Below, piece after piece: positions 1 through 64,000 of a DNA stretch of 64,000 bases. The first letter of the stretch is position 1. Each line of letters begins with the position of its first letter. The notes under the pieces are model-generated. The model ran no database searches. It had not been told where the DNA came from and was given only the letters and a program-made list of their open reading frames with translations. This stretch comes from Flavobacteriaceae bacterium (lineage in GTDB: Bacteria; Bacteroidota; Bacteroidia; Flavobacteriales; Flavobacteriaceae): assembly GCA_016744415.1 (NCBI GenBank), contig JADGEL010000003.1:186001-250000 (forward strand). The letters run 5' to 3'. A program made the translations under genes and the position numbers.

Positions 1-1
1 A

Positions 2-709
2 ATTTCATTAGATTTTAATCCAGTTCTAGGATATACCTTGATTGGATATTATACTTTACTGATTGGTTTGATAATAGGGCGTTTTATCTATTGGATTTTA
101 AAGAACATCAAATCAATTATTAGATTAAAGAATGAAAAAGCAAAAACTGAATTGATGCATTTAAAAAGTCAGGTGAATCCACATTTCTTTTTTAATATGC
201 TTAATAACCTTTATGGCTTAGTAGGAAACGATTCTAAAAAAGCTCAAAAACTCATTTTAAAACTATCCGATATGATGCGTTATAGTATTTATGATGGCGA
301 AAAAGACACTGTTCTACTTTCTGAAGAAGTAACCTATTTAGAAAACTATATAGAACTTCATAAAATGCGTTATCACAAAACTATTGATGTACAATTCAAT
401 ATGGATATTAAGGATAATGATTATGAAATTAATCCACTTCTTTTTATTATTCTTTTAGAAAACGCATTTAAACATGGTGTAGAAAATTTAAGAGAACATG
501 CTTTTGTTCGAATAAATTTAGAAGCCCATAACAATATCGTTAATTTTGAAATAGAAAATAACTTTGACGCTAGTGAAAAAACTCATGAAGCAGGAATAGG
601 TTTAAAAAATTTAAAGCGTAGGTTAGAGATTGTATATCCCAAAAAGCATACATTAGTCATATATGAAACTAATAATATTTATAATGCTAAATTGAATATA
701 AAACTATGA
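2..709 (+). CDS. LytS-type sensor histidine kinase (5' truncated by window edge)
   Basis: This is the C-terminal part of a membrane sensor kinase of the His_kinase (PF06580) type. The frame stays open to the left edge, so the real start lies outside the window; the TTG at 38 is not a convincing start. A hydrophobic segment (YYTLLIGLIIGRFIYWIL) is followed by a helical linker, the H-box QVNPHFFFNMLN with the presumed phospho-acceptor His, an N-box LLENAFKHG and a G-box GIGLKNLKRR. The stop overlaps the start of the next gene by 4 bases (ATGA), so it is translationally coupled to its LytTR response regulator. The signal it senses cannot be read from the sequence. Confidence 0.9.
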   Translation: MSLDFNPVLGYTLIGYYTLLIGLIIGRFIYWILKNIKSIIRLKNEKAKTELMHLKSQVNPHFFFNMLNNLYGLVGNDSKKAQKLILKLSDMMRYSIYDGEKDTVLLSEEVTYLENYIELHKMRYHKTIDVQFNMDIKDNDYEINPLLFIILLENAFKHGVENLREHAFVRINLEAHNNIVNFEIENNFDASEKTHEAGIGLKNLKRRLEIVYPKKHTLVIYETNNIYNAKLNIKL

Positions 710-1407
710 TTAAGTATCTCATAATAGATGACGAACATATAGCTCACGATATTATAAAAGGCTATTGTGATATGCTACCCAATTTAGAATTTAAAGCAAA
801 TTGTTATGATGCTATAGAAGCTATTGACTATTTAAGTAAGCATAAAGTAGATCTTATTTTTTTAGATTTAAACATGCCCAAATTAAAAGGGTTTGAATTT
901 TTAAAAACCTTATCATCTCCTCCAAAGGTTATTGTAACTACGGCCTATAGTGAATTTGCCATAGAAGGCTACGAATTAAATATTGTTGATTATTTATTAA
1001 AACCATTTAGTTTTGAACGCTTTTTAAATGCAATAAATAAAGTCACTATTTCTAACACCAAAACAAGCGAAAAAGAGCATCAAGGAAACATAAAACTTGA
1101 AGAGCAATCAATTTTTTTTAAACAAAACAATAGTCATATTCAAGTAGATTTAGATGCCATACTATTTATTGAAGCATCAGGAAATTACACGAAAGTGGTC
1201 ACTACAAACGATACTATTAGTATTCGCGAAAAAATATCAGATACGATACAATTATTTTCTGATAATGATTTTCTTCAAGTACATAAATCGTTTGCAGTTG
1301 CAAAAAAACATATAAAGAGTATTGAAGGAAATCGGATTTATATAGAAGATTATACTATACCTATTGGAAAATTGTTTAAAGCAAATGTTAATCAGCTTTT
1401 TAAGTAG
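706..1407 (+). CDS. LytTR-family response regulator
   Basis: This 233-residue protein has an N-terminal receiver domain and a C-terminal LytTR DNA-binding domain. The receiver shows the acidic pair near residues 8-9, the phospho-acceptor D54 in IFLDLNMP, the conserved T79 and the switch lysine K99 in LLKPF. The LytTR domain begins near residue 130 and contains the motif FIEASGNYTKV. It starts inside the stop of the preceding LytS-type kinase gene and is surely its partner. The target promoters are unknown. The 309 bases that follow hold no gene. Confidence 0.93.
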   Translation: MIKYLIIDDEHIAHDIIKGYCDMLPNLEFKANCYDAIEAIDYLSKHKVDLIFLDLNMPKLKGFEFLKTLSSPPKVIVTTAYSEFAIEGYELNIVDYLLKPFSFERFLNAINKVTISNTKTSEKEHQGNIKLEEQSIFFKQNNSHIQVDLDAILFIEASGNYTKVVTTNDTISIREKISDTIQLFSDNDFLQVHKSFAVAKKHIKSIEGNRIYIEDYTIPIGKLFKANVNQLFK

Positions 1408-1716
1408 ATTTAAATGGTATTAGACTAATTCACATCACAGAAGAAACTTTTGAGTATAATTTTTTTTAAGAAACTATAGTAATAACTTCGCTTTTACCAA
1501 AGCTCAAGTTACAAAGCGCAGAATATTATAGTACAAATGTATTGTTTTGTTTTTATAGTGGTTTATTCATTCGTAAGCTATAATTCTATATTATGTAAAA
1601 TATCCCAGAAGCTGAATTTATTCTTTACAATATTCAGTAAACCACATAAAATAATGACTATTGTTTTGTCAATGTTTTATTAGGAGATTTAAAAATACTT
1701 TTCATATTTTTGAAAT
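1408..1716. other. Intergenic region with one small hairpin, no gene seen
   Basis: No convincing reading frame is seen in these 309 bases. A two-part stem lies at 1483-1511: TAACTT pairs with AAGTTA, and inside it GCTTT pairs with AAAGC. No T-tract follows, so a terminator role for the two-component operon is only possible. A TATTTTTG match to the -7 element lies at 1705-1712, only four bases before the regulator gene, so that message would have almost no leader. No copy of the FNR-like box found further downstream is visible here, so autoregulation by that box is not supported. Confidence 0.45.
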
Positions 1717-2277
1717 ATGGACGAATTTATAGCATACCTAAAACAATACATTAACCTTTCTGATGAAGCTGAAAAGGATATTCTTAATTTAGCATTATTT
1801 GAAAGTATTCCTAAAGGACATTTATTATTAAAAGAAGGTAAAACCTGTGAGCGATTATACTTTATTGTAAAAGGGACTATAAGAACTTACCATTATCAAA
1901 AAGGAAAAGATATTACTTACTGGATCTACCCCGAAAACTCTATGATAACCTCTTGGCACAGTTATATTTTAAGAAAACCGGCATCTGAATATATTGAAAC
2001 TACTGAAGATTCAACATTAATATCTTTAACGTATAACCAATGGCAAGAGGTATATTTAAAATATCCTAAGCTAGAGCGTTTTGGGAGGATTATTCTTGAA
2101 GAGCAAATGGCACTTATTGATGACTTCTTTAAAGGCTATTATTTTTTAACTGCAAAAGAAAAATACAAGCTATTAACAACGGCTTTTCCAACCATTACAC
2201 AACGTGCTAATTTAGGACATATAGCCTCAATGTTAGGAATCTCTCAAGAGACATTGAGTAGAATTAGAGGAAAATAA
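1717..2277 (+). CDS. Crp/Fnr-family transcriptional regulator, FNR-type recognition helix
   Basis: This 186-residue protein has an N-terminal cyclic-nucleotide-binding-type β-barrel (about residues 10-120) and a C-terminal helix-turn-helix. The recognition helix SQETLSR carries E178, S181 and R182, the same E-xx-SR pattern that FNR uses to read TTGAT half sites. It has a single cysteine (C45) and no N-terminal Cys cluster, so it cannot hold an FNR-like 4Fe-4S centre; the effector is unknown. It sits beside five promoters carrying TTGAY-N4-RTCAA boxes and is the best candidate for their activator. That link is inferred from the helix and from proximity. The C-terminus is short, ending just after the recognition helix. 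Confidence 0.9.
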   Translation: MDEFIAYLKQYINLSDEAEKDILNLALFESIPKGHLLLKEGKTCERLYFIVKGTIRTYHYQKGKDITYWIYPENSMITSWHSYILRKPASEYIETTEDSTLISLTYNQWQEVYLKYPKLERFGRIILEEQMALIDDFFKGYYFLTAKEKYKLLTTAFPTITQRANLGHIASMLGISQETLSRIRGK

Positions 2278-2309
2278 CAAAATCTTACATTAGCTAATGT
2301 AAGATTTTG
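2278..2309. terminator. Perfect 32-bp palindrome, bidirectional terminator
   Basis: CAAAATCTTACATTAG is followed directly by its exact reverse complement. It starts on the base after the stop of the Crp/Fnr gene and lies before the end of the convergent DUF5777 gene. The AAAA and TTTT outer arms give a short U-run in either direction. Position and symmetry fit a shared intrinsic terminator, although a zero-base loop means the tip must open by a few base pairs. Confidence 0.75.
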
Positions 2310-2333
2310 TTATAAAAATGAGAATATTTTTAT

Positions 2334-3191
2334 TTAAAATACTCTCACAATATTAAATCCAAAAAACACTTTTCCAAACCAATCTCCTTCTGCATTGCTA
2401 ATAAAACCAGGTTCATTGGTAGATTGTGCGTTTGAGAAAAGTAACTGAAACACATGACCTCCAGTTTCGATATCTAACCCAATAGTTAAAGGATCATTAT
2501 AGATAGAGTCTTCATGCCTACTAAAATTATAAACATAGTCTGCATTAATAGACATACGCTTACTAATTTTATATCTACCTCCTACTCCTAATGCAATTTG
2601 ATTGTGTTTCTGAAAAGGTTCTAAAACTAGATTTTGACGAACAAAAGTTGGAGCTAGTTCTAATGAAAATTTATTATTTAATCTCCTTGAAACTAATAGC
2701 TGAGTAGCATAGCTCATGCGATCAGCAAATTGTAATAACGGATATTTATCTTCTTTTATATCTGTTCTAATATTTACTGTAGCATAGCCTACTATATTAA
2801 CTGGAAAATCTTTTGATTGACTCATAAATTTTGCCTTAATATGCGAAGAATATGTTTTTCTAATAGATTCTCTTGCCATTCCAATTTGAACTCCATTAAA
2901 GATGCCATAAACCATTTGTATTTTAGTATTGGCATTATCAAGCCCGAAAAAGGTGTCAAACCCATCGTTTAATGCACCAAAGCGATGGGATACATACATA
3001 TACAATTCTCCTTTGGCTGCAACTTTTGTAGATTGTAAATTTCCAATTTTCATAGCCTTAAAAGCTGGCTGTTCATAAGTAATGTCTTTTGTTTTTGCTT
3101 CATCTTCTAACTCATTTAACAAATCATCTTGTGCATTAACTGTATTTATGCATAGAAAGGTTAAGGCTAGTAATACAAGGTGTCTTTTCAT
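2334..3191 (-). CDS. DUF5777-type outer-membrane β-barrel protein
   Basis: This 285-residue secreted protein has a signal peptide ending near INTVNAQ. The rest is rich in alternating β-strand patterns and aromatic residues and ends in ...FNIVRVF, with the terminal Phe typical of outer-membrane barrels. I recognise it as the DUF5777 family of Bacteroidota barrels, whose function is not established. It is the last gene of the leftward cluster, after the OB-fold protein and YceI genes, and is probably transcribed from the FNR-like promoter at 6113-6156. A link to the cytochrome and YceI genes is inferred from neighbourhood only. Confidence 0.75.
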   Translation of the reverse strand: MKRHLVLLALTFLCINTVNAQDDLLNELEDEAKTKDITYEQPAFKAMKIGNLQSTKVAAKGELYMYVSHRFGALNDGFDTFFGLDNANTKIQMVYGIFNGVQIGMARESIRKTYSSHIKAKFMSQSKDFPVNIVGYATVNIRTDIKEDKYPLLQFADRMSYATQLLVSRRLNNKFSLELAPTFVRQNLVLEPFQKHNQIALGVGGRYKISKRMSINADYVYNFSRHEDSIYNDPLTIGLDIETGGHVFQLLFSNAQSTNEPGFISNAEGDWFGKVFFGFNIVRVF

Positions 3192-3241
3192 TTGTTTAGT
3201 TTATTATATAGTTTATCTTTTAAGAAAAAGATAAACACATT

Positions 3242-3634
3242 TTATTTATTAATAATTTTTGTTTGATCAATTTTTATTTCTTCCAGAAGGTCATCATAAC
3301 CCATCATGCGCCCTTTAATTTTTATGATTTGTCCAGTTTTTATTTCTGAATTTAAAAAGTTAACATCCCATTGACAGTAAATATTTTCATTACAAACAAA
3401 TCCTTTATCATCAATAGAGCTAACAATTCCTTCAAGTTCTACAATTACATTTTGCCACTTTATAGCATCCTGCTTAATTTTGTCTAAAAACACCGCTGCA
3501 GTTCCTGAAAAAGCTACTTCTAAATCATCAATTGATTTGTGTTTTTGATATATATACTGATAGGAATAATAACCACAAACAGCAATTATTGCTATAGTTA
3601 TTAGAACTACTTTATATTTTTTCGACAAGCTCAT
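3242..3634 (-). CDS. OB-fold (tRNA_anti-like) membrane-anchored protein
   Basis: This 130-residue protein has one N-terminal membrane segment (about residues 8-28, VVLITIAIIAVCGYYSYQYI) and a C-terminal domain that looks like the tRNA_anti-like OB fold (PF12869), with motifs such as VIVELEGIVSSID and IIKIKGRMMGYDDLLEE. Despite the family name, nothing ties it to tRNA; these domains are common in secreted Bacteroidota proteins. Its start overlaps the end of the YceI gene by 23 bases, which points to coupled translation. The exact function is unknown. Confidence 0.7.
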   Translation of the reverse strand: MSLSKKYKVVLITIAIIAVCGYYSYQYIYQKHKSIDDLEVAFSGTAAVFLDKIKQDAIKWQNVIVELEGIVSSIDDKGFVCNENIYCQWDVNFLNSEIKTGQIIKIKGRMMGYDDLLEEIKIDQTKIINK

Positions 3635-4157
3635 AACTAAGAGTTAAATGGATAGATTCTGCTATTTTTTTTCTAACAATACTTGGAATTTCAATATTAA
3701 AGTCTTGTGGAGATACATTAAACTCTGAGTCCAAAACAATTTTACTGCCTATTCTTTTTAAACGAACAATTGTTTCAACTTCTTTAGATATTCCTCTAAC
3801 AGTTAATATCCCTTTTAAAGTAAAATTCTTGTCTGATTTTGTTAATTCGTCTAAATTAAATGCAGCGATTTCGCCTTTAAAAGTTGCCTTCGAAAACTGA
3901 TCTGAATCCATATAGTTTTCATTAAAATGCTCTTGCATTAATGCGATATCAAAATGAAAAGATTTAATAAAAAGCAAAGCGGCAAATTCTCCTGTATTAG
4001 TATTAAGAATAGCTGTTGTACTTTTATTTTTTGCCTCAACAGACTCAAAAGCCTCAACAGATGCTTTAAATTCTGTTACTCCTGTTTTTGTATAATATTT
4101 TTGTGCCGAAACTAAAATTGAGCAAAAAAACATAATTAGGATAAATATTTTTTTCAT
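3612..4157 (-). CDS. YceI-family periplasmic protein
   Basis: This 181-residue protein has a signal peptide (MKKIFILIMFFCSILVSAQ) and a YceI-like lipocalin fold. Typical pieces are ENYMDSDQFSKATFKGEI (the family's conserved M-x-S-x-x-F-P-x-A-x-F region) and FTLKGILTVRGISKEV. Characterised YceI relatives bind polyisoprenoid chains, so this one may carry a lipid or quinone-like ligand in the periplasm. It lies between the cytochrome lipoprotein and the OB-fold gene in a tight leftward cluster. With the hydroxylase and Rieske genes of the divergent cluster, it suggests a hydrophobic substrate, but that is inference. Confidence 0.85.
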   Translation of the reverse strand: MKKIFILIMFFCSILVSAQKYYTKTGVTEFKASVEAFESVEAKNKSTTAILNTNTGEFAALLFIKSFHFDIALMQEHFNENYMDSDQFSKATFKGEIAAFNLDELTKSDKNFTLKGILTVRGISKEVETIVRLKRIGSKIVLDSEFNVSPQDFNIEIPSIVRKKIAESIHLTLSYELVEKI

Positions 4158-4172
4158 AAATTATGTGTTAAA

Positions 4173-4520
4173 TTAATTTTCTAGAAAACCATCACTAACC
4201 CATTTATCCATAACTTGTCTTAACTCTGGAGATACTAAACCGTTGGGTGGCATTGGATTGGTCTGATCATTCATTCGTTCTATTAAATTACCTGATTCAG
4301 CAGAATAACGTGTGTTTTGATATGTGCTTAAATCTAACCCGCTTTCTGGAGCCGGACCTCCATGACAAGTTATGCATCTGTTAAACATGATTGTTTCTAC
4401 ATCAGTATCATAAGTAACGACTCTTGTAATTGGAGTTAAGTCTTCATCTATTATTGCGGTTGTACAGCTTTGTAGTAAGCTTAAAGTTAAGACTCCTATA
4501 ATGAAATATTTCTTTTGCAT
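4173..4520 (-). CDS. c-type cytochrome lipoprotein, single heme
   Basis: This 115-residue lipoprotein has the lipobox LLQSC near the N-terminus. It has one heme-attachment motif, CITCH, within FNRCITCHGG, and a possible distal Met in NPMPPNG. This arrangement resembles small Bacteroidota cytochromes with a planctomycete-type C motif. It would sit on the periplasmic face and carry electrons. Only four bases separate it from the lipoprotein gene upstream, and the YceI gene follows 15 bases downstream, so all are likely one operon. The redox partner could be the di-heme peroxidase encoded divergently. Confidence 0.85.
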   Translation of the reverse strand: MQKKYFIIGVLTLSLLQSCTTAIIDEDLTPITRVVTYDTDVETIMFNRCITCHGGPAPESGLDLSTYQNTRYSAESGNLIERMNDQTNPMPPNGLVSPELRQVMDKWVSDGFLEN

Positions 4521-4524
4521 CGTT

Positions 4525-5691
4525 TTAATTTTGAATGGTTATATTATCAATTGTCATTTCATGTTGGCCTTCTGCATCGATAGTAATCATTTGCTGTACA
4601 TGAGTAAAGTCACCTTCAGAAATAACCCCATCTTCATTAACATCAGCCGTGATATTTACATAATAAGTGCCTGGGTGTAAATAAGTAATAAAAATACTTT
4701 CTTCATTCTGAGTTAATGCAGGAAATAATAATGTTGAATTGTATGCTTCTAAATCTGAAACAAAATATCCAAGTTCATCCGTAAAAGCGGATTTAGACAG
4801 GTTTACAAATAGTGTTTTATTTTCGATAGAAGGATTTCTAATAATATTAATATTTAAATATCCTAAATATGGATGCTGATCAATTCGCCAAGGATCACCA
4901 GACTCTTGAGCTAATGCAAAGACATCATTATTATTACCATCTTGAGCTAAAAAGGAAGCTGATACAGCTTCTGTCATCCCTGGATTTACATACAAATAGT
5001 CTTCTACAAACCCTTCAGAAAAATCCCAAGCAGGTATATTTTGAGGAAATCCAACAGCATTAGCTGCTGTTTGGGCTAGTTCATAATCATTTAGCTTTCC
5101 TTTAAACGTCATATGCCTAGTAGGCGGAACAACTATTCCAAGTCTACTGGTATATGCATTCCAATATAAACTATCTTGTTTAAAACGTAGCTCCATATAC
5201 ATAGTTCCAGAACCACCAACTGCATCTACCAATCTATAATAATTACCATTATTATCTGCCCTAACACTATCTAACACAAAATAGCTTGTTCTGTAAATTC
5301 CATTAAGTAAGCCTCCATTACGTGCCATAATTGTACGCTTGTTTTTAAAATCGGTTACAAAAAATGAGGTTAATAAATTACCTCCAGAACCACCTTCAAA
5401 AATACCATGAATTTGAGATGGAGAGTTTGCTCTATAGTCCCAAGTAAAAAACTCATAATCATCAGCAATTACACGATTGGATCCAACCCATTGCCCTTGC
5501 AATCTTTCTAATAAATCAAATCCGTTTGTATTTTGATTAATATCAATAGGGTCAACTTCTGAAGGATCTATTGGCACTGGACTTACTGTTTCATTTGACC
5601 CAGCAATATTTCTTAAATCATCTGTTGAGCAACCAATAATGAGTATTGATACTATTGCACTTAAGCTTAAAAATTGAATTGTTTTTTTCAT
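4525..5691 (-). CDS. Large lipoprotein of unknown function with EF-hand-like loop
   Basis: This 388-residue lipoprotein has a lipobox ILIIGC near residues 16-21. Residues about 60-200 look like a β-rich barrel domain opening with LQGQWVGSN. The C-terminal third contains a calcium-loop-like or dockerin-like motif DVNEDGVISEGDF. I do not recognise a named family. It follows the DUF2147-like gene by 15 bases and precedes the cytochrome gene by 4, so it belongs to the operon driven from 6113-6156. It may bind a ligand or scaffold the cytochrome on the membrane, but nothing in the sequence proves this. Confidence 0.75.
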   Translation of the reverse strand: MKKTIQFLSLSAIVSILIIGCSTDDLRNIAGSNETVSPVPIDPSEVDPIDINQNTNGFDLLERLQGQWVGSNRVIADDYEFFTWDYRANSPSQIHGIFEGGSGGNLLTSFFVTDFKNKRTIMARNGGLLNGIYRTSYFVLDSVRADNNGNYYRLVDAVGGSGTMYMELRFKQDSLYWNAYTSRLGIVVPPTRHMTFKGKLNDYELAQTAANAVGFPQNIPAWDFSEGFVEDYLYVNPGMTEAVSASFLAQDGNNNDVFALAQESGDPWRIDQHPYLGYLNINIIRNPSIENKTLFVNLSKSAFTDELGYFVSDLEAYNSTLLFPALTQNEESIFITYLHPGTYYVNITADVNEDGVISEGDFTHVQQMITIDAEGQHEMTIDNITIQN

Positions 5692-5706
5692 AATATATAT
5701 TAGGTT

Positions 5707-6093
5707 TTAATTTCTTATCCAGATTTCTTTTAAGGGTTTATGTAAAATATAACTAGTTACCTCTAAGGTGTCTTTGCTTAATAAATTAAGTGTTATGTTA
5801 TTTTCTGAATTTTTAGTGTTTGTAGCTCCAGCTAAAGCATCTACAAACAAATCATTCTTTTCTTTTAGGTTATTAAAAAAATAGTTTTTAGGTTGCCCTT
5901 CTTCATATTTATAAACAGTTGTATCATCATTATAATAAAGCACTACACCTTTTACTTCATTTTTTTCTTCTAGAATTTCACAAGTGGCTTTATAAAATTT
6001 ACTGTCAACTTCCCATATGCCAATCAATGGAACTTCCTTTTTAGCACAGGAAATAACTGCCATTATAATACCTAATAAAAATGCTTTCCTCAT
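5707..6093 (-). CDS. DUF2147-like lipoprotein, first gene of the leftward operon
   Basis: This 128-residue protein has a signal peptide and lipobox (MAVISCAKK). It opens its mature part with GIWEVDSKFYKATCEI, followed by GVVLYYNDDTTVY, and ends with LKEIWIRN. The same pattern (GAWDV, KVHYYNDGVTEY, YKETWKRN) occurs in the protein at 9114-9509, so the two are paralogues. This fits small DUF2147-like proteins, which have no established function. It is the first gene behind the promoter at 6113-6156, just as its paralogue is first behind the promoter at 9049-9092. Confidence 0.75.
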   Translation of the reverse strand: MRKAFLLGIIMAVISCAKKEVPLIGIWEVDSKFYKATCEILEEKNEVKGVVLYYNDDTTVYKYEEGQPKNYFFNNLKEKNDLFVDALAGATNTKNSENNITLNLLSKDTLEVTSYILHKPLKEIWIRN

Positions 6094-6112
6094 TTTGAAT
6101 ATTTCTATAAGG

Positions 6113-6156
6113 CAAATCTAATAGCGTTTGTGTTATTCCTTTTTGACTTATATCAA
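6113..6156 (-). promoter_or_regulatory. FNR-like box plus -7 element driving the leftward operon
   Basis: On the minus strand the palindrome TTGATATAAGTCAA (6156-6143) begins 36 bases before a perfect -7 element TAGATTTG (6120-6113). The DUF2147-like gene starts at 6093. The offset is the same at the four other boxes of this region. The layout fits class II activation by a Crp/Fnr-type protein, centred near -41.5 if transcription starts about six bases after the -7 element. Confidence 0.8.
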
Positions 6157-6183
6157 AATCATAAATAAAAAGTTTTTTGTTTT

Positions 6184-6227
6184 TTGATATAAGTCAAAAC
6201 AAAAAAATACTATCTAAATTACCTTTG
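6184..6227 (+). promoter_or_regulatory. FNR-like box plus -7 element driving the peroxidase gene
   Basis: The box TTGATATAAGTCAA (6184-6197) lies 36 bases, start to start, before TACCTTTG (6220-6227), a perfect TAnnTTTG element. The peroxidase start is at 6304, leaving a leader of about 70 bases. The two boxes at 6143-6156 and 6184-6197 lie back to back in the divergent promoter region, each serving its own direction. Confidence 0.82.
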
Positions 6228-6303
6228 AAGTCGTTATACAAAAGTTTATTTGTGAAACAATAGAAAACCGACCACATGGTGCATCTACAATAAAAAATAA
6301 AAC

Positions 6304-7372
6304 ATGAGAATTATTATCACTTTTAGCATTGTTTTTTTCCTTTTTTCTTGCTCAAAAGACGATGAAGCCTATTCCTCTACTTCTAACACCTATAATTTGG
6401 AACATGAAGGTCTACCAAACCCAAACATCCCAAGTGATAATCTATTAACAATTCAAGGAGTAGAATTAGGGCGAAAATTATTTTACGAAAAAATGTTAAG
6501 TAGCGATGAATCTATTTCATGTGCTAGTTGTCATGCTCAAGCAAATGCATTTTCAGATATTAATCGTTTTTCAACTGGAGTAAGAGACCAAACAGGATCG
6601 AGACAATCAATGGCAGTTTTTAATATGGCATGGAACGATTATGAGTTTTTTTTGGGACGGAAGAGCACATACGCTTAGAGATCAAGTTTTAATGCCTATT
6701 CAAGATCCCTTAGAGATGGATGAAGCTCTTGAAAGTGTAATAAACAAATTACAATCTAAAACAGATTATGTAACACATTTTGAGGAGGTATTTGGAACAT
6801 CTGGAATTAATTCATTAAATATCTCATTAGCACTAGAACAATTTGTTCATTCTATTGTTTCTAATAAAAGTAAATATGATAAGTTTTTAAAAAATGAAGC
6901 CACTTTAACCCCTTCAGAAGAAAGAGGAAGGTTGTTGTTTTTTAAAAGATATGATCCATCAGCTCCTAATGCTGCATTTGCAAATTGTGTGCAGTGCCAT
7001 GGAGGTCCAAATTTTGAGAATGATGATTATATGAATAATGGACTTGATTTAGAAGTGGATATAGATGATATTGGTAGAGCAATCGTTACCAATTCATCTA
7101 ATGATATAGGTGAATTTAAAGTCCCCTCTTTGCGGAATGTTGAATTAACACCGCCATATATGCACGATGGGCGGTTTGAAACATTGGAAGAGGTAGTAAA
7201 TCATTATAGCGAAGGAATTAAATACTCCCCAACAGTAAACCCAACTTTATTAAGTATATCAAACTTAGGCCCTCTTTTAAATGAGCAACAAAAAGCAGAT
7301 GTGGTATCTTTTCTAAAAACATTAACCGATTACGAACTCATATCTAATTCTAAATATTCCGATCCTTTTTAA
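6304..7372 (+). pseudogene. Di-heme cytochrome c peroxidase (MauG/CcpA type), one-base frameshift
   Basis: Two overlapping frames (6304-6678 and 6641-7372) together encode a 355-residue di-heme peroxidase once one base is removed. The first frame holds a lipobox (FLFSC) and the first heme motif CASCH. The second holds the family motif FFWDGRAHTL, the second heme motif CVQCH and the region PSLRNVELTPPYMHDGR. The switch occurs in a run of eight T (6646-6653): seven T would restore YEFFWDGR. The cause may be a real mutation, slippage at the T-run or a sequencing error. Such enzymes reduce H2O2 in the periplasm or oxidise a partner. It has its own FNR-like promoter and faces a cytochrome operon. 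Confidence 0.85.
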
Positions 7373-7560
7373 ATGACCTTATTAAAAGTAAATTTATAAA
7401 ACAAGGCTTTAAATTATTTTTCATCAAATCTTTTTTATTCTTTTTAGATAGCTCTTTAGACATTTTTAATCATTATGGAATATGGATGGAAAAGAAAATG
7501 TTTAGACGATTAAGAATAAAAGTGTAATACAATTAATATATTTATATTTTATTTACATCT
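7373..7560. other. Intergenic region, no FNR-like box
   Basis: These 188 AT-rich bases separate the peroxidase from the first small membrane protein. No gene and no copy of the FNR-like box are seen, so the small protein is probably read through from the peroxidase promoter or has a weak promoter of its own. Confidence 0.4.
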
Positions 7561-7824
7561 ATGAAATCAAAAATTAAGTGGCGTACAATTATTGCTTTAA
7601 TTCTTATGTATGTAGCAATAATTATGAATTGGCAGTGGGCTTGGGGAATATTGTTTCTCTTGTGGGTAATACCAGATTTAACTTCGGGAGTAACATACTT
7701 TATTGAACCAATCGATAAAAGAAAAAATCGATTTCTCTATTGGTTTATTATTATAAGTTGGATTTTAATGGCTATTTACTCTTTTTCTGTATTGTTTATT
7801 GATTACGAACAATACTATTATTAA
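7561..7824 (+). CDS. Small membrane protein, paralogue 1 of 3
   Basis: This 87-residue protein has two to three membrane segments (about residues 9-25, 26-42 and 60-80) around a short charged loop. It carries the pattern NWQWAWG...SGVTYFIEPIDKRK...YWF..ISWILMAIYS. The same pattern appears at 8815-9057 and 14048-14233, so the three are paralogues spread through one island. No named family is recognised. Repeated presence beside the ABC membrane domain and the radical SAM protein suggests a structural or accessory role in a membrane complex. Confidence 0.7.
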   Translation: MKSKIKWRTIIALILMYVAIIMNWQWAWGILFLLWVIPDLTSGVTYFIEPIDKRKNRFLYWFIIISWILMAIYSFSVLFIDYEQYYY

Positions 7825-7892
7825 ACACAATTATTTTAAAAACAAAACAATATTCATTATGAATAAATAGAGACTTACAAAAATTTAATAAT

Positions 7893-7936
7893 TTGATTTA
7901 AGTCAAATGTAATCTCCGTTTCCATATTTAAATTTG
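7893..7936 (+). promoter_or_regulatory. FNR-like box plus -7 element before the six-TM gene
   Basis: The box TTGATTTAAGTCAA (7893-7906) starts 36 bases before TAAATTTG (7929-7936). The next gene starts at 7965, so the leader is only about 20 bases. This promoter should drive the six-TM protein and the small membrane protein behind it. Confidence 0.82.
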
Positions 7937-7964
7937 CTTTCCAAATTAGTTGTGAAAACTTAAT

Positions 7965-8813
7965 ATGCAATCAGATTTTTCAATCAGTTCTATTTTTAAA
8001 CGCTTTAAGTGGAAAATATCCATAACATTTTTACTTCTTGTTTTTGAGAACATTTCTAAAGTCTTACAGCCTCTTGTTTTGGGGATAGCAATTAATGATC
8101 TTATTCATAAAAAAAATGATGGCCTTTGGCTTTTTTGCATACTATACGGTATAAGTTTTATAATTGGCGTTATAAGGCGTTATTATGATACTAGAACATA
8201 CACCTTTATTTATACTAAAGTAGCTTCAGAAATTGCCAAAATACAAAATGAAAAAGAAGTTTCTGTATCGTCAATTGCAGCCAGAAGTTCTTTAATAAAA
8301 GAACTTGTAGATTTTTTCGAGTACGATGTTACTCATGCTTTTACTTCATTAATTGGAGTAATTGGTGCACTAATTATGTTAGCATTATTTAATTGGTGGA
8401 TTTTTGGAGCTTGCCTACTAACTATTCTCTTAATCTTTATTATTTACGCTTTGAGTAATAAAAACATATATAATTTCAATATTGGATTGAATGACGAATT
8501 AGAACATCGGATTACAGTTCTAGAAACTAGAGAGCAACAGGGTATAGTAGGTCACTTTAAAAACATCTCTAAATGGCTAGTGAAACTTTCTGATTTAGAA
8601 ACTCTTAATTTTGGTATTATCGAAATTATTCTATTTGTCTTAGTGATTTTCGCACTTTATATTTCCGCAAGTGCTACCAATACTACTGCTGGTGGTATTT
8701 TTTCAATTATTACTTATATTTTAGAATTTTCGAATGGTATTTTTATGTTGCCAATTGTTTTTCAACAAATTATTAGGCTACAAGAAATTAGTTTACGTTT
8801 AAAATCAATTTAA
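7965..8813 (+). CDS. ABC transporter six-transmembrane domain protein without ATPase
   Basis: This 282-residue protein consists almost wholly of an ABC-exporter-type membrane domain (like PF13748). Hydrophobic segments occur near residues 15-40, 55-72, 125-145, 147-165, 220-240 and 245-265. No Walker A, signature or Walker B motif is present, and no separate ATPase gene lies in the island. It may pair with an ATPase encoded elsewhere or act as a non-transport membrane scaffold. The next gene, a small membrane protein, starts one base after its stop, so the two are co-translated from the promoter at 7893. Confidence 0.8.
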   Translation: MQSDFSISSIFKRFKWKISITFLLLVFENISKVLQPLVLGIAINDLIHKKNDGLWLFCILYGISFIIGVIRRYYDTRTYTFIYTKVASEIAKIQNEKEVSVSSIAARSSLIKELVDFFEYDVTHAFTSLIGVIGALIMLALFNWWIFGACLLTILLIFIIYALSNKNIYNFNIGLNDELEHRITVLETREQQGIVGHFKNISKWLVKLSDLETLNFGIIEIILFVLVIFALYISASATNTTAGGIFSIITYILEFSNGIFMLPIVFQQIIRLQEISLRLKSI

Positions 8814-8814
8814 T

Positions 8815-9057
8815 ATGAATAAGTGGAAAACATCATTTGCATTAGTTTTAATGGCTATCGCTATCTATTTTAATTGGAGTTGGTTTTGGGCAGCGTTTAT
8901 TATGCTTGGGTTAATTCATGTTATTAAAAGTGGTGAAATTCATTTTGTTGAAGCTGTTAAAAGAAAAGAAACACCAAAACTCTATTGGTTTATGGTTGCT
9001 ATTTGGTCTTTACTTGCCCTATATTCTATTTTAAATTATTTAAACATTTTGACTTAA
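8815..9057 (+). CDS. Small membrane protein, paralogue 2 of 3
   Basis: This 80-residue protein has the same layout as the one at 7561-7824: a tryptophan-rich turn NWSWFWA, a loop SGEIHFVEAVKRKE, then LYWFMVAIWSLLALYSI. Membrane segments are near residues 5-35 and 58-76. It starts one base after the six-TM gene. Its stop codon lies inside the FNR-like box of the next promoter (9049-9062), so the two operons are packed without spare sequence. The function is unknown; partnership with the six-TM protein is inferred. Confidence 0.7.
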   Translation: MNKWKTSFALVLMAIAIYFNWSWFWAAFIMLGLIHVIKSGEIHFVEAVKRKETPKLYWFMVAIWSLLALYSILNYLNILT

Positions 9058-9092
9058 GTCAAAGATTAAGCTCTTATTAATTAAGACATTTG
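9049..9092 (+). promoter_or_regulatory. FNR-like box plus -7 element before the oxygenase operon
   Basis: The perfect palindrome TTGACTTAAGTCAA (9049-9062) starts 36 bases before GACATTTG (9085-9092), a -7 element with G for the first T. The DUF2147-like gene follows at 9114. The box overlaps the stop codon of the upstream gene. Confidence 0.8.
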
Positions 9093-9113
9093 TATTATTA
9101 AATTAAATAAATT

Positions 9114-9509
9114 ATGAGAAAAATATTTAAAATAGGAACACTTCTAATTATCACTTTATCTTTTAATGCTTGTGCACAACAAGATAATATTGTGGGGGCT
9201 TGGGATGTAAAAACAGACGCATATCAAGCTATCTATGAAATTGTAGAATATGACGGTCAGTTTTTTGGCAAAGTACACTACTATAATGATGGTGTCACTG
9301 AATACAATGGTAATGATAAAAAAGAAGATTATTTCTTAACAGATGTTGAATTTAAAGATGGAAAGTACATTAACGGAAAAATGTATTTACCAGACAGTAG
9401 TTTTTATAATGTTATTTTCACATTGAAAGACAACAATACACTAGAAGCCATAATGACTGTAAATGGTGCTCCCTACAAAGAAACTTGGAAAAGAAACACT
9501 TCAAATTAA
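9114..9509 (+). CDS. DUF2147-like secreted protein, paralogue of 5707-6093
   Basis: This 131-residue protein has a signal peptide with a lipobox-like LSFNAC. The mature part begins near GAWDVKTDAYQAIYEI, continues with GKVHYYNDGVTEY and ends with YKETWKRN. It aligns along its length with the DUF2147-like lipoprotein of the divergent operon. It is the first gene of the operon that continues with the hydroxylase, Rieske oxygenase and reductase. Its β-rich build suggests a small ligand-binding fold, but no function is known. Confidence 0.75.
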   Translation: MRKIFKIGTLLIITLSFNACAQQDNIVGAWDVKTDAYQAIYEIVEYDGQFFGKVHYYNDGVTEYNGNDKKEDYFLTDVEFKDGKYINGKMYLPDSSFYNVIFTLKDNNTLEAIMTVNGAPYKETWKRNTSN

Positions 9510-9514
9510 ACCTT

Positions 9515-10468
9515 ATGAGTAATACTAAACTTTTAATATATAGCTTACTAATAATTGCTGTAATTACAGGAAGCGTACATGCTGTTGCAAACTTTTCAGA
9601 TTTAAATATTTTATTTTCCGAAACCGTTGATTATTGGTTCTATATTTTTAATGATCTAAGCTTAATCTATATTATCATTCCATTTTTCTTTATCGAGCTT
9701 ATCCGTTATGCCGTTATTAAAAAACTAGGAAAAGATATTATACTCGATTCAGTAGCAAACGTAATTACTTTTATTGCTTTTATAATTATAGAATATACTT
9801 TGGGTTTATTAGCCATTACTAAAGTGTATTACTGGTTACACCATAACTTTAGCTTAGAACATTTACCTTTAAATATTGTGACCATATTCGGAGCTGTTTT
9901 AATAGCCGATTTTGCATACTATTGGGATCACAGGATGATGCATAGAATAAGTCTAGGTTGGGCTACTCATACAGTTCATCACAGTTCTGAACATTTTAAC
10001 ATGTCTGTAGCCTATAGATTCGGTCCTCTTGATGCCATATTTCCTATCATTTTTTCATTACCAATTGTAATGTTAGGATTTGATCCTTTATTGGTTTTAT
10101 CTGCTGAAATATTTGTGCAAGTATTCCAAACACTTTTACATACAGAAATTATAGGGAAGCTACCAAAACCTATTGAAAAAATATTTAATACACCTTCGCA
10201 TCACAGAGTACATCATGGTTCTAATAGGCAGTATTGGGATAAAAACTATGCAGGTATTTTAATTATTTGGGATCGTATGTTGGGTACTTTTGAACCTGAA
10301 GTAGAAAAAGTTTGCTACGGTATTTCCGAACCTTTAAACAGTGTTAACCCAGTAAAAGTGTTTTTTCACGGTTTAACTAGGCTCGGTAAAAAATTAGGAG
10401 AAACAAAAGGAATCGCTAATAAATTTAAAGTATTGGTTAAACCACCAGATTGGACACCTTCAAAATAA
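9515..10468 (+). CDS. Fatty-acid hydroxylase / sterol desaturase superfamily membrane enzyme
   Basis: This 317-residue membrane protein carries the three His clusters of the PF04116 di-iron superfamily: HRMMH (139-143), HTVHH (152-156) and HHRVHH in the C-terminal third. Four or five hydrophobic segments lie before and between them. Members insert oxygen into or desaturate lipids, sterols, carotenoids or ether lipids at the membrane. The ATG at 9515, five bases after the upstream stop, is preferred over a TTG at 9485 inside the previous gene. The Rieske oxygenase starts seven bases later. The substrate is unknown. Confidence 0.88.
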   Translation: MSNTKLLIYSLLIIAVITGSVHAVANFSDLNILFSETVDYWFYIFNDLSLIYIIIPFFFIELIRYAVIKKLGKDIILDSVANVITFIAFIIIEYTLGLLAITKVYYWLHHNFSLEHLPLNIVTIFGAVLIADFAYYWDHRMMHRISLGWATHTVHHSSEHFNMSVAYRFGPLDAIFPIIFSLPIVMLGFDPLLVLSAEIFVQVFQTLLHTEIIGKLPKPIEKIFNTPSHHRVHHGSNRQYWDKNYAGILIIWDRMLGTFEPEVEKVCYGISEPLNSVNPVKVFFHGLTRLGKKLGETKGIANKFKVLVKPPDWTPSK

Positions 10469-10474
10469 ATCATT

Positions 10475-11674
10475 ATGACTAATAATAAAATGATGCATGC
10501 TTTACCTGTTGATGCTTATACATTGCAAAAATGGTTTGATTTAGAACAGAAACATATTTTTAGTAAAACATGGCAGTTTGCTGGTTTAGTAGAAGATGTT
10601 ACAAATCCAGGTGATTATATTTCTGTACAAGCAGGGTTAAATAATATATTTATTATTAAAGGACGCGATCAGCGCCTACGTGCCTTCCATAATATGTGTC
10701 GACATCGTGGTACACAATTATTGCGTGCCGTCGGTAAAAGTAAAAAAGCCATAACATGCCCTTATCATGATTGGACTTACGATTTAGAAGGTAAACTAAT
10801 TAGTATTCCGAAGAAAGAAGAAGAATTTCCAGATTTATGTAATAAAGAATTACACGATTGTGGTTTAAACCTTCATGAAGCATCAGTAGATGTTTTTAAA
10901 GGGATGCTCTTTGTTCACCCTAAAAAGAATGCTCCAAGCATTATGGAATTCTTTGGTGAAGTAGCTCCTTTTCTTGGACCTCACATTCCAGAAGAATTGA
11001 TTGAATATAAACAAAAAAAAGACGAACCATTTTACGTCAAAGAGATACATGCTAATTGGAAGATAATAGTAGAAAACTATATAGATCATTATCATTTAGC
11101 ACATTTACATCAAGGCACACTAAATATGTACGACCATTCTAAAGCAGAATTTGGTTGGGCTGGACCACATTATTGGTTTTATGAACCCTTGGTGCCAGAA
11201 TATTTAGAAGATGTAAAAAACGCAGCACCTTACCCACTAATTGATAAAATGCCAGAAGATAAAATGGGTGCTTATGTACCTTGGTTATTTCCTAATATAG
11301 GCATTACTGAAAGCGAAAGCGCTTGGAATACTTTTCATGTTTTACCGCTTTCACCAGATAGAACTTTGGTAACTATTCGTTCCAAAACGATGAATGTAAG
11401 CGAATGGGAATATACCAAGCAATACACAAAATCTATGGCAAGTAAAGTATGGGAAATTTATGGTAACAGAGGAAAATATGATGGTGACAAAAATGACCCA
11501 ATGGCTTCTGGAGATTTTATGTTAGAAGATATTTATGCCTGTGAGCAGCAACAAAAATCGTTGAGTTCTCCTATGTTTAGTGTCGGAGCGCAAGCACAAC
11601 GAGGTGAATATGCAATTGGGCGTTTTCAGGAAGAAATAAAACAATGGATAGAAAAGTATAGAGACAATGAGTAA
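10475..11674 (+). CDS. Rieske non-heme iron oxygenase, α subunit
   Basis: This 399-residue protein has an N-terminal Rieske domain with C75-x-H77 (CRHRG) and C95-xx-H98 (CPYHDW). The catalytic domain supplies the mononuclear iron ligands D204/H207/H212 in NYIDHYHLAHLH, with D352 as the likely third ligand. The length and motifs resemble the choline/carnitine/stachydrine monooxygenase branch of the ring-hydroxylating family more than the classic aromatic dioxygenases with β subunits; no β-subunit gene is present. Electrons should come from the reductase, whose start overlaps its end by eight bases. Substrate class (lipid, amine or aromatic) cannot be fixed from the sequence. Confidence 0.92.
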   Translation: MTNNKMMHALPVDAYTLQKWFDLEQKHIFSKTWQFAGLVEDVTNPGDYISVQAGLNNIFIIKGRDQRLRAFHNMCRHRGTQLLRAVGKSKKAITCPYHDWTYDLEGKLISIPKKEEEFPDLCNKELHDCGLNLHEASVDVFKGMLFVHPKKNAPSIMEFFGEVAPFLGPHIPEELIEYKQKKDEPFYVKEIHANWKIIVENYIDHYHLAHLHQGTLNMYDHSKAEFGWAGPHYWFYEPLVPEYLEDVKNAAPYPLIDKMPEDKMGAYVPWLFPNIGITESESAWNTFHVLPLSPDRTLVTIRSKTMNVSEWEYTKQYTKSMASKVWEIYGNRGKYDGDKNDPMASGDFMLEDIYACEQQQKSLSSPMFSVGAQAQRGEYAIGRFQEEIKQWIEKYRDNE

Positions 11675-12749
11675 ACTCTATCTATTAAAAATACTAGAAA
11701 TAAAAAAAGAAACAGAAGATTCTGTATCTGTCTCTTTTGATGTCCCTCATGATTTACATGACATATTTAATTATAAGGCAGGGCAATACCTAACACTAAA
11801 ATTTAACATAAATGGAGAAGAAGTAATTCGTTCTTATTCATTATGCAGTTCTCCAGTTTTTGATGAACCTCTTAAAATTGGAGTAAAGCGCGTTAAAAAT
11901 GGATTGGTTTCAAACCACATCAACAATAATCTTAAAGTTGATGATTTAGTTGAAGTTATGCCTCCTAACGGACGCTTTTTTGCTGATGTTAAAAATAATA
12001 ATTACAAAACTTATTATCTATTTTCTGCTGGAAGTGGTATTACTCCAATTTTATCAATTCTCCATACTGTTTTATTAACTGAAGAACACAGTTATGTTTA
12101 TATGATTTATGGAAATAGAACAGAAAATTCAATAATGTTTAAAGCAGAATTAGAAAAGCTTCAAGAAGATTATGCAAATAGATTTATTTTAATACATACA
12201 GTAAGTCGCCCAAAAAGTAATTGGAGTGATTTATGGAAATCTTTAAATGAACAAACTTTTCGAAAAGGTCGAGTAGATACTCAAGCTGTAGAATGGTTTG
12301 TAAAAGAATACCCTCCTTATGCACAAAATGTTGAATATTATATTTGTGGACCAGGAACAATGATTGAAAACACAAAAAAAGCATTGAAAAGTATTGATGT
12401 GCCTGATGAGCGTATTTTTATTGAAAGCTTTACAGGATTAAACAAAACAAATAATAGTATAGGAATGGAAAACGCTAAATTAATTGCACTTTTAAATGAT
12501 GAAAAAATTGAAATAGCTGTTCCAAAGGGAAAAACGATTTTAAGAACTTTAATTGATGCTGGTAAAGAACCTCCTTATTTTTGTGAAGGAGGTATGTGCT
12601 TAACTTGTATGTGCAAATTAAAAAATGGCAAAGTCCATATGAATAATAATCTCTCTTTAACAGACAAAGAAGTTGAACAAGGATATATTTTAAGTTGCCA
12701 AAGCATTCCATTATCAGATACATTAGAAATTGAATACCCTAAAAAGTAA
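11667..12749 (+). CDS. Flavin/2Fe-2S oxygenase reductase (PaaE-like arrangement)
   Basis: This 360-residue protein has an N-terminal FAD-binding barrel with the flavin motif RSYSLCSS (R55-S62), an NAD(P)-binding domain (SAGSGITPILSIL, later YYICGPGTMI), and a C-terminal plant-type ferredoxin domain with cluster ligands C306, C311, C314 and C344. This FAD-NAD-2Fe2S order lets a single protein feed a Rieske oxygenase. It overlaps the oxygenase gene by eight bases, so the pair is a two-component monooxygenase or dioxygenase. It is the last gene of the operon; a new promoter follows at 12756. Confidence 0.92.
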   Translation: MSKLYLLKILEIKKETEDSVSVSFDVPHDLHDIFNYKAGQYLTLKFNINGEEVIRSYSLCSSPVFDEPLKIGVKRVKNGLVSNHINNNLKVDDLVEVMPPNGRFFADVKNNNYKTYYLFSAGSGITPILSILHTVLLTEEHSYVYMIYGNRTENSIMFKAELEKLQEDYANRFILIHTVSRPKSNWSDLWKSLNEQTFRKGRVDTQAVEWFVKEYPPYAQNVEYYICGPGTMIENTKKALKSIDVPDERIFIESFTGLNKTNNSIGMENAKLIALLNDEKIEIAVPKGKTILRTLIDAGKEPPYFCEGGMCLTCMCKLKNGKVHMNNNLSLTDKEVEQGYILSCQSIPLSDTLEIEYPKK

Positions 12750-12755
12750 ATTATT

Positions 12756-12799
12756 TTGATTTAGGTCAAAGTAGAAAAGAGAATTTTATCTGAACTTTG
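12756..12799 (+). promoter_or_regulatory. FNR-like box plus -7 element before the radical SAM gene
   Basis: The box TTGATTTAGGTCAA (12756-12769) starts 36 bases before GAACTTTG (12792-12799), a -7 element with G for the first T. The radical SAM start codon is at 12824. It begins seven bases after the reductase stop. Confidence 0.78.
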
Positions 12800-12823
12800 T
12801 AGTGTTAATTAAAATTAGTGCTT

Positions 12824-14035
12824 ATGAAAGTTTATCTAATCAAAGCTTCCGCAGGAAGTGAATATTCAAAATATAAAGCAGAAACAGGTGGTCCTCCACA
12901 AAATATTTTTTCTGCTGCAGCAACAACTCCAAGTCATGTAGAAATTGAAATGTGTGATGAGACCATTGGAATGAAAACTGATTTTAATTCTAATGCTGAT
13001 ATTGTTGCCATTTTCATGTCAACACCAGATGCTCTACGCGCATATGAAATAGCCGATAAATTTAGCCTGCAAGATAAAACAATTGTACTTGGAGGACTGC
13101 ATACTCATTTTATGCAAGAAGAAGCTAGTACACATGCAGATACTATCCTAATTGGTGAAATAGAAGGTATTTGGGAAGAGCTTTTAGAAGATTTTCAAAA
13201 TGGAAATTTAAAGAAGAGTTACAAGCGTGATACTGTTTTTGATCTAAAAAACCTTAAACCTTATCCAACACATCTTATCTATCCAGAGCGTTATGATTAT
13301 ACTTGGTCTGTAGTTGTTTCAAGAGGATGTCCTTTTAAATGTGATTTTTGTCTGGTACATAAATTCTTTAAAAAATTTCAATTACGACCTATAGAAAATA
13401 TTGTTAGCGAACTAAAAGCCTTAAAAAAGATTGGAATAGAATGGGTGGAACTACATTCAGATAATTTAACTCAGGATAAAGAATATGCCATTGCCCTTTT
13501 TGAAGCCATTGCACCTTTAAAAATGAATTTTTATGGCGAAACAACTATTATGATTGCTAGAGATAAACGCCTTTTAGCCGCAGCTCAAAAAGCGGGAATT
13601 AAAACCTTATTATTTGGTATAGAGACCCCTTCTGAAAAAGCATTAAAAGATCAGGGAAAATCTTTTGTTAAACCAGCTAAAATAAAAGAATACGCTAAAA
13701 TTATTAAAAGTTATGGCATTGAAGTTGTTGGAGATTTCTTATTTGGTTTTGATGCACATGATACAAGCATTTTTCAAGAAACGTTAGATTTTGTAAAAGA
13801 TATAGATGTTGATAAAGTGTATCCGCACCTAGTCATTCCATTCCCAGGATCTGACACTTTTAAACGATTGGATGAAGAAGGTCGAATTCTCACTAAGGAC
13901 TGGTCTAAATACGAAGGCAGTTATGCAGTATATCAACCTAAATTAATGACCACAGGAGAATTAGAAGAAGGCTTAATGTGGTTTTGGTACAAAAACGCAA
14001 ACTTTGGAGATAAATTAAAATTTATGTTTAGTTAA
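12824..14035 (+). CDS. B12-binding-domain-type radical SAM enzyme
   Basis: This 403-residue protein has an N-terminal Rossmann-like domain (about 1-130) of the type that binds cobalamin, then a radical SAM barrel with C169-xxx-C173-xx-C176 (RGCPFKCDFC). GETTIMIARD and LLFGIETPSEKAL are typical later motifs. The N-terminal domain lacks the DxHxxG loop, so B12, if bound, would be held without that histidine. Characterised relatives build or modify chlorophyll rings, hopanoids, antibiotics and lipids. The ATG at 12824 is used; a GTG lies two codons upstream. A small membrane protein follows 12 bases later. The substrate is unknown. Confidence 0.88.
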   Translation: MKVYLIKASAGSEYSKYKAETGGPPQNIFSAAATTPSHVEIEMCDETIGMKTDFNSNADIVAIFMSTPDALRAYEIADKFSLQDKTIVLGGLHTHFMQEEASTHADTILIGEIEGIWEELLEDFQNGNLKKSYKRDTVFDLKNLKPYPTHLIYPERYDYTWSVVVSRGCPFKCDFCLVHKFFKKFQLRPIENIVSELKALKKIGIEWVELHSDNLTQDKEYAIALFEAIAPLKMNFYGETTIMIARDKRLLAAAQKAGIKTLLFGIETPSEKALKDQGKSFVKPAKIKEYAKIIKSYGIEVVGDFLFGFDAHDTSIFQETLDFVKDIDVDKVYPHLVIPFPGSDTFKRLDEEGRILTKDWSKYEGSYAVYQPKLMTTGELEEGLMWFWYKNANFGDKLKFMFS

Positions 14036-14047
14036 AAATATAACATT

Positions 14048-14233
14048 ATGAATTTATGGTTTTATATAGGAATTGGATTAATTATTTGGGTATTGTATGA
14101 TTTGTATTATGGTGTCACATGGTCATTTAGACCTATTTACAGAGAGTATGAACCTAATACATATTGGTTCGTTTCAATAATTTGGTTAGTTTTTGCAATT
14201 ACAACAACTCTAGCTGGTTTAGGAATGTTGTAA
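14048..14233 (+). CDS. Small membrane protein, paralogue 3 of 3
   Basis: This 61-residue protein is a shortened version of the proteins at 7561 and 8815. It keeps the second half of the pattern: YYGVTWSFRPIYREYEPN, then YWFVSIIWLVFAITT. Two membrane segments lie near residues 3-20 and 39-58. It follows the radical SAM gene directly and should share its promoter. It ends 20 bases before the convergent ion-channel gene, with no clear terminator between them. Confidence 0.65.
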   Translation: MNLWFYIGIGLIIWVLYDLYYGVTWSFRPIYREYEPNTYWFVSIIWLVFAITTTLAGLGML

Positions 14234-14253
14234 TTACAGTATTTCCACGTTAT

Positions 14254-14904
14254 TTATTTAGTTTGATTAATGTACTTACCTACAACAATTGCAGTAATTA
14301 TCACTAAATAAATTTGCCCAACCAAGCCAATTAAAATGGCAGCTTTTTGAGCCAATTGTGTCACCGGTAGAATATCTCCATAGCCAATAGTTAATAATGT
14401 AACATAACTGTAATACATTAAGCTATCTGTTAAAGTGGTGCTAGCAAGAATCCCTTCAAACGAATTTGGATGTGCCATTTCTATACTTATACAGATAAAA
14501 AAGCCTATTAGACCTAAAGCAATGTAACCACTTATTAGTCCAAAAATGACATTTGTATTTACAACTTTAACTCTCCAAACTTGACTTATAATCTCATATG
14601 TTACTATTATATAAAATAAAAAATAAGTAATCATTCTAAGAAAATTTAAAAACCCTTGATTCTTATTCTCCATTAAATTAGTGCCAAAAATAAAAGCGCT
14701 AATAATCAATAATACAGTTAGAAACCACATCAGTTTTTCCTTTTTTGACACTAATAAAATACCTGCTAAAAGATTGATTTCAAATAATACTGGTGATACT
14801 ATATTTTCAAATAATTCTTCAGGTATTATTAATGAACCAAATAAAATTGCAATTTGACTAAAAAAGAAAAATTCAAAACGATAAGTATATAATTTTTTAA
14901 ACAT
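14254..14904 (-). CDS. Potassium-channel-type two-pore-helix ion channel
   Basis: This 216-residue membrane protein has several N-terminal hydrophobic segments and then a P-loop with the selectivity filter TIGYGD (within TLLTIGYGDILP), followed by a last membrane helix (IGLVGQIYLVIITAIVVGKYI). This is the Ion_trans_2 pattern of K+ channels. There is no visible cytoplasmic RCK or cyclic-nucleotide domain. A TACTTTTG element at 14942-14935 supplies the promoter. It has no FNR-like box and is probably not part of the island to its left. Confidence 0.87.
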   Translation of the reverse strand: MFKKLYTYRFEFFFFSQIAILFGSLIIPEELFENIVSPVLFEINLLAGILLVSKKEKLMWFLTVLLIISAFIFGTNLMENKNQGFLNFLRMITYFLFYIIVTYEIISQVWRVKVVNTNVIFGLISGYIALGLIGFFICISIEMAHPNSFEGILASTTLTDSLMYYSYVTLLTIGYGDILPVTQLAQKAAILIGLVGQIYLVIITAIVVGKYINQTK

Positions 14905-14934
14905 CTGTCTAATCTATAAGTCCTTCTTTAAACA

Positions 14935-14942
14935 CAAAAGTA
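14935..14942 (-). promoter_or_regulatory. -7 element (TACTTTTG) of the ion-channel gene
   Basis: Read on the minus strand this is a perfect TAnnTTTG element. It lies 31 bases before the channel start codon, leaving a short leader. Confidence 0.55.
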
Positions 14943-14955
14943 ATTAGTAATTTTA

Positions 14956-16498
14956 TTACCAATCAATAGGAAAATAATCTTTTAAAAATTTACCACACCA
15001 GTGTTTCCCTGTGTTAATTCCATCAAACAACGGATCCATAACTCTAGCGGCACCATCAACAATATCTAAAGGAGGCTGAAAATCGTGTACTTCTTGTTTC
15101 TTTTTAGACATTTCTGCCGGATCTTCATCAGTAACCCAACCCTGTGTCTACAGCATTCATAAATATACCATGTTTTGCCAACTCACCAGAAGCGGTATGC
15201 GTTAACATGTTCAATGCAGCCTTTGCCATATTTGTATGTGGATGACGACTTTCTTTAAAAAATCGATGAAACTTCCCTTCCATAGCAGATACATTAATAA
15301 TATGCTTTTGTCCTGTTTTATCTTTTTTCATCACTTCTGAAAGACGATTACATAAAACAAATGGAGCTACTGAATTCACCAACTGTACCTCTACCATTTC
15401 AGTAGTTTCTACTTCACCCAATTTTAAGCGCCAACTATTTGTTTTACGTAGATCTACTTGTTGTAAATCGGCATCTAATTCTCCTTCCGGAAAAACTTCT
15501 TGAGTTACTAAACTCGCATCAAAACTATATGGAATTTGAGATAATTTTGCGGATGATCTAAGACCAATACCAGGTTCTGGACCATGCCAACTTACAGGCA
15601 TATTTTTATTTGGAGAGGCTCCAGAAGTTAAAAGAGTTAGTTCATCTAAGCAGTGATTATGGTCTGACAATAAGTCTTTTGAAAATTGAGGTAAAGATTC
15701 TAATGGTCGTTCTTCATTTGCCATTAAATGAGAATAAAACCCCGAAGGTCGACGTACGGTTTGCGCAGCATTATTTATGAGAATATCCAGTTTCTCGTAA
15801 TTTTGTTCTATAAAATTACAGAAAATTTCTACACTAGGGATATGTCTTAAATCCAATCCATGAATTTTTAAGCGATGCCCCCATTCCATGAAATCATCTT
15901 CTTTTGAAAACCGCAACGCAGAATCTACCGGAAATCTAGTTGTAGCAACTACAGTTGCGCCACCACGCAACAACATCAACGTTATATGATACCCTATTTT
16001 TAAACGAGATCCTGTAATAACAGCTACTTGCCCTTTTACATCTGCATTCTGAAAACGTTTGGCATAATTTAAATCACCACAATTTGTACACATGGTATCA
16101 TAAAAATGATGCAACTTAGTAAACTTCGTATTACATACATAACAGGCTCTTGGAGATTCTAATTCAGACATTTCTTTATTTGCTAAATCAGCCGCAGCAA
16201 GTAATTTAGGAGCCATAAATACCGCAGATTCTCTTGCGTACCTTATTCCTGTTTCCTTTCGTGCGTGTTTATCTCTTGCAGCTTGTTTCCGTTTTGCATT
16301 CTTTTTAGCATCTTTTTTTCTTCGAGAAAATTCTTCTCTACTCGGCCTAGAAAACTGACCAGAAACCTTGATTAAAGCAGTTCTTCTATCTTTAGGTATT
16401 TCAAATATTTGATCAGTATCTTCTACCAACCTTTCTAAAACAGAAATACACTTTTCTATTTCTTCTGATGAAATTTTTTCTTTTTGCTCTTTCTGCAT
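14956..16498 (-). pseudogene. SDR-family oxidoreductase with a one-base frameshift near the C-terminus
   Basis: The main frame (16498-15128) encodes 456 residues: a basic N-terminal region, a four-cysteine zinc-ribbon-like motif (CYVCNTKF...CTNC), a Rossmann motif [15 protein letters not shown], an NNAA motif ([10 protein letters not shown]) and NVSAMEGKF. It then stops after [10 protein letters not shown]. Removing one A at 15138/15139 on the plus strand restores [17 protein letters not shown] and extends the frame to a stop at 14956, giving 513 residues ending [10 protein letters not shown]. The extra base is not in a long homopolymer. It follows the helicase gene by four bases in an operon. 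Damage may be real or an assembly error. Confidence 0.8.
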
Positions 16499-16502
16499 GG
16501 TT

Positions 16503-17846
16503 CTAGTTCTTGCTTTTTTTCTTTTTAGAATCTTCTGATTTTGAAACTCCTAAACTTGTTTGTCCCATCTGATTTGCCAATACTTTTTCAATCAACTCTT
16601 CTTTTGTTAAATGATGAAAAACCGTTCTAACTTGCCTTTTAAAATCTTCTGAAATATTTTTATTGGGTTTGGTCTTAAATATTTTTTTAGCCCATAACAA
16701 GCCGCTATTTTCTTCAAGACTCTGAGCATCCGCTTTTTTATATTTTTTAAAAACAATACCCAAATCTTTTTCAAAATTAGCAATGCTTGATACTTCTTCT
16801 TGTTGCAAAATCGTTAAAGAAAACCCCTTTGCTCCTGCCCTAGCCGTTCTACCACTTCTGTGCACATATGTATCAGGGGTGTCTGGTAAATGATAATTTA
16901 CAATATAGGATATTTCTTTAATGTCAATTCCTCTAGCCGCCAAATCAGTCGCAACTAAAATATCAATATAGCCTTCTCTAAATTGCCCCATAATTCGATC
17001 ACGGATTCCTTGCGACAAGCTTCCATGAATGGCTCCAGATGAAAATTTATTGATGGCTAAGTTCTTGGCCAATTTATTTACGGCTGCTTTTGTTTTACAA
17101 AAAATAATTCCGCGCTGCCCTTCTTTTGAATTCAAGAAGTACATTAAAATATTTAATTTTTCTATCGGCTCAACCACCACATACTGATGATCTATTCCTT
17201 GATGCCCAACAATTGTCATATCTACTTCTATGTGCACTACATTTTTCGACATGTAATTTTGAACCAATTGCTTTATAGTTCCTGGCATAGTTGCTGTAAA
17301 CAATAAGGTACGTCTTGTTTTCGGAATTTCTTTTATTATACTATCCAATCCTTCTTTTAAAGCACTCACCATTTCATCTGCTTCATCTAAAATAAAATAA
17401 GAGATGTTTTTAATGTTAATAGCATTTCTTTTAACCAAATCAGCCAAACGACCTGGAGTTGCTACCACAATATGTGTAGGGCTTTTCAGACGTTCTATTT
17501 GAGGTTTTATTGGAATTCCTCCACAGACAGCAGCAATAGAAATTGCAGGCATGTGTGTAGCGTAAGACTCTAAATTCGCATGAATTTGCTGTCCCAATTC
17601 TCTCGTTGGCGCTAAGATTACGGCTTGTATTGCTGTGTTCTCAATAGCTATCAATTGCAATAAAGGCAATCCAAATGCTGCTGTTTTTCCAGTTCCTGTT
17701 TTTGCCAAAGCAACCACATCTTCTTTTTGATGTAATACAATCGGAATTGTTTTTTCTTGAATATCGGTAGGGACAGAAATTTGTAAGTCAGTTAAACCTT
17801 TTTGTAACTGTTCATTAATTCCTAAATTGGAAAAATGTTTTGACAT
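16503..17846 (-). CDS. DEAD-box RNA helicase
   Basis: This 447-residue RNA helicase shows the full motif set: Q-motif region [12 protein letters not shown], motif [21 protein letters not shown], motif II DEAD, motif III TAT, and motif [12 protein letters not shown]. The C-terminus is lysine-rich. It fits the RhlE/CsdA-like group that remodels RNA and ribosome precursors, often in the cold. The ATG at 17846 is chosen over a TTG six codons upstream because the -7 element at 17869-17862 lies so close that a TTG start would fall within or before the transcription start. Confidence 0.93.
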
Positions 17847-17861
17847 AAAAAATAATTTTGG

Positions 17862-17869
17862 CAAAGGTA
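17862..17869 (-). promoter_or_regulatory. -7 element (TACCTTTG) of the DEAD-box helicase operon
   Basis: This perfect TAnnTTTG lies 16 bases before the ATG at 17846 and decides the start codon. It should drive the helicase and the SDR gene behind it. Confidence 0.65.
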
Positions 17870-17940
17870 ACTATACCGTTCTCGGGAATATGATAAATCT
17901 TTAATATTTCAGAAATTCAACCATTTGTTTACAAACAACG

Positions 17941-18978
17941 CTATTTGTCTTTATTACGTTTCAGTATTTTCACAATACGGTTAATTATAATTTTCGATAA
18001 ATTCCAGTTATATCCTTCAAAATCAGTTGTATTAATAAATTGAACAACAACGGTATCTATATCTTCGTGGTATTCTGCAAGACATTGATAGCCAGGAACG
18101 AGGCCGCCATGTTGGTAAACGTAAATTGATGAATAGATTTCCTTTTCACCTTCTTTAAATACTGAACCATCGTTTAATGCTCGTAGGAATATCCCAACAT
18201 CTTCTGCTGTGGCAAGCATTCCAACTTCCTCACTTTTAAAATCCTCCTCAATACCGACATAATAGCCACTCATAACATCATCCAAATCAACTTCACTAAG
18301 TGACCCGAACGTGTTTTTAAGTCCTAGAGGTGTCAAAATTTCTTCTTTAAAATATTGCTGACGACTATATCCTACCACTTTTTCTATTATTCTAGAAAGC
18401 AATAAATAATTTGTATTTGAATAGCCATAACCTTTACCTGGTTTAAATTTAGCTGGTAAATCAAGAGCAAAATTAAGTGCATCTATACTGCTGTCATCTC
18501 GATTTTTCCAAAAGTCAGGATTGTCAGTGTAATTTGGAATACCACTTCGATGTTGCACTAACAATCTCAAGGTTATTTTATCTGCATATTTAATTCTGCC
18601 CACAAGTTCCGGAAAATAATCAGCGAGGGTTTTATCTAAAGACAAACGTTTTTCATGAGCCAATTTGGTAATTGCAACAGCAACATATAACTTACTGATA
18701 CTACCAATCTTGAATAATGAGTTAGGGTTAGCAGGTGTCTTCTTAACACGATCATTATATCCACCTGTATAAAATGCATGAGGTTCATCCTTTTTATCTA
18801 CATAAACAATCATTCCGTCAAATCCATATTCGATTGCCTCATTGACTTGTTCTTGAACCGTATCTGGCAATGGTTTAATCCAAGCCTTTACTAATATCCA
18901 TGGAGCAAAAGTCAATGATACTATAGTTCCTATTATTAAAATTATTTTAAGCATTTGTTTTATTTTTTTCTTTCTCAT
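17941..18978 (-). CDS. Serine hydrolase of the class C β-lactamase family
   Basis: This 345-residue protein has an N-terminal membrane or signal segment (IILIIGTIVSLTFAPWILV) and a penicillin-binding-protein-like catalytic domain. The nucleophile motif is S-x-x-K in IGSISKLYVA, the second motif is YSN in GYSNTNYLL, and a late HGG (QHGGLVPGY) fits the third motif. Relatives are D-aminopeptidases, esterases or peptidoglycan-linked hydrolases, and few are true β-lactamases. The ATG at 18978 is preferred to a TTG three codons earlier. It is last in a leftward group with the acyltransferase and ankyrin genes. Confidence 0.85.
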   Translation of the reverse strand: MRKKKIKQMLKIILIIGTIVSLTFAPWILVKAWIKPLPDTVQEQVNEAIEYGFDGMIVYVDKKDEPHAFYTGGYNDRVKKTPANPNSLFKIGSISKLYVAVAITKLAHEKRLSLDKTLADYFPELVGRIKYADKITLRLLVQHRSGIPNYTDNPDFWKNRDDSSIDALNFALDLPAKFKPGKGYGYSNTNYLLLSRIIEKVVGYSRQQYFKEEILTPLGLKNTFGSLSEVDLDDVMSGYYVGIEEDFKSEEVGMLATAEDVGIFLRALNDGSVFKEGEKEIYSSIYVYQHGGLVPGYQCLAEYHEDIDTVVVQFINTTDFEGYNWNLSKIIINRIVKILKRNKDK

Positions 18979-19022
18979 AATACTCAAGATTTTTCTTCAA
19001 ATTAATTAAAAGTATTTTAAAA

Positions 19023-20090
19023 TTAGTTTAATGTTTTTCTAAAACTCCATTTCAACCCAAACAAAGGTCGTAAGAAACCTATCCTTTTAATTATGAATTC
19101 ATAAATGACATAACATACTACTATTGTGAATGCCGTTACTAATACAAATTTTAATATAGGGTGAATATCTAAAGGTAAAATAATAATAGAACCAAAATAC
19201 AATGCAAACATATGGATTATATATACTGGATAAGCAGCTTGACTCAAGTAACTCAACAGAGCGCTTGGTCTATTCAGATATTTATAACTCAATCCAAAAA
19301 CTCCAAATATCCAACAGTTTGATTCGATAGCCATGAGATAACCTGGGGGTGTTGTTTCAAATACAAATAGTCTTATGGAGTATAAAACTACAGCAATCCC
19401 CATATACAGCCATTTCCATTTTAAAACGGTTTGCCAAAATTCTTTTCCGCTATATACCAGAAGAAATCCAAAAAAGAAAGCTATAAACCCTAGGAAAAAC
19501 CCATGCGAAGTCTGAGCATACATTTCGAAAATTTGAGGCTTAACAATAACCGCTTCTAATATAAAAAAGACAGTTATAGACAATGGTCCTATTGGATGCT
19601 TCATCAATGATGATAATCCTTTTCTAAATCTTCCATCCTCTTTTTTCTTTAGAAAGAAAAATAATGGTAGTAGCAAAAGTACATAGACAAAAATATTCCC
19701 TAAAAACCATAAATGGCCTAAATGCGGATAATAACTCAAAGGCATATTATAGTATTCTTGAAAAATCAAAAAATGTAATGGAGTAATAGCAATAACACCA
19801 AATACAAACGGCAATAGGATTCTCTTTGAGCGTTCTACAAGCAATTGCTTCCAAGTACGTTTTCTTAATGCAAAATAAAGTCCCATACCTGATACATAAA
19901 ATAGAAGCGGAATCCTCCATACGTTTAACATTGTCATGGGTATCCATAAATTTTCTAACGATTCATTACTTCTAATAAATCCAATAAACATTGCCCACGG
20001 CTGAAAAATGATGGCTATATGGTAGATCAATAATAAACCAATTGCAATTACGCGTAACCAATCAATGTCGTGTCTTCTTTCTGTTATCAT
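19023..20090 (-). CDS. Acyltransferase-3 family membrane protein
   Basis: This 355-residue protein has about ten membrane helices and opens with the family signature RRHDIDWLRVIAIGLLLIYH, which holds the conserved His. It belongs to the PF01757 group, which moves acetyl or other acyl groups onto sugars, lipids or glycans at the inner membrane. It lies 21 bases behind the ankyrin gene and 44 bases before the serine hydrolase, so co-transcription is likely. The acyl acceptor cannot be told from sequence. Confidence 0.87.
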   Translation of the reverse strand: MITERRHDIDWLRVIAIGLLLIYHIAIIFQPWAMFIGFIRSNESLENLWIPMTMLNVWRIPLLFYVSGMGLYFALRKRTWKQLLVERSKRILLPFVFGVIAITPLHFLIFQEYYNMPLSYYPHLGHLWFLGNIFVYVLLLLPLFFFLKKKEDGRFRKGLSSLMKHPIGPLSITVFFILEAVIVKPQIFEMYAQTSHGFFLGFIAFFFGFLLVYSGKEFWQTVLKWKWLYMGIAVVLYSIRLFVFETTPPGYLMAIESNCWIFGVFGLSYKYLNRPSALLSYLSQAAYPVYIIHMFALYFGSIIILPLDIHPILKFVLVTAFTIVVCYVIYEFIIKRIGFLRPLFGLKWSFRKTLN

Positions 20091-20111
20091 TTTGAATAGT
20101 GTTTGCCTTAA

Positions 20112-20705
20112 TTACTCTAATATCTTTGCAACAATAGGACGTGCTTTTTCTAGTTCATTCATATCAAGTACAAAACCAAAGGGTTCTAATTGTTGTTTAA
20201 TCATTTCATAAATTGGTTTAACTTCGGTAAAAAGTCCTATAACACTCTCTCTTGGTGTAGCTCCAAAATTGTTACGTATTGTTTTATCAGCCTTCGCATC
20301 AATAAGAATCTGTACAATCTCGATACGACCAAAGAATGCTGCAGAATGTAAAGCAGTTGATCCATCACTGTTTTTTAAAGACAAATCTGCATTTGCATCA
20401 ATAAGTGCCTTAGCTATCTCAAGTTTATTAAATGAAGCTGCAGTAATTAAAGGTGTTGAACCACTCATTGCATCTTTCTCATTTATATCGGTTCCTGCTT
20501 CAATATGTTGTTTAACTGCTTCAAGATTCCCAGACAGTACTGCCATATGAATGTTTATTTCCGGTTTTACTGTGGCTATCTCAGTATTGGAATTTACATC
20601 TGAATTTGATTTTTTATCAGGCTGTGCACAAGCAGTAGCTAATAACAGAATAGCAAAGGAAAGGTTTATTACTATTTTCATTGAATTGATTTTTAGTGTT
20701 TTCAT
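20112..20705 (-). CDS. Ankyrin-repeat lipoprotein
   Basis: This protein has a lipobox ending LLLATAC and then at least three ankyrin repeats, seen as AVLSGNLEAVKQHIEAG, the TPLITAASFNKLEIAKALI unit and the TALHSAAFFGRIEIVQILI unit. Ankyrin repeats bind partner proteins, and the lipobox places it at the periplasmic face of a membrane. A second ATG eight codons in (20681) would give a cleaner signal peptide and is an equally good start. It heads a leftward group with the acyltransferase and serine hydrolase. Confidence 0.83.
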   Translation of the reverse strand: MKTLKINSMKIVINLSFAILLLATACAQPDKKSNSDVNSNTEIATVKPEINIHMAVLSGNLEAVKQHIEAGTDINEKDAMSGSTPLITAASFNKLEIAKALIDANADLSLKNSDGSTALHSAAFFGRIEIVQILIDAKADKTIRNNFGATPRESVIGLFTEVKPIYEMIKQQLEPFGFVLDMNELEKARPIVAKILE

Positions 20706-20866
20706 GATTTAATATTTAGTTATGTTTAAATTTTACACTGCAAAAAACCGATAGAAGTATCATTCATAAAACTATTAATGACCGAACTGTTACTTTTTGG
20801 GGTTGAATTGTCAATACATATAGTTATGCAATTTTTACCTCAATAAAAAGGTGTAAACTTTAATGA

Positions 20867-21034
20867 TTGAACTTTGAAAAATTTGTGCAGCTAGAAAAAA
20901 TAGGCACAAAGGCCTATTCTCAGAAAGAAGTCAAGATTGATTTAATATATCAAGAAATGGCTGAGGGTGTTGAGCAACTCAAAATCTTTATTACAAAAAA
21001 TAAAATCTATTTTGAAAAAATTGATTGGCACTAA
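20867..21034 (+). pseudogene. Possible gene remnant in the 20706-21063 gap
   Basis: A frame opens after a TGA at 20864 and runs 55 codons to TAA at 21032. It has no ATG start; a TTG follows the stop directly. Its codon use and composition look coding: NFEKFVQLEKIG, then KEVKIDLIYQEMAEGVEQ, then KIYFEKIDWH. It may be the tail of a lost gene or a small gene with a TTG start. No family is recognised. The rest of the 358-base gap shows no other signal. Confidence 0.3.
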
Positions 21035-21063
21035 AACTCATAGAAGCGAAAAAGGTAGTTTAG

Positions 21064-22374
21064 TTAGATCTCGTAAATTCTTACTTTTTTCTTTTTCAAT
21101 CGGGAGTTATTTAATTTAGAAACCAAATATTCAGCAACTGTAACAGGAACCGCAACAAATGCACAATCTTGTTTCAATTCAATCACACCCAATTGATCTT
21201 TTGTGAGCCCTCCTTGTTTCAAAAATAATCCTGCGATATCTCCTTTTGATATTTTATCTTTTCTTCCTCCAGATACAAATACCGTTTTCCAAAATATAGG
21301 CTTACGGATAGCTTGCTTAGAAATATCTTGTACCGTTGCATTATTTATAAATGCTGGTAAGGCTTCATCTTTCCACTTTATAACATATGACGTGCCTTTC
21401 GAAGCTACACGTGCAGTACGCCCATTTCTATGAATAAATTCTTCTTTAAACATGGGCAATTCATAGTGAATAATGAACTTCATTTCAGGGACATCAATTC
21501 CCCTAGCCGCTAAATCTGTTGCAATTAATAATTGATTGGTTCCATTTCTGAATTTAATCAAAGAACGCTCTCTCTCCTTTTGCTCCATACCACCATTAAA
21601 GCAACCATGCTTTATATTCTTACTTTCTAAAAAAGAACTTACTCCTTGAATACTATCTTTTAAGTTACAAAAAACAATACCCTGTTTTTGACCTATGTAG
21701 TTTAACAAATGTAACAACGTATTCAATTTATTCCGACTTGGTGAAATAACCGTTTTTATAGTCAACTTTGAAACATAGGTTCCCAAATAATTAATCTTAA
21801 TTGGATTTGTGAGACCTACAAAATCTGGAACTTTAACTCCTTGCGTTGCCGATGTTAAAATACGCTTATTCAACCCTGATAATTGACTTATTATCCCCCT
21901 CATATCATATTCAAAGCCTACTTCTAATGATTTATCAAATTCGTCTAAGATTAATGTTTTAATAGAATCTTTTGAAAAACGATTGTTACTAAAATGGTCT
22001 GCAATTCTACCAGGTGTACCTATTAAGATTGCAGGCAAATGCTTTAACTCAATTTTATCTTTAGACATTGACCTACCTCCATATACTGCATTTACTTTAT
22101 AACCTGATCCCATAGACCGAATTACTTGTTCTATTTGAATTGCCAATTCACGAGAGGGAACTAATATAAGTGCTTGAATTTCTTTGCAATCTGTAGTTAA
22201 AGTGTTCAATAGCGGTAAGGCAAAAGCCAATGTTTTACCAGTTCCTGTTGCTGATAGTAAAATAGTATTAGCATTGGAATCAATACTTGTTAGCGCTTCC
22301 TCTTGCATCGGGTTTAACGCCTGAATATTTAATTTATGAAGTATTTCTTCTTGTCCTTTTTGTTGATTTTCCAT
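21064..22374 (-). CDS. DbpA-like DEAD-box RNA helicase with DEFD motif II
   Basis: This 436-residue helicase has motif I SATGTGKTLAF, PSRELAIQI, a variant motif II DEFD in LILDEFDKS, motif III SAT, and motif VI HRNGRTARV. The last 75 residues (GGRKDKISKGDIAGLF through AFVAVP) match the DbpA RNA-binding domain, which in E. coli targets hairpin 92 of 23S rRNA during large-subunit assembly. DEFD keeps the Asp and Glu needed for ATP hydrolysis but swaps Ala for Phe. The perfect -7 element at 22444-22437 lies 63 bases upstream. Confidence 0.9.
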   Translation of the reverse strand: MENQQKGQEEILHKLNIQALNPMQEEALTSIDSNANTILLSATGTGKTLAFALPLLNTLTTDCKEIQALILVPSRELAIQIEQVIRSMGSGYKVNAVYGGRSMSKDKIELKHLPAILIGTPGRIADHFSNNRFSKDSIKTLILDEFDKSLEVGFEYDMRGIISQLSGLNKRILTSATQGVKVPDFVGLTNPIKINYLGTYVSKLTIKTVISPSRNKLNTLLHLLNYIGQKQGIVFCNLKDSIQGVSSFLESKNIKHGCFNGGMEQKERERSLIKFRNGTNQLLIATDLAARGIDVPEMKFIIHYELPMFKEEFIHRNGRTARVASKGTSYVIKWKDEALPAFINNATVQDISKQAIRKPIFWKTVFVSGGRKDKISKGDIAGLFLKQGGLTKDQLGVIELKQDCAFVAVPVTVAEYLVSKLNNSRLKKKKVRIYEI

Positions 22375-22436
22375 GGTATTATACTTTTACCAAAGCATTA
22401 CTAATTAAGATTAGCAGCTAAGAGCTATTGAAGCGG

Positions 22437-22444
22437 CAAAAATA
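22437..22444 (-). promoter_or_regulatory. -7 element (TATTTTTG) of the DbpA-like helicase gene
   Basis: Read on the minus strand this is a perfect TAnnTTTG. It leaves a leader of about 60 bases before the start at 22374. Confidence 0.55.
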
Positions 22445-22482
22445 GTCTTATTAATTTATAAAATTAGCTTTGTTGCTTTTAG

Positions 22483-23439
22483 TTACTGAGTCGAGGATTC
22501 TTTATTTAAAATCTCATCAACTGCTTTTCGATAAGCTTTCGAATTATTTGCCTTTTTAATCTTTTTGAATGTTTTTTGTGGGTTCGAAAATGATTGAGAA
22601 AAATATTCCCAAAAACCTTTCATTTTCATTTTTATAGGAACTGGTCCAGAAAGCACTTCATCATATTGTTGATAAATGGTGTCATGAAATTCTGAAAAAA
22701 TCTCCCATCGATTTGTGGGGTATTCGTTAGAATTATTTTTAATCATACTTGGCAAAAAAGGATCTGAAATTAAACCGCGTCCAATCATAAAATGATCAAT
22801 ACTCGGAAAACGATCTTGCATCTCTTTAAACTTAGCAACACTCGTAATATCACCGTTATAATAGAGTTTGTGTTTTGTATTTGGTATACAATTTTCAAAT
22901 GCTTCTAAGTTAACACCTCCTTTATAAAGTTGTTTGCCAATACGTGCATGAATAGCGATATTTTTAAGCGGATAGGTATCTAAAACTTGAAAAGTATTTA
23001 GAATCTCTTCCGGACTTTCATAACCCAAACGCATTTTCATAGAGACCACAATATCGGTTTCAGCATGTACACAATCTAGAATGTGATTTATTTTTTGAGG
23101 TTCGCAAATTAGCCCAGACCCCATACCGCGATTAGTAACCATAGGGTACGGACAACCTAAATTCCAGTTTAATTCTTTATAACCTAATTGCTGAATGTAT
23201 TTTACCACAAACAGAAACTCCTCTGCATCATTAGTCATTATCTGAGGAATCACTTCTAATCCAATATTATTTTCTGGAAGTAAATCACGCTGGTAGCTTT
23301 TCTTGATTTCTAGCTTTCCATTCATCCGAATATAGGGTGCGTAAAAAGTATCAATCCCACCAAAGTGATTATTGAATGCATTTCGAAAACGAAAATCGGT
23401 GAACCCTTGTAACGGAGAAGATAAAAGCCTAACTGACAT
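22483..23439 (-). CDS. tRNA-dihydrouridine synthase
   Basis: This 318-residue FMN enzyme reduces specific uridines of tRNA. Seen in order are SPLQGFTDFRFR (FMN-binding start), the catalytic-Cys region NLGCPYPMVTNRGMGSGL, MKMRLG, HARIG, YNGDI and MIGRGL. The C-terminal helical part ends in ANNSKAYRKAVDEIL. The motifs match the Dus family closely, although the exact subtype (DusA/B/C-like) is not assigned. It starts 24 bases downstream of the J-domain gene end, so the two may be co-transcribed. Confidence 0.92.
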   Translation of the reverse strand: MSVRLLSSPLQGFTDFRFRNAFNNHFGGIDTFYAPYIRMNGKLEIKKSYQRDLLPENNIGLEVIPQIMTNDAEEFLFVVKYIQQLGYKELNWNLGCPYPMVTNRGMGSGLICEPQKINHILDCVHAETDIVVSMKMRLGYESPEEILNTFQVLDTYPLKNIAIHARIGKQLYKGGVNLEAFENCIPNTKHKLYYNGDITSVAKFKEMQDRFPSIDHFMIGRGLISDPFLPSMIKNNSNEYPTNRWEIFSEFHDTIYQQYDEVLSGPVPIKMKMKGFWEYFSQSFSNPQKTFKKIKKANNSKAYRKAVDEILNKESSTQ

Positions 23440-23463
23440 TTATGTAAGTTAATTTATAATAAA

Positions 23464-23910
23464 TTAAGCCACAACATCAGCTTTCTTTATTTTTCGATAA
23501 AGAAAAGAATTGAAAATATTTCTTTTTCCAAAATTGTTTAATGACTTACTATTTGCAAATTTATTAAAAAGCTTATGATTTACACCAAAGTACTCGTATG
23601 TGTTCCCATCAGTAAAGGTCACCTCTAGTCGCATACTTTTATGATGAAAATCTGCTACTTGTGATTGTGAAATGGTAATTGCGTATTCCTCTAAATTTGC
23701 TTCTTTCGTTGCTGGAGAAATACTCACTAAAAAGTGATACCCATCAATAATTTCTAAACTCCTAACACCAGCTTCCTCTTTTTTGTCTTTATCTTGAAAT
23801 TTATCAGGGTGCCATTCTTTTACTAAACCTCTGTAGGTTTTCTTAAGCTCTTTAAGGTTGATTGGCCCTTCTACCTTAAAAAGTTTTTTGTATTGATTTA
23901 CGCGCTTCAT
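23464..23910 (-). CDS. J-domain protein with C-terminal KTSC domain
   Basis: This 148-residue protein has an N-terminal J domain (about 6-65) with the HPD motif in EWHPDKF, so it should stimulate a DnaK-type chaperone. Residues about 75-140 form a KTSC-like domain, seen in FTDGNTYEYFGVNHKLFNKF. The pairing is familiar in Bacteroidota, but clients are unknown. The -7 element TACTTTTG lies at 23940-23933. The dihydrouridine synthase gene follows closely. Confidence 0.85.
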   Translation of the reverse strand: MKRVNQYKKLFKVEGPINLKELKKTYRGLVKEWHPDKFQDKDKKEEAGVRSLEIIDGYHFLVSISPATKEANLEEYAITISQSQVADFHHKSMRLEVTFTDGNTYEYFGVNHKLFNKFANSKSLNNFGKRNIFNSFLYRKIKKADVVA

Positions 23911-23932
23911 ATTTGTGATTTCAAATTGGGCG

Positions 23933-23940
23933 CAAAAGTA
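23933..23940 (-). promoter_or_regulatory. -7 element (TACTTTTG) of the J-domain gene
   Basis: A perfect TAnnTTTG on the minus strand lies 23 bases before the start codon at 23910. Confidence 0.6.
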
Positions 23941-23987
23941 CTCTTATTCTGTCAATTACAATGTGAAATTTGATTTATATAAAACCC

Positions 23988-24854
23988 CTATCTCTTAAAC
24001 TCTAATTTATAACCAACACCATGTACATTTGTTAATTTAATCGAAGTATCTTCTTTTAGTTTCTTTCGTAGTTTAGAAATATAAGTATCTAGACTTCGCC
24101 CAACAATAACCCCATGATCTTCCCAAACTCTTTTCATTAACTCTTCTCGTTTAATAACTTGGTTTGGGGTTTCTATAAATATGGTCAACAGTTCACATTC
24201 TTTTTTTGATAAACTTATTTCAACAGTAGCTTTTACCAATTTATTTTGATAAGGGTAAAATTTAAAACACCCAATGGTTTTATATTTACTTTCACTTCTT
24301 TCTATTTCTTCTTTTGATTTATTCTTGTAATAAAAGAAAGTTACAAATAAAAACACCAACAACATAAGAACAATTAGAGTGACTTGAATGTTACTAAATG
24401 AACTAGGTGTATCTGTAAAGTGCAATTCAATAACATAACAATCCATTTCTAAAAACCTACCAAAACAGGGAATAATACTTTTTTCTACAGTACGCTTCAT
24501 TTGGTAGCTATAGACAACTTCTTTATTTAAACATTGTTTTACCTCCACCAAATAATTTGCAGGAAGTGATGCTTTTTTTAAAGCAGTCTCAACTATTAAA
24601 ACTAAGTTTTGGGGTTCAATTGAAAACTTATTTTCAAAAGAAAGTTGAAACTTATTTTCATTTATTTCAACAATTGGTAAGACCAACGAAACAGAGTCAT
24701 TATTGGTGAGTAATAATTGATGTCCAATAACGCGAAGTGTAACTTTTACTTTTTCTGAAAAATTTTCTTGAGGGTCTTTAAATCCAAACAATATCCCAAT
24801 CAGTAAAAAGAGTACTACAAATCCGCTAATAAAATAGGTGTGTTTTTTTCTCAT
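23988..24854 (-). CDS. Membrane-anchored OmpR-type winged-helix regulator
   Basis: This 288-residue protein has an N-terminal signal anchor (about 5-25), a periplasmic region of about 130 residues with several cysteines, a second membrane segment (VTLIVLMLLVFLFVTFFYY) and a cytoplasmic winged helix at the C-terminus (SLSKKECELLTIF ... VGRSLDTYISKLRKKL). It looks like a one-component regulator that senses outside and binds DNA inside, similar in idea to ToxR/CadC but reversed in order. The ATG at 24854 is preferred because an earlier start would add eight residues before the anchor. It is divergent from a secreted protein gene at 24999. Confidence 0.85.
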   Translation of the reverse strand: MRKKHTYFISGFVVLFLLIGILFGFKDPQENFSEKVKVTLRVIGHQLLLTNNDSVSLVLPIVEINENKFQLSFENKFSIEPQNLVLIVETALKKASLPANYLVEVKQCLNKEVVYSYQMKRTVEKSIIPCFGRFLEMDCYVIELHFTDTPSSFSNIQVTLIVLMLLVFLFVTFFYYKNKSKEEIERSESKYKTIGCFKFYPYQNKLVKATVEISLSKKECELLTIFIETPNQVIKREELMKRVWEDHGVIVGRSLDTYISKLRKKLKEDTSIKLTNVHGVGYKLEFKR

Positions 24855-24998
24855 AAGTTGATAACAAATAACATACATTTTAATGACTTTTTACAACTGT
24901 TGACACTTCTTTCACATTCTTTTGACATATTTAGGATAGAACGTACTCTAATTTTACCACCATATTATAATAAACTGGATATTACTTAAAACAAAAAA

Positions 24999-25550
24999 AT
25001 GAACAATTTAATTACACTCGCAATCTTATTATCAACATTCTCATTAAGTACAAACCAACCGCAAACAGATACTACTTTAGAAAAAAGTGTAGATGAAAAA
25101 CCTGTTACCTTTAAAGAGTTTTCTGTAAATCATGAGGATTACACACTACATTTCAGTTTAGAAAAAGGGAAAGGCCTTAAGCATATATTGGTTGTTGCAA
25201 TTGAATTACATAACAATTCTTACTTTGTTTCTCCAAACTCTAAAAGAGATTTTAAAGGAAAATTTAGAGGAGATTTTGGAGCAACGGAAAACATTGATTT
25301 CTATGGTGATTTTGTAGAAACTCCGTTATCAGTCGAAGTCTTTGATACTCACCCTTATGTTAGAGGTACTGTTAATTGGGTACGAGAAAAAACCATCTAT
25401 AAGCAGCCATTACTACTAAAAACACAAGAGTATTTTCAAGTGTATGGTAGAATTATATTCACAATTGAACCTCGTTGTACTTTAGAACAGATTCCTTTTT
25501 CAATAGTTCATGAAAATGGAGAATTGGTATTTGTTGAGCCTAAATGTTGA
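24999..25550 (+). CDS. Secreted protein of unknown function, divergent from the winged-helix regulator
   Basis: This 183-residue protein has an N-terminal signal-like stretch (NLITLAILLSTFSLS) and a β-rich mature part, with VTFKEFSVNHEDYTLHFSL and a late pair of cysteines in EPRCTLEQI and VEPKC. No family is recognised. The 144-base divergent gap to the membrane-anchored regulator suggests it may be the regulator's target or its periplasmic sensor partner. A weak inverted repeat at 25553-25573 (ATAGAA/TTCTAT) follows it, before the convergent cytochrome gene. Confidence 0.65.
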   Translation: MNNLITLAILLSTFSLSTNQPQTDTTLEKSVDEKPVTFKEFSVNHEDYTLHFSLEKGKGLKHILVVAIELHNNSYFVSPNSKRDFKGKFRGDFGATENIDFYGDFVETPLSVEVFDTHPYVRGTVNWVREKTIYKQPLLLKTQEYFQVYGRIIFTIEPRCTLEQIPFSIVHENGELVFVEPKC

Positions 25551-25594
25551 AAATAGAATAATGTATGTTCTATATTTAAATTTAATATGCTAAA

Positions 25595-26008
25595 CTATTT
25601 AGTATTCAATTCATCTACATATATCATATAGGTAGCAATAGCATCTAACTCTTCATCAGTAATGTTTTTTAAAAAACCGTCAATATTCTCTTGCATTATT
25701 GCGACTTGACTTGTTATAGTATCGACGATAGGGGCTGAATTCCCTTTTAAAAATGCAACAATATCAGCATTACTTTCTTTGTAAGCATGCATAATATCAA
25801 CAACCGATGGCCCAATTTTCTTTTTATTTACAGCATGACAGGTGATACAAGTTTTTTCTGAAAACAATCGATTTCCAAAAAATATTTTTGAATCTCGGCT
25901 TAATTCTGGGCGCTCAGTAGTATTATTTTCAGTATTATTTTCTGTTTTTTTATCTGTAGTACAGCTGTTCAGTGCAAGGATTACTGCAAGAAATAAAAAT
26001 AAGCGCAT
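25595..26008 (-). CDS. c-type cytochrome lipoprotein, single heme
   Basis: This 137-residue lipoprotein has a lipobox near ILALNSC, an acidic and Asn/Thr-rich linker, then a cytochrome c domain with CITCH (FSEKTCITCHAVNKKKIGPS) and a distal Met candidate in VAIMQENIDG. The pattern KIGPS after the heme is typical of class I cytochromes. It would carry electrons at the periplasmic side. No FNR-like box lies upstream, so it is not linked to the island at 6-14 kb by promoter. Confidence 0.87.
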   Translation of the reverse strand: MRLFLFLAVILALNSCTTDKKTENNTENNTTERPELSRDSKIFFGNRLFSEKTCITCHAVNKKKIGPSVVDIMHAYKESNADIVAFLKGNSAPIVDTITSQVAIMQENIDGFLKNITDEELDAIATYMIYVDELNTK

Positions 26009-26231
26009 AATAATTTTTTGAGTTTTTAATTTAAAAAAGAAAATTTGTCTAAAATAGATATTATTACGAGTATTAACAAATTAAGATTTTAATTTTTAAA
26101 AAGATACTTCACCCCACTACTTACACCTGAAACATAAGAGTTGGTATTTGTTGATGCTAAATTTTAGTTGACCTAAAATTATATCTAAACAGTTATAGCC
26201 TATCCCTAAATACTGATAGGCTTTTCATTAT

Positions 26232-27908
26232 TTATTGAACTATTACCTTAAAAGCCAAAGCACCGCTTTCTGCTTTAATTGAAATTAAGTAGATTCCGGT
26301 ATTTAGTTTATGTCCTTTATAGTTTGTTCCGTTCCAAATAATATTTTGTTTACCAATTACTTCTTTATTCAACAATGTATTTATTTTTCTCCCCAATAAA
26401 TCAAATACATCTATTACAACATGTTCTTTGTTTTTTAAAGAAAATGAAATAGTTGTTTCTTCACTAAAAGGATTTGGGTAATTTTTATAATTCAAATTAT
26501 TAACCGTTTCATTATCTATATTCAAAACATCTGAAGATGTAATATGTGTATAATAAACATCTTGTCCTCCATTTATAGTATTTGCCCAAGCTAAATGTAC
26601 ACCTCCGTTGTCTGAAACCATATCAAAATAGTCACCCATTTTATCCTGATTTGGGTACCCAATATTTGGATCAAATGCAATTGATAAAGCTTCATTATTT
26701 GACCAAGTATCTCCTTGACTAGTAGAAAAAGAATAATATAAAACTGATTCATTTGTCCCAGTTGAGGCATCACGAGTATCTAACCAAATCACATCAATAC
26801 GTCCATTTGGTGCAACAGACATTGTACCAAACCATTGATAATTATCTGTGCCAACATCTGTATTAATTCTTATTGGTGTATTAAAAGTTAGCCCTCCATT
26901 GGTGCTTTTTGCAAACATTACATCTGCAGGGTCACTATTAGAAGTGCGGTCAACCGTTGCCAATACATATACATTTCCATGCCCTACTTCTCCTGATATA
27001 TCAGTTGCTACCCACATTTGCCCCAATAACCCAACGGGGTTTACTGGCGAGCCACCACCTTTCAAATCTCCATCTAAATCAACAACTGCATATGAATCAA
27101 AAGCAACAGGAATACTGGTGTCTTTTGCTGTAGTTGACTTCACCACAATTAGTCCTGCAGCACTTGTCCCTGCAACGTATAATGTTCCATCTGCATCTAC
27201 AGCCATAGTGCCCCAGCGAGGTGCACCATCTATCTGCTCGCAACTTTCAAAACTGTCACACCCATCTGTAGAACGGGTGAAATCTTCTGAATCACAAAAG
27301 GAAAGGTTTCTATCCCAAAAAGAATAATTATTACCTGCTCCTATTCCGTTAGTCCTATCAATACTCATCCATTGTTTATCGCCACCTCTAGCTGATACTG
27401 GACTACCCCAGGTAAAACCACCATCTGTAATTCTATATACTTCACATTCATAAGGAGATAATAAACTATTGTAATAAAAATTACCATCAGCATCAAAATC
27501 TAATACAGGGTCAGTATGATAAACTCCTGGATCTAATACTCCCGGAAATGTCCATGTCAAACCCCCATCATTTGAATATCCAAAACCTGCTTGTCTAAAA
27601 TTACTAGTAACGGTATCAAACTGTCGCCAACCAATTACTATTCTATTTGGGTTGGTAGGATCAACAGCAATAGATGGTTCATTGGCAGCATCGCCAATAA
27701 TATCATTGCCATTAATATCAACATTTACTTGCGATGTAAAATAATCAGCACCACTAACACGGTACGCATAACTTTTCTGCATACTATCCTTTGATACATA
27801 TATATAGGTCTCTTCTTGCTGCTCTTTATACATCTCATCTTGTGAAAATATCATCCATGGTGTCATGAATAACAAGAAAATTAATTTGTAGCTATCTTTT
27901 CTTTTCAT
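26232..27908 (-). CDS. Secreted BNR/sialidase-fold-like protein with T9SS sorting domain
   Basis: This 558-residue protein has a signal peptide ending near MIFSQ. The middle holds repeated Asp-box-like turns (S-x-D-x-G-x-T-W, as in YSNDGGLTWTF and KSTNGGLTFNT), typical of BNR/sialidase-type β-propellers. The C-terminus has a T9SS type A sorting domain (NYPNPFSEETTISFSL ... GIYLISI). It would be exported and surface-attached or released by the gliding-linked secretion system. No catalytic residues of true sialidases can be assigned. The ATG at 27908 starts the signal peptide properly; an earlier start adds a non-signal stretch. Confidence 0.85.
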   Translation of the reverse strand: MKRKDSYKLIFLLFMTPWMIFSQDEMYKEQQEETYIYVSKDSMQKSYAYRVSGADYFTSQVNVDINGNDIIGDAANEPSIAVDPTNPNRIVIGWRQFDTVTSNFRQAGFGYSNDGGLTWTFPGVLDPGVYHTDPVLDFDADGNFYYNSLLSPYECEVYRITDGGFTWGSPVSARGGDKQWMSIDRTNGIGAGNNYSFWDRNLSFCDSEDFTRSTDGCDSFESCEQIDGAPRWGTMAVDADGTLYVAGTSAAGLIVVKSTTAKDTSIPVAFDSYAVVDLDGDLKGGGSPVNPVGLLGQMWVATDISGEVGHGNVYVLATVDRTSNSDPADVMFAKSTNGGLTFNTPIRINTDVGTDNYQWFGTMSVAPNGRIDVIWLDTRDASTGTNESVLYYSFSTSQGDTWSNNEALSIAFDPNIGYPNQDKMGDYFDMVSDNGGVHLAWANTINGGQDVYYTHITSSDVLNIDNETVNNLNYKNYPNPFSEETTISFSLKNKEHVVIDVFDLLGRKINTLLNKEVIGKQNIIWNGTNYKGHKLNTGIYLISIKAESGALAFKVIVQ

Positions 27909-28168
27909 AGAATAATTATTTGATATTAAGTTTATTGGGAAAACTATACTCAAAATCACTTTTTGACTAACAGTAAATATATAGATTGCCTAATACTTAT
28001 TTTATGATAATTATCATAGCTATTAATTTACCAGTAAATTAATTAACATAATCTCACTACTTTTAGATGATAATACCATGTAGTAAAAATTTTTGTTTTT
28101 ATAAAAGTTTACTATCTTCACATCATCAAACAAAATAAACCTTCAAAATAAAAAACGCTCCAGAACAC

Positions 28169-30355
28169 ATGCCAACAAAAAACAAATTCGGTGCTTTTGC
28201 TGGTGTATTTACACCATCAATTCTTACTATTTTAGGAGTTATCATGTATATGCGTTTGGGTTGGGTTGTTGGTAATGCAGGACTCTTTGGCGCCATTGCT
28301 ATCATCATCATTGCACATGTTATTGCAGTTACAACTGGCTTAAGTGTTTCTTCAGTTGCTACAGATAAAAAGATTGGTGCTGGTGGAATCTATTACGTGC
28401 TTTCTCGCAGTATGGGGATCCCTATTGGCGGTTCTATTGGTATTGCGTTGTTTATTGGAACAGCATTTTCAATTGCACTTTATTTAATTGGTTTTTCCGA
28501 AAGCTTGAATGGTTATTTTGGTTTCGGAATGACTATAAATGACATTAGACTTACAGGCTCCATAGCACTTGTATCTATAACTATTATTGCATTGATTAGT
28601 ACTTCATTTGCTTTAAAAACACAATTTATAATTCTAGCTGCTATTGTCATTTCATTGGTCTCTATCTTTTTTGGAACATCACAGTTTGTTCCTGAAACTG
28701 TTCATCTACTGCCTAACAATACTACTGTTCCATTAGAAGTTGTATTTGCCATTTTCTTTCCAGCAGTCACTGGATTTACAGCAGGTATAGCGATGAGTGG
28801 AGATTTAGACAATCCAAAAAAATCTATTCCTATAGGCACACTTTCAGCTATTGGTGTTGGACTCATTATTTATATTGCTCTTGCTATTTTTATTGCTTTT
28901 AATGTAGATGCTGAAGTGCTAAAAACTGATCATAATTTCTTAATGAAAATAGCCCTCTTTGCTCCTGCTGTTGTAGCTGGTATTTGGGGAGCTACCCTAT
29001 CTTCTGCATTGGGCGGGATTTTAGGTGGCCCCAGAATATTACAAGCCATGTCTATCGATAAAGTTACTCCAAAGTTATTTGGTAAAGGACGTGGTAAAAA
29101 CAACGAACCCATAAGAGCATTGTTTGTGGTTTTTGTAATTGCCGAAGCTGGTATTTTAATCGGAGAACTCGATGTTATTGCTCGTATCGTTTCTATGTTT
29201 TATTTAGCAGCCTACGGATTTATAAATATTTCCTACTTTTTAGAGAGTTGGGCAAACCCAGATTTTCAGCCAACCTTTAAAATAAAACGTTGGATTGGGC
29301 TTCTTGGTTTTATCGCTTGTTTTGGAGTGATGTTTAAGTTAGATATGTTTGCTATGATTGTAGCCCTTACAGTTATTGGCGTGCTTTATACAGGATTGCA
29401 ACGCAAAGAAGTCAAGCTGCAATCTAACGATGTATGGCGTAGTGTTTGGGAAAATGTAGTTAATAAAGGACTCAAAAGAATTGATGCTAAAGTTGATGAA
29501 AACGCCAATTGGAACCCAAATATTATTTTATTTTCTGGTCAAAGTGAACATCAAAAATACTTGTTAGAATTAAGTAAAACAGTTTCTGGACGTACAGGAG
29601 TTGTAACCAATTTTAAATTAATTCTCGACAAAACAAATAGTAAACCGCCACTAAAAAAAACGGAACAAGTTGTACAAAATAACACCTTTAAAGACCTAGG
29701 TATTTTTGCAAGGCAAATTAAAGTTGATAATATTTATAATGGAATTACAAACATTGCATCTACTTTTGGGTTTTCTGGTGTAGAACCCAATACAATTATG
29801 ATGGGTTGGCCAAAAGGGTTAGAGAATTCAACCGAATATGCTAAAATGACTGAGGCTCTCTTGCACTTAGATTACAACCTTCTCTATTTAGATTTTGACC
29901 ATAAAACAAAATTTGGCAGCTACAATACAGTAGATTTATGGTGGAGAGAAACCGACAGTAAAAATGCCGAAATGATGTTGAATATTGCACGTTTTATCAT
30001 TGCTTCTCAAAAGTGGAACAAAACAAACATCAGAGTACTCTTTGTAAATAACAACAATGTTGACAAAACAACTATCTACTCCAAAATAAGTAAGCTGGTA
30101 GAAGATTTAAGAGTAAATGTTGCTATCAAAATAATCAACAATGCAGTAGAACAAAAACCTTTTTACGACCTCATTGAAGAGCAATCCATACATACCGATT
30201 TAACTTTGGTAGGTATCCCTAACTATCAAATTGAAAAGCAAACAGAGTTTGTGCTAAAAACAAATCAGCTATTTGAATCAATCGGATCAACTCTTATGGT
30301 AAAGGCTGCTAATAATTTTAATGTGCTGGACTTAAACTTTATCAATCAAAAATAA
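28169..30355 (+). CDS. SLC12-like cation-chloride cotransporter-type APC permease
   Basis: This 728-residue protein has an APC-type membrane domain (about 1-410, near 12 helices). It opens with KFGAFAGVFTPSILTILGV and MYMRLGWVVG, motifs shared with eukaryotic Na-K-Cl cotransporters. A cytoplasmic C-terminal domain of about 300 residues follows, also as in that family (GWPKGLEN, DLWWRETDSKNAEMML). It likely moves cations with chloride, or amino acids; the transported ion is not fixed by the sequence. No partner gene is adjacent. Confidence 0.87.
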   Translation: MPTKNKFGAFAGVFTPSILTILGVIMYMRLGWVVGNAGLFGAIAIIIIAHVIAVTTGLSVSSVATDKKIGAGGIYYVLSRSMGIPIGGSIGIALFIGTAFSIALYLIGFSESLNGYFGFGMTINDIRLTGSIALVSITIIALISTSFALKTQFIILAAIVISLVSIFFGTSQFVPETVHLLPNNTTVPLEVVFAIFFPAVTGFTAGIAMSGDLDNPKKSIPIGTLSAIGVGLIIYIALAIFIAFNVDAEVLKTDHNFLMKIALFAPAVVAGIWGATLSSALGGILGGPRILQAMSIDKVTPKLFGKGRGKNNEPIRALFVVFVIAEAGILIGELDVIARIVSMFYLAAYGFINISYFLESWANPDFQPTFKIKRWIGLLGFIACFGVMFKLDMFAMIVALTVIGVLYTGLQRKEVKLQSNDVWRSVWENVVNKGLKRIDAKVDENANWNPNIILFSGQSEHQKYLLELSKTVSGRTGVVTNFKLILDKTNSKPPLKKTEQVVQNNTFKDLGIFARQIKVDNIYNGITNIASTFGFSGVEPNTIMMGWPKGLENSTEYAKMTEALLHLDYNLLYLDFDHKTKFGSYNTVDLWWRETDSKNAEMMLNIARFIIASQKWNKTNIRVLFVNNNNVDKTTIYSKISKLVEDLRVNVAIKIINNAVEQKPFYDLIEEQSIHTDLTLVGIPNYQIEKQTEFVLKTNQLFESIGSTLMVKAANNFNVLDLNFINQK

Positions 30356-30456
30356 TTTATGCTTTTGCTTACTCTGCCTTAGGTTGAATGAAGTCTATTT
30401 AAAACAAACTTACTATCCAACAATGCTCATGTTCTAATGATGTGTTTATAAATAAA

Positions 30457-30485
30457 AGTAGCTCCAAATTAAATTCAGAGCTACT
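30457..30485. terminator. Hairpin between convergent transporter and secreted-protein genes
   Basis: AGTAGCTC (30457-30464) pairs with GAGCTACT (30478-30485) across a 13-base loop. It lies between the converging genes. No long T-run follows, so a terminator role is moderate in strength. Confidence 0.4.
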
Positions 30486-30532
30486 ACCAAAAGCGGTCAC
30501 ATTTAATACTTGATAATTAATTAAACAGTTGG

Positions 30533-31057
30533 CTAGCTTTGGATTTTTATTGTTTTAGTGCTTTTTTCTTTTCTAAGTTTAATCTGATATATTGTACTAG
30601 TTGACTTTCCTTCTTCATAGGTTATAACACATTTAATAGATTCATAATTCCACCCTGGGTTTTCCTTAACTATCTTAGCACTAATTTTATAAGGAAGTTT
30701 TATAGCTTCATACTTTTCAAAACTTTTTAAAACAGCTCCTTCTTTATCATATGTTGCAGTAATCGTATTATTATCATCTCTAAAAACAACATCATAAGTA
30801 CACTTTTTATCTAAATTATAACAAGGTTGTTCAGTGATATCATAGTCAGCAACCATTTTTTGAAAGGTCTTTATTTGAATAGAAAGATCTTGGTTGTAAA
30901 CAGCATTGACATAATTAAAATTTGCAATAGTTTTTTTTGATGTGGTATAAGTAAGGTTTTTAACATCAAAACTAACATCTACATATGCAATTTCATTTTG
31001 TGAAAACAAACACAATGTCAGTAATAAAGTAACTGAAGTAATCATAATTTTTTTCAT
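30533..31057 (-). CDS. Secreted protein of unknown function
   Basis: This 174-residue protein has a signal peptide (MKKIMITSVTLLLTLCLFSQ). The mature part is β-rich, with two nearby cysteines (EQPCYNLDKKCTY) that could form a disulfide. The C-terminal YQIKLRKEKSTKTIKI looks like a final strand. No family is recognised, and no operon partner is adjacent. Its promoter is not clear from sequence. Confidence 0.6.
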   Translation of the reverse strand: MKKIMITSVTLLLTLCLFSQNEIAYVDVSFDVKNLTYTTSKKTIANFNYVNAVYNQDLSIQIKTFQKMVADYDITEQPCYNLDKKCTYDVVFRDDNNTITATYDKEGAVLKSFEKYEAIKLPYKISAKIVKENPGWNYESIKCVITYEEGKSTSTIYQIKLRKEKSTKTIKIQS

Positions 31058-31246
31058 AGCAGTAAAATTTAATTTAGTTAAACTTTTTGATTAAGAATAT
31101 AGTTGTAAAAACAAACCATAATTTTTAATTTCTTAACAAAGATGAATAATAATAATTGTTGCAACCAAATTTTGGCAATAGACAAATGATGAACATTTTA
31201 GAATTAAAACACTTTAAAGAGCAGTGAATAAAAAGAATTTCAAAGT

Positions 31247-33025
31247 TTATAAACTTTGAATAAAAACATCTAAATCATCATCTTTAGATAAGTTTATTTT
31301 TTTCCTAAGTCGGTACCGGCTTGTATTTAATGAAGATAAAGTAATATTTTGCAAGGTAGATATTTGATAGCTATCTATTTTTAATCGTATTAAAGAACAC
31401 AATCTTTTTTCGGTTTTTGTCAAGTTTGGAAACTGTGAATTAAGCTGGCTATAAAATGTATCACTCAATTTATCTAAACGCCTAAAAAAATCTTTTGTCT
31501 CTATATCAAAAGCTATTTTACTTTTAATTTCAGATTCAAAACTATTCAACATTTTTTTTCGTTGACGTCCTTTGGTGCCTTTTAAATCATCAAGCTTTTG
31601 TGCCAACACTTTTGCCCATTCTTGATTTTGAGTTAAGTTAATTGCAAAATCTGATAAATCTCTTTCTTTTGATCTTATGTCTGATTTTAATTGTTTATTT
31701 CGCAAAACTGTCAACCTCATTTCTTGTTCGGCTAATAGCTGTTTGTCTCTAGCATTAACAATTAACTGTCTTCTTCTTAAAAATAAAGAGCTTAAAAACC
31801 CTAAAAATGAAAGTGATAAAATGGCTAGTATCCAAAGCTTTAATTGTTGGCTACGTATTATAGTTTCTTTCTGTATCTTATCTATTTCAAATTGTAATGC
31901 TATTCTATCTAAAGATATTGTATTTAATTCATCACGCCATTTACTATCAGCAATCTTTGATACAACACCTAAACTATCAGAAAAACGAATTCTTTTACTA
32001 GCAATCTCATATGCAGATTTATAATTATTTTGTGCAGTAAGCAATACCTCTTGAGTTTTAAAAAATTCTAATTTAGAGCTACTTCTAATCTCATTTTTAA
32101 ATTTTGGGTTTTCAAAAATCTCTTGTAATTCTATAAATGACTGATTAGCTTGAACAAGTAAATTAAGTTTAATTTCAGATTCAACCAATTGTGTACCAGC
32201 ACTAATTAGTCTTGGTATATCAAATTTATTAGACATTTCATTTTTAATCTGTTTATAGAGTTCATAGTTTTCCTTATAAAATATTAAAGCTTTTTCTGGT
32301 TGATTTTTTTCAATGTAAATATCTGCAATATTATCTCGAATACTACCAAGTAAAGTATGTCTAGGAAAATTTTCTTTAGTAATATCGTAGGCTCTGTTAA
32401 AGTAAATTAACGCCGAATCTAATTCTTTTTTTGTCCTATAAAAAAAGAGTCCATAATTATTCAAGGCAGATGGGTTAGATACAGAATTAAAACCTTTAAC
32501 AAACTTAATGTTCTTTTTATGAACTAAGTCAGCATTGATCAATTGTCCAAATTTTGCATAATTGCTAGCTTGTACACTATAAGCATAGGTTATCTTCACA
32601 TTTAGTTCTTCTTTTTCTAAAACAGTAAGAGAATCTTTTTTCTCATCATAATATTCAAAAAAGATATTATACCATTTAATAGAACTTTTAGGAAACCCTA
32701 TTTCCTTAAACCAATTCCCAGAATGTAAATAACTATGCATTTTAAATGCATGTTCTCCATCAATATAAGGCAGTAAATCTAATCTTTGAAAATGCTTAGT
32801 TAAATAGAACTGAAGCTCTTGTTCTGAAAATGAATCACGCCTGTAAGTCTTATATTCATTTTCAGGAAATGATTGTTCCATTATCTCGGTTATCTTCTCG
32901 TATTTAATAATTGCTTCATCACTAGAAATATTATTTTGTGCAATTAAGGGAGAATTAAAAATATAAAATAAAAGTGCTAATATTAGGTCAATTCGTATTT
33001 GAAAAAATGTATGTTTTATAATCAT
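31247..33025 (-). CDS. TPR-repeat membrane protein with LuxR-like C-terminal domain
   Basis: This 592-residue protein has a signal peptide, a long TPR-rich region (about 60-370), one membrane helix (LKLWILAILSLSFLGFLSSLF), a coiled-coil linker, and a C-terminal helix-turn-helix of LuxR type (LTKTEKRLCSLIRL ... SSLNTSRYRLRKKI). This layout is common in Bacteroidota one-component regulators that sense outside and bind DNA inside. The ATG at 33025 is used; two codons earlier there is only a TTG. The signal and targets are unknown. Confidence 0.82.
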   Translation of the reverse strand: MIIKHTFFQIRIDLILALLFYIFNSPLIAQNNISSDEAIIKYEKITEIMEQSFPENEYKTYRRDSFSEQELQFYLTKHFQRLDLLPYIDGEHAFKMHSYLHSGNWFKEIGFPKSSIKWYNIFFEYYDEKKDSLTVLEKEELNVKITYAYSVQASNYAKFGQLINADLVHKKNIKFVKGFNSVSNPSALNNYGLFFYRTKKELDSALIYFNRAYDITKENFPRHTLLGSIRDNIADIYIEKNQPEKALIFYKENYELYKQIKNEMSNKFDIPRLISAGTQLVESEIKLNLLVQANQSFIELQEIFENPKFKNEIRSSSKLEFFKTQEVLLTAQNNYKSAYEIASKRIRFSDSLGVVSKIADSKWRDELNTISLDRIALQFEIDKIQKETIIRSQQLKLWILAILSLSFLGFLSSLFLRRRQLIVNARDKQLLAEQEMRLTVLRNKQLKSDIRSKERDLSDFAINLTQNQEWAKVLAQKLDDLKGTKGRQRKKMLNSFESEIKSKIAFDIETKDFFRRLDKLSDTFYSQLNSQFPNLTKTEKRLCSLIRLKIDSYQISTLQNITLSSLNTSRYRLRKKINLSKDDDLDVFIQSL

Positions 33026-33236
33026 AGCCAATCAAATATAAGTAATTATTTCAACTTGACTTAATTCACATCTTAACAAATCACAATACAACACAGTAGT
33101 AATTTAGTAATCCAATCAATCAATTCTCAGACTTACACTTTAGTTTTTCTTACAATCAGCACATTAAAATTTTCATTATCCATTAAGATTTTCTTAAATT
33201 GTGCATCCTTATAATTTAAATAATTCTCAATAAAAT

Positions 33237-35516
33237 TTGAAAGTCTGTATTGCCGAAAAACCAAGTGTTGCAAGAGAAATAGCAAACGTATTAGGAGCTA
33301 AAATAAAACGCGACGGCTATTTTGAAGGCAACGGTTATGCCGTTACTTATACCTTCGGACATCTCTGTACTTTATATGAGCCTATCGATTACAAGCCACA
33401 TTGGAAAAGCTGGGATTTAAACAACCTTCCCATGCTGCCAGAAAAGTTCTTGACTAAGGTTACTAAAAATGAAGGCATTCAAAAACAATTTAATATTGTA
33501 AAGAGTTTATTTGACAAAGCAACCGTTGTTATTAATTGTGGTGATGCAGGGCAAGAAGGTGAATTGATTCAACGTTGGGTAATAAATCAGGCTAATTATG
33601 ATGGAGAAATAAAACGCCTTTGGATATCTTCTCTAACTACTGAAGCTATTAAAGAAGGATTTCAAAATCTAAAACCATCTGCCGATTACGACAACCTCTT
33701 TTATGCTGGGTTCTCAAGAGCAATTGGAGATTGGCTCTTGGGCATGAACGCAACAAGACTCTACACCGTTAAACATGGCGGCTATAAACAAATGCTATCT
33801 GTAGGTCGAGTACAAACACCAACTTTAGCAATGGTGGTAAAACGTTTTTTAGAAATTCAAAACTTTAAACCACAACCTTTTTGGGAATTACAAACTAAAT
33901 ACAGAGATACTTTATTTAGTTATGATGAAGGGCGTTTTTTAAAAAAGGAAGATGGAGAAAAATTAGCTGACAAAGTAAAAGAAAGTGATTTTCTAATTAC
34001 AGCTATTAACAAAAAGAAAGGAAAAGAATACGCTCCAAAGCTTTTTGATTTAACAGGATTACAAGTGTATTGCAATACTAAATTCGGTTTTACAGCAGAT
34101 GAAACTTTAAAAATTGCCCAAAAACTATACGAACAAAAGGTAGTTACATATCCAAGAGTTGATACTACTTTCTTACCAAATGATGTGTATTCAAAGGTTC
34201 AAAGCATCTTAAAGAATCTAACTAACTACCTAGGCTTAACACAATCATTATTAAGTAAAAAGATTAAAAAATCATCTAAAGTATTTAACGATAAAAAGGT
34301 CACCGATCATCATGCAATCATACCTACAGGTATTCAATTAAACTTACAATACAATCAACAATTGGTGTATGACATTATTGTAAAACGATTTATTGCTGCT
34401 TTTTATGATGATTGCTCAGTTGCAAATACATCAGTAATTGGTAATGCAGCTGATGTGTCTTTTAAAACTACCGGCAAAGAAATATTAGAGAAGGGATGGC
34501 GAGTTGTTTTTGAGTCTACCAACTCTAAGAATAAAAAAGAAATAGGAATACTACCAACTTTCACTAAAGGCGAAAAAGGAGAACACTCCCCTACTTTTAT
34601 CGAAAAACAAACCAAAGCTCCAAATCAATTTACAGAGGCTACGTTGTTACGTGCAATGGAAACAGCTGGTAAGCAAGTAGATGATGACGAAGTGCGTGAG
34701 TTGATGAAAGAGAATGGTATTGGGCGTCCATCAACTAGAGCAAATATTATTGAAACTTTATTTAGACGAAAATACATCATCCGAAAAAAGAAACAACTTT
34801 TACCTACTGATACAGGGATTCAATTGATTGCTACTATTAAAAATGAATTGCTTAAATCTGCCGAATTAACAGGACGCTGGGAAAAACGTTTAAAAGAAAT
34901 TGAACGTGGCGAATTTAATGCGGGCACTTTTATCAAGAATATGAAAAAGATGGTAGATGAATTGGTGTATGAAGTGAGGATGGAAAAAAAGAAAGCTAAC
35001 ATTTCACATACTGCAACTCCTATTAAAACAAAAATAAAGAGTAAAACCTCTAACGATATTACTGTAGAAAAATGTCCTAAATGTAATAACGGATCTATTT
35101 TAAAAGGGTCTTCAGCCTACGGATGTAGTAAATACAAAGAGGGGTGTAATTTTAAATTGTCTTTTAAGTTTGAAAGCAAAAAAATATCAGAAAAACAATT
35201 CATTCGTTTGCTTCAAAAAGGCTCTACTGTTAATTTAAAAGGGTTTAAAGTTAATGGTGAAACTATTGAAGGCTTACTCCGTTTTGATGAAAGCTATCAA
35301 TTAGTTTTAGAAAAGAAAAAAGGAAAAACCCTTAATGTTTTATCCTGTCCAAAATGCAATAACGGTACCGTTTTAAAAGGGAAAACTGCTTATGGGTGTA
35401 GCGGATTTAAATCTGGTTGTGATTTTAAGGTAAGTTTTGAAACTATAAGATCAAAAGCAGTTGGTGCAAAACTTACAAAAGAACTAGTCTATAAAATATT
35501 AAAGGAATCAAAATAG
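33237..35516 (+). CDS. topB: Type IA DNA topoisomerase III-like enzyme, TTG start
   Basis: This 759-residue enzyme relaxes or decatenates DNA. The TOPRIM domain starts KVCIAEKPSVAREIA and carries DAGQEGELI (103-111); the usual DxDxE is changed so that the second Asp is Gly105. The catalytic Tyr is Y305 in VVTYPRVDT, and MLSVGRVQTPTLAM is the conserved hinge region. Two C-terminal C4 zinc modules (CPKCNNGSILKG, CPKCNNGTVLKG) bind DNA. The start is TTG at 33237: an in-frame stop lies two codons upstream and the family begins exactly at this Met. Its end overlaps the terminator at 35499-35540. Confidence 0.9.
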   Translation: MKVCIAEKPSVAREIANVLGAKIKRDGYFEGNGYAVTYTFGHLCTLYEPIDYKPHWKSWDLNNLPMLPEKFLTKVTKNEGIQKQFNIVKSLFDKATVVINCGDAGQEGELIQRWVINQANYDGEIKRLWISSLTTEAIKEGFQNLKPSADYDNLFYAGFSRAIGDWLLGMNATRLYTVKHGGYKQMLSVGRVQTPTLAMVVKRFLEIQNFKPQPFWELQTKYRDTLFSYDEGRFLKKEDGEKLADKVKESDFLITAINKKKGKEYAPKLFDLTGLQVYCNTKFGFTADETLKIAQKLYEQKVVTYPRVDTTFLPNDVYSKVQSILKNLTNYLGLTQSLLSKKIKKSSKVFNDKKVTDHHAIIPTGIQLNLQYNQQLVYDIIVKRFIAAFYDDCSVANTSVIGNAADVSFKTTGKEILEKGWRVVFESTNSKNKKEIGILPTFTKGEKGEHSPTFIEKQTKAPNQFTEATLLRAMETAGKQVDDDEVRELMKENGIGRPSTRANIIETLFRRKYIIRKKKQLLPTDTGIQLIATIKNELLKSAELTGRWEKRLKEIERGEFNAGTFIKNMKKMVDELVYEVRMEKKKANISHTATPIKTKIKSKTSNDITVEKCPKCNNGSILKGSSAYGCSKYKEGCNFKLSFKFESKKISEKQFIRLLQKGSTVNLKGFKVNGETIEGLLRFDESYQLVLEKKKGKTLNVLSCPKCNNGTVLKGKTAYGCSGFKSGCDFKVSFETIRSKAVGAKLTKELVYKILKESK

Positions 35517-35540
35517 TGAACACTCCTTTGATTCCTTTAA
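35499..35540. terminator. 14-bp-stem bidirectional terminator at the topB end
   Basis: TTAAAGGAATCAAA (35499-35512) is the exact reverse complement of TTTGATTCCTTTAA (35527-35540), with a 14-base loop. It overlaps the topB stop codon and serves the convergent gene too. Confidence 0.75.
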
Positions 35541-35567
35541 ATAAATCTTGAATTATAAGAATTTTTC

Positions 35568-36302
35568 TTATTGTTTTGTAGAGGTCATTGTTACATTAAT
35601 TCCCATTTGTTGCCCCTCAACAGCCATATCCATTTCCATAATAGCTTTATTAACATTACCAGTTGCTCTATTAATTTCCATAGAACCTGATATGGTACCT
35701 TCTGCCATTAATGAGATTTTACCAGAAATATCAACCAAAATATTTTTTTTATTAATTGATTTCACTGTATAAATCATTTCCATATCCATACCATTTTCCA
35801 TTTTATTGACAGTCCATGAACTACCAACTTTTACTTCTTCTTTTGGGTAAACAACTGTTCCAGCATTATCTGTAAATTTATCTACACCTGGTATGTTTGG
35901 TTCTACTTTTGTTATAACTGATTCGGCTCTGCTTGTTAACGTGTTAAAAATAGTTGCTTCTAACATTGGTGCAAATTGTGCATGCATCGCTTTGCTAGTT
36001 TCATCTCTATCATCATCATTCATTTTAGAATCATATGACATATCCATTCCAGAAACATTCATATCCATTTTAATAGCCTTAATTCCCATTTCAACATTGT
36101 AAACAGTATCTAAGGCTTCTTTTACAACCATATCCATATCAATTTTCATATCCATAGTTGTTTCACCAGCTTGTTCCATTATTGTATTGGCCGTAATAAC
36201 ATAGGTGTCACCTACGTTATAATTTAACCTTAATAATGCTGATTCTTGTGCAGTACTTATCAGAGTTACTGCAATTGCTACTAGCGTAAATAATTTTCTC
36301 AT
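35568..36302 (-). CDS. DUF6263-like secreted protein, Met/Asp-rich
   Basis: This 244-residue protein has a signal peptide ending ISTAQ. Its composition is odd: many alternating Met and Asp or Asn residues (MDMKIDMDMVV, MDMNVSGMDM). It resembles DUF6263-type proteins, which have no known role. Repeated MDM patterns could suggest metal binding by Met, but this is speculation. It reads leftward toward the topB end. The terminator at 36346-36372 separates it from the cold-shock gene upstream. Confidence 0.65.
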   Translation of the reverse strand: MRKLFTLVAIAVTLISTAQESALLRLNYNVGDTYVITANTIMEQAGETTMDMKIDMDMVVKEALDTVYNVEMGIKAIKMDMNVSGMDMSYDSKMNDDDRDETSKAMHAQFAPMLEATIFNTLTSRAESVITKVEPNIPGVDKFTDNAGTVVYPKEEVKVGSSWTVNKMENGMDMEMIYTVKSINKKNILVDISGKISLMAEGTISGSMEINRATGNVNKAIMEMDMAVEGQQMGINVTMTSTKQ

Positions 36303-36345
36303 TTTAATTTTTGTTAGATTTTATTTAATTGTTAACTCAAAAAAA

Positions 36346-36372
36346 AATACAAACTGGTTTCCAGTTTGTATT
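36346..36372 (-). terminator. Intrinsic terminator of the cold-shock gene
   Basis: AATACAAACTGG and CCAGTTTGTATT form a perfect 12-bp stem with a 3-base loop. On the minus strand an A-tract precedes the stem and a run of T (plus-strand A, about 36339-36347) follows it, right behind the cold-shock gene end. Confidence 0.85.
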
Positions 36373-36394
36373 TTTTTTTTTAATTTATGTTTTT

Positions 36395-36850
36395 TTATGC
36401 TTTTTGCTTAACTCTAACAGCATTCATTCCTTTCATTCCTTTTTCAAGTTCAAAAGTAACTTTGTCGTTTTCGGCAATTTCATCAATCAAACCACTAACA
36501 TGACAAAAATATTTTTCTTGATTTTCTGTATCAATGATAAAACCAAATCCTTTTGAAGTGTCAAAAAATGAAACCTTACCATTTCTAATAGGGTCAAACT
36601 TTTCTTCGTCTCTATCTTCTTTTTTAGGAATACCTAAAACAATGCTTTCAGCATCAACTTTTTCTTTTAAATCTGGGTCTGGTGGTGTATCTACCAAATT
36701 ACCATTATGGTCTACATAAGCAAATTGAATACCTAACCCTTTTTCTTTCTCTAATTTACGAGCCTCTTTTTTCTTTGCTTTTTCTTCACGTTTTTTTAAA
36801 CGCTTTTTTTCTTTTTCAGATTTATTAAAGGTTTGTTGAGACTTTGCCAT
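36395..36850 (-). CDS. Cold-shock-domain protein with basic N-terminal extension
   Basis: This 151-residue protein has a lysine/glutamate-rich coiled N-terminal part (about 1-40) and a C-terminal cold-shock domain with RNP1-like KGFGFI and FCHVSGL. It should bind single-stranded RNA or DNA. The long charged N-terminus sets it apart from the 65-70-residue classic Csp proteins and is common in Bacteroidota. The -7 element TATATTTG lies at 36918-36911, and a strong terminator follows the gene, so it is a single-gene unit. Confidence 0.88.
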   Translation of the reverse strand: MAKSQQTFNKSEKEKKRLKKREEKAKKKEARKLEKEKGLGIQFAYVDHNGNLVDTPPDPDLKEKVDAESIVLGIPKKEDRDEEKFDPIRNGKVSFFDTSKGFGFIIDTENQEKYFCHVSGLIDEIAENDKVTFELEKGMKGMNAVRVKQKA

Positions 36851-36910
36851 TCTTGATTTTTATATTTTATGATATACAATCATTCAGATTTGTTTCCGAA
36901 AAACTGCCTA

Positions 36911-36918
36911 CAAATATA
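36911..36918 (-). promoter_or_regulatory. -7 element (TATATTTG) of the cold-shock gene
   Basis: A perfect TAnnTTTG on the minus strand leaves a leader of about 55 bases before 36850, a length suited to a structured cold-shock leader. Confidence 0.55.
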
Positions 36919-36964
36919 GGGTTTGTTATTGGAAATATTTAAAGATAATAGTACTTTTTATTCG

Positions 36965-37585
36965 CTACACTATCTGAAAAATAACCAAGGCATAAATAAA
37001 GAAGCGCAAAAACCGTAGGAGTCCAAACAATAAATAGTTTTTGAATTTATAATTGATAACTCCAGCAGCAATACTTGTCATGGCAAAAGGGATTGGTAAT
37101 AAGGCCCCAACTACGATTAAAAAACCTCCCCACTTTCTAATCATGATCAAATGCTTTTTCATTTTCACCTCTAAATAATTAAAGACTTTTGGAAGTTTAG
37201 CAATATACTTGCCTATAAAATAAGAAATGATACCCCCAAAATATGAAAACAATGCTAATAGTGTGACATATAATATTGGCTCAGCACTCTTACCTGCCCA
37301 TGCAATAAATATTTCTGGAGGAACTAACCCTAATAAAGATTCTGAAATAAAAAATACGGTTATAATTGTAAATGGCGAATACTTTTCTATGATTGTTGCA
37401 AATAGCTCGTTGAAGTCAATAACAAAATAATGTACAAAAAATAAGGCACCTATAAATAGCACAATTGGTAAAATAGATTTTACAACACTCTTTTTTACAA
37501 AAGTATAAAACCCGGTATAGCTATAATACTGGTGCAATAAACGAAACTTAGATTTCTTTATAGAAGGTTTAGATGAAGGGTTCAT
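36965..37585 (-). CDS. VTT/DedA-type membrane protein (YqaA-like)
   Basis: This 206-residue membrane protein has four or five helices. It carries the VTT/DedA-like features FFISESLLGLVPPEIFIAW and GGFLIVVGALLPIPFAMTSIAAG. DedA/VTT proteins work as membrane transporters or lipid scramblases; some flip undecaprenyl phosphate. The exact role of this subgroup is not known. The TATATTTG element at 37627-37620 gives a leader of about 30 bases. Confidence 0.82.
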   Translation of the reverse strand: MNPSSKPSIKKSKFRLLHQYYSYTGFYTFVKKSVVKSILPIVLFIGALFFVHYFVIDFNELFATIIEKYSPFTIITVFFISESLLGLVPPEIFIAWAGKSAEPILYVTLLALFSYFGGIISYFIGKYIAKLPKVFNYLEVKMKKHLIMIRKWGGFLIVVGALLPIPFAMTSIAAGVINYKFKNYLLFGLLRFLRFFIYALVIFQIV

Positions 37586-37619
37586 TTAAATACTTAATTT
37601 CTAATTCTTACTTTTTGTG

Positions 37620-37627
37620 CAAATATA
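37620..37627 (-). promoter_or_regulatory. -7 element (TATATTTG) of the VTT-domain gene
   Basis: A perfect TAnnTTTG on the minus strand lies 34 bases before the start at 37585. Confidence 0.55.
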
Positions 37628-37705
37628 ATATTAAATATGAGTTTTGAATGTAACATTCCATACACTTAACAAGAATTTATAAACTAAAGGATTAAAAATT
37701 TTGCT

Positions 37706-39397
37706 TTAAATTGATTGATTTAAAAAAGATTTAGCTTCCTTAATTTCTACTCTTTCATTTATAACAGTAGCTGTGGTTAAATTCACCAATTGCTCAAAAT
37801 ATTGCGTAGCCTTTTCTTCATTTCCCATGAGTTCTGAAGCAACAGCTGCTCCATAAACCCCATTGAACCTATTAGGGTGACCATCAAGATTTAATTCGTA
37901 AACTTCAAGTGCTTCTGCAGGTTTATTATAAGCCAGTAACATATCTGCCAACAGTTCATCAGCAGGTAAAACTTCACCTGGGGTTACAGGATGTTTTGAT
38001 GTTTGACTTTCTAACTCAGCCGCCTTTCTCATAAAAGCGAGTGCTTCATTTTGATTCCCTTTTGCAAATTGAATCCAACCTTCAATAGCTTGTATTTGTA
38101 TCATTACTTGACCAGATTTATATTTGAAGTTTTCTTTTTTTAAATCAAGTATTTCTTGATGTAACATTTTTAAAATTGCTAATTCATTTTCTGCTGCAGC
38201 AACATCTCCTAGATGAGAAAACCCAAGAGCTCTTCCAAAATGAAGCATTGATTTTTCCCAAGGAAAATCATCCCAAGGAATATCAATAATTGGTAGCTCT
38301 AGTTGAGACGCTTCTTTCCATTGTTTATTCTCTAAAGCAATACGAACAGGAATCGCAATCAAAGCATAACTTGAAGCAAAATGATTTTTTGGAAATACTT
38401 CTTTAACATCTTGCATGTTTCTTAATTGCCCCATAGCTTCTTCATTATTTCCCATTTGTAAATAGGCATACACTAAATAATCAACTGCATGAATCTCTTG
38501 AGACCAATTAGCATCTGGATTTACACGTTCTGTGTAACAGATTGCAGAAGATACCGAGTTAATATTTGTGTTCACTGATTCATCCCATAAACCTAAACGG
38601 GTAAAAATATGTGATGGCATATGCTGTGCATGAGCCGATGCTGGGGCAATAGTTGCATATCTTCTAGCAGTCTCTAAAGCCATACTTGCTAATTCTGGAT
38701 AATCATAACTATGAATAATATAATGCGCAATACCTGGGTGATTTGGGTGATCTTTAAAAAGTTCTTCTAATATTTTACCTGCCTGCTTTTGCTTTTTGTA
38801 AGTCTTATCATTTGGGTTTGCAACAGCTCTAACTGCTAAGGCATAAAAAACTGCAGCCTCTATATCATCACTATGTTTAATATAAAGTTCTTTCATCTTT
38901 TCTTCATACAGCAACTTACGAGTTGCTTGATCAGTTGTTGCCCAGTTATTGTAAAAAACACCAATAGCATCTAAATAATCCTTTTCTCTTTCTGAAGATG
39001 GCAATGTATTGGCAATTGCCAATAATCTTTCTCCTTTTTCTAAATAACTTAAATCTCCTTGCATCCAAAGAGAATGAAAAATACTCATTGTAACACCCCA
39101 GTATGCCATTGAACAATCGGGATCCATATCAATTACTTTTACAAAAATTTTTTCTGCTTCGGCGTATTCAAAGGAATGTAATAAAGATAACCCCAACTCA
39201 AACGTTTCTCTTGTTTCGTAACTGCAACTCAATGAAAAACTTACTTTACCAAATTGTTCAGAACTACACAGTAGCAACTCTCCCCTTTTTAAATCTATTG
39301 TTGCTAATGCTGAATTTGATTCTTTGTTTTTACATGATGTAATTCCTACTAATAAGAATGTACAACATAAAATAATTGAGTGCTTTAAAAATTTCAT
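37706..39397 (-). CDS. TPR-repeat lipoprotein of unknown function
   Basis: This 563-residue lipoprotein has a lipobox near VGITSC and several TPR-like helix pairs, for example LGLSLLHSFEYAEAEKIF with DPDCSMAYWG, and a C-terminal pair NKPAEALEVYELNL. Motifs such as AQHMPSHIFTRLGLWDESV recur in a family of Bacteroidota TPR lipoproteins with no known function. It follows the PhoX-like gene 52 bases downstream on the same strand and might be co-transcribed with it. Confidence 0.75.
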   Translation of the reverse strand: MKFLKHSIILCCTFLLVGITSCKNKESNSALATIDLKRGELLLCSSEQFGKVSFSLSCSYETRETFELGLSLLHSFEYAEAEKIFVKVIDMDPDCSMAYWGVTMSIFHSLWMQGDLSYLEKGERLLAIANTLPSSEREKDYLDAIGVFYNNWATTDQATRKLLYEEKMKELYIKHSDDIEAAVFYALAVRAVANPNDKTYKKQKQAGKILEELFKDHPNHPGIAHYIIHSYDYPELASMALETARRYATIAPASAHAQHMPSHIFTRLGLWDESVNTNINSVSSAICYTERVNPDANWSQEIHAVDYLVYAYLQMGNNEEAMGQLRNMQDVKEVFPKNHFASSYALIAIPVRIALENKQWKEASQLELPIIDIPWDDFPWEKSMLHFGRALGFSHLGDVAAAENELAILKMLHQEILDLKKENFKYKSGQVMIQIQAIEGWIQFAKGNQNEALAFMRKAAELESQTSKHPVTPGEVLPADELLADMLLAYNKPAEALEVYELNLDGHPNRFNGVYGAAVASELMGNEEKATQYFEQLVNLTTATVINERVEIKEAKSFLNQSI

Positions 39398-39449
39398 AAT
39401 CTTATGTTTATTTTATTGTCTTTTTATTATCAACTAATTAGGGCTTTAA

Positions 39450-41000
39450 TTATTTAAAAATTAACTTTATTAATTCGGAGTCATTTATTTGTAGTAAAAA
39501 AATACCTGTTGGTAAATGATTTCTCTTAAAAATCACGTCAGATTCTCGGTTGTATGTTTTGTCCATTAGCAAACGTCCTTGCATATCAAACAATTTAATA
39601 TTTTCAATATCGCTACTTTTAATAACCATCTCATCAGAAGCTATTGAGGGATTTGGAAATACATATGTTTTATTTGGATATAGTTCATAGTTATCAACTG
39701 TTAGTCCTAAATTATCAGCAACAGAAATAACTAAAGTTGTTCCTAGTTCAAAATTATATTCATTACCTGCAGCATCAAGTTGACCAGCTGTGTTACCAAC
39801 ATTTGGATGCTGAACAGACATAAACAGATATTTAAAATCTGGCGTAAAAGTAATTCCAGTTGGTTCTGCATCAATTGGCATAATCCCAAAAACTTCTACA
39901 TCTGGTGTACCTTGTGTATGTAAACTACCTACTACCCAAATATAATGATTGCCACCATCTTGAAACACCCACAAATTTCCGTCACCATCAAAAGCCAAAT
40001 TATCATTTCCAGATCCCCACGGTGTACTAATAGTACCAGTACTATGAGTAATATCATAACTCATACCTCCCACAAAAGTTTCCATAGTTGCTGTTGTACC
40101 AGAAATTGGATCAGAATCTTGAAAACGATAAACAACTTCATCTGGTGATCCCTTTACAGCAAAATAAACCATCCCATCTGACCCTATTTCGACATCTTCA
40201 ATTCCGTTAAAAACAGTAGCCCCAGCACTTGCACTTTGCGATAATGTTGAATTTCTTTCTCCAACTGTTGCATTGTCTAATAGCACCCATGTACCCGCTC
40301 CGTTTTTTGAACCAGTATAAACATACAACAAACCATCACCCAAATCTTGAGCAGAAGTTGCTACGAATTTATAAAGGTATCCTGGATTTGAATCTGCACC
40401 TTGATAAGCGGTTCGTTCATTAGAATGTATCGCTACATTTTCATGAGCAATGTTTCCCATTGCCCAATGTTTTCCAATAACTGTTTTGGTTACAGGGTTA
40501 ATCTCAACATTCCAACCATTATCATTATATCCATCAAAAGGTGCGTTAAAATCTAAAGGAACCACTACCTCTTCACAAGTAATAATAGTATTCCATGGTG
40601 TAACGGTGCCTGAACAATTTGCACGTGTACCCCCTATTCCGGTTAAATCTACAGCTTCAGAAGCTGTGGTTTCCCACAACTTAGTAGTGGCGTTGAAGCT
40701 AATATCAAAAATAGTTACAGCGCCTACAGTTTTTTCATGATTCAAACTTAAGTAGCCATTCGAACTACTACTTGCAATAGGAACATAACCTGTAAAATCT
40801 GGAGTATCTGGAACTGTTCCTCCAATATCAATTGCATCCCCAGTCTCTGCAATAACTTGAAATGCATGTGATGAAGGTATAATAAATTGTGCTGTTTGAA
40901 CCACAGGTTCTACAGATACAAAATCTCCTATATTTTGAGCTGTCATTTTATAAATAAAAAGGGACAGGGTGCTGACTAAAAGTATTTTTTTGACTTGCAT
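39450..41000 (-). CDS. PhoX-like (DUF839) secreted protein with T9SS sorting domain
   Basis: This 516-residue protein has a signal peptide ending KMTAQ. Its main domain resembles PhoX/DUF839 phosphatases: a β-propeller-like enzyme with GYLSLNHEKTVG, NCSGTVTPWNTIITCEE, GWNVEINPVTKTV and a late FTPDFKYLFMSVQHP. The C-terminal 75 residues form a T9SS sorting domain (YVFPNPSIASDEM ... GIFLLQI), so it is likely exported to the surface. PhoX enzymes release phosphate from organic esters using Ca and Fe; activity here is inferred from family. No clear pho box was seen. Confidence 0.8.
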   Translation of the reverse strand: MQVKKILLVSTLSLFIYKMTAQNIGDFVSVEPVVQTAQFIIPSSHAFQVIAETGDAIDIGGTVPDTPDFTGYVPIASSSSNGYLSLNHEKTVGAVTIFDISFNATTKLWETTASEAVDLTGIGGTRANCSGTVTPWNTIITCEEVVVPLDFNAPFDGYNDNGWNVEINPVTKTVIGKHWAMGNIAHENVAIHSNERTAYQGADSNPGYLYKFVATSAQDLGDGLLYVYTGSKNGAGTWVLLDNATVGERNSTLSQSASAGATVFNGIEDVEIGSDGMVYFAVKGSPDEVVYRFQDSDPISGTTATMETFVGGMSYDITHSTGTISTPWGSGNDNLAFDGDGNLWVFQDGGNHYIWVVGSLHTQGTPDVEVFGIMPIDAEPTGITFTPDFKYLFMSVQHPNVGNTAGQLDAAGNEYNFELGTTLVISVADNLGLTVDNYELYPNKTYVFPNPSIASDEMVIKSSDIENIKLFDMQGRLLMDKTYNRESDVIFKRNHLPTGIFLLQINDSELIKLIFK

Positions 41001-41110
41001 AACTTTAGTGTTTAGGTTAAACTAAAGAATCTTTGGGGCAAAAAAATGGATTAATTTCTCAAAAATACAAAATATGTTTTTAAAAAGCTGATTATGAGCG
41101 AAATAATATT

Positions 41111-42169
41111 CTAGATATTAGTTGCTAACCAATCTCCCACTTCGCTCGTTTTATAAGCCTTTTTATCTTCTGATAAATCTTCTGTTACTACACCTTCTGC
41201 TAATGATTTATTTACAACCGAACGAATTGACTCTGCTTCATCTTTCAATCCGAAAGCCATTTCAAACATCATTGCTGCTGATAAAATAGTCGCTAAAGGA
41301 TTCGCGATATTTAGACCTGTTGCTTGTGGATATGAACCATGAATAGGTTCGAATAATAAATTATTAGTGCCAACAGATGCTGAAGGCATTAATCCCATAG
41401 AGCCTGAAATTACGGATGCTTCATCAGTTAAAATATCACCAAATAGATTTTCTGTAATTAATACATCATAAGAATTTGGCCATTGTACCAAGCGCATTGC
41501 TACTGCATCTACAAACTCATAAGACACTTCTACTTCAGGATACTCTTTTTCCATTGACTGTACAGTTTCTCTCCACAATCTTGATGTTTCCAATACGTTT
41601 GCCTTATCAACACAACATAGTTTTTTTGAACGAGTCATGGCTAATTCAAATCCTTTTTTTGCTAAACGCTTTACTTCTGCTCTGGTATAAACACAATTAT
41701 CAAAAGCAGTTTCTCCTCCGTCTCTTCTACCCTTTTCTCCAAAATAGATTCCACCGGTTAATTCACGTAAAAAAACCAAATCTGTTCCTTCAATCCGCTC
41801 TCTTTTTAAAGGTGATTTTTCTATCAAAGAAGGGAATGTAAACGTTGGTCTTACATTAGCAAATAAGCCTAATTTTTTACGCATTTTTAATAGCCCTTGT
41901 TCTGGTCTTACTTTCGCAGTTGGGTCATTATCAAATCTTGGGTGACCAATAGCTCCAAACAAAACAGCATCAGCTTTTACACATATATCATGTGTTGCAT
42001 CTGGGTATGGTTCGCCAACAGCATCAATTGCTACAGCACCTGTTAAAGCTGGAGTCCAGCTAATTTCATGTCCAAATTTTTGTGCAACTGCATCACTTAC
42101 TTTTACTGCTTGGTTTATGACCTCTGGTCCTATTCCATCACCTGCTAATAGTGCTATATTTAATTTCAT
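41111..42169 (-). CDS. leuB: 3-isopropylmalate dehydrogenase
   Basis: This 352-residue enzyme oxidises and decarboxylates 3-isopropylmalate with NAD in leucine synthesis. The N-terminus NIALLAGDGIGPEV, the substrate loop LRELTGGIYFGEKGR, and the metal/NAD region NLFGDILTDEASVI with GSMGLMPSASVG are all typical. It is the last gene of leuC-leuD-leuA-leuB, 54 bases after leuA. No terminator stands out behind it. Confidence 0.95.
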   Translation of the reverse strand: MKLNIALLAGDGIGPEVINQAVKVSDAVAQKFGHEISWTPALTGAVAIDAVGEPYPDATHDICVKADAVLFGAIGHPRFDNDPTAKVRPEQGLLKMRKKLGLFANVRPTFTFPSLIEKSPLKRERIEGTDLVFLRELTGGIYFGEKGRRDGGETAFDNCVYTRAEVKRLAKKGFELAMTRSKKLCCVDKANVLETSRLWRETVQSMEKEYPEVEVSYEFVDAVAMRLVQWPNSYDVLITENLFGDILTDEASVISGSMGLMPSASVGTNNLLFEPIHGSYPQATGLNIANPLATILSAAMMFEMAFGLKDEAESIRSVVNKSLAEGVVTEDLSEDKKAYKTSEVGDWLATNI

Positions 42170-42223
42170 TATTTTTTATTTTTGATATTAGACTTAAGAT
42201 TTTTGAATTCAAATCTTTTGCTA

Positions 42224-43738
42224 TTATATTATGTTTAACATACGTTCCGCTGCTTTAATAGCTGATACTGTTTGATCAGAATCTAAGCCTCGGGTTTTAA
42301 ATTCTTTTTCTTCGCTTTTCCAAGTAATAATTGTTTCACACAAAGCATCGGAATGTGATCCTGGTGGAATCCTAACTGCGTAATCAATTAGTGACGGCAA
42401 AGCAATTTTCTTTTTTTCATATACTTTTCTTATAGCATTCATAAAAGCATCAAACTGACCATCTCCTTGAGCGTTTTCTTCAAAAAATTCATCTTTAATA
42501 GTTAATGATACTGTTGTTGATGGTCGTAAACCTTTTGAATGTGTCAATACATAAGAATCTACATGTACCACTTTTTTATTTGAGTGATTGTCTAAAACTT
42601 CAGCAATAATATACGGCAAATCTTCTTTCGTTACAACCTGCTTTTTATCACCCAATTCAATAATCCGTTGGGTAACAATTTTTAAATCAATATCATTTAG
42701 TTGCAATCCTAACTCCTGTAAATTCTTTTGGATATTTGCTTTTCCTGATGATTTTCCTAAGGCATATTCTCTTTTTCTACCAAACCGTTCAGGTAACAAA
42801 TCATTGAAATATAAATTATTCTTATTATCACCATCTGCGTGGATACCTGCAGTTTGTGTAAAAACATTATCACCAACAACAGGTTTGTTTACTGGAATTC
42901 TAAAACCAGAAAAGGTCTCTACCAATTTACTAACCGTATTCAGTGCTTTTTCATTTACTGCAATTTCAACTGTAGGCATAAAGTCATTTATCACCGCAAT
43001 AACACTCGCCATAGGTGCATTACCAGCACGTTCACCCATTCCGTTAATAGTTAAGTGTAAACCATTTATTCCTGCTTTTACAGCCTCCATGACATTTGCA
43101 ACACCTAAATCATAATCGTTGTGTGCATGAAAATCAAAATGAAGTGTTGGGTATTTTTCTTTAATTTCTGAAACAAAATCAAAAGATTCTGCCGGAGTCA
43201 AAACTCCCAATGTATCAGGAAGCATTATTCTCTTGATTGGTTGTGTTGATAAAAATGCTAGAAATTCAAAAACATATTCCTTAGAATTACGCATTCCGTT
43301 ACTCCAATCTTCTAAATAAATATTTGTTTCTATAAGGTTTTCTTTAGCCAAAGAAACAGTGTCTGAAATTTCTTTAAAGTGTTGACTTGGAGTTTTTTTA
43401 AGCTGATAAATTAAATGATTTAATGAACCCTTTGTTAATAAATTTTGAACCTTAGCTCCTGCCTCTTTCATCCAATCAATCGAAATGCCTTTGTCAACAA
43501 AAGTCAACACTTCAACAGCATTTATATACCCCTTTTTATTTGCCCATTCAGTAATATCTTTTACTGCTTTAAACTCACCTTCAGATACTCTTGCTGATGC
43601 AATTTCAATACGATCAACTTTTAGCTCTTCTAATAAAAGTTTAGCAATGGTTAATTTTTCGGAAGCAGAAAACGACACACCCGAGGTTTGCTCACCATCA
43701 CGTAATGTCGTATCCATTATTTCGATTCTCTTAGCCAT
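42224..43738 (-). CDS. leuA: 2-isopropylmalate synthase (or citramalate synthase-like)
   Basis: This 504-residue enzyme has a catalytic TIM barrel with DTTLRDGEQTSGVSFSASEK, the metal-binding HAHND motif (DFHAHNDYD) and GMGERAGNAPMA. The last 130 residues form the allosteric regulatory domain of the LeuA family (RPSTTVSLTIKDEF ... YAVRIPPGSHSDA). Its place between leuD and leuB points to 2-isopropylmalate synthase. Some barrel segments also recall citramalate synthases, and the split is not safe by eye. It starts two bases before the end of leuD. Confidence 0.87.
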   Translation of the reverse strand: MAKRIEIMDTTLRDGEQTSGVSFSASEKLTIAKLLLEELKVDRIEIASARVSEGEFKAVKDITEWANKKGYINAVEVLTFVDKGISIDWMKEAGAKVQNLLTKGSLNHLIYQLKKTPSQHFKEISDTVSLAKENLIETNIYLEDWSNGMRNSKEYVFEFLAFLSTQPIKRIMLPDTLGVLTPAESFDFVSEIKEKYPTLHFDFHAHNDYDLGVANVMEAVKAGINGLHLTINGMGERAGNAPMASVIAVINDFMPTVEIAVNEKALNTVSKLVETFSGFRIPVNKPVVGDNVFTQTAGIHADGDNKNNLYFNDLLPERFGRKREYALGKSSGKANIQKNLQELGLQLNDIDLKIVTQRIIELGDKKQVVTKEDLPYIIAEVLDNHSNKKVVHVDSYVLTHSKGLRPSTTVSLTIKDEFFEENAQGDGQFDAFMNAIRKVYEKKKIALPSLIDYAVRIPPGSHSDALCETIITWKSEEKEFKTRGLDSDQTVSAIKAAERMLNII

Positions 43739-43740
43739 AT

Positions 43741-44337
43741 TTAGAAAGGACGAGTTGTAGCAAAGGTTTCAATATCATCTTTTATGTTTTGCAAATAATC
43801 AATATCATCAAAACCATTGAGCATATTTTCCTTTTTATATCCGTTGATATCAAAAGATTCTTGAGCACCAGTAGATAGAATTGTAATTGTCTGCTTTTCT
43901 AAATTGATTTCAAGTTTGATAGTTGCATCATCATAAATTGCAGTAAATATTTGTTCTGCAAAACCAGGGCTAACTTGTACTGGTAATACACCAACATTTA
44001 AACAGTTGTTTTTAAAAATATCTGCAAAGAAAGAAGAAACTACACATCTAAAACCGTAATCATATACAGACCAAGCAGCATGCTCTCTAGAAGATCCAGA
44101 ACCAAAGTTCTTGCCTCCTACTAAAATTTTTCCGCTATAAATAGGATTATTTAAAACAAATTTTTCTTTTAAAGAATCATCTGCATTGTATCTCCAATCA
44201 CGAAATAAATTATCGCCAAAGCCTACACGTTTTGTTGCTTTTAAAAATCGTGCAGGTATTATTTGGTCTGTATCTACATTTTCAATTGGTAAAGGAACTG
44301 CTGTAGATGTTAAGGTTGTATATTTATCGTAAGCCAT
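43741..44337 (-). CDS. leuD: 3-isopropylmalate dehydratase small subunit
   Basis: This 198-residue small subunit forms the swivel domain of isopropylmalate isomerase. It carries the family signature [16 protein letters not shown] and the start region VPLPIENVDTDQIIPARFL. It acts with the leuC product to move the hydroxyl of 2-isopropylmalate. It lies 27 bases after leuC and abuts leuA in one operon. Confidence 0.95.
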   Translation of the reverse strand: MAYDKYTTLTSTAVPLPIENVDTDQIIPARFLKATKRVGFGDNLFRDWRYNADDSLKEKFVLNNPIYSGKILVGGKNFGSGSSREHAAWSVYDYGFRCVVSSFFADIFKNNCLNVGVLPVQVSPGFAEQIFTAIYDDATIKLEINLEKQTITILSTGAQESFDINGYKKENMLNGFDDIDYLQNIKDDIETFATTRPF

Positions 44338-44364
44338 ATCTCTAGTTGTCAGTTTTTATTATTA

Positions 44365-45759
44365 TTAAATTAATGTTCTTGGATCTGTAACGACTCCTGA
44401 TATTGCGGCCGCGGCGGCAACTAGCGGGCTCGCTAATAAAGTTCTTGAACCTGGGCCTTGACGCCCTTCAAAGTTTCTGTTCGATGTACTTATCGCATAT
44501 TTACCAGCAGGCACTTTATCATCATTCATTGCTAAACACGCTGAACAACCCGGTTGTCTTAAAATAAAACCTGCATCATTTAAAATATCTATAATTCCTT
44601 CTTCTTTAATTTTACTTTCAACAACATGAGAACCTGGAACCAACCAAACAGTAACATTCTTAGCTTTTTGTTTTCCTTTTATGATGGATGCAAAATCACG
44701 AAAATCTTCAATACGTCCATTGGTACAACTTCCTACAAATACATAGTCAATTTTTTTACCAAGCATGGGTTCATTTTCTTCATAGCCCATATATGATAAA
44801 GATTTTTCATAAGTTGCTTTTCCTCCTTCAACAGCATCAGCAGTTGGAATGTTTTGTGATATTCCAATTCCCATTCCTGGATTGGTACCATACGTAATCA
44901 TTGGCTCAATATCTACAGCGTTAAAATTAAATTCTTTATCAAACGTAGCATCAGCATCTGTTTTTAGGGTTTCCCAATACTTCATTGCTTTGTCCCAATC
45001 TGCTCCTTTCGGAGTCATAGCAAGACCTTCTATATATTCAAAAGTTTTGTTATCTGGAGCAATCATTCCACCACGAGCTCCCATCTCTATACTTAAATTG
45101 CAGACTGTCATACGGCCTTCCATTGTCATATTTTCAAAAACATTACCAGCATATTCAACAAAATATCCTGTTGCACCAGAAGTTGTTAATTGTGAAATAA
45201 TGTACAATCCAACATCTTTTGGAGTAACTCCTTTTAGTAAGTTTCCATTGATATTGATACGCATTTTTTTAGGTTTTTGCTGCATAATACATTGTGTAGT
45301 CAGCACCATCTCAACTTCAGATGTTCCTATACCGAATGCAATAGCACCAAATGCACCATGGGTTGATGTATGAGAATCTCCACAAACAATAGTTGCTCCT
45401 GGCAACGTAATTCCATTTTCTGGTCCCACTACATGTACAATTCCATTATTTTGATGACCTAAGCCCCAGTGACTAATTCCAAATTCACTGGCATTGTCTT
45501 CTAGTGTTTTTAATTGATTGGCAGATAAAGGATCCTTAACCGGCAAGTGCTGATTAATTGTTGGAGTATTATGATCTGCAACTGCAAAAGTTTTTTCTGG
45601 ATATAACACGCTTAATCCCCTACTTTTTAAGCCAACAAAAGCTACAGGACTTGTAACTTCATGAATTAAATGGCGGTCGATAAAAAAGACGTCAGGCCCA
45701 TCTTTTACCTTTCGCACTACATGTGAATCCCATACTTTATCAAATAATGTTGTACTCAT
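44365..45759 (-). CDS. leuC: 3-isopropylmalate dehydratase large subunit
   Basis: This 464-residue subunit binds the 4Fe-4S cluster. The cysteine ligands appear in [11 protein letters not shown] and in [12 protein letters not shown] (two). [13 protein letters not shown] and [13 protein letters not shown] are also typical. It is the first gene of the leu operon, with a TAAATTTG promoter element at 45790-45783 about 24 bases upstream and an inverted repeat just above it. Confidence 0.95.
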
Positions 45760-45782
45760 ATTTTGGTGTGTTTTAAAGTAGG

Positions 45783-45822
45783 CAAATTTATGAAAAACAA
45801 GTCTCTTGAGGTGCTTCTCAAG
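45783..45822 (-). promoter_or_regulatory. leuC promoter element and upstream inverted repeat
   Basis: On the minus strand TAAATTTG (45790-45783) is a perfect -7 element. CTTGAG (45805-45810) and CTCAAG (45817-45822) form an inverted repeat with a 6-base spacer, placed 14 to 32 bases upstream of that element, where a -33 contact or an activator would sit. It could be an operator for leucine control. No leader peptide was seen. Confidence 0.5.
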
Positions 45823-45994
45823 GATCCTTTGATACGATATTCAGTATTTTTATAGTATCCCTATTTCAAGTAGTGATATATCATAAAACGCTAATAGAAT
45901 ACTAATAAAACTATGGTTTTTTTGATAGATTTTTAATGTAGTGTTTTACGAGAGTCAGATAAAAAAATAAGTAATGTAAAAGAAAATAGTTTCA

Positions 45995-46909
45995 TCATTC
46001 CAAATCCATTTTTAATTCGTTCATTAAATCGTTGTGTTGATGCTTTGCATATTCATAGCCGTCTTTCCACCAACCGCTCATTATTTTTTTGTCGAACACC
46101 AAAGAATTTACAGTTAAGACAATTGGAGTATAATATAAATTCAATTTTACATTGTGCTGTTTGGCATATAATTTTCCGATTGTGATATTGTGTTTTTCTA
46201 CATGGTCCATCATAAAGGCTTGAATATTCATTAATACTGAAAATGAATTTTTAGTTGGAATGCGATTTACTTGGTTTTCTTCAGTTTCTAAAATAATAAC
46301 ATCTACTTCTGTTGCTCCCCTTTTAATTGCTTCGCGTATTGGCACTAAGCAACCAAAACCGCCATCAGCATAGTGGCATCCATTTTTATACAATAAACTC
46401 ATGAACGGAACATAATTGCACGAGGCCCAAATCCAATCAGAAAAATCAGCATAATTATAATTATTGATAGATTTATATTCCACTTCGTCTGTTGAAATAT
46501 TTGAAACTGTTACAATAGCTTCTTTGTCTGAATTTTTAACAGCATTAAAATACTTTTCAGTAATTCGCTGTTTAATAAGTTTCCTTAAATTTTTGCTTTC
46601 ACCAAAAGTTTTGCGTCCCATTAAGAAATTCCAAAGAACATTTAAATGATTAATTCCAACCACTTTATGTCCATGCACATTCTTAACTGTGATTGGAGAA
46701 TTACTAAAAATAGAGCGTTGGTTTACTGAGGTATAAATATCTTTTAAGTCCTCCAACTCTCCCAATGCTAAGTGAGTAACCATCAAGCTACCAGTAGATG
46801 TTCCTAAAAATAAATCGTATTCTTTTTTTTGATGTTTAATCAAATATTCTGCAACGCCACCTGCAAATGCACCTTTACTACCACCACCAGAAATTACTAA
46901 AGCATTCAT
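45995..46909 (-). CDS. Patatin-like phospholipase
   Basis: This 304-residue protein has the patatin oxyanion motif GGGSKGAFAGG, the nucleophile elbow G-x-S-x-G in GTSTGSL, and the catalytic Asp in ADGGFG. These form the Ser-Asp dyad of bacterial patatins (PF01734), which act on acyl esters of lipids. No signal peptide is visible, so it is probably cytoplasmic. It stands alone, with the divergent secreted gene at 47036. Confidence 0.9.
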   Translation of the reverse strand: MNALVISGGGSKGAFAGGVAEYLIKHQKKEYDLFLGTSTGSLMVTHLALGELEDLKDIYTSVNQRSIFSNSPITVKNVHGHKVVGINHLNVLWNFLMGRKTFGESKNLRKLIKQRITEKYFNAVKNSDKEAIVTVSNISTDEVEYKSINNYNYADFSDWIWASCNYVPFMSLLYKNGCHYADGGFGCLVPIREAIKRGATEVDVIILETEENQVNRIPTKNSFSVLMNIQAFMMDHVEKHNITIGKLYAKQHNVKLNLYYTPIVLTVNSLVFDKKIMSGWWKDGYEYAKHQHNDLMNELKMDLE

Positions 46910-47035
46910 TTAAGTACTTTATTTTATGAGTTGTTTTATTATTTTAAAATATCAGTTAAACAAATTAATATAAAAATGATAAATCTCCAGTTTTTATTTA
47001 TTTTTGAGCGACCAATACAATTATAAAGATACAAT

Positions 47036-47998
47036 ATGAAAACCAAAATTCTTATAATCTCTACATTCTTATTTTATCTTTTTAATTCAGCAAGTACTAC
47101 TGCACAATCTACCTTTAATTTTAATATTAAAAACATGGTAAATGACAGTTGTATGATTGGATATTATCTAGGTGATAAACAATATATTTTTGGTGACGAT
47201 GGCAAAAATCAAATGATTTATATTGATGCTGATGGCAAAGGTAGTTTTACAAGAGATGATATGAAACCAGGAGTGATACTCCTTGTCTTTCCTCCCGACA
47301 ATGACTTTATTGAATTTATTTATGAAGAAAAAGATTTGAGTTTCACTTTAGACCGAATTGATTTAGAAAACTCTATTGAAATAAATTCGCTATCTAATAT
47401 TTTGCAAAAAAAACACAATTCATTAATCTTTTTATTGACAAAAAAACATAAAGAATTAACTAAGAAAAAAGAAGAAAACCCCACATTGGATATAGAAAAC
47501 GACTTGATGAAAATTTCAAATGAATTTACTGATTTCCAAGAAAAAATGATTGCTGATTATCCTGACAACTTTTTTGTTAAAATGCTAAAAGCAAGTCAAG
47601 AAATTTCAATTCCTGAAACAATAACTGATGAGACTGAACAATACTTGTATTATAAAAAACACTATTTTGATTATATTAATTTTAAAGATGACTGGTTAAT
47701 AAGAACTAGTTTTTTCTATCCAAAAGTGTTAAGATACCTTGATGATTTAACTTATAATTCTGTAGAACACATCAATGAATCTCTCGATATCGTTATTGAC
47801 AAAACAAATGAAGATAGTGAACTTTTTCAATTTTTAGTTGTAAACCTATTAAATAAGTATGCCAACAATAATACATATGACTATACAGATGTTTGGAAAC
47901 ATTTAGTAGAAAAATACTATCTCTCTGGCAAAGCAACTTGGACAAGTGAAGATCAGTTAAAAAAGATTATTGACAGTTATAATAAAAGAAACGAATAA
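47036..47998 (+). CDS. Secreted DUF4369/DUF5106-like protein without a thioredoxin domain
   Basis: This 320-residue protein has a signal peptide ending STTAQ. The N-terminal part (about 25-110) is a β-rich domain like DUF4369 (NMVNDSCMIGYYLGDKQ). The rest is helical, resembling DUF5106, as in Bacteroidota proteins that end in a TlpA-like thioredoxin domain. Here no CxxC motif follows and the gene stops, so the redox domain is missing or was never present. The function is unknown. A weak hairpin follows at about 48024-48053. Confidence 0.6.
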   Translation: MKTKILIISTFLFYLFNSASTTAQSTFNFNIKNMVNDSCMIGYYLGDKQYIFGDDGKNQMIYIDADGKGSFTRDDMKPGVILLVFPPDNDFIEFIYEEKDLSFTLDRIDLENSIEINSLSNILQKKHNSLIFLLTKKHKELTKKKEENPTLDIENDLMKISNEFTDFQEKMIADYPDNFFVKMLKASQEISIPETITDETEQYLYYKKHYFDYINFKDDWLIRTSFFYPKVLRYLDDLTYNSVEHINESLDIVIDKTNEDSELFQFLVVNLLNKYANNNTYDYTDVWKHLVEKYYLSGKATWTSEDQLKKIIDSYNKRNE

Positions 47999-48143
47999 TC
48001 ATTTTAGGATTCAAATTTTTAGCAATTATCATTCCTTGAAAAAAGGATAATTTCAATTTAAAAAGAAGCTTCAACAAGTTTTAGATTCACAGAACATTTA
48101 ATTATTTTTACAAGCGTAAAATCACCCTATTAAAAAACATATT

Positions 48144-49376
48144 ATGCAACACATTATTGACCGATTTATTAGTTATATCACTATCGATACACAATCAGAC
48201 CCAAACAACCCAGCTTTTCCGAGTACAGAAAAACAATGGGATTTAGCACATTTACTAGTAGATGAGCTAAAACAAATCGGGATGCAAGATGTAACTATTG
48301 ATGAGCACTGTTATATCATGGCAACATTGCCTAGTAATGTTAGTCATAAAGTGCCAACTATTGGTTTTATTGCTCATATTGATACTAGTCCTGACTATAC
48401 AGGCACCAATGTTAATCCTCAAATTCATAAAAATTATGATGGTAAAAACATCGTTTTGAGTAAAGAGGAGGACATTATTCTATCGCCAGATTATTTTGAA
48501 GATTTGTTAATGTATAAAGGACAAACATTAATTACAACTGATGGTACTACCCTTTTAGGCGCAGATGATAAAGCAGGGGTTACAGAAATTGTTTCGGCTA
48601 TGGAATATCTAATTCAACATCCAGAGATTAAGCATGGAGAAATTAGAATTGGGTTTACACCTGATGAAGAAGTTGGTAAAGGAGCTCACTTATTTGATGT
48701 CGAAAAATTTGGAGCTGAATGGGCTTATACCATGGATGGGAGCCAAGTTGGAGAATTGGAATATGAAAATTTTAACGCTGCAGGAGCTGTTGTAACTATT
48801 AATGGAAAAATTGTACACCCAGGATATGCAAAAGGAAAAATGATAAATTCTATGTTAATTGCACAAGAATTTATTGCTTCATTACCAAAAAATGAAATCC
48901 CACAAGAAACAGAAGGATACGAAGGTTTCTTCCATTTACACACTATGAATGGTGAAGTTGAAAAAACGGTGTTAGAATATATTATTCGTGATCATGATAT
49001 GGAATTATTTCAAGCTCGTAAAAAACAATTTGAACAAGTTGTAAAAGATTTAAACGATAAATTAGGATCTGAAATAATTCAAGTTGAAATCAAAGATCAG
49101 TATTTCAATATGAAAGAAAAAGTAGAACCTGTAATACATATTGTTGATATTGCAGAAGAAGCAATGAAAGCCTTAAACATTAAGCCATTGATTAAAGCAA
49201 TTAGAGGTGGCACAGATGGGTCACAACTTTCTTATAAAGGATTACCCTGTCCAAATATTTTTGCAGGGGGGCATAATTTTCATGGTCGTTATGAATATGT
49301 TCCTGTAGAATCAATTCAAAAAGCAACCGATGTCATTGTTAAGATTGCTGAATTAACAGCCCAAAAATATAATTAG
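48144..49376 (+). CDS. pepT: Peptidase T (tripeptide aminopeptidase)
   Basis: This 410-residue M20-family enzyme removes the N-terminal residue from tripeptides using two zinc ions. Seen in order are IDTQSDPNN, the metal His region [23 protein letters not shown] (bridging Asp), [13 protein letters not shown] (catalytic Glu) and a late [12 protein letters not shown] with [10 protein letters not shown]. Length matches the family. It stands alone between two hypothetical or biosynthetic genes. Confidence 0.95.
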
Positions 49377-49537
49377 TAATCATTTCGAACGAATCTAAGA
49401 AATTGCAAAGATTTGAATTCGTCAATTAATCAGAAAGTTAATTATTTAACAATTTAATGATTGTTGGCAAAATTATATTTTTTTTTGCTAATAAATCTAA
49501 TATTTAAACCTTTGCATTTTAATTAAAACACAAAGAA

Positions 49538-50746
49538 ATGACAAACTCACACCTTATATCATTTGCTGAAAAATATGGAAGTCCGCTATATGTATATGAT
49601 GCTGACATAATTGAATCACAGTTCAACAAAATGACTAAAGCGTTTGCTCATGTACATCAGCTAAAGTTAAATTATGCTGTTAAAGCCAATACTAATTTAG
49701 CAATATTAAAGGTTTTAAAAAATTTAAATACTGGTGCTGATGCAGTTTCTATACAAGAAGTGAAATTGTGTTTAAAAGCTGGTTTTAGTCCTAATGATAT
49801 TCATTATACTCCTTCTGGAATTTCATTTGATGAGATGGAAGAAGCAGTTACACTCGGAATAAAAATTACATTAGATAACTTATCTATTTTAGAAAAATTT
49901 GGAAATAAATACCCTAATATTCCTGTGTGTGTTAGAATCAATCCGCATGTTATGGCGGGTGGAAATCATAAAATATCTGTAGGACATATTGATTCTAAGT
50001 TCGGAATATCTATATATCAAATTGAAAATATTAAAGAAGTAATTGCTAAAACCGGAACTATAATCAATGGTATTCACATGCATACGGGTTCAGATATTTA
50101 TAATATTGATGCATTTATTCAATCAACAGAAATTCTATTAGGAGTTGTAGAACAATTTGACACTATTGAATATGTTGATTTTGGTAGTGGATTTAAAGTA
50201 CCTTATAAAGACGGGGATATTGAAACTAATATCGAAAAAATGGGCAAGCGTATTGGTAAACGCTTCAATGAATTTTGTAAGGAATATGGTCGTGACTTGA
50301 CCTTGATTTTTGAACCAGGAAAATATTTAGTGAGTGGCTCAGGTAGTCTACTTGTTAAAGTAAATGTTGTAAAAGCTACTCCTAATTCTGTTTTTGTGGG
50401 AGTTGACAGCGGACTCAATCATTTGATACGACCTATGATGTATGATGCATACCATCACATAACAAACATTTCTAATACTAATGAAAGTGAACAAAAAGTA
50501 TACACTATCGTAGGATATATTTGTGAGAACGACACTTTTGGTCATAACCGAAAATTAAATATTGTATCTGAGGGTGACTTGCTAAAAATTCACAATGCAG
50601 GTGCATATAGTTTTTCTATGGCTTCCAATTACAACTCACGCTATAGACCTGCAGAAGTGATGACCTATAAAGGAAATAATTATTTAATTCGCAATCGCGA
50701 AACTTTTGATGATTTACTTAACAATCAAATAGATGTAGATATTTAA
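49538..50746 (+). CDS. lysA: Diaminopimelate decarboxylase
   Basis: This 402-residue PLP enzyme makes L-lysine from meso-diaminopimelate. The N-terminal PLP-barrel has the Schiff-base lysine in NYAVKANTN, the phosphate-binding region GSGFKVPYKDG and the later EPGKYLVSGSG. The C-terminal part holds the active-site C-x-x-D in CENDTFG and the YSFSMASNYNSRYRPAE motif. The usual start is ATG at 49538. A hairpin follows at 50800-50827. Confidence 0.94.
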   Translation: MTNSHLISFAEKYGSPLYVYDADIIESQFNKMTKAFAHVHQLKLNYAVKANTNLAILKVLKNLNTGADAVSIQEVKLCLKAGFSPNDIHYTPSGISFDEMEEAVTLGIKITLDNLSILEKFGNKYPNIPVCVRINPHVMAGGNHKISVGHIDSKFGISIYQIENIKEVIAKTGTIINGIHMHTGSDIYNIDAFIQSTEILLGVVEQFDTIEYVDFGSGFKVPYKDGDIETNIEKMGKRIGKRFNEFCKEYGRDLTLIFEPGKYLVSGSGSLLVKVNVVKATPNSVFVGVDSGLNHLIRPMMYDAYHHITNISNTNESEQKVYTIVGYICENDTFGHNRKLNIVSEGDLLKIHNAGAYSFSMASNYNSRYRPAEVMTYKGNNYLIRNRETFDDLLNNQIDVDI

Positions 50747-50799
50747 GATTTATGCTCTGGTTTAAGGAGTTTTCAAACAACCAAATAGCTACAAAAAAA

Positions 50800-50827
50800 A
50801 AGAGTGACTCAAAATAGAAACACTCTT
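50800..50827. terminator. Hairpin between lysA and the convergent lipoprotein gene
   Basis: AAGAGTG (50800-50806) pairs with CACTCTT (50821-50827) across a 14-base loop, preceded on the plus strand by a run of A, which is a T-run for the leftward gene. It would serve the minus-strand gene better than lysA. Confidence 0.55.
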
Positions 50828-50861
50828 CAATTTTATACTATACTCACCAAATACCTAATAA

Positions 50862-51740
50862 TTATCTTGTTACTGTTCCTGAAGGCAAACTTGCAAAATT
50901 TTGTTCCATCATGTATAAAGTGTGATCTATTGCATCCATTGGTATCTCTCCAACTAATGGTTTTAGAGTAAATGGTGCAGCGCTATTATCAGGATATGGT
51001 TCAACTGAAATCACTGCTCTTCCACCTGCAATATCAGTAGGAAAAGTCAATCCAGCAGGTGCACTTTGAAGAAAATCTTCTCCTGGGAAAAACCCATCTG
51101 CTCCATTAGGTGCTGGTAATGCTATTGTCCCACTAAACATATCACTGTTATCTGTAGCTGCTACATTTGTAAAAGTTCCAGTACTAACTGGTATTCCTCC
51201 AATAACTGCCCATCCTTCGTATACCCAACCATCTGCTAGCGTTGGCAAATCTAATCCTGCAACAGGTGTACCTGAGGCTGGGTCTAACCACCAAATGCCA
51301 CTATTTTCATTGTTCATTGTCCCGTCGGTTGGTGTAGCCAAAATATAGACTCCTGTAGAACTTGAAAAATCTCCAACAATATCAGTAGATACACTTGCCG
51401 TATTTCCAGCAAAATCACCAACTAATATTTTTGTAGCTGCAGGTGAAACATCTGGATCTACAGAAGGTTCTATAGACAAAACAAACTTTGTAGCTGAAGA
51501 TAAGTCATCTCTATTCACATCAAAAGTCTGAGGAAATATGACACTAGAAAATGTTCCTGTACTAACGGGACTTCCATTTACAATTAACCAGCCTTCATAT
51601 ACAAAATCATTTCCTAATTCGTCTAACCCTAAAAGGTTCAACGTTATTTGTGATGGTGTTTGGTTGTTGTCATCATCGTTACAAGATACTGTCATAAATG
51701 CTAAGGCAATTGTTGCCAATAAAAAAACTTTTTTCATCAT
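50862..51740 (-). CDS. Lipoprotein with an internally duplicated module
   Basis: This 292-residue lipoprotein has a lipobox near FMTVSC. Two similar units follow: LDELGNDFVYEGWLIVNG with SPVSTGTFSSV, and LDLPTLADGWVYEGWAVIGG with IPVSTGTFTNV. Both are followed by acidic stretches that mention SVEPYPDNSAAP- or SIEPSVDPDVSPA-like turns. The module recalls anti-sigma-type or CHRD-like β domains but matches no named family for me. It stands alone behind lysA, reading leftward. Confidence 0.65.
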   Translation of the reverse strand: MMKKVFLLATIALAFMTVSCNDDDNNQTPSQITLNLLGLDELGNDFVYEGWLIVNGSPVSTGTFSSVIFPQTFDVNRDDLSSATKFVLSIEPSVDPDVSPAATKILVGDFAGNTASVSTDIVGDFSSSTGVYILATPTDGTMNNENSGIWWLDPASGTPVAGLDLPTLADGWVYEGWAVIGGIPVSTGTFTNVAATDNSDMFSGTIALPAPNGADGFFPGEDFLQSAPAGLTFPTDIAGGRAVISVEPYPDNSAAPFTLKPLVGEIPMDAIDHTLYMMEQNFASLPSGTVTR

Positions 51741-51804
51741 ACTACTATTATTTTAAATTAATTGTATGACAAATGTAAAGTCAAAAAATAAGGTAGAATG
51801 TTAG

Positions 51805-52485
51805 TTAGCTAACACTTGCAATATTTTTTAGTATTTCAATAGATTTTCGATCAAAATTAATCCAACCTTCTTCCTTCAATTCATTCATAAGAATATTTAA
51901 GGTTGGTCTAGAAATACCTAATAGACACGCCATGTCTTTTTGAGTATATGGATGCGCTATTATTTTATGCCCAGATTTTTCACAGTCATATCCAAAATCT
52001 TCACACATCTCCATAAGAAACTCTTGCAATCTTGTTTTAGCATCTTTAAATAATAATAGTTGAAGACGTCTTTCTAATCGTTTAATTCTAAAATTTATCA
52101 ACTTAAAAAAACCTAGTGCAAATTTTTTGTTATCCTGAATTAAATCTTGAAGTGCTTCAGCATCTATAGGACAAATAGATGTGTTATCGTTGAGTGATTG
52201 TGCAAATTCACTTCTCTTTTCTTCTCCTAAAACTGATTTTTCACCAAAGACTTCACCTTTTGAAAGTATCGCTTTTACAATTTCTTGCCCATCTTCAGTA
52301 TAGTATCCTAATTTTATCTTTCCATTATTGATAAGGAATACTTTATTAGCCGATTCATCCGTAAAATAGACATAATCAGTTTTATTATAAATATTAAAAT
52401 TGTGAGTTTCTTTATATGTCGCAAACTTATGAGGACACAATATCTTAAAAAGATTGACGCATTCTAAATACCAAATATTTTTCAT
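51805..52485 (-). CDS. Crp/Fnr-family transcriptional regulator
   Basis: This 226-residue protein has a cyclic-nucleotide-binding-type sensor domain (VFLINNGKIKLGYYTEDGQEIVKAIL, GEVFGEKSVL) and a C-terminal winged helix with YTQKDMACLLGISRPTLN. The recognition helix SRPTLN lacks the E-xx-SR pattern of FNR, so it should read a site other than TTGAT. The ATG at 52485 is used because the longer alternative would start inside the aconitase terminator hairpin. It may respond to a small ligand; its targets are unknown. Confidence 0.88.
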   Translation of the reverse strand: MKNIWYLECVNLFKILCPHKFATYKETHNFNIYNKTDYVYFTDESANKVFLINNGKIKLGYYTEDGQEIVKAILSKGEVFGEKSVLGEEKRSEFAQSLNDNTSICPIDAEALQDLIQDNKKFALGFFKLINFRIKRLERRLQLLLFKDAKTRLQEFLMEMCEDFGYDCEKSGHKIIAHPYTQKDMACLLGISRPTLNILMNELKEEGWINFDRKSIEILKNIASVS

Positions 52486-52510
52486 AATCTTTATATAGTC
52501 GTAGAAATAA

Positions 52511-52541
52511 AAAAAACTCACAATTAATTTGTGAGTTTTTT
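52511..52541 (-). terminator. Intrinsic terminator of the aconitase gene
   Basis: AAAAAACTCACAA (52511-52523) and TTGTGAGTTTTTT (52529-52541) form a 13-bp stem with a 5-base loop. It sits 24 bases after the aconitase stop on the minus strand and decides the start of the next gene. Confidence 0.85.
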
Positions 52542-52564
52542 TATAGTAATATCTTCTTAGGGAA

Positions 52565-54826
52565 TTATCCGTTTTGCTTTTTAATTAAATTCAATGCAGA
52601 GCCTTCATTATACCATTCTATTTGACCTTGATTATACGTGTGATTTAATTTGATAGTATCTGTTGATCCATCAGCATGAGCGATTTCTAAAGTCAATTGT
52701 TTACTTGGTGCAAATTCATTTAAATCAGTAAAGTTGAATGTGTCATCTTCTTGAATTAAATCAAAATCACTTTCATTGGCAAATGTTAATCCTAACATCC
52801 CTTGCTTTTTCAAGTTAGTTTCGTGAATTCTTGCAAATGACTTTACAATCACCGCTACAACACCTATATGCCTAGGTTCCATTGCTGCATGTTCTCTTGA
52901 TGATCCCTCACCATAATTGTGATCTCCCACAACAATAGATTTAACACCCCCAGCTTTATAAGCTCTAGCTGTATCAGGAACAGCACCAAACTCTCCAGTT
53001 AATTGATTTTTGACTTTATTAGTTGCCTTGCCAAAAGTATTTACAGCTCCTATTAAACAGTTATTAGAAATATTATCTAAATGACCTCTAAAACGCAGCC
53101 AAGGTCCAGCCATTGAAATATGATCAGTTGTACATTTTCCAAAAGCTTTGATTAGTAGTTTAGCTCCGCTTATATCATTTCCAATTGGAGTAAACGGAGT
53201 TAATAATTGCAATCTTTCAGAATCAGAAGCAACTGTTACTTCTACTCCGCTACCATCTGCCATCGGCGCTACAAAACCAGCATCCTCAACATCAAATCCT
53301 TTAGGTGGCAATTCTAATCCTGTTGGCTCTTCTAATTTAACTTCTTCGCCATTTTGGTTGATTAAAGTATCTTTTAGTGGGTTAAAATCTAATCTGCCTG
53401 CAATTGCAACAGCAGCTACCATCGATGGTGATCCCACAAATGCATGTGTATTTGGATTGCCATCTGCACGTTTAGAGAAGTTTCTATTGAACGAATGTAC
53501 AATTGTATTTTTCTTTTGATCTTCAGCACCTTCTCTAGCCCATTGGCCTATACATGGTCCACAAGCATTAGTAAATATTTTAGCATTTAAATCTTCAAAA
53601 GCCTTTAATAACCCATCTCTTTCTGCTGTGTACCGTACTTGTTCAGATCCTGGATTAATACCAAATTCTGCTTTTGTTACCAAGTTTTTATCAACGGCTT
53701 GTTTAGCAATAGAAGCTGCTCTTGCCAAATCTTCGTAAGATGAATTGGTACATGAGCCTATTAATCCCCATTCTACTTTAAGTGGCCAATCATTTGCTTT
53801 AGCTTTTTCAGTCATTTCACCAACAGGTGTCGCCAAATCTGGAGTAAATGGTCCGTTTAAATGCGGAATTAATTCATCTAAATTAATTTCAATTACTTGA
53901 TCAAAATAGTCTTCAGGGTTTTCATACACTTCAGCATCGCCTGTTAAATAAGGTGCAATTGAATTAGCTGCGTCAGCAACATCATCTCGCCCTGTAGAAC
54001 GCAGGTAACGTTCAATAGATTCATCATATCCAAAGGTTGAAGTTGTAGCTCCAATTTCAGCTCCCATATTACAAATAGTTCCTTTTCCTGTAGCAGACAT
54101 TGACCTTGCTCCTTCACCAAAATATTCTACTATACAACCTGTTCCTCCTTTTGCCGTTAAGATTCCCGCTACTTTTAAAATAACATCTTTAGGTGCAGTC
54201 CAACCAGATAATTTTCCTGTCAGTTTAACACCTATCAATTTTGGAAATTTCAATTCCCAAGGCATACCTGCCATTACATCAACGGCATCAGCACCACCAA
54301 CTCCAATAGCAATCATACCCAATCCTCCAGCATTTACAGTATGAGAATCTGTACCAATCATCATTCCTCCTGGGAATGCGTAATTTTCTAACACTACTTG
54401 ATGAATAATTCCTGCTCCTGGTTTCCAAAAACCAATTCCATATTTATTTGATACGGATGCTAAAAAATTAAATACTTCACTACTCGTATTTATAGCGTTT
54501 TGCAAATCTTTATCAGCTCCCATTTTTGCTTGAATCAAGTGATCACAATGCACCGTTGTTGGTACTGAAACCTTTGGTTTACCAGCTTGCATAAATTGTA
54601 ATAATGCCATTTGAGCGGTTGCATCTTGACAAGCAATTCGGTCTGGAGCAAAATCCACATAGTCTTTTCCTCTTACAAACGCGATAGACGGGTTTCCATC
54701 CCACAAATGGTTATATAATATTTTTTCAGATAAAGTTAAAGGCTTACCAACTGCTGCTTTTGCAGTATCTACACGTTTAGTCATTCTTGCATAAACCTCT
54801 TTGATCATTTCTATATCAAATGCCAT
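52565..54826 (-). CDS. Aconitate hydratase
   Basis: This 753-residue iron-sulfur enzyme turns citrate into isocitrate in the TCA cycle. Cluster cysteines appear in [14 protein letters not shown] and [12 protein letters not shown] (two). The substrate region CDHLIQAK and the C-terminal [20 protein letters not shown] are typical of the mitochondrial-type aconitase. The ATG at 54826 (MAFDIEMIK) is preferred: an upstream start would begin before the -7 element at 54858-54851. It ends in a strong terminator. Confidence 0.94.
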
Positions 54827-54850
54827 ATTTTTCGATTTTATAGTGTTGTA

Positions 54851-54858
54851 CAAAAATA
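54851..54858 (-). promoter_or_regulatory. -7 element (TATTTTTG) of the aconitase gene
   Basis: A perfect TAnnTTTG on the minus strand lies 25 bases before the ATG at 54826 and supports that start. Confidence 0.6.
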
Positions 54859-54941
54859 CGAAAATCAAGAAGTATTTAGAGGCAATTTAGTCGATAAATA
54901 TACGTAATAATTGAGGTGATTTTTTGAGAAAAAAGAAAAAT

Positions 54942-55266
54942 AAACAGACCTATAAGCCGGATTTCGTAACCATTTAAAATGGACTCTTATCATTTATCTA
55001 GACTATCAATTACTCGATAGCTCTACCTGCCTACCCCTTGAAATTGAGCGAGTAACTCTTACCAAATGTAAACATCTGGACTTCAATATACGTGACATTG
55101 CACCGCATAGAGTTTACCTGGTTTCACTACAGCCTAACTGTACTTGCTTTCTGTTGCACTTGTCCTACCACGCCAAGGTGTGGTGACGGATGTTATCCGC
55201 TATGCTACTCTATGGTGTCCGGACTTTCCTCTCCGCTATAAGCGCAGCGATAAGACGGCCTGTTTA
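54942..55266 (-). ncRNA. rnpB: RNase P RNA, class A
   Basis: On the minus strand the sequence carries the universal RNase P core GAGGAAAGTCCGGACACC near its 5' end, an ACAGAAAGCAAGTACAGTT-like middle region, and GAAATCCGGCTTATAGG near its 3' end. The ends pair (AAACAGGCC with GGTCTGTTT) to form helix P1, which sets the borders. RNase P cuts the 5' leader from tRNA precursors. The promoter element TATTTTTG lies 6 bases before the 5' end, at the right place for a direct start. It stands between dnaJ and the aconitase gene. Confidence 0.95.
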
Positions 55267-55271
55267 TGCGG

Positions 55272-55279
55272 CAAAAATA
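55272..55279 (-). promoter_or_regulatory. -7 element (TATTTTTG) of rnpB
   Basis: A perfect TAnnTTTG on the minus strand, six bases before the folded RNA starts. It agrees with the P1 helix boundary. Confidence 0.7.
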
Positions 55280-55371
55280 AGTAAATAAAATAGTATTTAA
55301 TATCAAGAATGAACTAATATTATATAGTTGATATTTTAATAAATCATAAAAATAAAATTTCAATAAAAAAA

Positions 55372-55393
55372 CCCACCTAATTACTTAGATGGG
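55372..55393 (-). terminator. Intrinsic terminator downstream of dnaJ
   Basis: CCCACCTAA (55372-55380) and TTAGATGGG (55385-55393) form a nine-position stem with one mismatch and a 4-base loop. On the minus strand a T-run (plus-strand A at 55364-55371) follows. It lies 120 bases after the dnaJ stop. Confidence 0.7.
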
Positions 55394-55512
55394 AAAATTG
55401 CTATGAAAAAGAAAAAGTATTATTAATCATGAATGATTAATAAACTTATTTCAAATATATATAAAAATAGATTACATATAACCAAATGCAACATTATTTT
55501 TATCAAAAAAAA

Positions 55513-56661
55513 TTAAGAAAACATATCTTTTACTTTTTCAAAAAATGATTTATCTGATTTTGAGGGATTTGGAATAAAATTTTCATCCTCTAAATTCTTT
55601 TCAAAAAAAGATTTTTGGTCTTTATTTAAGTTTTGTGGAGTCCATAAATTGATATGAACTAAAAAATCTCCTGTTCCATAACGCTCAATACTTGGCAATC
55701 CTTTACCTCGTAATCGCAATATTTTTCCTGATTGCGTTCCTGCTTCTATTTTGATTTTAACCTTGCCTGTTACCGTTTCAATTTCTTTTGAGGCTCCTAA
55801 GGTAGCTTCAGAAAAGTTTACATATAAATCATAATGAAGATTCATACCTTCTCTTGTCAATGAATCATGAGACAGCTCTTCAATAACCACTAGCAAATCT
55901 CCTGCAATACTATTTTTACCTGGAGCTTCATTTCCTTTTCCAGATACCTTTAATTGAATCCCGTCTGAGACCCCTGCAGGAATTTTAATGGTTACCGTTT
56001 CATCATTTAAAACCATTCCATTGGCGTCCGCCCCCTTAGGTCTTTTATCAATAGATTGTCCTGCACCATGACATTTAGGGCAAGTAGCAGCCGTTTGCAT
56101 ACGTCCCAAAATAGTATTGGTTACTTGCATTACTTGACCTTGGCCATTACATGTATTACATGTTTTAAAAGTAGCTCCATCGGCTTGTACCTTTCTTTTA
56201 ACCTTTACTTTTTTCTCTACACCATTAGCAATATCAGCAAGCGTAATTTTAACTCTGATACGCATATTACTTCCTTTAACGCGAGCAGTCCTTCTAGAGC
56301 CACCTCCACCAAAACCACCAAAGCCTCCACCGCCTTGGCCACCAAAAATATCGCCAAATTGACTGAAGATGTCTTCCATATTCATACCTCCACCGCCAAA
56401 GCCTCCACCAAAACCACCAGCTCCTCCGCCACCGTTTTCGAATGCTGCATGACCATATTGATCGTATCTTGCCTTTTTATTATCGTCACTTAAAATTTCA
56501 TAAGCCTCCGCAGCTTTTTTAAATTTTTCTTCTGCCGATTTATCATCAGGATTTTTATCAGGGTGAAACTTAATTGCTTTTTTGCGGTATGCCTTTTTTA
56601 TTTCAGCAGCCGTTGCACCTTTGTTTATCCCTAACGTTTCGTAATAATCTTGTTTTGCCAT
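55513..56661 (-). CDS. dnaJ: DnaJ chaperone with two CxxCxGxG motifs
   Basis: This 382-residue DnaJ has a J domain (1-70) with HPD at 33-35, a long Gly/Phe-rich region (75-120), a cysteine domain, and the C-terminal substrate-binding domains. Only two CxxCxGxG repeats are present (C168/C171 and C194/C197), where most type I DnaJ proteins have four, so it should bind one zinc, not two. It follows grpE by 30 bases in the grpE-dnaJ operon and works with DnaK, encoded elsewhere. Confidence 0.93.
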
Positions 56662-56691
56662 TATCTTAATCTAATAATACTGATGTTAATT

Positions 56692-57231
56692 TTATTGCCC
56701 AATAACTACCTTTGGAAAACGAATTATACGATCTCCAAGCTTATACCCTCTTTCAATCACATCAATAATTTTGCCTTTCATCTTTTTTGAAGGTGCAGGT
56801 ATTTGAGTTATTGCCTCATGAATTTCTGCATCAAAAGTATCTCCAGCTTTAACATCAACATCGCTCAACCCTTTTTGAGTTAAGGTTGATTTTAATTTTG
56901 AGTTGATCAAGTCCATTCCCTTTAACAACTCTTTATCTTTTGCTTTTTTTATTTCTGCAAGCCCTCTATCAAAATCATCCAAAATTGGCAATAAAACTGT
57001 CATTAATTCTTGATTGGCAGTTTTATATAATTCCATACGTTCTTTAGAAGTACGTTTTTTATAATTTTCAAACTCTGCAAACAATCTTAAAAACTTATCT
57101 TTTTCTTGTGCTGCCAATTCCTCAGGAGTTGGCTCACTTGCCTTTTGTTTTAATGTTTCTTTGGCTTGTGTATCTTTTATTTCTTCAGTTTGGATTTCTT
57201 TTTCGTCCAAATTTTCTTTATTATCACTCAT
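56692..57231 (-). CDS. grpE: GrpE nucleotide-exchange factor
   Basis: This 179-residue protein has an acidic, charged N-terminus, a long helix (about 40-100, FAEFENYKKRTSKERMELYK), and a C-terminal β domain ending GYKLGDRIIRFPKVVIG, all typical of GrpE. It releases ADP from DnaK. The TAAATTTG promoter element lies at 57277-57270, and dnaJ follows. Confidence 0.94.
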   Translation of the reverse strand: MSDNKENLDEKEIQTEEIKDTQAKETLKQKASEPTPEELAAQEKDKFLRLFAEFENYKKRTSKERMELYKTANQELMTVLLPILDDFDRGLAEIKKAKDKELLKGMDLINSKLKSTLTQKGLSDVDVKAGDTFDAEIHEAITQIPAPSKKMKGKIIDVIERGYKLGDRIIRFPKVVIGQ

Positions 57232-57269
57232 GATTTTTGTTTATAAAAATAATCTTCGATTATGGTTTG

Positions 57270-57277
57270 CAAATTTA
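57270..57277 (-). promoter_or_regulatory. -7 element (TAAATTTG) of grpE-dnaJ
   Basis: A perfect TAnnTTTG on the minus strand leaves a leader of about 35 bases before grpE. No CIRCE-like repeat was seen next to it. Confidence 0.55.
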
Positions 57278-57350
57278 TTGCCAATTCTGATTTTATGACA
57301 GGATGTCACGAGAAAAGTTTTTTGATAAATTTCTTTAATCCAAAAAAAAC

Positions 57351-57385
57351 AAATTCCAATTTCTATTATGCAGAAAATGGAATTT
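57351..57385 (-). terminator. Intrinsic terminator between murA/DUF4290 unit and grpE
   Basis: AAATTCCAATTT (57351-57362) pairs with AAATGGAATTT (57375-57385), with one bulged base and a 12-base loop. On the minus strand a run of T (plus-strand A at 57342-57349) follows, just behind the murA stop at 57411. Confidence 0.7.
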
Positions 57386-57410
57386 AAATTTTGATTTTAT
57401 TAAGTTTTAG

Positions 57411-58718
57411 CTACTCTATTCTCTCAATTTTTGCACCAATAGCCCTCAACCGTTCATCGATGTTTTGATACCCTCTATCTATTTGTTCTATGTTATGAAT
57501 TTTGCTGACACCATCTGCAGATAAAGCCGCAATTAATAATGATATTCCAGCACGTATATCTGGAGAAACCATTGTAGTTGCTTTTAATGCCGATTCATGA
57601 TTAGAACCAATTACTGTAGCACGATGTGGGTCACACAAAATAACTTTAGCTCCCATATCAATCAATTTATCAACGAAAAATAAACGACTTTCAAACATTT
57701 TTTGATGAATCAATACAGATCCTTTAGCTTGTGTTGCTACCACCAAAACAATACTCAATAAGTCTGGAGTAAACCCAGGCCAAGGGGCATCAGAAATAGT
57801 TAATAAAGAACCGTCTATGTAGTTTTGAATTTTATAAGTTTCTTGAGCAGGAATAAAAATATCATCTCCTCTTTTCTCTAAATTGATTCCCATTTTTTTG
57901 AATACTCTAGGAATTACTCCCAAACTTCCCCAGCAAACATTCTTAATAGTCAATTCAGATTTAGTCATAGCAGCCATACCTATCCAGCTACCAATTTCTA
58001 TCATATCTGGTAAAATTCTATGCTCGCAACCACCTAAACTTACAATACCTTTTATCGTCAATAAATTTGAACTTACACCAGAAATATTTGCGCCCATAGA
58101 ATTCAACATTTTGCACAATTGCTGAATATAAGGTTCGCAAGCAGCATTATAAACTGTTGTGGTTCCCTTAGCTAAAACTGCTGCCATTATTATGTTTGCA
58201 GTTCCTGTAACCGAAGCTTCGTCTAATAACATATCAGCACCATATAGTTGGTCTGCCTCAACACCATAAAAACTTTCTTCTCTATTATAACGAAATTTTG
58301 CTCCTAATTTAATGAATCCTTGAAAGTGTGTATCTAATCTTCTACGACCAATTTTATCACCTCCTGGTTGCGGAATATATCCTTTTCCAAACCTTGCTAA
58401 TAAAGGGCCAACAATCATAATAGACCCTCTTAGAGAGCTTCCATCACGCTTAAAATTTTCAGACTCTAAGTAATCTAAATTGATATCATCAGCCTGAAAA
58501 GTATAAGTATCTTCTGACAACTTCTTAATCTTAACACCTAATTCACCTAATATAAAAATGAGTTTGTTAACATCAATAATATTAGGGATATTACTAATCG
58601 TAACTTTTTTAGGAGTTAATAAAACAGCACAAATAATTTGTAAGGCTTCATTTTTTGCACCTTGAGGCGTGATATTACCATGCAGTTTATGACCGCCTTC
58701 TATTTTAAATGTAGCCAT
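57411..58718 (-). CDS. murA: UDP-GlcNAc 1-carboxyvinyltransferase, Cys-to-Asp active site
   Basis: This 435-residue enzyme adds enolpyruvate to UDP-GlcNAc, the first committed step of peptidoglycan synthesis. The start GGHKLHGNITPQGAKNEALQ and VTGTANIIMAAVLAKG are typical. The active-site loop reads PQPGGDKIGRRRLDTH: Asp121 stands where E. coli has Cys115. In known cases (for example the mycobacterial enzyme) this swap keeps activity but blocks fosfomycin, so resistance is predicted. It follows the DUF4290 gene with six bases between and ends in a terminator. Confidence 0.93.
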   Translation of the reverse strand: MATFKIEGGHKLHGNITPQGAKNEALQIICAVLLTPKKVTISNIPNIIDVNKLIFILGELGVKIKKLSEDTYTFQADDINLDYLESENFKRDGSSLRGSIMIVGPLLARFGKGYIPQPGGDKIGRRRLDTHFQGFIKLGAKFRYNREESFYGVEADQLYGADMLLDEASVTGTANIIMAAVLAKGTTTVYNAACEPYIQQLCKMLNSMGANISGVSSNLLTIKGIVSLGGCEHRILPDMIEIGSWIGMAAMTKSELTIKNVCWGSLGVIPRVFKKMGINLEKRGDDIFIPAQETYKIQNYIDGSLLTISDAPWPGFTPDLLSIVLVVATQAKGSVLIHQKMFESRLFFVDKLIDMGAKVILCDPHRATVIGSNHESALKATTMVSPDIRAGISLLIAALSADGVSKIHNIEQIDRGYQNIDERLRAIGAKIERIE

Positions 58719-58724
58719 AAATTT

Positions 58725-59372
58725 TTAATACTTTTTACGATAGTTTTTGTGTTTGCCTTTTTGATGATTACTTTTTTGGTTATTCTGATTGCGTGCCGGT
58801 TTTTTGCGCAGTAAACTTGAGCTCTCAGATAGTTTTTCTCCGTTTTCTCTTAAATCAATTTTACCATCAGACAACTCAAATAAATGTTTAAAAATTACTT
58901 CATCATCAACTGTATCTTTATTCCAATTCAAATAACATTTTTTCATGTGATTGGCAACAACATAAGTTAAGCCTTCGCGTTTTTCGCCTTCATCCCAGGA
59001 TAAAACAACATCTATCATTGTTTGGATATTGTTTCCATAAAAACGGTATTTAGATGCAGTTTTAGGATATGGTAAGGCTTCTGGCTTTTCTTGTAATTCT
59101 TCTTTTGAAGGTTGAGGGTATGGAGATTCTGCCTTCAATTTAAAATCAGATATAATAAATAATTGATCCCAAAGTTTGTGCTTAAAATCTGGCACATCTC
59201 TTAGATGTGGTTGTAAATTACCCATCACATCTACAATAGCTCTTGCCATTTTATTACGTTCATCATCATCTTCAATGGCAATGCAATGGTTTACTAATTT
59301 TTGTAAATGTCTTCCGTATTCTGGTATTAATAAATGTTCTCTTTCTGAGTTGTATTCTAAATCAAACGTCAT
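58725..59372 (-). CDS. DUF4290-family protein
   Basis: This 215-residue protein begins MTFDLEYNSEREHLLIPEYG, the start of the Bacteroidota DUF4290 family, and is helical with a basic, Asn/Lys-rich tail (NQKSNHQKGKHKNYRKKY). It is nearly always beside murA in this phylum; here it precedes murA by six bases. Its role, perhaps in cell-envelope growth, is not known. The ATG at 59372 is preferred over a TTG nine codons upstream. Confidence 0.88.
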   Translation of the reverse strand: MTFDLEYNSEREHLLIPEYGRHLQKLVNHCIAIEDDDERNKMARAIVDVMGNLQPHLRDVPDFKHKLWDQLFIISDFKLKAESPYPQPSKEELQEKPEALPYPKTASKYRFYGNNIQTMIDVVLSWDEGEKREGLTYVVANHMKKCYLNWNKDTVDDEVIFKHLFELSDGKIDLRENGEKLSESSSLLRKKPARNQNNQKSNHQKGKHKNYRKKY

Positions 59373-59491
59373 ATTTTCATTGTTATTTAAGAATTGCAAA
59401 GTACGTGTTTTAGTCGTGTTTTACAATGTAAAATGTTTTCTAATTTTATAGTTCTCACTGATACGCAAACTAATATGCAGAATGCTCTTTT

Positions 59492-61834
59492 TTATCCAAC
59501 GATTTTTAGCTTTGCAAATTGCAGTAATAATTTTTTATTTCCAATTTGCTCAAACTTAATTTCCGCTTTTTTGTTAGGTCCTGCTCCTTCTATCGTTATT
59601 ACCTCACCTTTTCCAAAACGCTGATGTTCAACAATATTACCAACAGTTAAAGCAGAATCAAACAAATTTGTATTGGCTGAATGATTTGTAGCTTTAGAAA
59701 CTTTTTTTAAGTTTTTTGGTGGAGCAAATTTTGGAGACACCAATTTTGGAGATTGCTTTGGTTTAGGTATCGTATTCCTAGAAATTGGTTTTTTAAAACG
59801 AATCGTACTTTTTGGAATGTCTCCAAATATATCATCAGGAATAAATTTATTTTGTTGGATTCTAGGTCTTGAAGATAAATGTTCTAGATATTTTTCGTCT
59901 ATCTCTTCTAAAAAACGGCTTGGTTCACAATCAATTAATTTTCCCCAACGGTAACGTGTTTCTGCATAACTCAAATAAGCCTCTTTTTCTGCTCTTGTCA
60001 ATGCTACATAAAACAGTCGCCGTTCTTCTTCCAATTCACTTCGTGTATTCATACTCATGGCAGATGGAAACAAAGTTTCTTCTAAACCAACAATATATAC
60101 ATACGGAAACTCTAAACCTTTAGACAAGTGAATCGTCATTAGTGACACTCTTGGTTTTTCGTCTTTATTATCTTTATCAAAATCAGTAGCTAAGGCAACG
60201 TCTTCTAAGAAAAAAGCCAAAGAAGCATCTTCTTCTTTTTCCTTTTGTATGGTAATAAAGTCTTTGATTCCATTCATCAATTCTTGGATATTTTCAACTT
60301 TACTCACACCTTCTGGTGTACCATCAGATTCTAAGTCTTTGATTATTTTAGTATTCTTAACAACAATTTCGGTCACTTCAAAAGCATCTTTAGCTTGTGC
60401 TTCGATTTGAAAATGACGAATCATCGTAGCAAAATTATTTAGTTTTACTCGTGTACCAGAATTAATTTTTATATCAACTTTATCTAAATTCAATACAATA
60501 TCAAAAATAGTTTTTCCATAATGATTTGCTGCTACAGCTAATTTATCAACTGTAGTTACACCTATACCACGCGCAGGGTAATTGATAATTCGTTTTAAGG
60601 CTTCTTCATCATTTGGATTGATTAATACGCGTAAATATGCCAATGTATCTTTAATTTCTTTTCGCTGATAAAAAGAAAGCCCTCCATACATTCTGTAAGC
60701 AATATCTTTTTTTCGCAATGCATCTTCTATGGCTCTCGATTGGGCATTTGTTCTATAAAGAATTGCAAAATTTTCATTAGACAATTGCTTGGTCATTGCA
60801 TTTTCAAAAATAGATGCTGCTACAAAACGTCCTTCCTCAGCTTCAGAATAAGTACGCATCACTTTTATCAACGATCCAGCCTCATTCTGCGTCCAAATTT
60901 CTTTGTCTAATTTGGTTTTGTTTTTATCAATGATGCTATTTGCTGCCTCTACAATATTACTAGACGATCGATAATTTTGCTCTAGCTTAAAAATCTTAAC
61001 ATCATCGTAATCACGTTGAAAACTTAGGATATTTTGAATATTTGCTCCACGAAAAGCGTAGATACTTTGCGAGTCATCTCCTACCACGCAAATATTTTGA
61101 AAGCGATCTGCCAAAGCGCGCACAATTAAATATTGTGAGTGATTAGTATCTTGATACTCATCAACCAAAATATATCTAAATCTGTCTTGATACTTTGCCA
61201 AGACCTCTGGAAAACGGGTTAACAATTCGTTGGTTCGCAACAACAAATCATCAAAATCCATAGCACCAGATTTAAAACAACGCTCTACATATTTTTGATA
61301 AATCTCACCCATTTTTGGGCGACTCGCCATTTTATCAGCTTCTTGCAAATCAGAATTGTTATAATATGCCTTAACTGTAATTAAGCTGTTCTTAAATTGA
61401 GAAATCCTCCCTAAAACCTGTTTTGATTTGTACTTGTCTTTTTCGAGTTGCATTTCTTTCACAATGGCAGAAATCAATCGAACAGAATCTTGTGTGTCGT
61501 AAATTGTAAAGTTTGATGGATAACCTAAATAATGCCCTTCTGATCTTAATATTCTAGCAAATACGGAATGGAAAGTTCCCATCCATAAATTTTTAGCCTC
61601 ACTAGTTCCTACCACTTTACCAATACGGCCTTTCATTTCTTTTGCCGCCTTATTAGTAAAAGTTAAGGACAAAATATTAAATGCATCAACACCTTGTTTC
61701 ATCAAATTAGCAATGCGATAAGTAAGCACACGTGTTTTACCAGAACCCGCCCCAGCAATTATAATCATGGGACCTTTAGTGTGTAGCACCGCTTCTTTTT
61801 GTGCAGGATTTAATGAATCTAGATAATTTGACAA
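59492..61834 (-). CDS. UvrD/PcrA-type DNA helicase
   Basis: This 780-residue superfamily 1 helicase has Walker A GAGSGKTRVL, DEYQDTNHSQY, GDDSQSIYAFRGA, LEQNYRSS and MTIHLSKGLEFPYV in order. The C-terminal part after about residue 640 is lysine/proline-rich, then ends in a Tudor-like domain (GNIVEHQRFGKGEVITIEG), which in PcrA/UvrD touches RNA polymerase. It unwinds DNA in repair and in conflict with transcription. The promoter element TATTTTTG lies at 61860-61853. Confidence 0.94.
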   Translation of the reverse strand: MSNYLDSLNPAQKEAVLHTKGPMIIIAGAGSGKTRVLTYRIANLMKQGVDAFNILSLTFTNKAAKEMKGRIGKVVGTSEAKNLWMGTFHSVFARILRSEGHYLGYPSNFTIYDTQDSVRLISAIVKEMQLEKDKYKSKQVLGRISQFKNSLITVKAYYNNSDLQEADKMASRPKMGEIYQKYVERCFKSGAMDFDDLLLRTNELLTRFPEVLAKYQDRFRYILVDEYQDTNHSQYLIVRALADRFQNICVVGDDSQSIYAFRGANIQNILSFQRDYDDVKIFKLEQNYRSSSNIVEAANSIIDKNKTKLDKEIWTQNEAGSLIKVMRTYSEAEEGRFVAASIFENAMTKQLSNENFAILYRTNAQSRAIEDALRKKDIAYRMYGGLSFYQRKEIKDTLAYLRVLINPNDEEALKRIINYPARGIGVTTVDKLAVAANHYGKTIFDIVLNLDKVDIKINSGTRVKLNNFATMIRHFQIEAQAKDAFEVTEIVVKNTKIIKDLESDGTPEGVSKVENIQELMNGIKDFITIQKEKEEDASLAFFLEDVALATDFDKDNKDEKPRVSLMTIHLSKGLEFPYVYIVGLEETLFPSAMSMNTRSELEEERRLFYVALTRAEKEAYLSYAETRYRWGKLIDCEPSRFLEEIDEKYLEHLSSRPRIQQNKFIPDDIFGDIPKSTIRFKKPISRNTIPKPKQSPKLVSPKFAPPKNLKKVSKATNHSANTNLFDSALTVGNIVEHQRFGKGEVITIEGAGPNKKAEIKFEQIGNKKLLLQFAKLKIVG

Positions 61835-61852
61835 TGGGTTTTATTTAGGAAT

Positions 61853-61860
61853 CAAAAATA
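61853..61860 (-). promoter_or_regulatory. -7 element (TATTTTTG) of the UvrD/PcrA gene
   Basis: A perfect TAnnTTTG on the minus strand lies 18 bases before the start at 61834. Confidence 0.6.
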
Positions 61861-61930
61861 CATTTACCTATAATGACATACAATAAAAGTTATTGACATT
61901 TTTTTAAAGAAAATCAAGTTGTAAAATAAC

Positions 61931-61938
61931 TATATTTG
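61931..61938 (+). promoter_or_regulatory. -7 element (TATATTTG) deciding the start of the dehydrogenase gene
   Basis: A perfect TAnnTTTG lies 21 bases before the ATG at 61960. A TTG at 61936 overlaps this element and cannot be the start. Confidence 0.65.
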
Positions 61939-61959
61939 AATTTCAAATTAATCAGTAAC

Positions 61960-62979
61960 ATGAAAGCAGCAGTATTAACAAAATTTGGAACAGTAGAAAA
62001 CGCCTTCGAGCTCAAAGAAGTTTCGAATCCAATTTTAAATGATGGGCAAGTTTTAATAAAATCTGAAGGGTTTGGTTTAAACTATGCCGATATTATGGCA
62101 ATTCAAGGTAATTATAAAGATTGCCCGCCTCTGCCAGCAATTATTGGTTATGATGTAGTTGGCAAAATTATTGAAACCAAAGGTGATTGTGGAAAACTAG
62201 AAATAGGCAATCGCGTAACAGCCATGACACGTTTTGGAGGTTATGCAGAGTTAGCTGTTTCAGAAAGTGCTGCTTGTGCTGTTATTAAGAAGGATATAGA
62301 AACTGGCAAAGCAATGGCTTTGACCACGCAATATAGCACTGCATATTATTGCTTTAATGAAGTTGTGAATTTATATAAAGGTGATAAAGTTTTAATCCAT
62401 GCCGCAGCTGGTGGCGTTGGAACTGCCTTGGTGCAAATGGCAAAAGATAGAGGATGTGAAATTTTTGGAACTTGTGGGGCTGATGAAAAAATGGAGTATT
62501 TAAAATCTTTGGGGGTACATCATCCAATAAATTATAGAAAGGATGATTTTTATGAAGTAATAAAAAAAATTCATGGTGAACATTGTTTGGACACTATCTT
62601 TGATGCCGTTGGTGGTGAATCTGTTAAAAATGGTTTTAAGCTCTTAGGGGCTGGTGGAAGGTTGGTAGTTTTTGGTGCTGCGAGTATTACAGACAAAAAT
62701 ATTTTTGGAAAATTAAAAACTGTCTTCGGTTTTGGATGGTATCATCCACTAAAATTTATTATGACTTCTAAGGCTATAATTGGTGTTAATATGTTACGTA
62801 TAGGAGATAGCAAACCTCATGTCTTAAAACGTTGTTTGGAGAATGTAGTGAAACAAGTTGAAGCTAAAACTTTAAACCCAACAGTTGCTAAAGTCTTTAC
62901 TATTGATCAATTAGCAGATGCTCATAATTATTTAAAAAACAGAAAATCTATTGGTAAGATTACTGTAGTATGGAAATAA
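61960..62979 (+). CDS. Zinc-independent quinone-oxidoreductase-like MDR dehydrogenase
   Basis: This 339-residue protein is a medium-chain dehydrogenase/reductase. It has the opening MKAAVLTKFGTVENAFELKEV, the GxGYDVVGKI region, and the NADPH motif AAAGGVGTALVQMAKDRGCE. The cysteine and histidine ligands of zinc alcohol dehydrogenases are not arranged as in that class, so it fits quinone oxidoreductase/VAT-1-like enzymes, which reduce small carbonyls or quinones with NADPH. The ATG at 61960 is set by the promoter element. It stands alone and ends at the terminator at 63006. Confidence 0.88.
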   Translation: MKAAVLTKFGTVENAFELKEVSNPILNDGQVLIKSEGFGLNYADIMAIQGNYKDCPPLPAIIGYDVVGKIIETKGDCGKLEIGNRVTAMTRFGGYAELAVSESAACAVIKKDIETGKAMALTTQYSTAYYCFNEVVNLYKGDKVLIHAAAGGVGTALVQMAKDRGCEIFGTCGADEKMEYLKSLGVHHPINYRKDDFYEVIKKIHGEHCLDTIFDAVGGESVKNGFKLLGAGGRLVVFGAASITDKNIFGKLKTVFGFGWYHPLKFIMTSKAIIGVNMLRIGDSKPHVLKRCLENVVKQVEAKTLNPTVAKVFTIDQLADAHNYLKNRKSIGKITVVWK

Positions 62980-63005
62980 AATAGATTCTCACTTTTACGA
63001 GAAAT

Positions 63006-63043
63006 AAAAAACCCATCAACTTTTATAGGCTGATGGGTTTTTT
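63006..63043. terminator. Bidirectional terminator between the dehydrogenase and the FadL-like gene
   Basis: AAAAAACCCATCA (63006-63018) and TGATGGGTTTTTT (63031-63043) form a perfect 13-bp stem with a 12-base loop. A and T runs on both sides let it end transcription from both converging genes. Confidence 0.88.
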
Positions 63044-63061
63044 GGGGTTAAAAAGTTTTAT

Positions 63062-64000
63062 TTATTCTGGCATTACTTCTTCTGTTTTGTTTTTTTGACC
63101 AAATGTATAACTTACGCCAAATTGAGCCATCCAAGTTGTCATGTCATATTCAACTGATGAACCTGGAATTTCTCCTAAAGGATTTGTTGAACTAATCATT
63201 TGAGGATTTAACATTTTTCCAGATGTCTTTCCATCACTCATACCATAATGAAACATTCCATCTACTCTGAATGATTTATTAATATCAAAACTTAAGCCTC
63301 CTTGAAATGCATTTGCAATAACTGCTGTTGCAGGCACAGAAAACATAGCTTCTTCATCAGAAATAGGGTTAGAACTATAAGTGTAACCTAAACGTATTGG
63401 TAACCTTTCAAATCCTTTATATTGTATCCCTGCAGAAACAACAGACATGTTTTCCCAACCAAAACCATTTACTGCTCCAGTAGGAAACCCAGCGGTAAGA
63501 CCACTAGAAGCAATTTCCCAACCAGAAGCTTCAAAGCCATCTGTATTAGAATACTCTACATAACGATAATCTAGTGCTAAATCAAAATCACCTTTTGAAT
63601 ACCCTAAACCAACAGAATAAATTGCTGGATAATTCATTGTAAAATCAGTGGTTCCTTCAGAACCATCAGGAAAAGTGTTTTCAAACTCGTAAGCACTAAA
63701 ATATTGAGGTGTTTTATAAGAAATACCTGCTTTAAATCCTTTAAGAGAATCATAAAAAAGACCTAACTGACCACCAAAACCAAATGCAGTAGCATTGTCT
63801 GTTTTTGGGTAACCAACTGGATTACCTAAAGCATCAAATGGACTTGCCAATGGGCTTGGAGATAATTCTAACGCTGAATAATTAACTGTTGGTTGAATGC
63901 CAATAGAAAAATGTTCATCTACTTGGTAAGCCCAAGTAAATCCAATTTGCAATAACATATAACTAGATTCCATATGACCAAAACCCATTGCTTGTTGTGG
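63062..64000 (-). CDS. OmpP1/FadL-family outer-membrane transporter (truncated by right edge)
   Basis: This is the C-terminal 312 residues of a β-barrel protein; the frame stays open to the right edge, so the start lies outside. Typical FadL/OmpP1 features are GFTWAYQVDEHFSIGIQP, GGQLGLFYDSLKGFKAG, SYKTPQYFSAYEF, YPAIYSVGLGYSKG and RLPIRLGYTYSSNPI. The tail FGVSYTFGQKNKTEEVMPE runs past the last strand. FadL-type proteins move hydrophobic compounds such as fatty acids across the outer membrane. A strong bidirectional terminator lies behind its stop. Confidence 0.85.
   Translation of the reverse strand, partial: PQQAMGFGHMESSYMLLQIGFTWAYQVDEHFSIGIQPTVNYSALELSPSPLASPFDALGNPVGYPKTDNATAFGFGGQLGLFYDSLKGFKAGISYKTPQYFSAYEFENTFPDGSEGTTDFTMNYPAIYSVGLGYSKGDFDLALDYRYVEYSNTDGFEASGWEIASSGLTAGFPTGAVNGFGWENMSVVSAGIQYKGFERLPIRLGYTYSSNPISDEEAMFSVPATAVIANAFQGGLSFDINKSFRVDGMFHYGMSDGKTSGKMLNPQMISSTNPLGEIPGSSVEYDMTTWMAQFGVSYTFGQKNKTEEVMPE

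Follow-up and report, generated by a model that had tools for sequence, protein, structure and literature searches.

Which regulator works the five FNR-like palindromes found in the window (the whole stretch of 64,000 nucleotides of flavobacterial DNA analysed here), and how does it act from one fixed distance? The answer to which we give a probability of about 0.83 is that all five are operators of a single protein, the product of the gene at 1717-2277, acting as a class II activator. The TTGAYN4RTCAA palindromes had been placed by an earlier note at 6156 (minus), 6184, 7893, 9049 and 12756, each followed by a -7 element beginning exactly 36 nt past the box start in the direction of transcription. 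All five positions and all five offsets were found as described, every palindrome is exact, and the -7 elements comprise three perfect copies and two with G replacing the first T.

6143-6156, minus strand: Box 1, TTGATATAAGTCAA as read on the minus strand, exact palindrome starting at 6156
6113-6120, minus strand: -7 element 1, TAGATTTG, +36 from Box 1
6184-6197, plus strand: Box 2, TTGATATAAGTCAA, exact palindrome
6220-6227, plus strand: -7 element 2, TACCTTTG, +36 from Box 2
7893-7906, plus strand: Box 3, TTGATTTAAGTCAA, exact palindrome
7929-7936, plus strand: -7 element 3, TAAATTTG, +36 from Box 3
9049-9062, plus strand: Box 4, TTGACTTAAGTCAA, containing the TAA stop of ORF 8815-9057
9085-9092, plus strand: -7 element 4, GACATTTG, +36 from Box 4
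12756-12769, plus strand: Box 5, TTGATTTAGGTCAA, exact palindrome
12792-12799, plus strand: -7 element 5, GAACTTTG, +36 from Box 5

Palindromes with at most one mismatch barely exceed chance by themselves (26 in the window compared to 18.2 expected, a number reached in 5 of 100 shuffles), and the fixed offset is therefore what carries the signal. Given a KAnnTTTG rate of 0.00135 per strand position in the window, the probability that at least 5 of 14 palindrome orientations share one fixed offset is 9e-12; it becomes 5e-10 when 60 offsets are allowed for, and 2e-6 when a fivefold higher -7 rate is assumed as well. The value of 9e-12, together with the +36 peak in relatives described below, bears out the view that the constant offset can hardly be chance, and the offset statistics from window, genome and relatives rule chance out as its origin. 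The statement that no such box occurs elsewhere in the window stands for boxes with a -7 element at +36 but not for the bare palindrome, of which there are two more exact copies, at 5533 and 61151, both within ORFs and both lacking a -7 element at +36.

We scanned the genome of the source organism (3,133,816 bases, or 3.13 Mb, in 6 contigs; 98.4% complete) with the box and the 36-nt rule. Box, 22 nt and KAnnTTTG gave 5 exact matches, all of them the window's five, compared to 0 for the reversed pattern. Allowing up to two mismatches raised the count to 109, compared to 45 for the reversed pattern, an excess that is partly made up of a second box family (RTGAY-N4-RTCAY). The box TTTGAYNTANRTCAAA alone has one further exact site in the genome (C4:560746), within an ORF and with no -7 element at +36, and C2:427037, where the box has one mismatch and the -7 element is perfect, also lies within an ORF; neither of these two inspected places from the exact and one-mismatch searches is convincing as part of a wider regulon, though weaker sites may exist. 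At exact stringency only, the predicted local regulon holds for this genome; as a general rule it does not, since at least three other genomes have boxes outside the cluster too. The regulon also extends to the left of 6113, taking in a minus-strand gene run down to 2334 and the regulator gene. The cluster comprises the following genes.

1717-2277, plus strand: 186-aa regulator of the short Crp/Fnr type, proposed to activate the five promoters, with recognition helix ISQETLSRIR at the extreme C-terminus
2334-6093, minus strand: gene run (ORFs, Pfam, same order in relatives), presumably driven by the 6156 box
2334-3191, minus strand: DUF5777 barrel (ORF, Pfam)
3242-3634, minus strand: 130-aa protein (ORF)
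3612-4157, minus strand: YceI (ORF, Pfam)
4173-4520, minus strand: cytochrome c (ORF, Pfam)
4525-5691, minus strand: 388-aa protein (ORF)
5707-6093, minus strand: small lipoprotein-like protein (ORF), related to the DUF2147-like protein at 9114
6304-7372, plus strand: di-haem cytochrome c peroxidase (CCP_MauG), two overlapping ORFs in different frames (6304-6678, 6641-7372)
7561-7824, plus strand: small membrane-type protein, 87 aa, family c0
7965-8813, plus strand: ABC transmembrane-type protein (ABC_membrane_3, Pfam), without ATPase domain
8815-9057, plus strand: small membrane-type protein, next after the ABC_membrane_3 gene
9114-12749, plus strand: gene run made up of the next four genes
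9114-9509, plus strand: DUF2147-like (score under the Pfam cut-off)
9485-10468, plus strand: FA_hydroxylase
10475-11674, plus strand: Rieske oxygenase
11667-12749, plus strand: ferredoxin-type reductase
12818-14035, plus strand: B12-binding radical SAM-type protein (B12 domain match under the Pfam cut-off)

The run at 2334-6093 is probably one operon. The Rieske enzyme has carnitine monooxygenase as its closest solved structure (E 4.6e-31, residues 9-217) and GbcA as its closest NCBIfam model (130.6 bits, cut-off 670); neither match singles out a substrate. Rieske and FA_hydroxylase-type enzymes require oxygen.

The 186-aa protein is placed in the Crp/Fnr superfamily by an N-terminal match to PF00027 (cNMP_binding; 38.9 bits, cut-off 27.5) and matches PDB 3dn7 over nearly its full length (residues 5-186, E 2.2e-21). 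Its C-terminus gave no Pfam HTH match; the full-length 3dn7 match and the segment IAS.LG.S.ETLSR there would fit a putative Crp-type HTH domain. In FNR, the E, S and R of the recognition helix read DNA; the FNR-like helix QETLSR is invariant in the window protein and 18 orthologs, and TTGAT-N4-ATCAA-type boxes are present. The four cysteines of the FNR type are absent from these same proteins, which have 0 to 2 cysteines, and the signal would be a small molecule rather than oxygen sensed through an Fe-S cluster.

Across 27 homologous Bacteroidota loci, the Crp ortholog is linked in 18; among the 9 without a linked ortholog some are short contigs, and two genomes carry the ortholog elsewhere. 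No Crp/Fnr protein of a type other than that of 1717 is linked in the 27 loci. The genome's six other Crp/Fnr proteins have no locus gene of their own, and their few weak matches fall on the same 1717-type genes. The Rieske gene occurs in 6 of 199 sampled genomes (E <= 1e-80), and a Crp match at E 2.2e-60 or better was present in 6 of these 6 compared to 1 of the 193 without it (G072 only), the E-value line having been chosen after seeing the gap from 2e-60 to 3e-44. On the other side, no box stands 5' of the window's own Crp gene or immediately 3' of it. Linkage, co-occurrence and the invariant helix together make the 1717-2277 protein the likely regulator of the five boxes.

The same arrangement recurs in relatives. 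Cultured species that carry the cluster include Mesonia algae DSM 15361 and Psychroserpens damuponensis JCM 17632. Despite diverged spacers, 25 of the 27 loci have boxes followed by a -7 element at +36; the exceptions are L088 and L093, where no box is followed at that offset by a strict -7 element. The histogram for the window and the 27 loci holds 68 boxes at +36 compared to a mean of 0.6 per other offset; 18 of the other-offset pairs fall at +71, which corresponds to pairing with the neighbouring box. The full motif is TTTTGAY-N-TA-N-RTCAAA, in which positions outside the search pattern are conserved as well (TT ahead of the box, 96% and 100%; central TA, 99% and 96%; A past the box, 99%; the 68 boxes are not independent). 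In L071, L090, L096 and L097 the Crp gene ends shortly 5' of the box preceding the Rieske genes, and in G072, with no Rieske match at E <= 1e-80, a box lies between a divergent Crp gene and a c13/FA_hydroxylase pair. Cyclase genes stand close to the box in some relatives.

Since the mapped -7 element of F. psychrophilum spans -12 to -5 (PMC9723704), the box centre would fall at -41.5, the class II position, at one fixed distance in the 68 boxes. Class II activation by one Crp/Fnr-type protein, as the earlier note had implied, is thus strongly supported by comparison (the +36 offset, the -41.5 centre, linkage and co-occurrence). We propose that the 186-aa protein works as a homodimer whose C-terminal helix, Q-E-T-L-S-R, would recognise TTTTGAY-N-TA-N-RTCAAA. 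The bound box would have its centre 41.5 bp before the transcription start, with 22 nt separating the box from the sigma-A -7 element TAnnTTTG. There the dimer may contact RNA polymerase as a class II activator, substituting for the missing -33 contact, and so switch on a regulon of haem-c proteins, fatty-acid-hydroxylase-type and Rieske-type oxygenases, the reductase and the radical SAM protein; the predicted sign of regulation is activation, not repression.

The 36-nt rule extends beyond TTGAY boxes: this genome has a second type of box that obeys it too. RTGAYN4RTCAY with a -7 element at +36 has 11 exact sites, preceding genes for COX1-type oxidase, 2-oxoacid:ferredoxin oxidoreductase, ferredoxin, FeoB, OmpW and PEPCK, and one site pair is some 2.5 kb away from a gene (C4:685649) whose Crp/Fnr product has a CxxC motif; in 17 genomes, 85 of 136 matches to this second regulator's box are at gap 22. 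This set is the probable Fnr regulon of the genome. A global Fnr regulon owning the five boxes was rejected, as the Fnr-type genes bear a different box. That the five boxes serve the genome's own oxygen- or redox-sensing Fnr, with the cluster as part of a low-oxygen response, is accordingly very improbable: the Fnr-type sites, including the pair near the CxxC-motif gene, are of the other box type, the Rieske and FA_hydroxylase-type enzymes in the cluster are oxygen-dependent, and only the 1717-type protein is linked in the 27 loci, all of which outweighs the fact that TTGAT-N4-ATCAA is the classical box of FNR and also of DNR (for DNR, PMC1274295). We give just as little credence to an NO- or nitrite-responsive protein of the HcpR/DNR kind, with a cluster that serves nitrosative stress. 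The HcpR1 motif, wyTTGACnnnnGTCAArw, does resemble that of the window, and HcpR and DNR likewise lack FNR's cysteines (PMC1274295), but a scan of 16 proteins in and beside the cluster (1717-14904) found no hcp, nor, nir or nos gene, the protein is short and terminates at the recognition helix, and in relatives the same box is predicted to control efflux, flavin reductase, DJ-1 and DoxX-type genes. Weakest is repression by a dimer that covers the -33 region, which the box overlaps and where an operator can repress, and blocks RNA polymerase: blocking tolerates shifts, so that the single exact offset in 68 boxes and the second regulator's gap of 22 favour polymerase contact, and 2 of the window's 5 -7 elements carry a weakening change at the first T.

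The activator reading also has a counterpart in other genomes, where a related short Crp gene immediately precedes 39 of the 54 box matches tested. When regulators were ranked by protein, blind to the box, the box accompanied 13 of 15 ET.SR helices compared to 1 of 72 other helices (Fisher P 1.4e-12; the Fisher and permutation P values ignore relatedness), and 6 of 7 compared to 0 of 71 when previously known cases were left out. A phylogenetic control on a tree of 87 regulators, built with the HTH region excluded, retained just 2 independent pairs on supported branches, with which significance is unreachable; the box followed the helix in 1.8 of the 2 on average and never went the opposite way, and R185 and G3 showed the same direction in 1.0 of 2. 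Among eight RETLSR helices (R at 180), G appears in one or both box halves for three, of which one has a -7 element starting with A, and five lack such a box; as evidence for GTGA readers this is no more than suggestive. We lean towards a joint reading in which the window is a multi-operon member of a large, mostly undescribed Bacteroidota family of activator cassettes. Each cassette would consist of a short Crp/Fnr gene ending at the recognition helix, an 18-bp palindrome directly 3' at exactly -41.5, which often takes in the stop codon, and a target gene. The half-site would follow a code, E181 with R185 giving TTGAY, E181 without R185 giving TTAAN, and another residue at 181 with R185 giving a half-site ending in C. 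Searches of open papers turned up no account of this regulon or of cassettes of this kind, and an earlier description is possible.

The usual -35 logic does not apply to Bacteroidota promoters, and most of the phylum's many Crp/Fnr-type genes are orphans. A single exact geometry, shared by two regulators of one genome and by a set of related regulators chosen blind to the box, offers a rule for finding operators, promoters and targets. If the cassette reading is true, sequence alone could be enough to match many orphan regulators to their operator and target; the helix-to-box pairing makes DNA choice directly testable by two-residue swaps, and spacing rules for designing regulated promoters in harmless flavobacteria would follow.

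E. coli FNR works class II promoters with the box centre at -41.5, a four-cysteine 4Fe-4S cluster and the element TATAAT. The window system shares its TTGAT-N4-ATCAA core, its E..SR helix, its box centre and the box-to-element distance (29.5 nt between -41.5 and -12). It differs in that the protein has no four-cysteine cluster and ends right past the recognition helix, the regulon has oxygen-using enzymes, and the sigma-A -7 element is TAnnTTTG. HcpR1 and DNR, as described in PMC1274295, are alike in the TTGAC-N4-GTCAA type motif, in being Crp/Fnr proteins minus the FNR cysteines, and in a specificity that tracks residues 180/181; unlike them, the window has a short protein and a cluster without their nitrogen-oxide genes. 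CrpPg of Porphyromonas gingivalis, compared here by description, is likewise a Bacteroidota Crp/Fnr protein; PMC12040651 describes it as a global regulator and reports no sign of cyclic-nucleotide binding. PDB 3dn7, an uncharacterised cyclic-nucleotide-binding regulatory protein whose PDB title reports no function, has the same short form (194 aa) but the helix PEYLSE in place of QETLSR. Finally, compared to cAMP-CRP with its TGTGA half-sites and R180, the window has TTGAY half-sites and a Q at the R180 position.

All five palindromes of the form TTGAY-N4-RTCAA and all five TAnnTTTG-like −7 elements that an earlier note had read in the window were recovered at exactly the positions reported, each −7 element starting 36 nt after the first base of its box (+36, a 22-nt gap). 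A scan of the whole genome, in which the window spans C6:186001-250000, for the box, 22 nt and KAnnTTTG gave 5 matches, all in the window, and 0 with the reversed control, and the claim that the offset is unlikely to be chance was borne out by P ~5e-10 for five at one offset within the window, with 60 offsets allowed for. The further statement that the window holds no other box stands for boxes with a −7 element at +36 but not for the palindrome itself, since exact copies also occur at 5533 and 61151, both inside ORFs. ORFs and Pfam families in the window define five gene runs faced by the five boxes, listed here with the linked Crp/Fnr gene.

1717-2277: Crp/Fnr gene, 186 aa
6093 to 2334, minus strand: gene run 1
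6304-7372: gene run 2, CCP_MauG peroxidase, frameshifted
7965: gene run 3, ABC_membrane_3 protein
9114-12749: gene run 4, DUF2147-like, FA_hydroxylase, Rieske oxygenase, reductase
12818: gene run 5, radical SAM

The di-haem peroxidase gene (6304-7372) occupies two reading frames in the window and is a single ORF in two relatives (L227, L233); its split may reflect sequencing error or decay. A long, perfect-looking hairpin at 2281-2312, directly 3′ of the Crp gene and before a convergent DUF5777 gene, looks from its sequence like a two-way terminator. At 51805-52521, beside an aconitase-like gene, lies a second Crp/Fnr-type gene; its product has a normal HTH_Crp_2 domain and the helix SRPTLN.

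The best 80 of 197 candidates from a Rieske-protein scan were taken as loci. We compared the window against the 27 Bacteroidota loci with at least 70% identity (L071-L097), several of which are Tenacibaculum or Aquimarina and hence not independent; the remaining 53, at 53-59% identity and largely from other phyla, were left out. In 25 of the 27 loci, all but L088 and L093, one or more boxes have (C/G/T)AnnTTTG at +36. With the window included, the offset histogram reached 68 at +36 compared to 0.6 each at other offsets, the second-largest value being 18 at +71 because divergent boxes are paired. An extended motif, TTTTGAY-N-TA-N-RTCAAA, emerged from columns left free in the search. A centre at −41.5 is the class II position. 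In the excerpt of PMC9723704 on mapped F. psychrophilum starts, TAnnTTTG lies at −12 to −5, and therefore the box would span −48 to −35, with its centre at −41.5.

The genome encodes seven PF00027 proteins, one below the family cut-off. When all seven served as tblastn queries, orthologs of the 186-aa protein encoded at 1717 were found in 18 of the 27 loci (40-85% identity; a 19th match, 28% identical, in L091 was left out of the count), and two others gave few weak matches, on the same genes. The Rieske gene occurs at E ≤ 1e-80 in 6 of 199 genomes drawn from the family; these 6 and one more (G072) carry the Crp with an E-value of 2.2e-60 or lower (next-best genome 2.6e-44; 22 genomes pass 1e-30). 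In G072, the Crp gene flanks the box on one side and a divergent pair of family c13 and FA_hydroxylase genes on the other. The 1717 protein shares an identical ISQETLSR helix with all 18 orthologs, and each of these proteins, itself included, contains 0 to 2 cysteines. The best reading is that this linked short Crp/Fnr protein acts as class II activator of the boxed promoters; we infer its binding, sign of regulation and ligand. In some relatives, adenylate/guanylate-cyclase-type genes (L173:8727-9650, L080:7048-8070; one carries a fused 2Fe-2S ferredoxin domain) adjoin the regulator or sit between boxed genes.

A search for TTGAYNTANRTCAA with BAnnTTTG at +36 gave 71 matches in 45 of the 199 genomes, compared to 1 in the reversed control. 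Five lie in the window and 12 in window-type clusters or loci fetched earlier; the remaining 54 were fetched as 53 stretches. A short Crp gene precedes the box on the same strand in 39 of the 54, forming a cassette with the target gene, with the box lying anywhere between 8 nt upstream and 110 nt downstream of the gene end. In 14 of the 39 cassettes (L182, L183, L184 and others), the regulator's TGA stop falls inside the box, within the TTGA half-site of its own operator. Nine of the 15 non-cassette matches fall in three genomes also bearing a window-type cluster, two of the nine matches having CCP_MauG peroxidases downstream; a further box faces an ABC_membrane_3 protein and another a DJ-1 protein. 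Of the 51 targets, pooled over cassettes and other matches, 20 were scanned; their families included OEP efflux, Oxidored_FMN, DUF998, DJ-1_PfpI, HbpS-like, DoxX, Polyketide_cyc2, DUF2807 and DUF1761, and 4 of the 20 had no family match. These families lead us to guess that a small molecule encountered in stress or catabolism is probably the signal.

A second box type, RTGAYN4RTCAY, with KAnnTTTG at +36 occurs at 11 exact places in the same genome (e.g. C4:688566, C2:208003/208033 and C6:288847 on its contigs; loci L018-L044) and, with one mismatch, at 32 compared to 8 in the control. With the gap left free (10-36 nt), 22 nt was found in 11 of 18 matches and, over 17 genomes, in 85 of 136 (gap 23, 9; gap 21, 7). 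First downstream genes at ten sites include COX1, POR, Fer4 ferredoxin, FeoB, OmpW, PEPCK, ArsR, PhoU_div and Sulf_transp families, one having no Pfam match. This set looks like the Fnr regulon of flavobacteria, a second class II regulon, its regulator probably being the CxxC-type protein encoded close to the COX1 gene. Since this second type keeps the same offset, the 36-nt rule applies here as a general class II geometry.

Profile A1, from 26 short Crps (21 of them cassettes found via their box), yielded a ranked list from 27 genomes that was blind to the box, yet biased to A1-like proteins. We fetched 90 places, 30 of them together with the search and the other 60 by rank, and kept 87, one having no Crp ORF and two giving another ORF. 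Over offsets 28 to 45, NTGAN-N4-NTCAN within 130 nt 3′ of the Crp gene (89 rows) had [CGT]AnnTTTG at +36 in 18 cases and at the 17 remaining offsets in none. Relative to any −7 element, 21 palindromes of at least 7/9 pairs were centred at −41.5, compared to 8 in total over 24 other shifts (10 versus 1 at 8/9 pairs). Other helices (EYLSS, EYLST, EYLSE, EHLSK and VQLSR) are encoded by short Crp genes in L244, L249, L270, L283 and L256; downstream of these genes lie other palindromes at −41.5, such as CTTAAGATACCTTAAG. The TTGAY box accompanied 13 of 15 E-T-x-S-R helices without R180, compared to 1 of 72 others, and 6 of 7 compared to 0 of 71 once nine previously known rows were removed; the two box-less cases include the window's own regulator, which is encoded 4 kb from its boxes. 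In palindromic cases, half-sites carried G3 in 30/32 with E181 and R185 (16 regulators), A3 in 23/26 with E181 without R185 (13) and C5 in 26/26 with R185 without E181 (13), counts in which the two halves are not independent, because boxes were picked for palindromicity, and for which a tree test of the helix/box pairing was underpowered. The direction of this helix-to-box code agrees with the 180/181 rule as it appears in the excerpt of PMC1274295.
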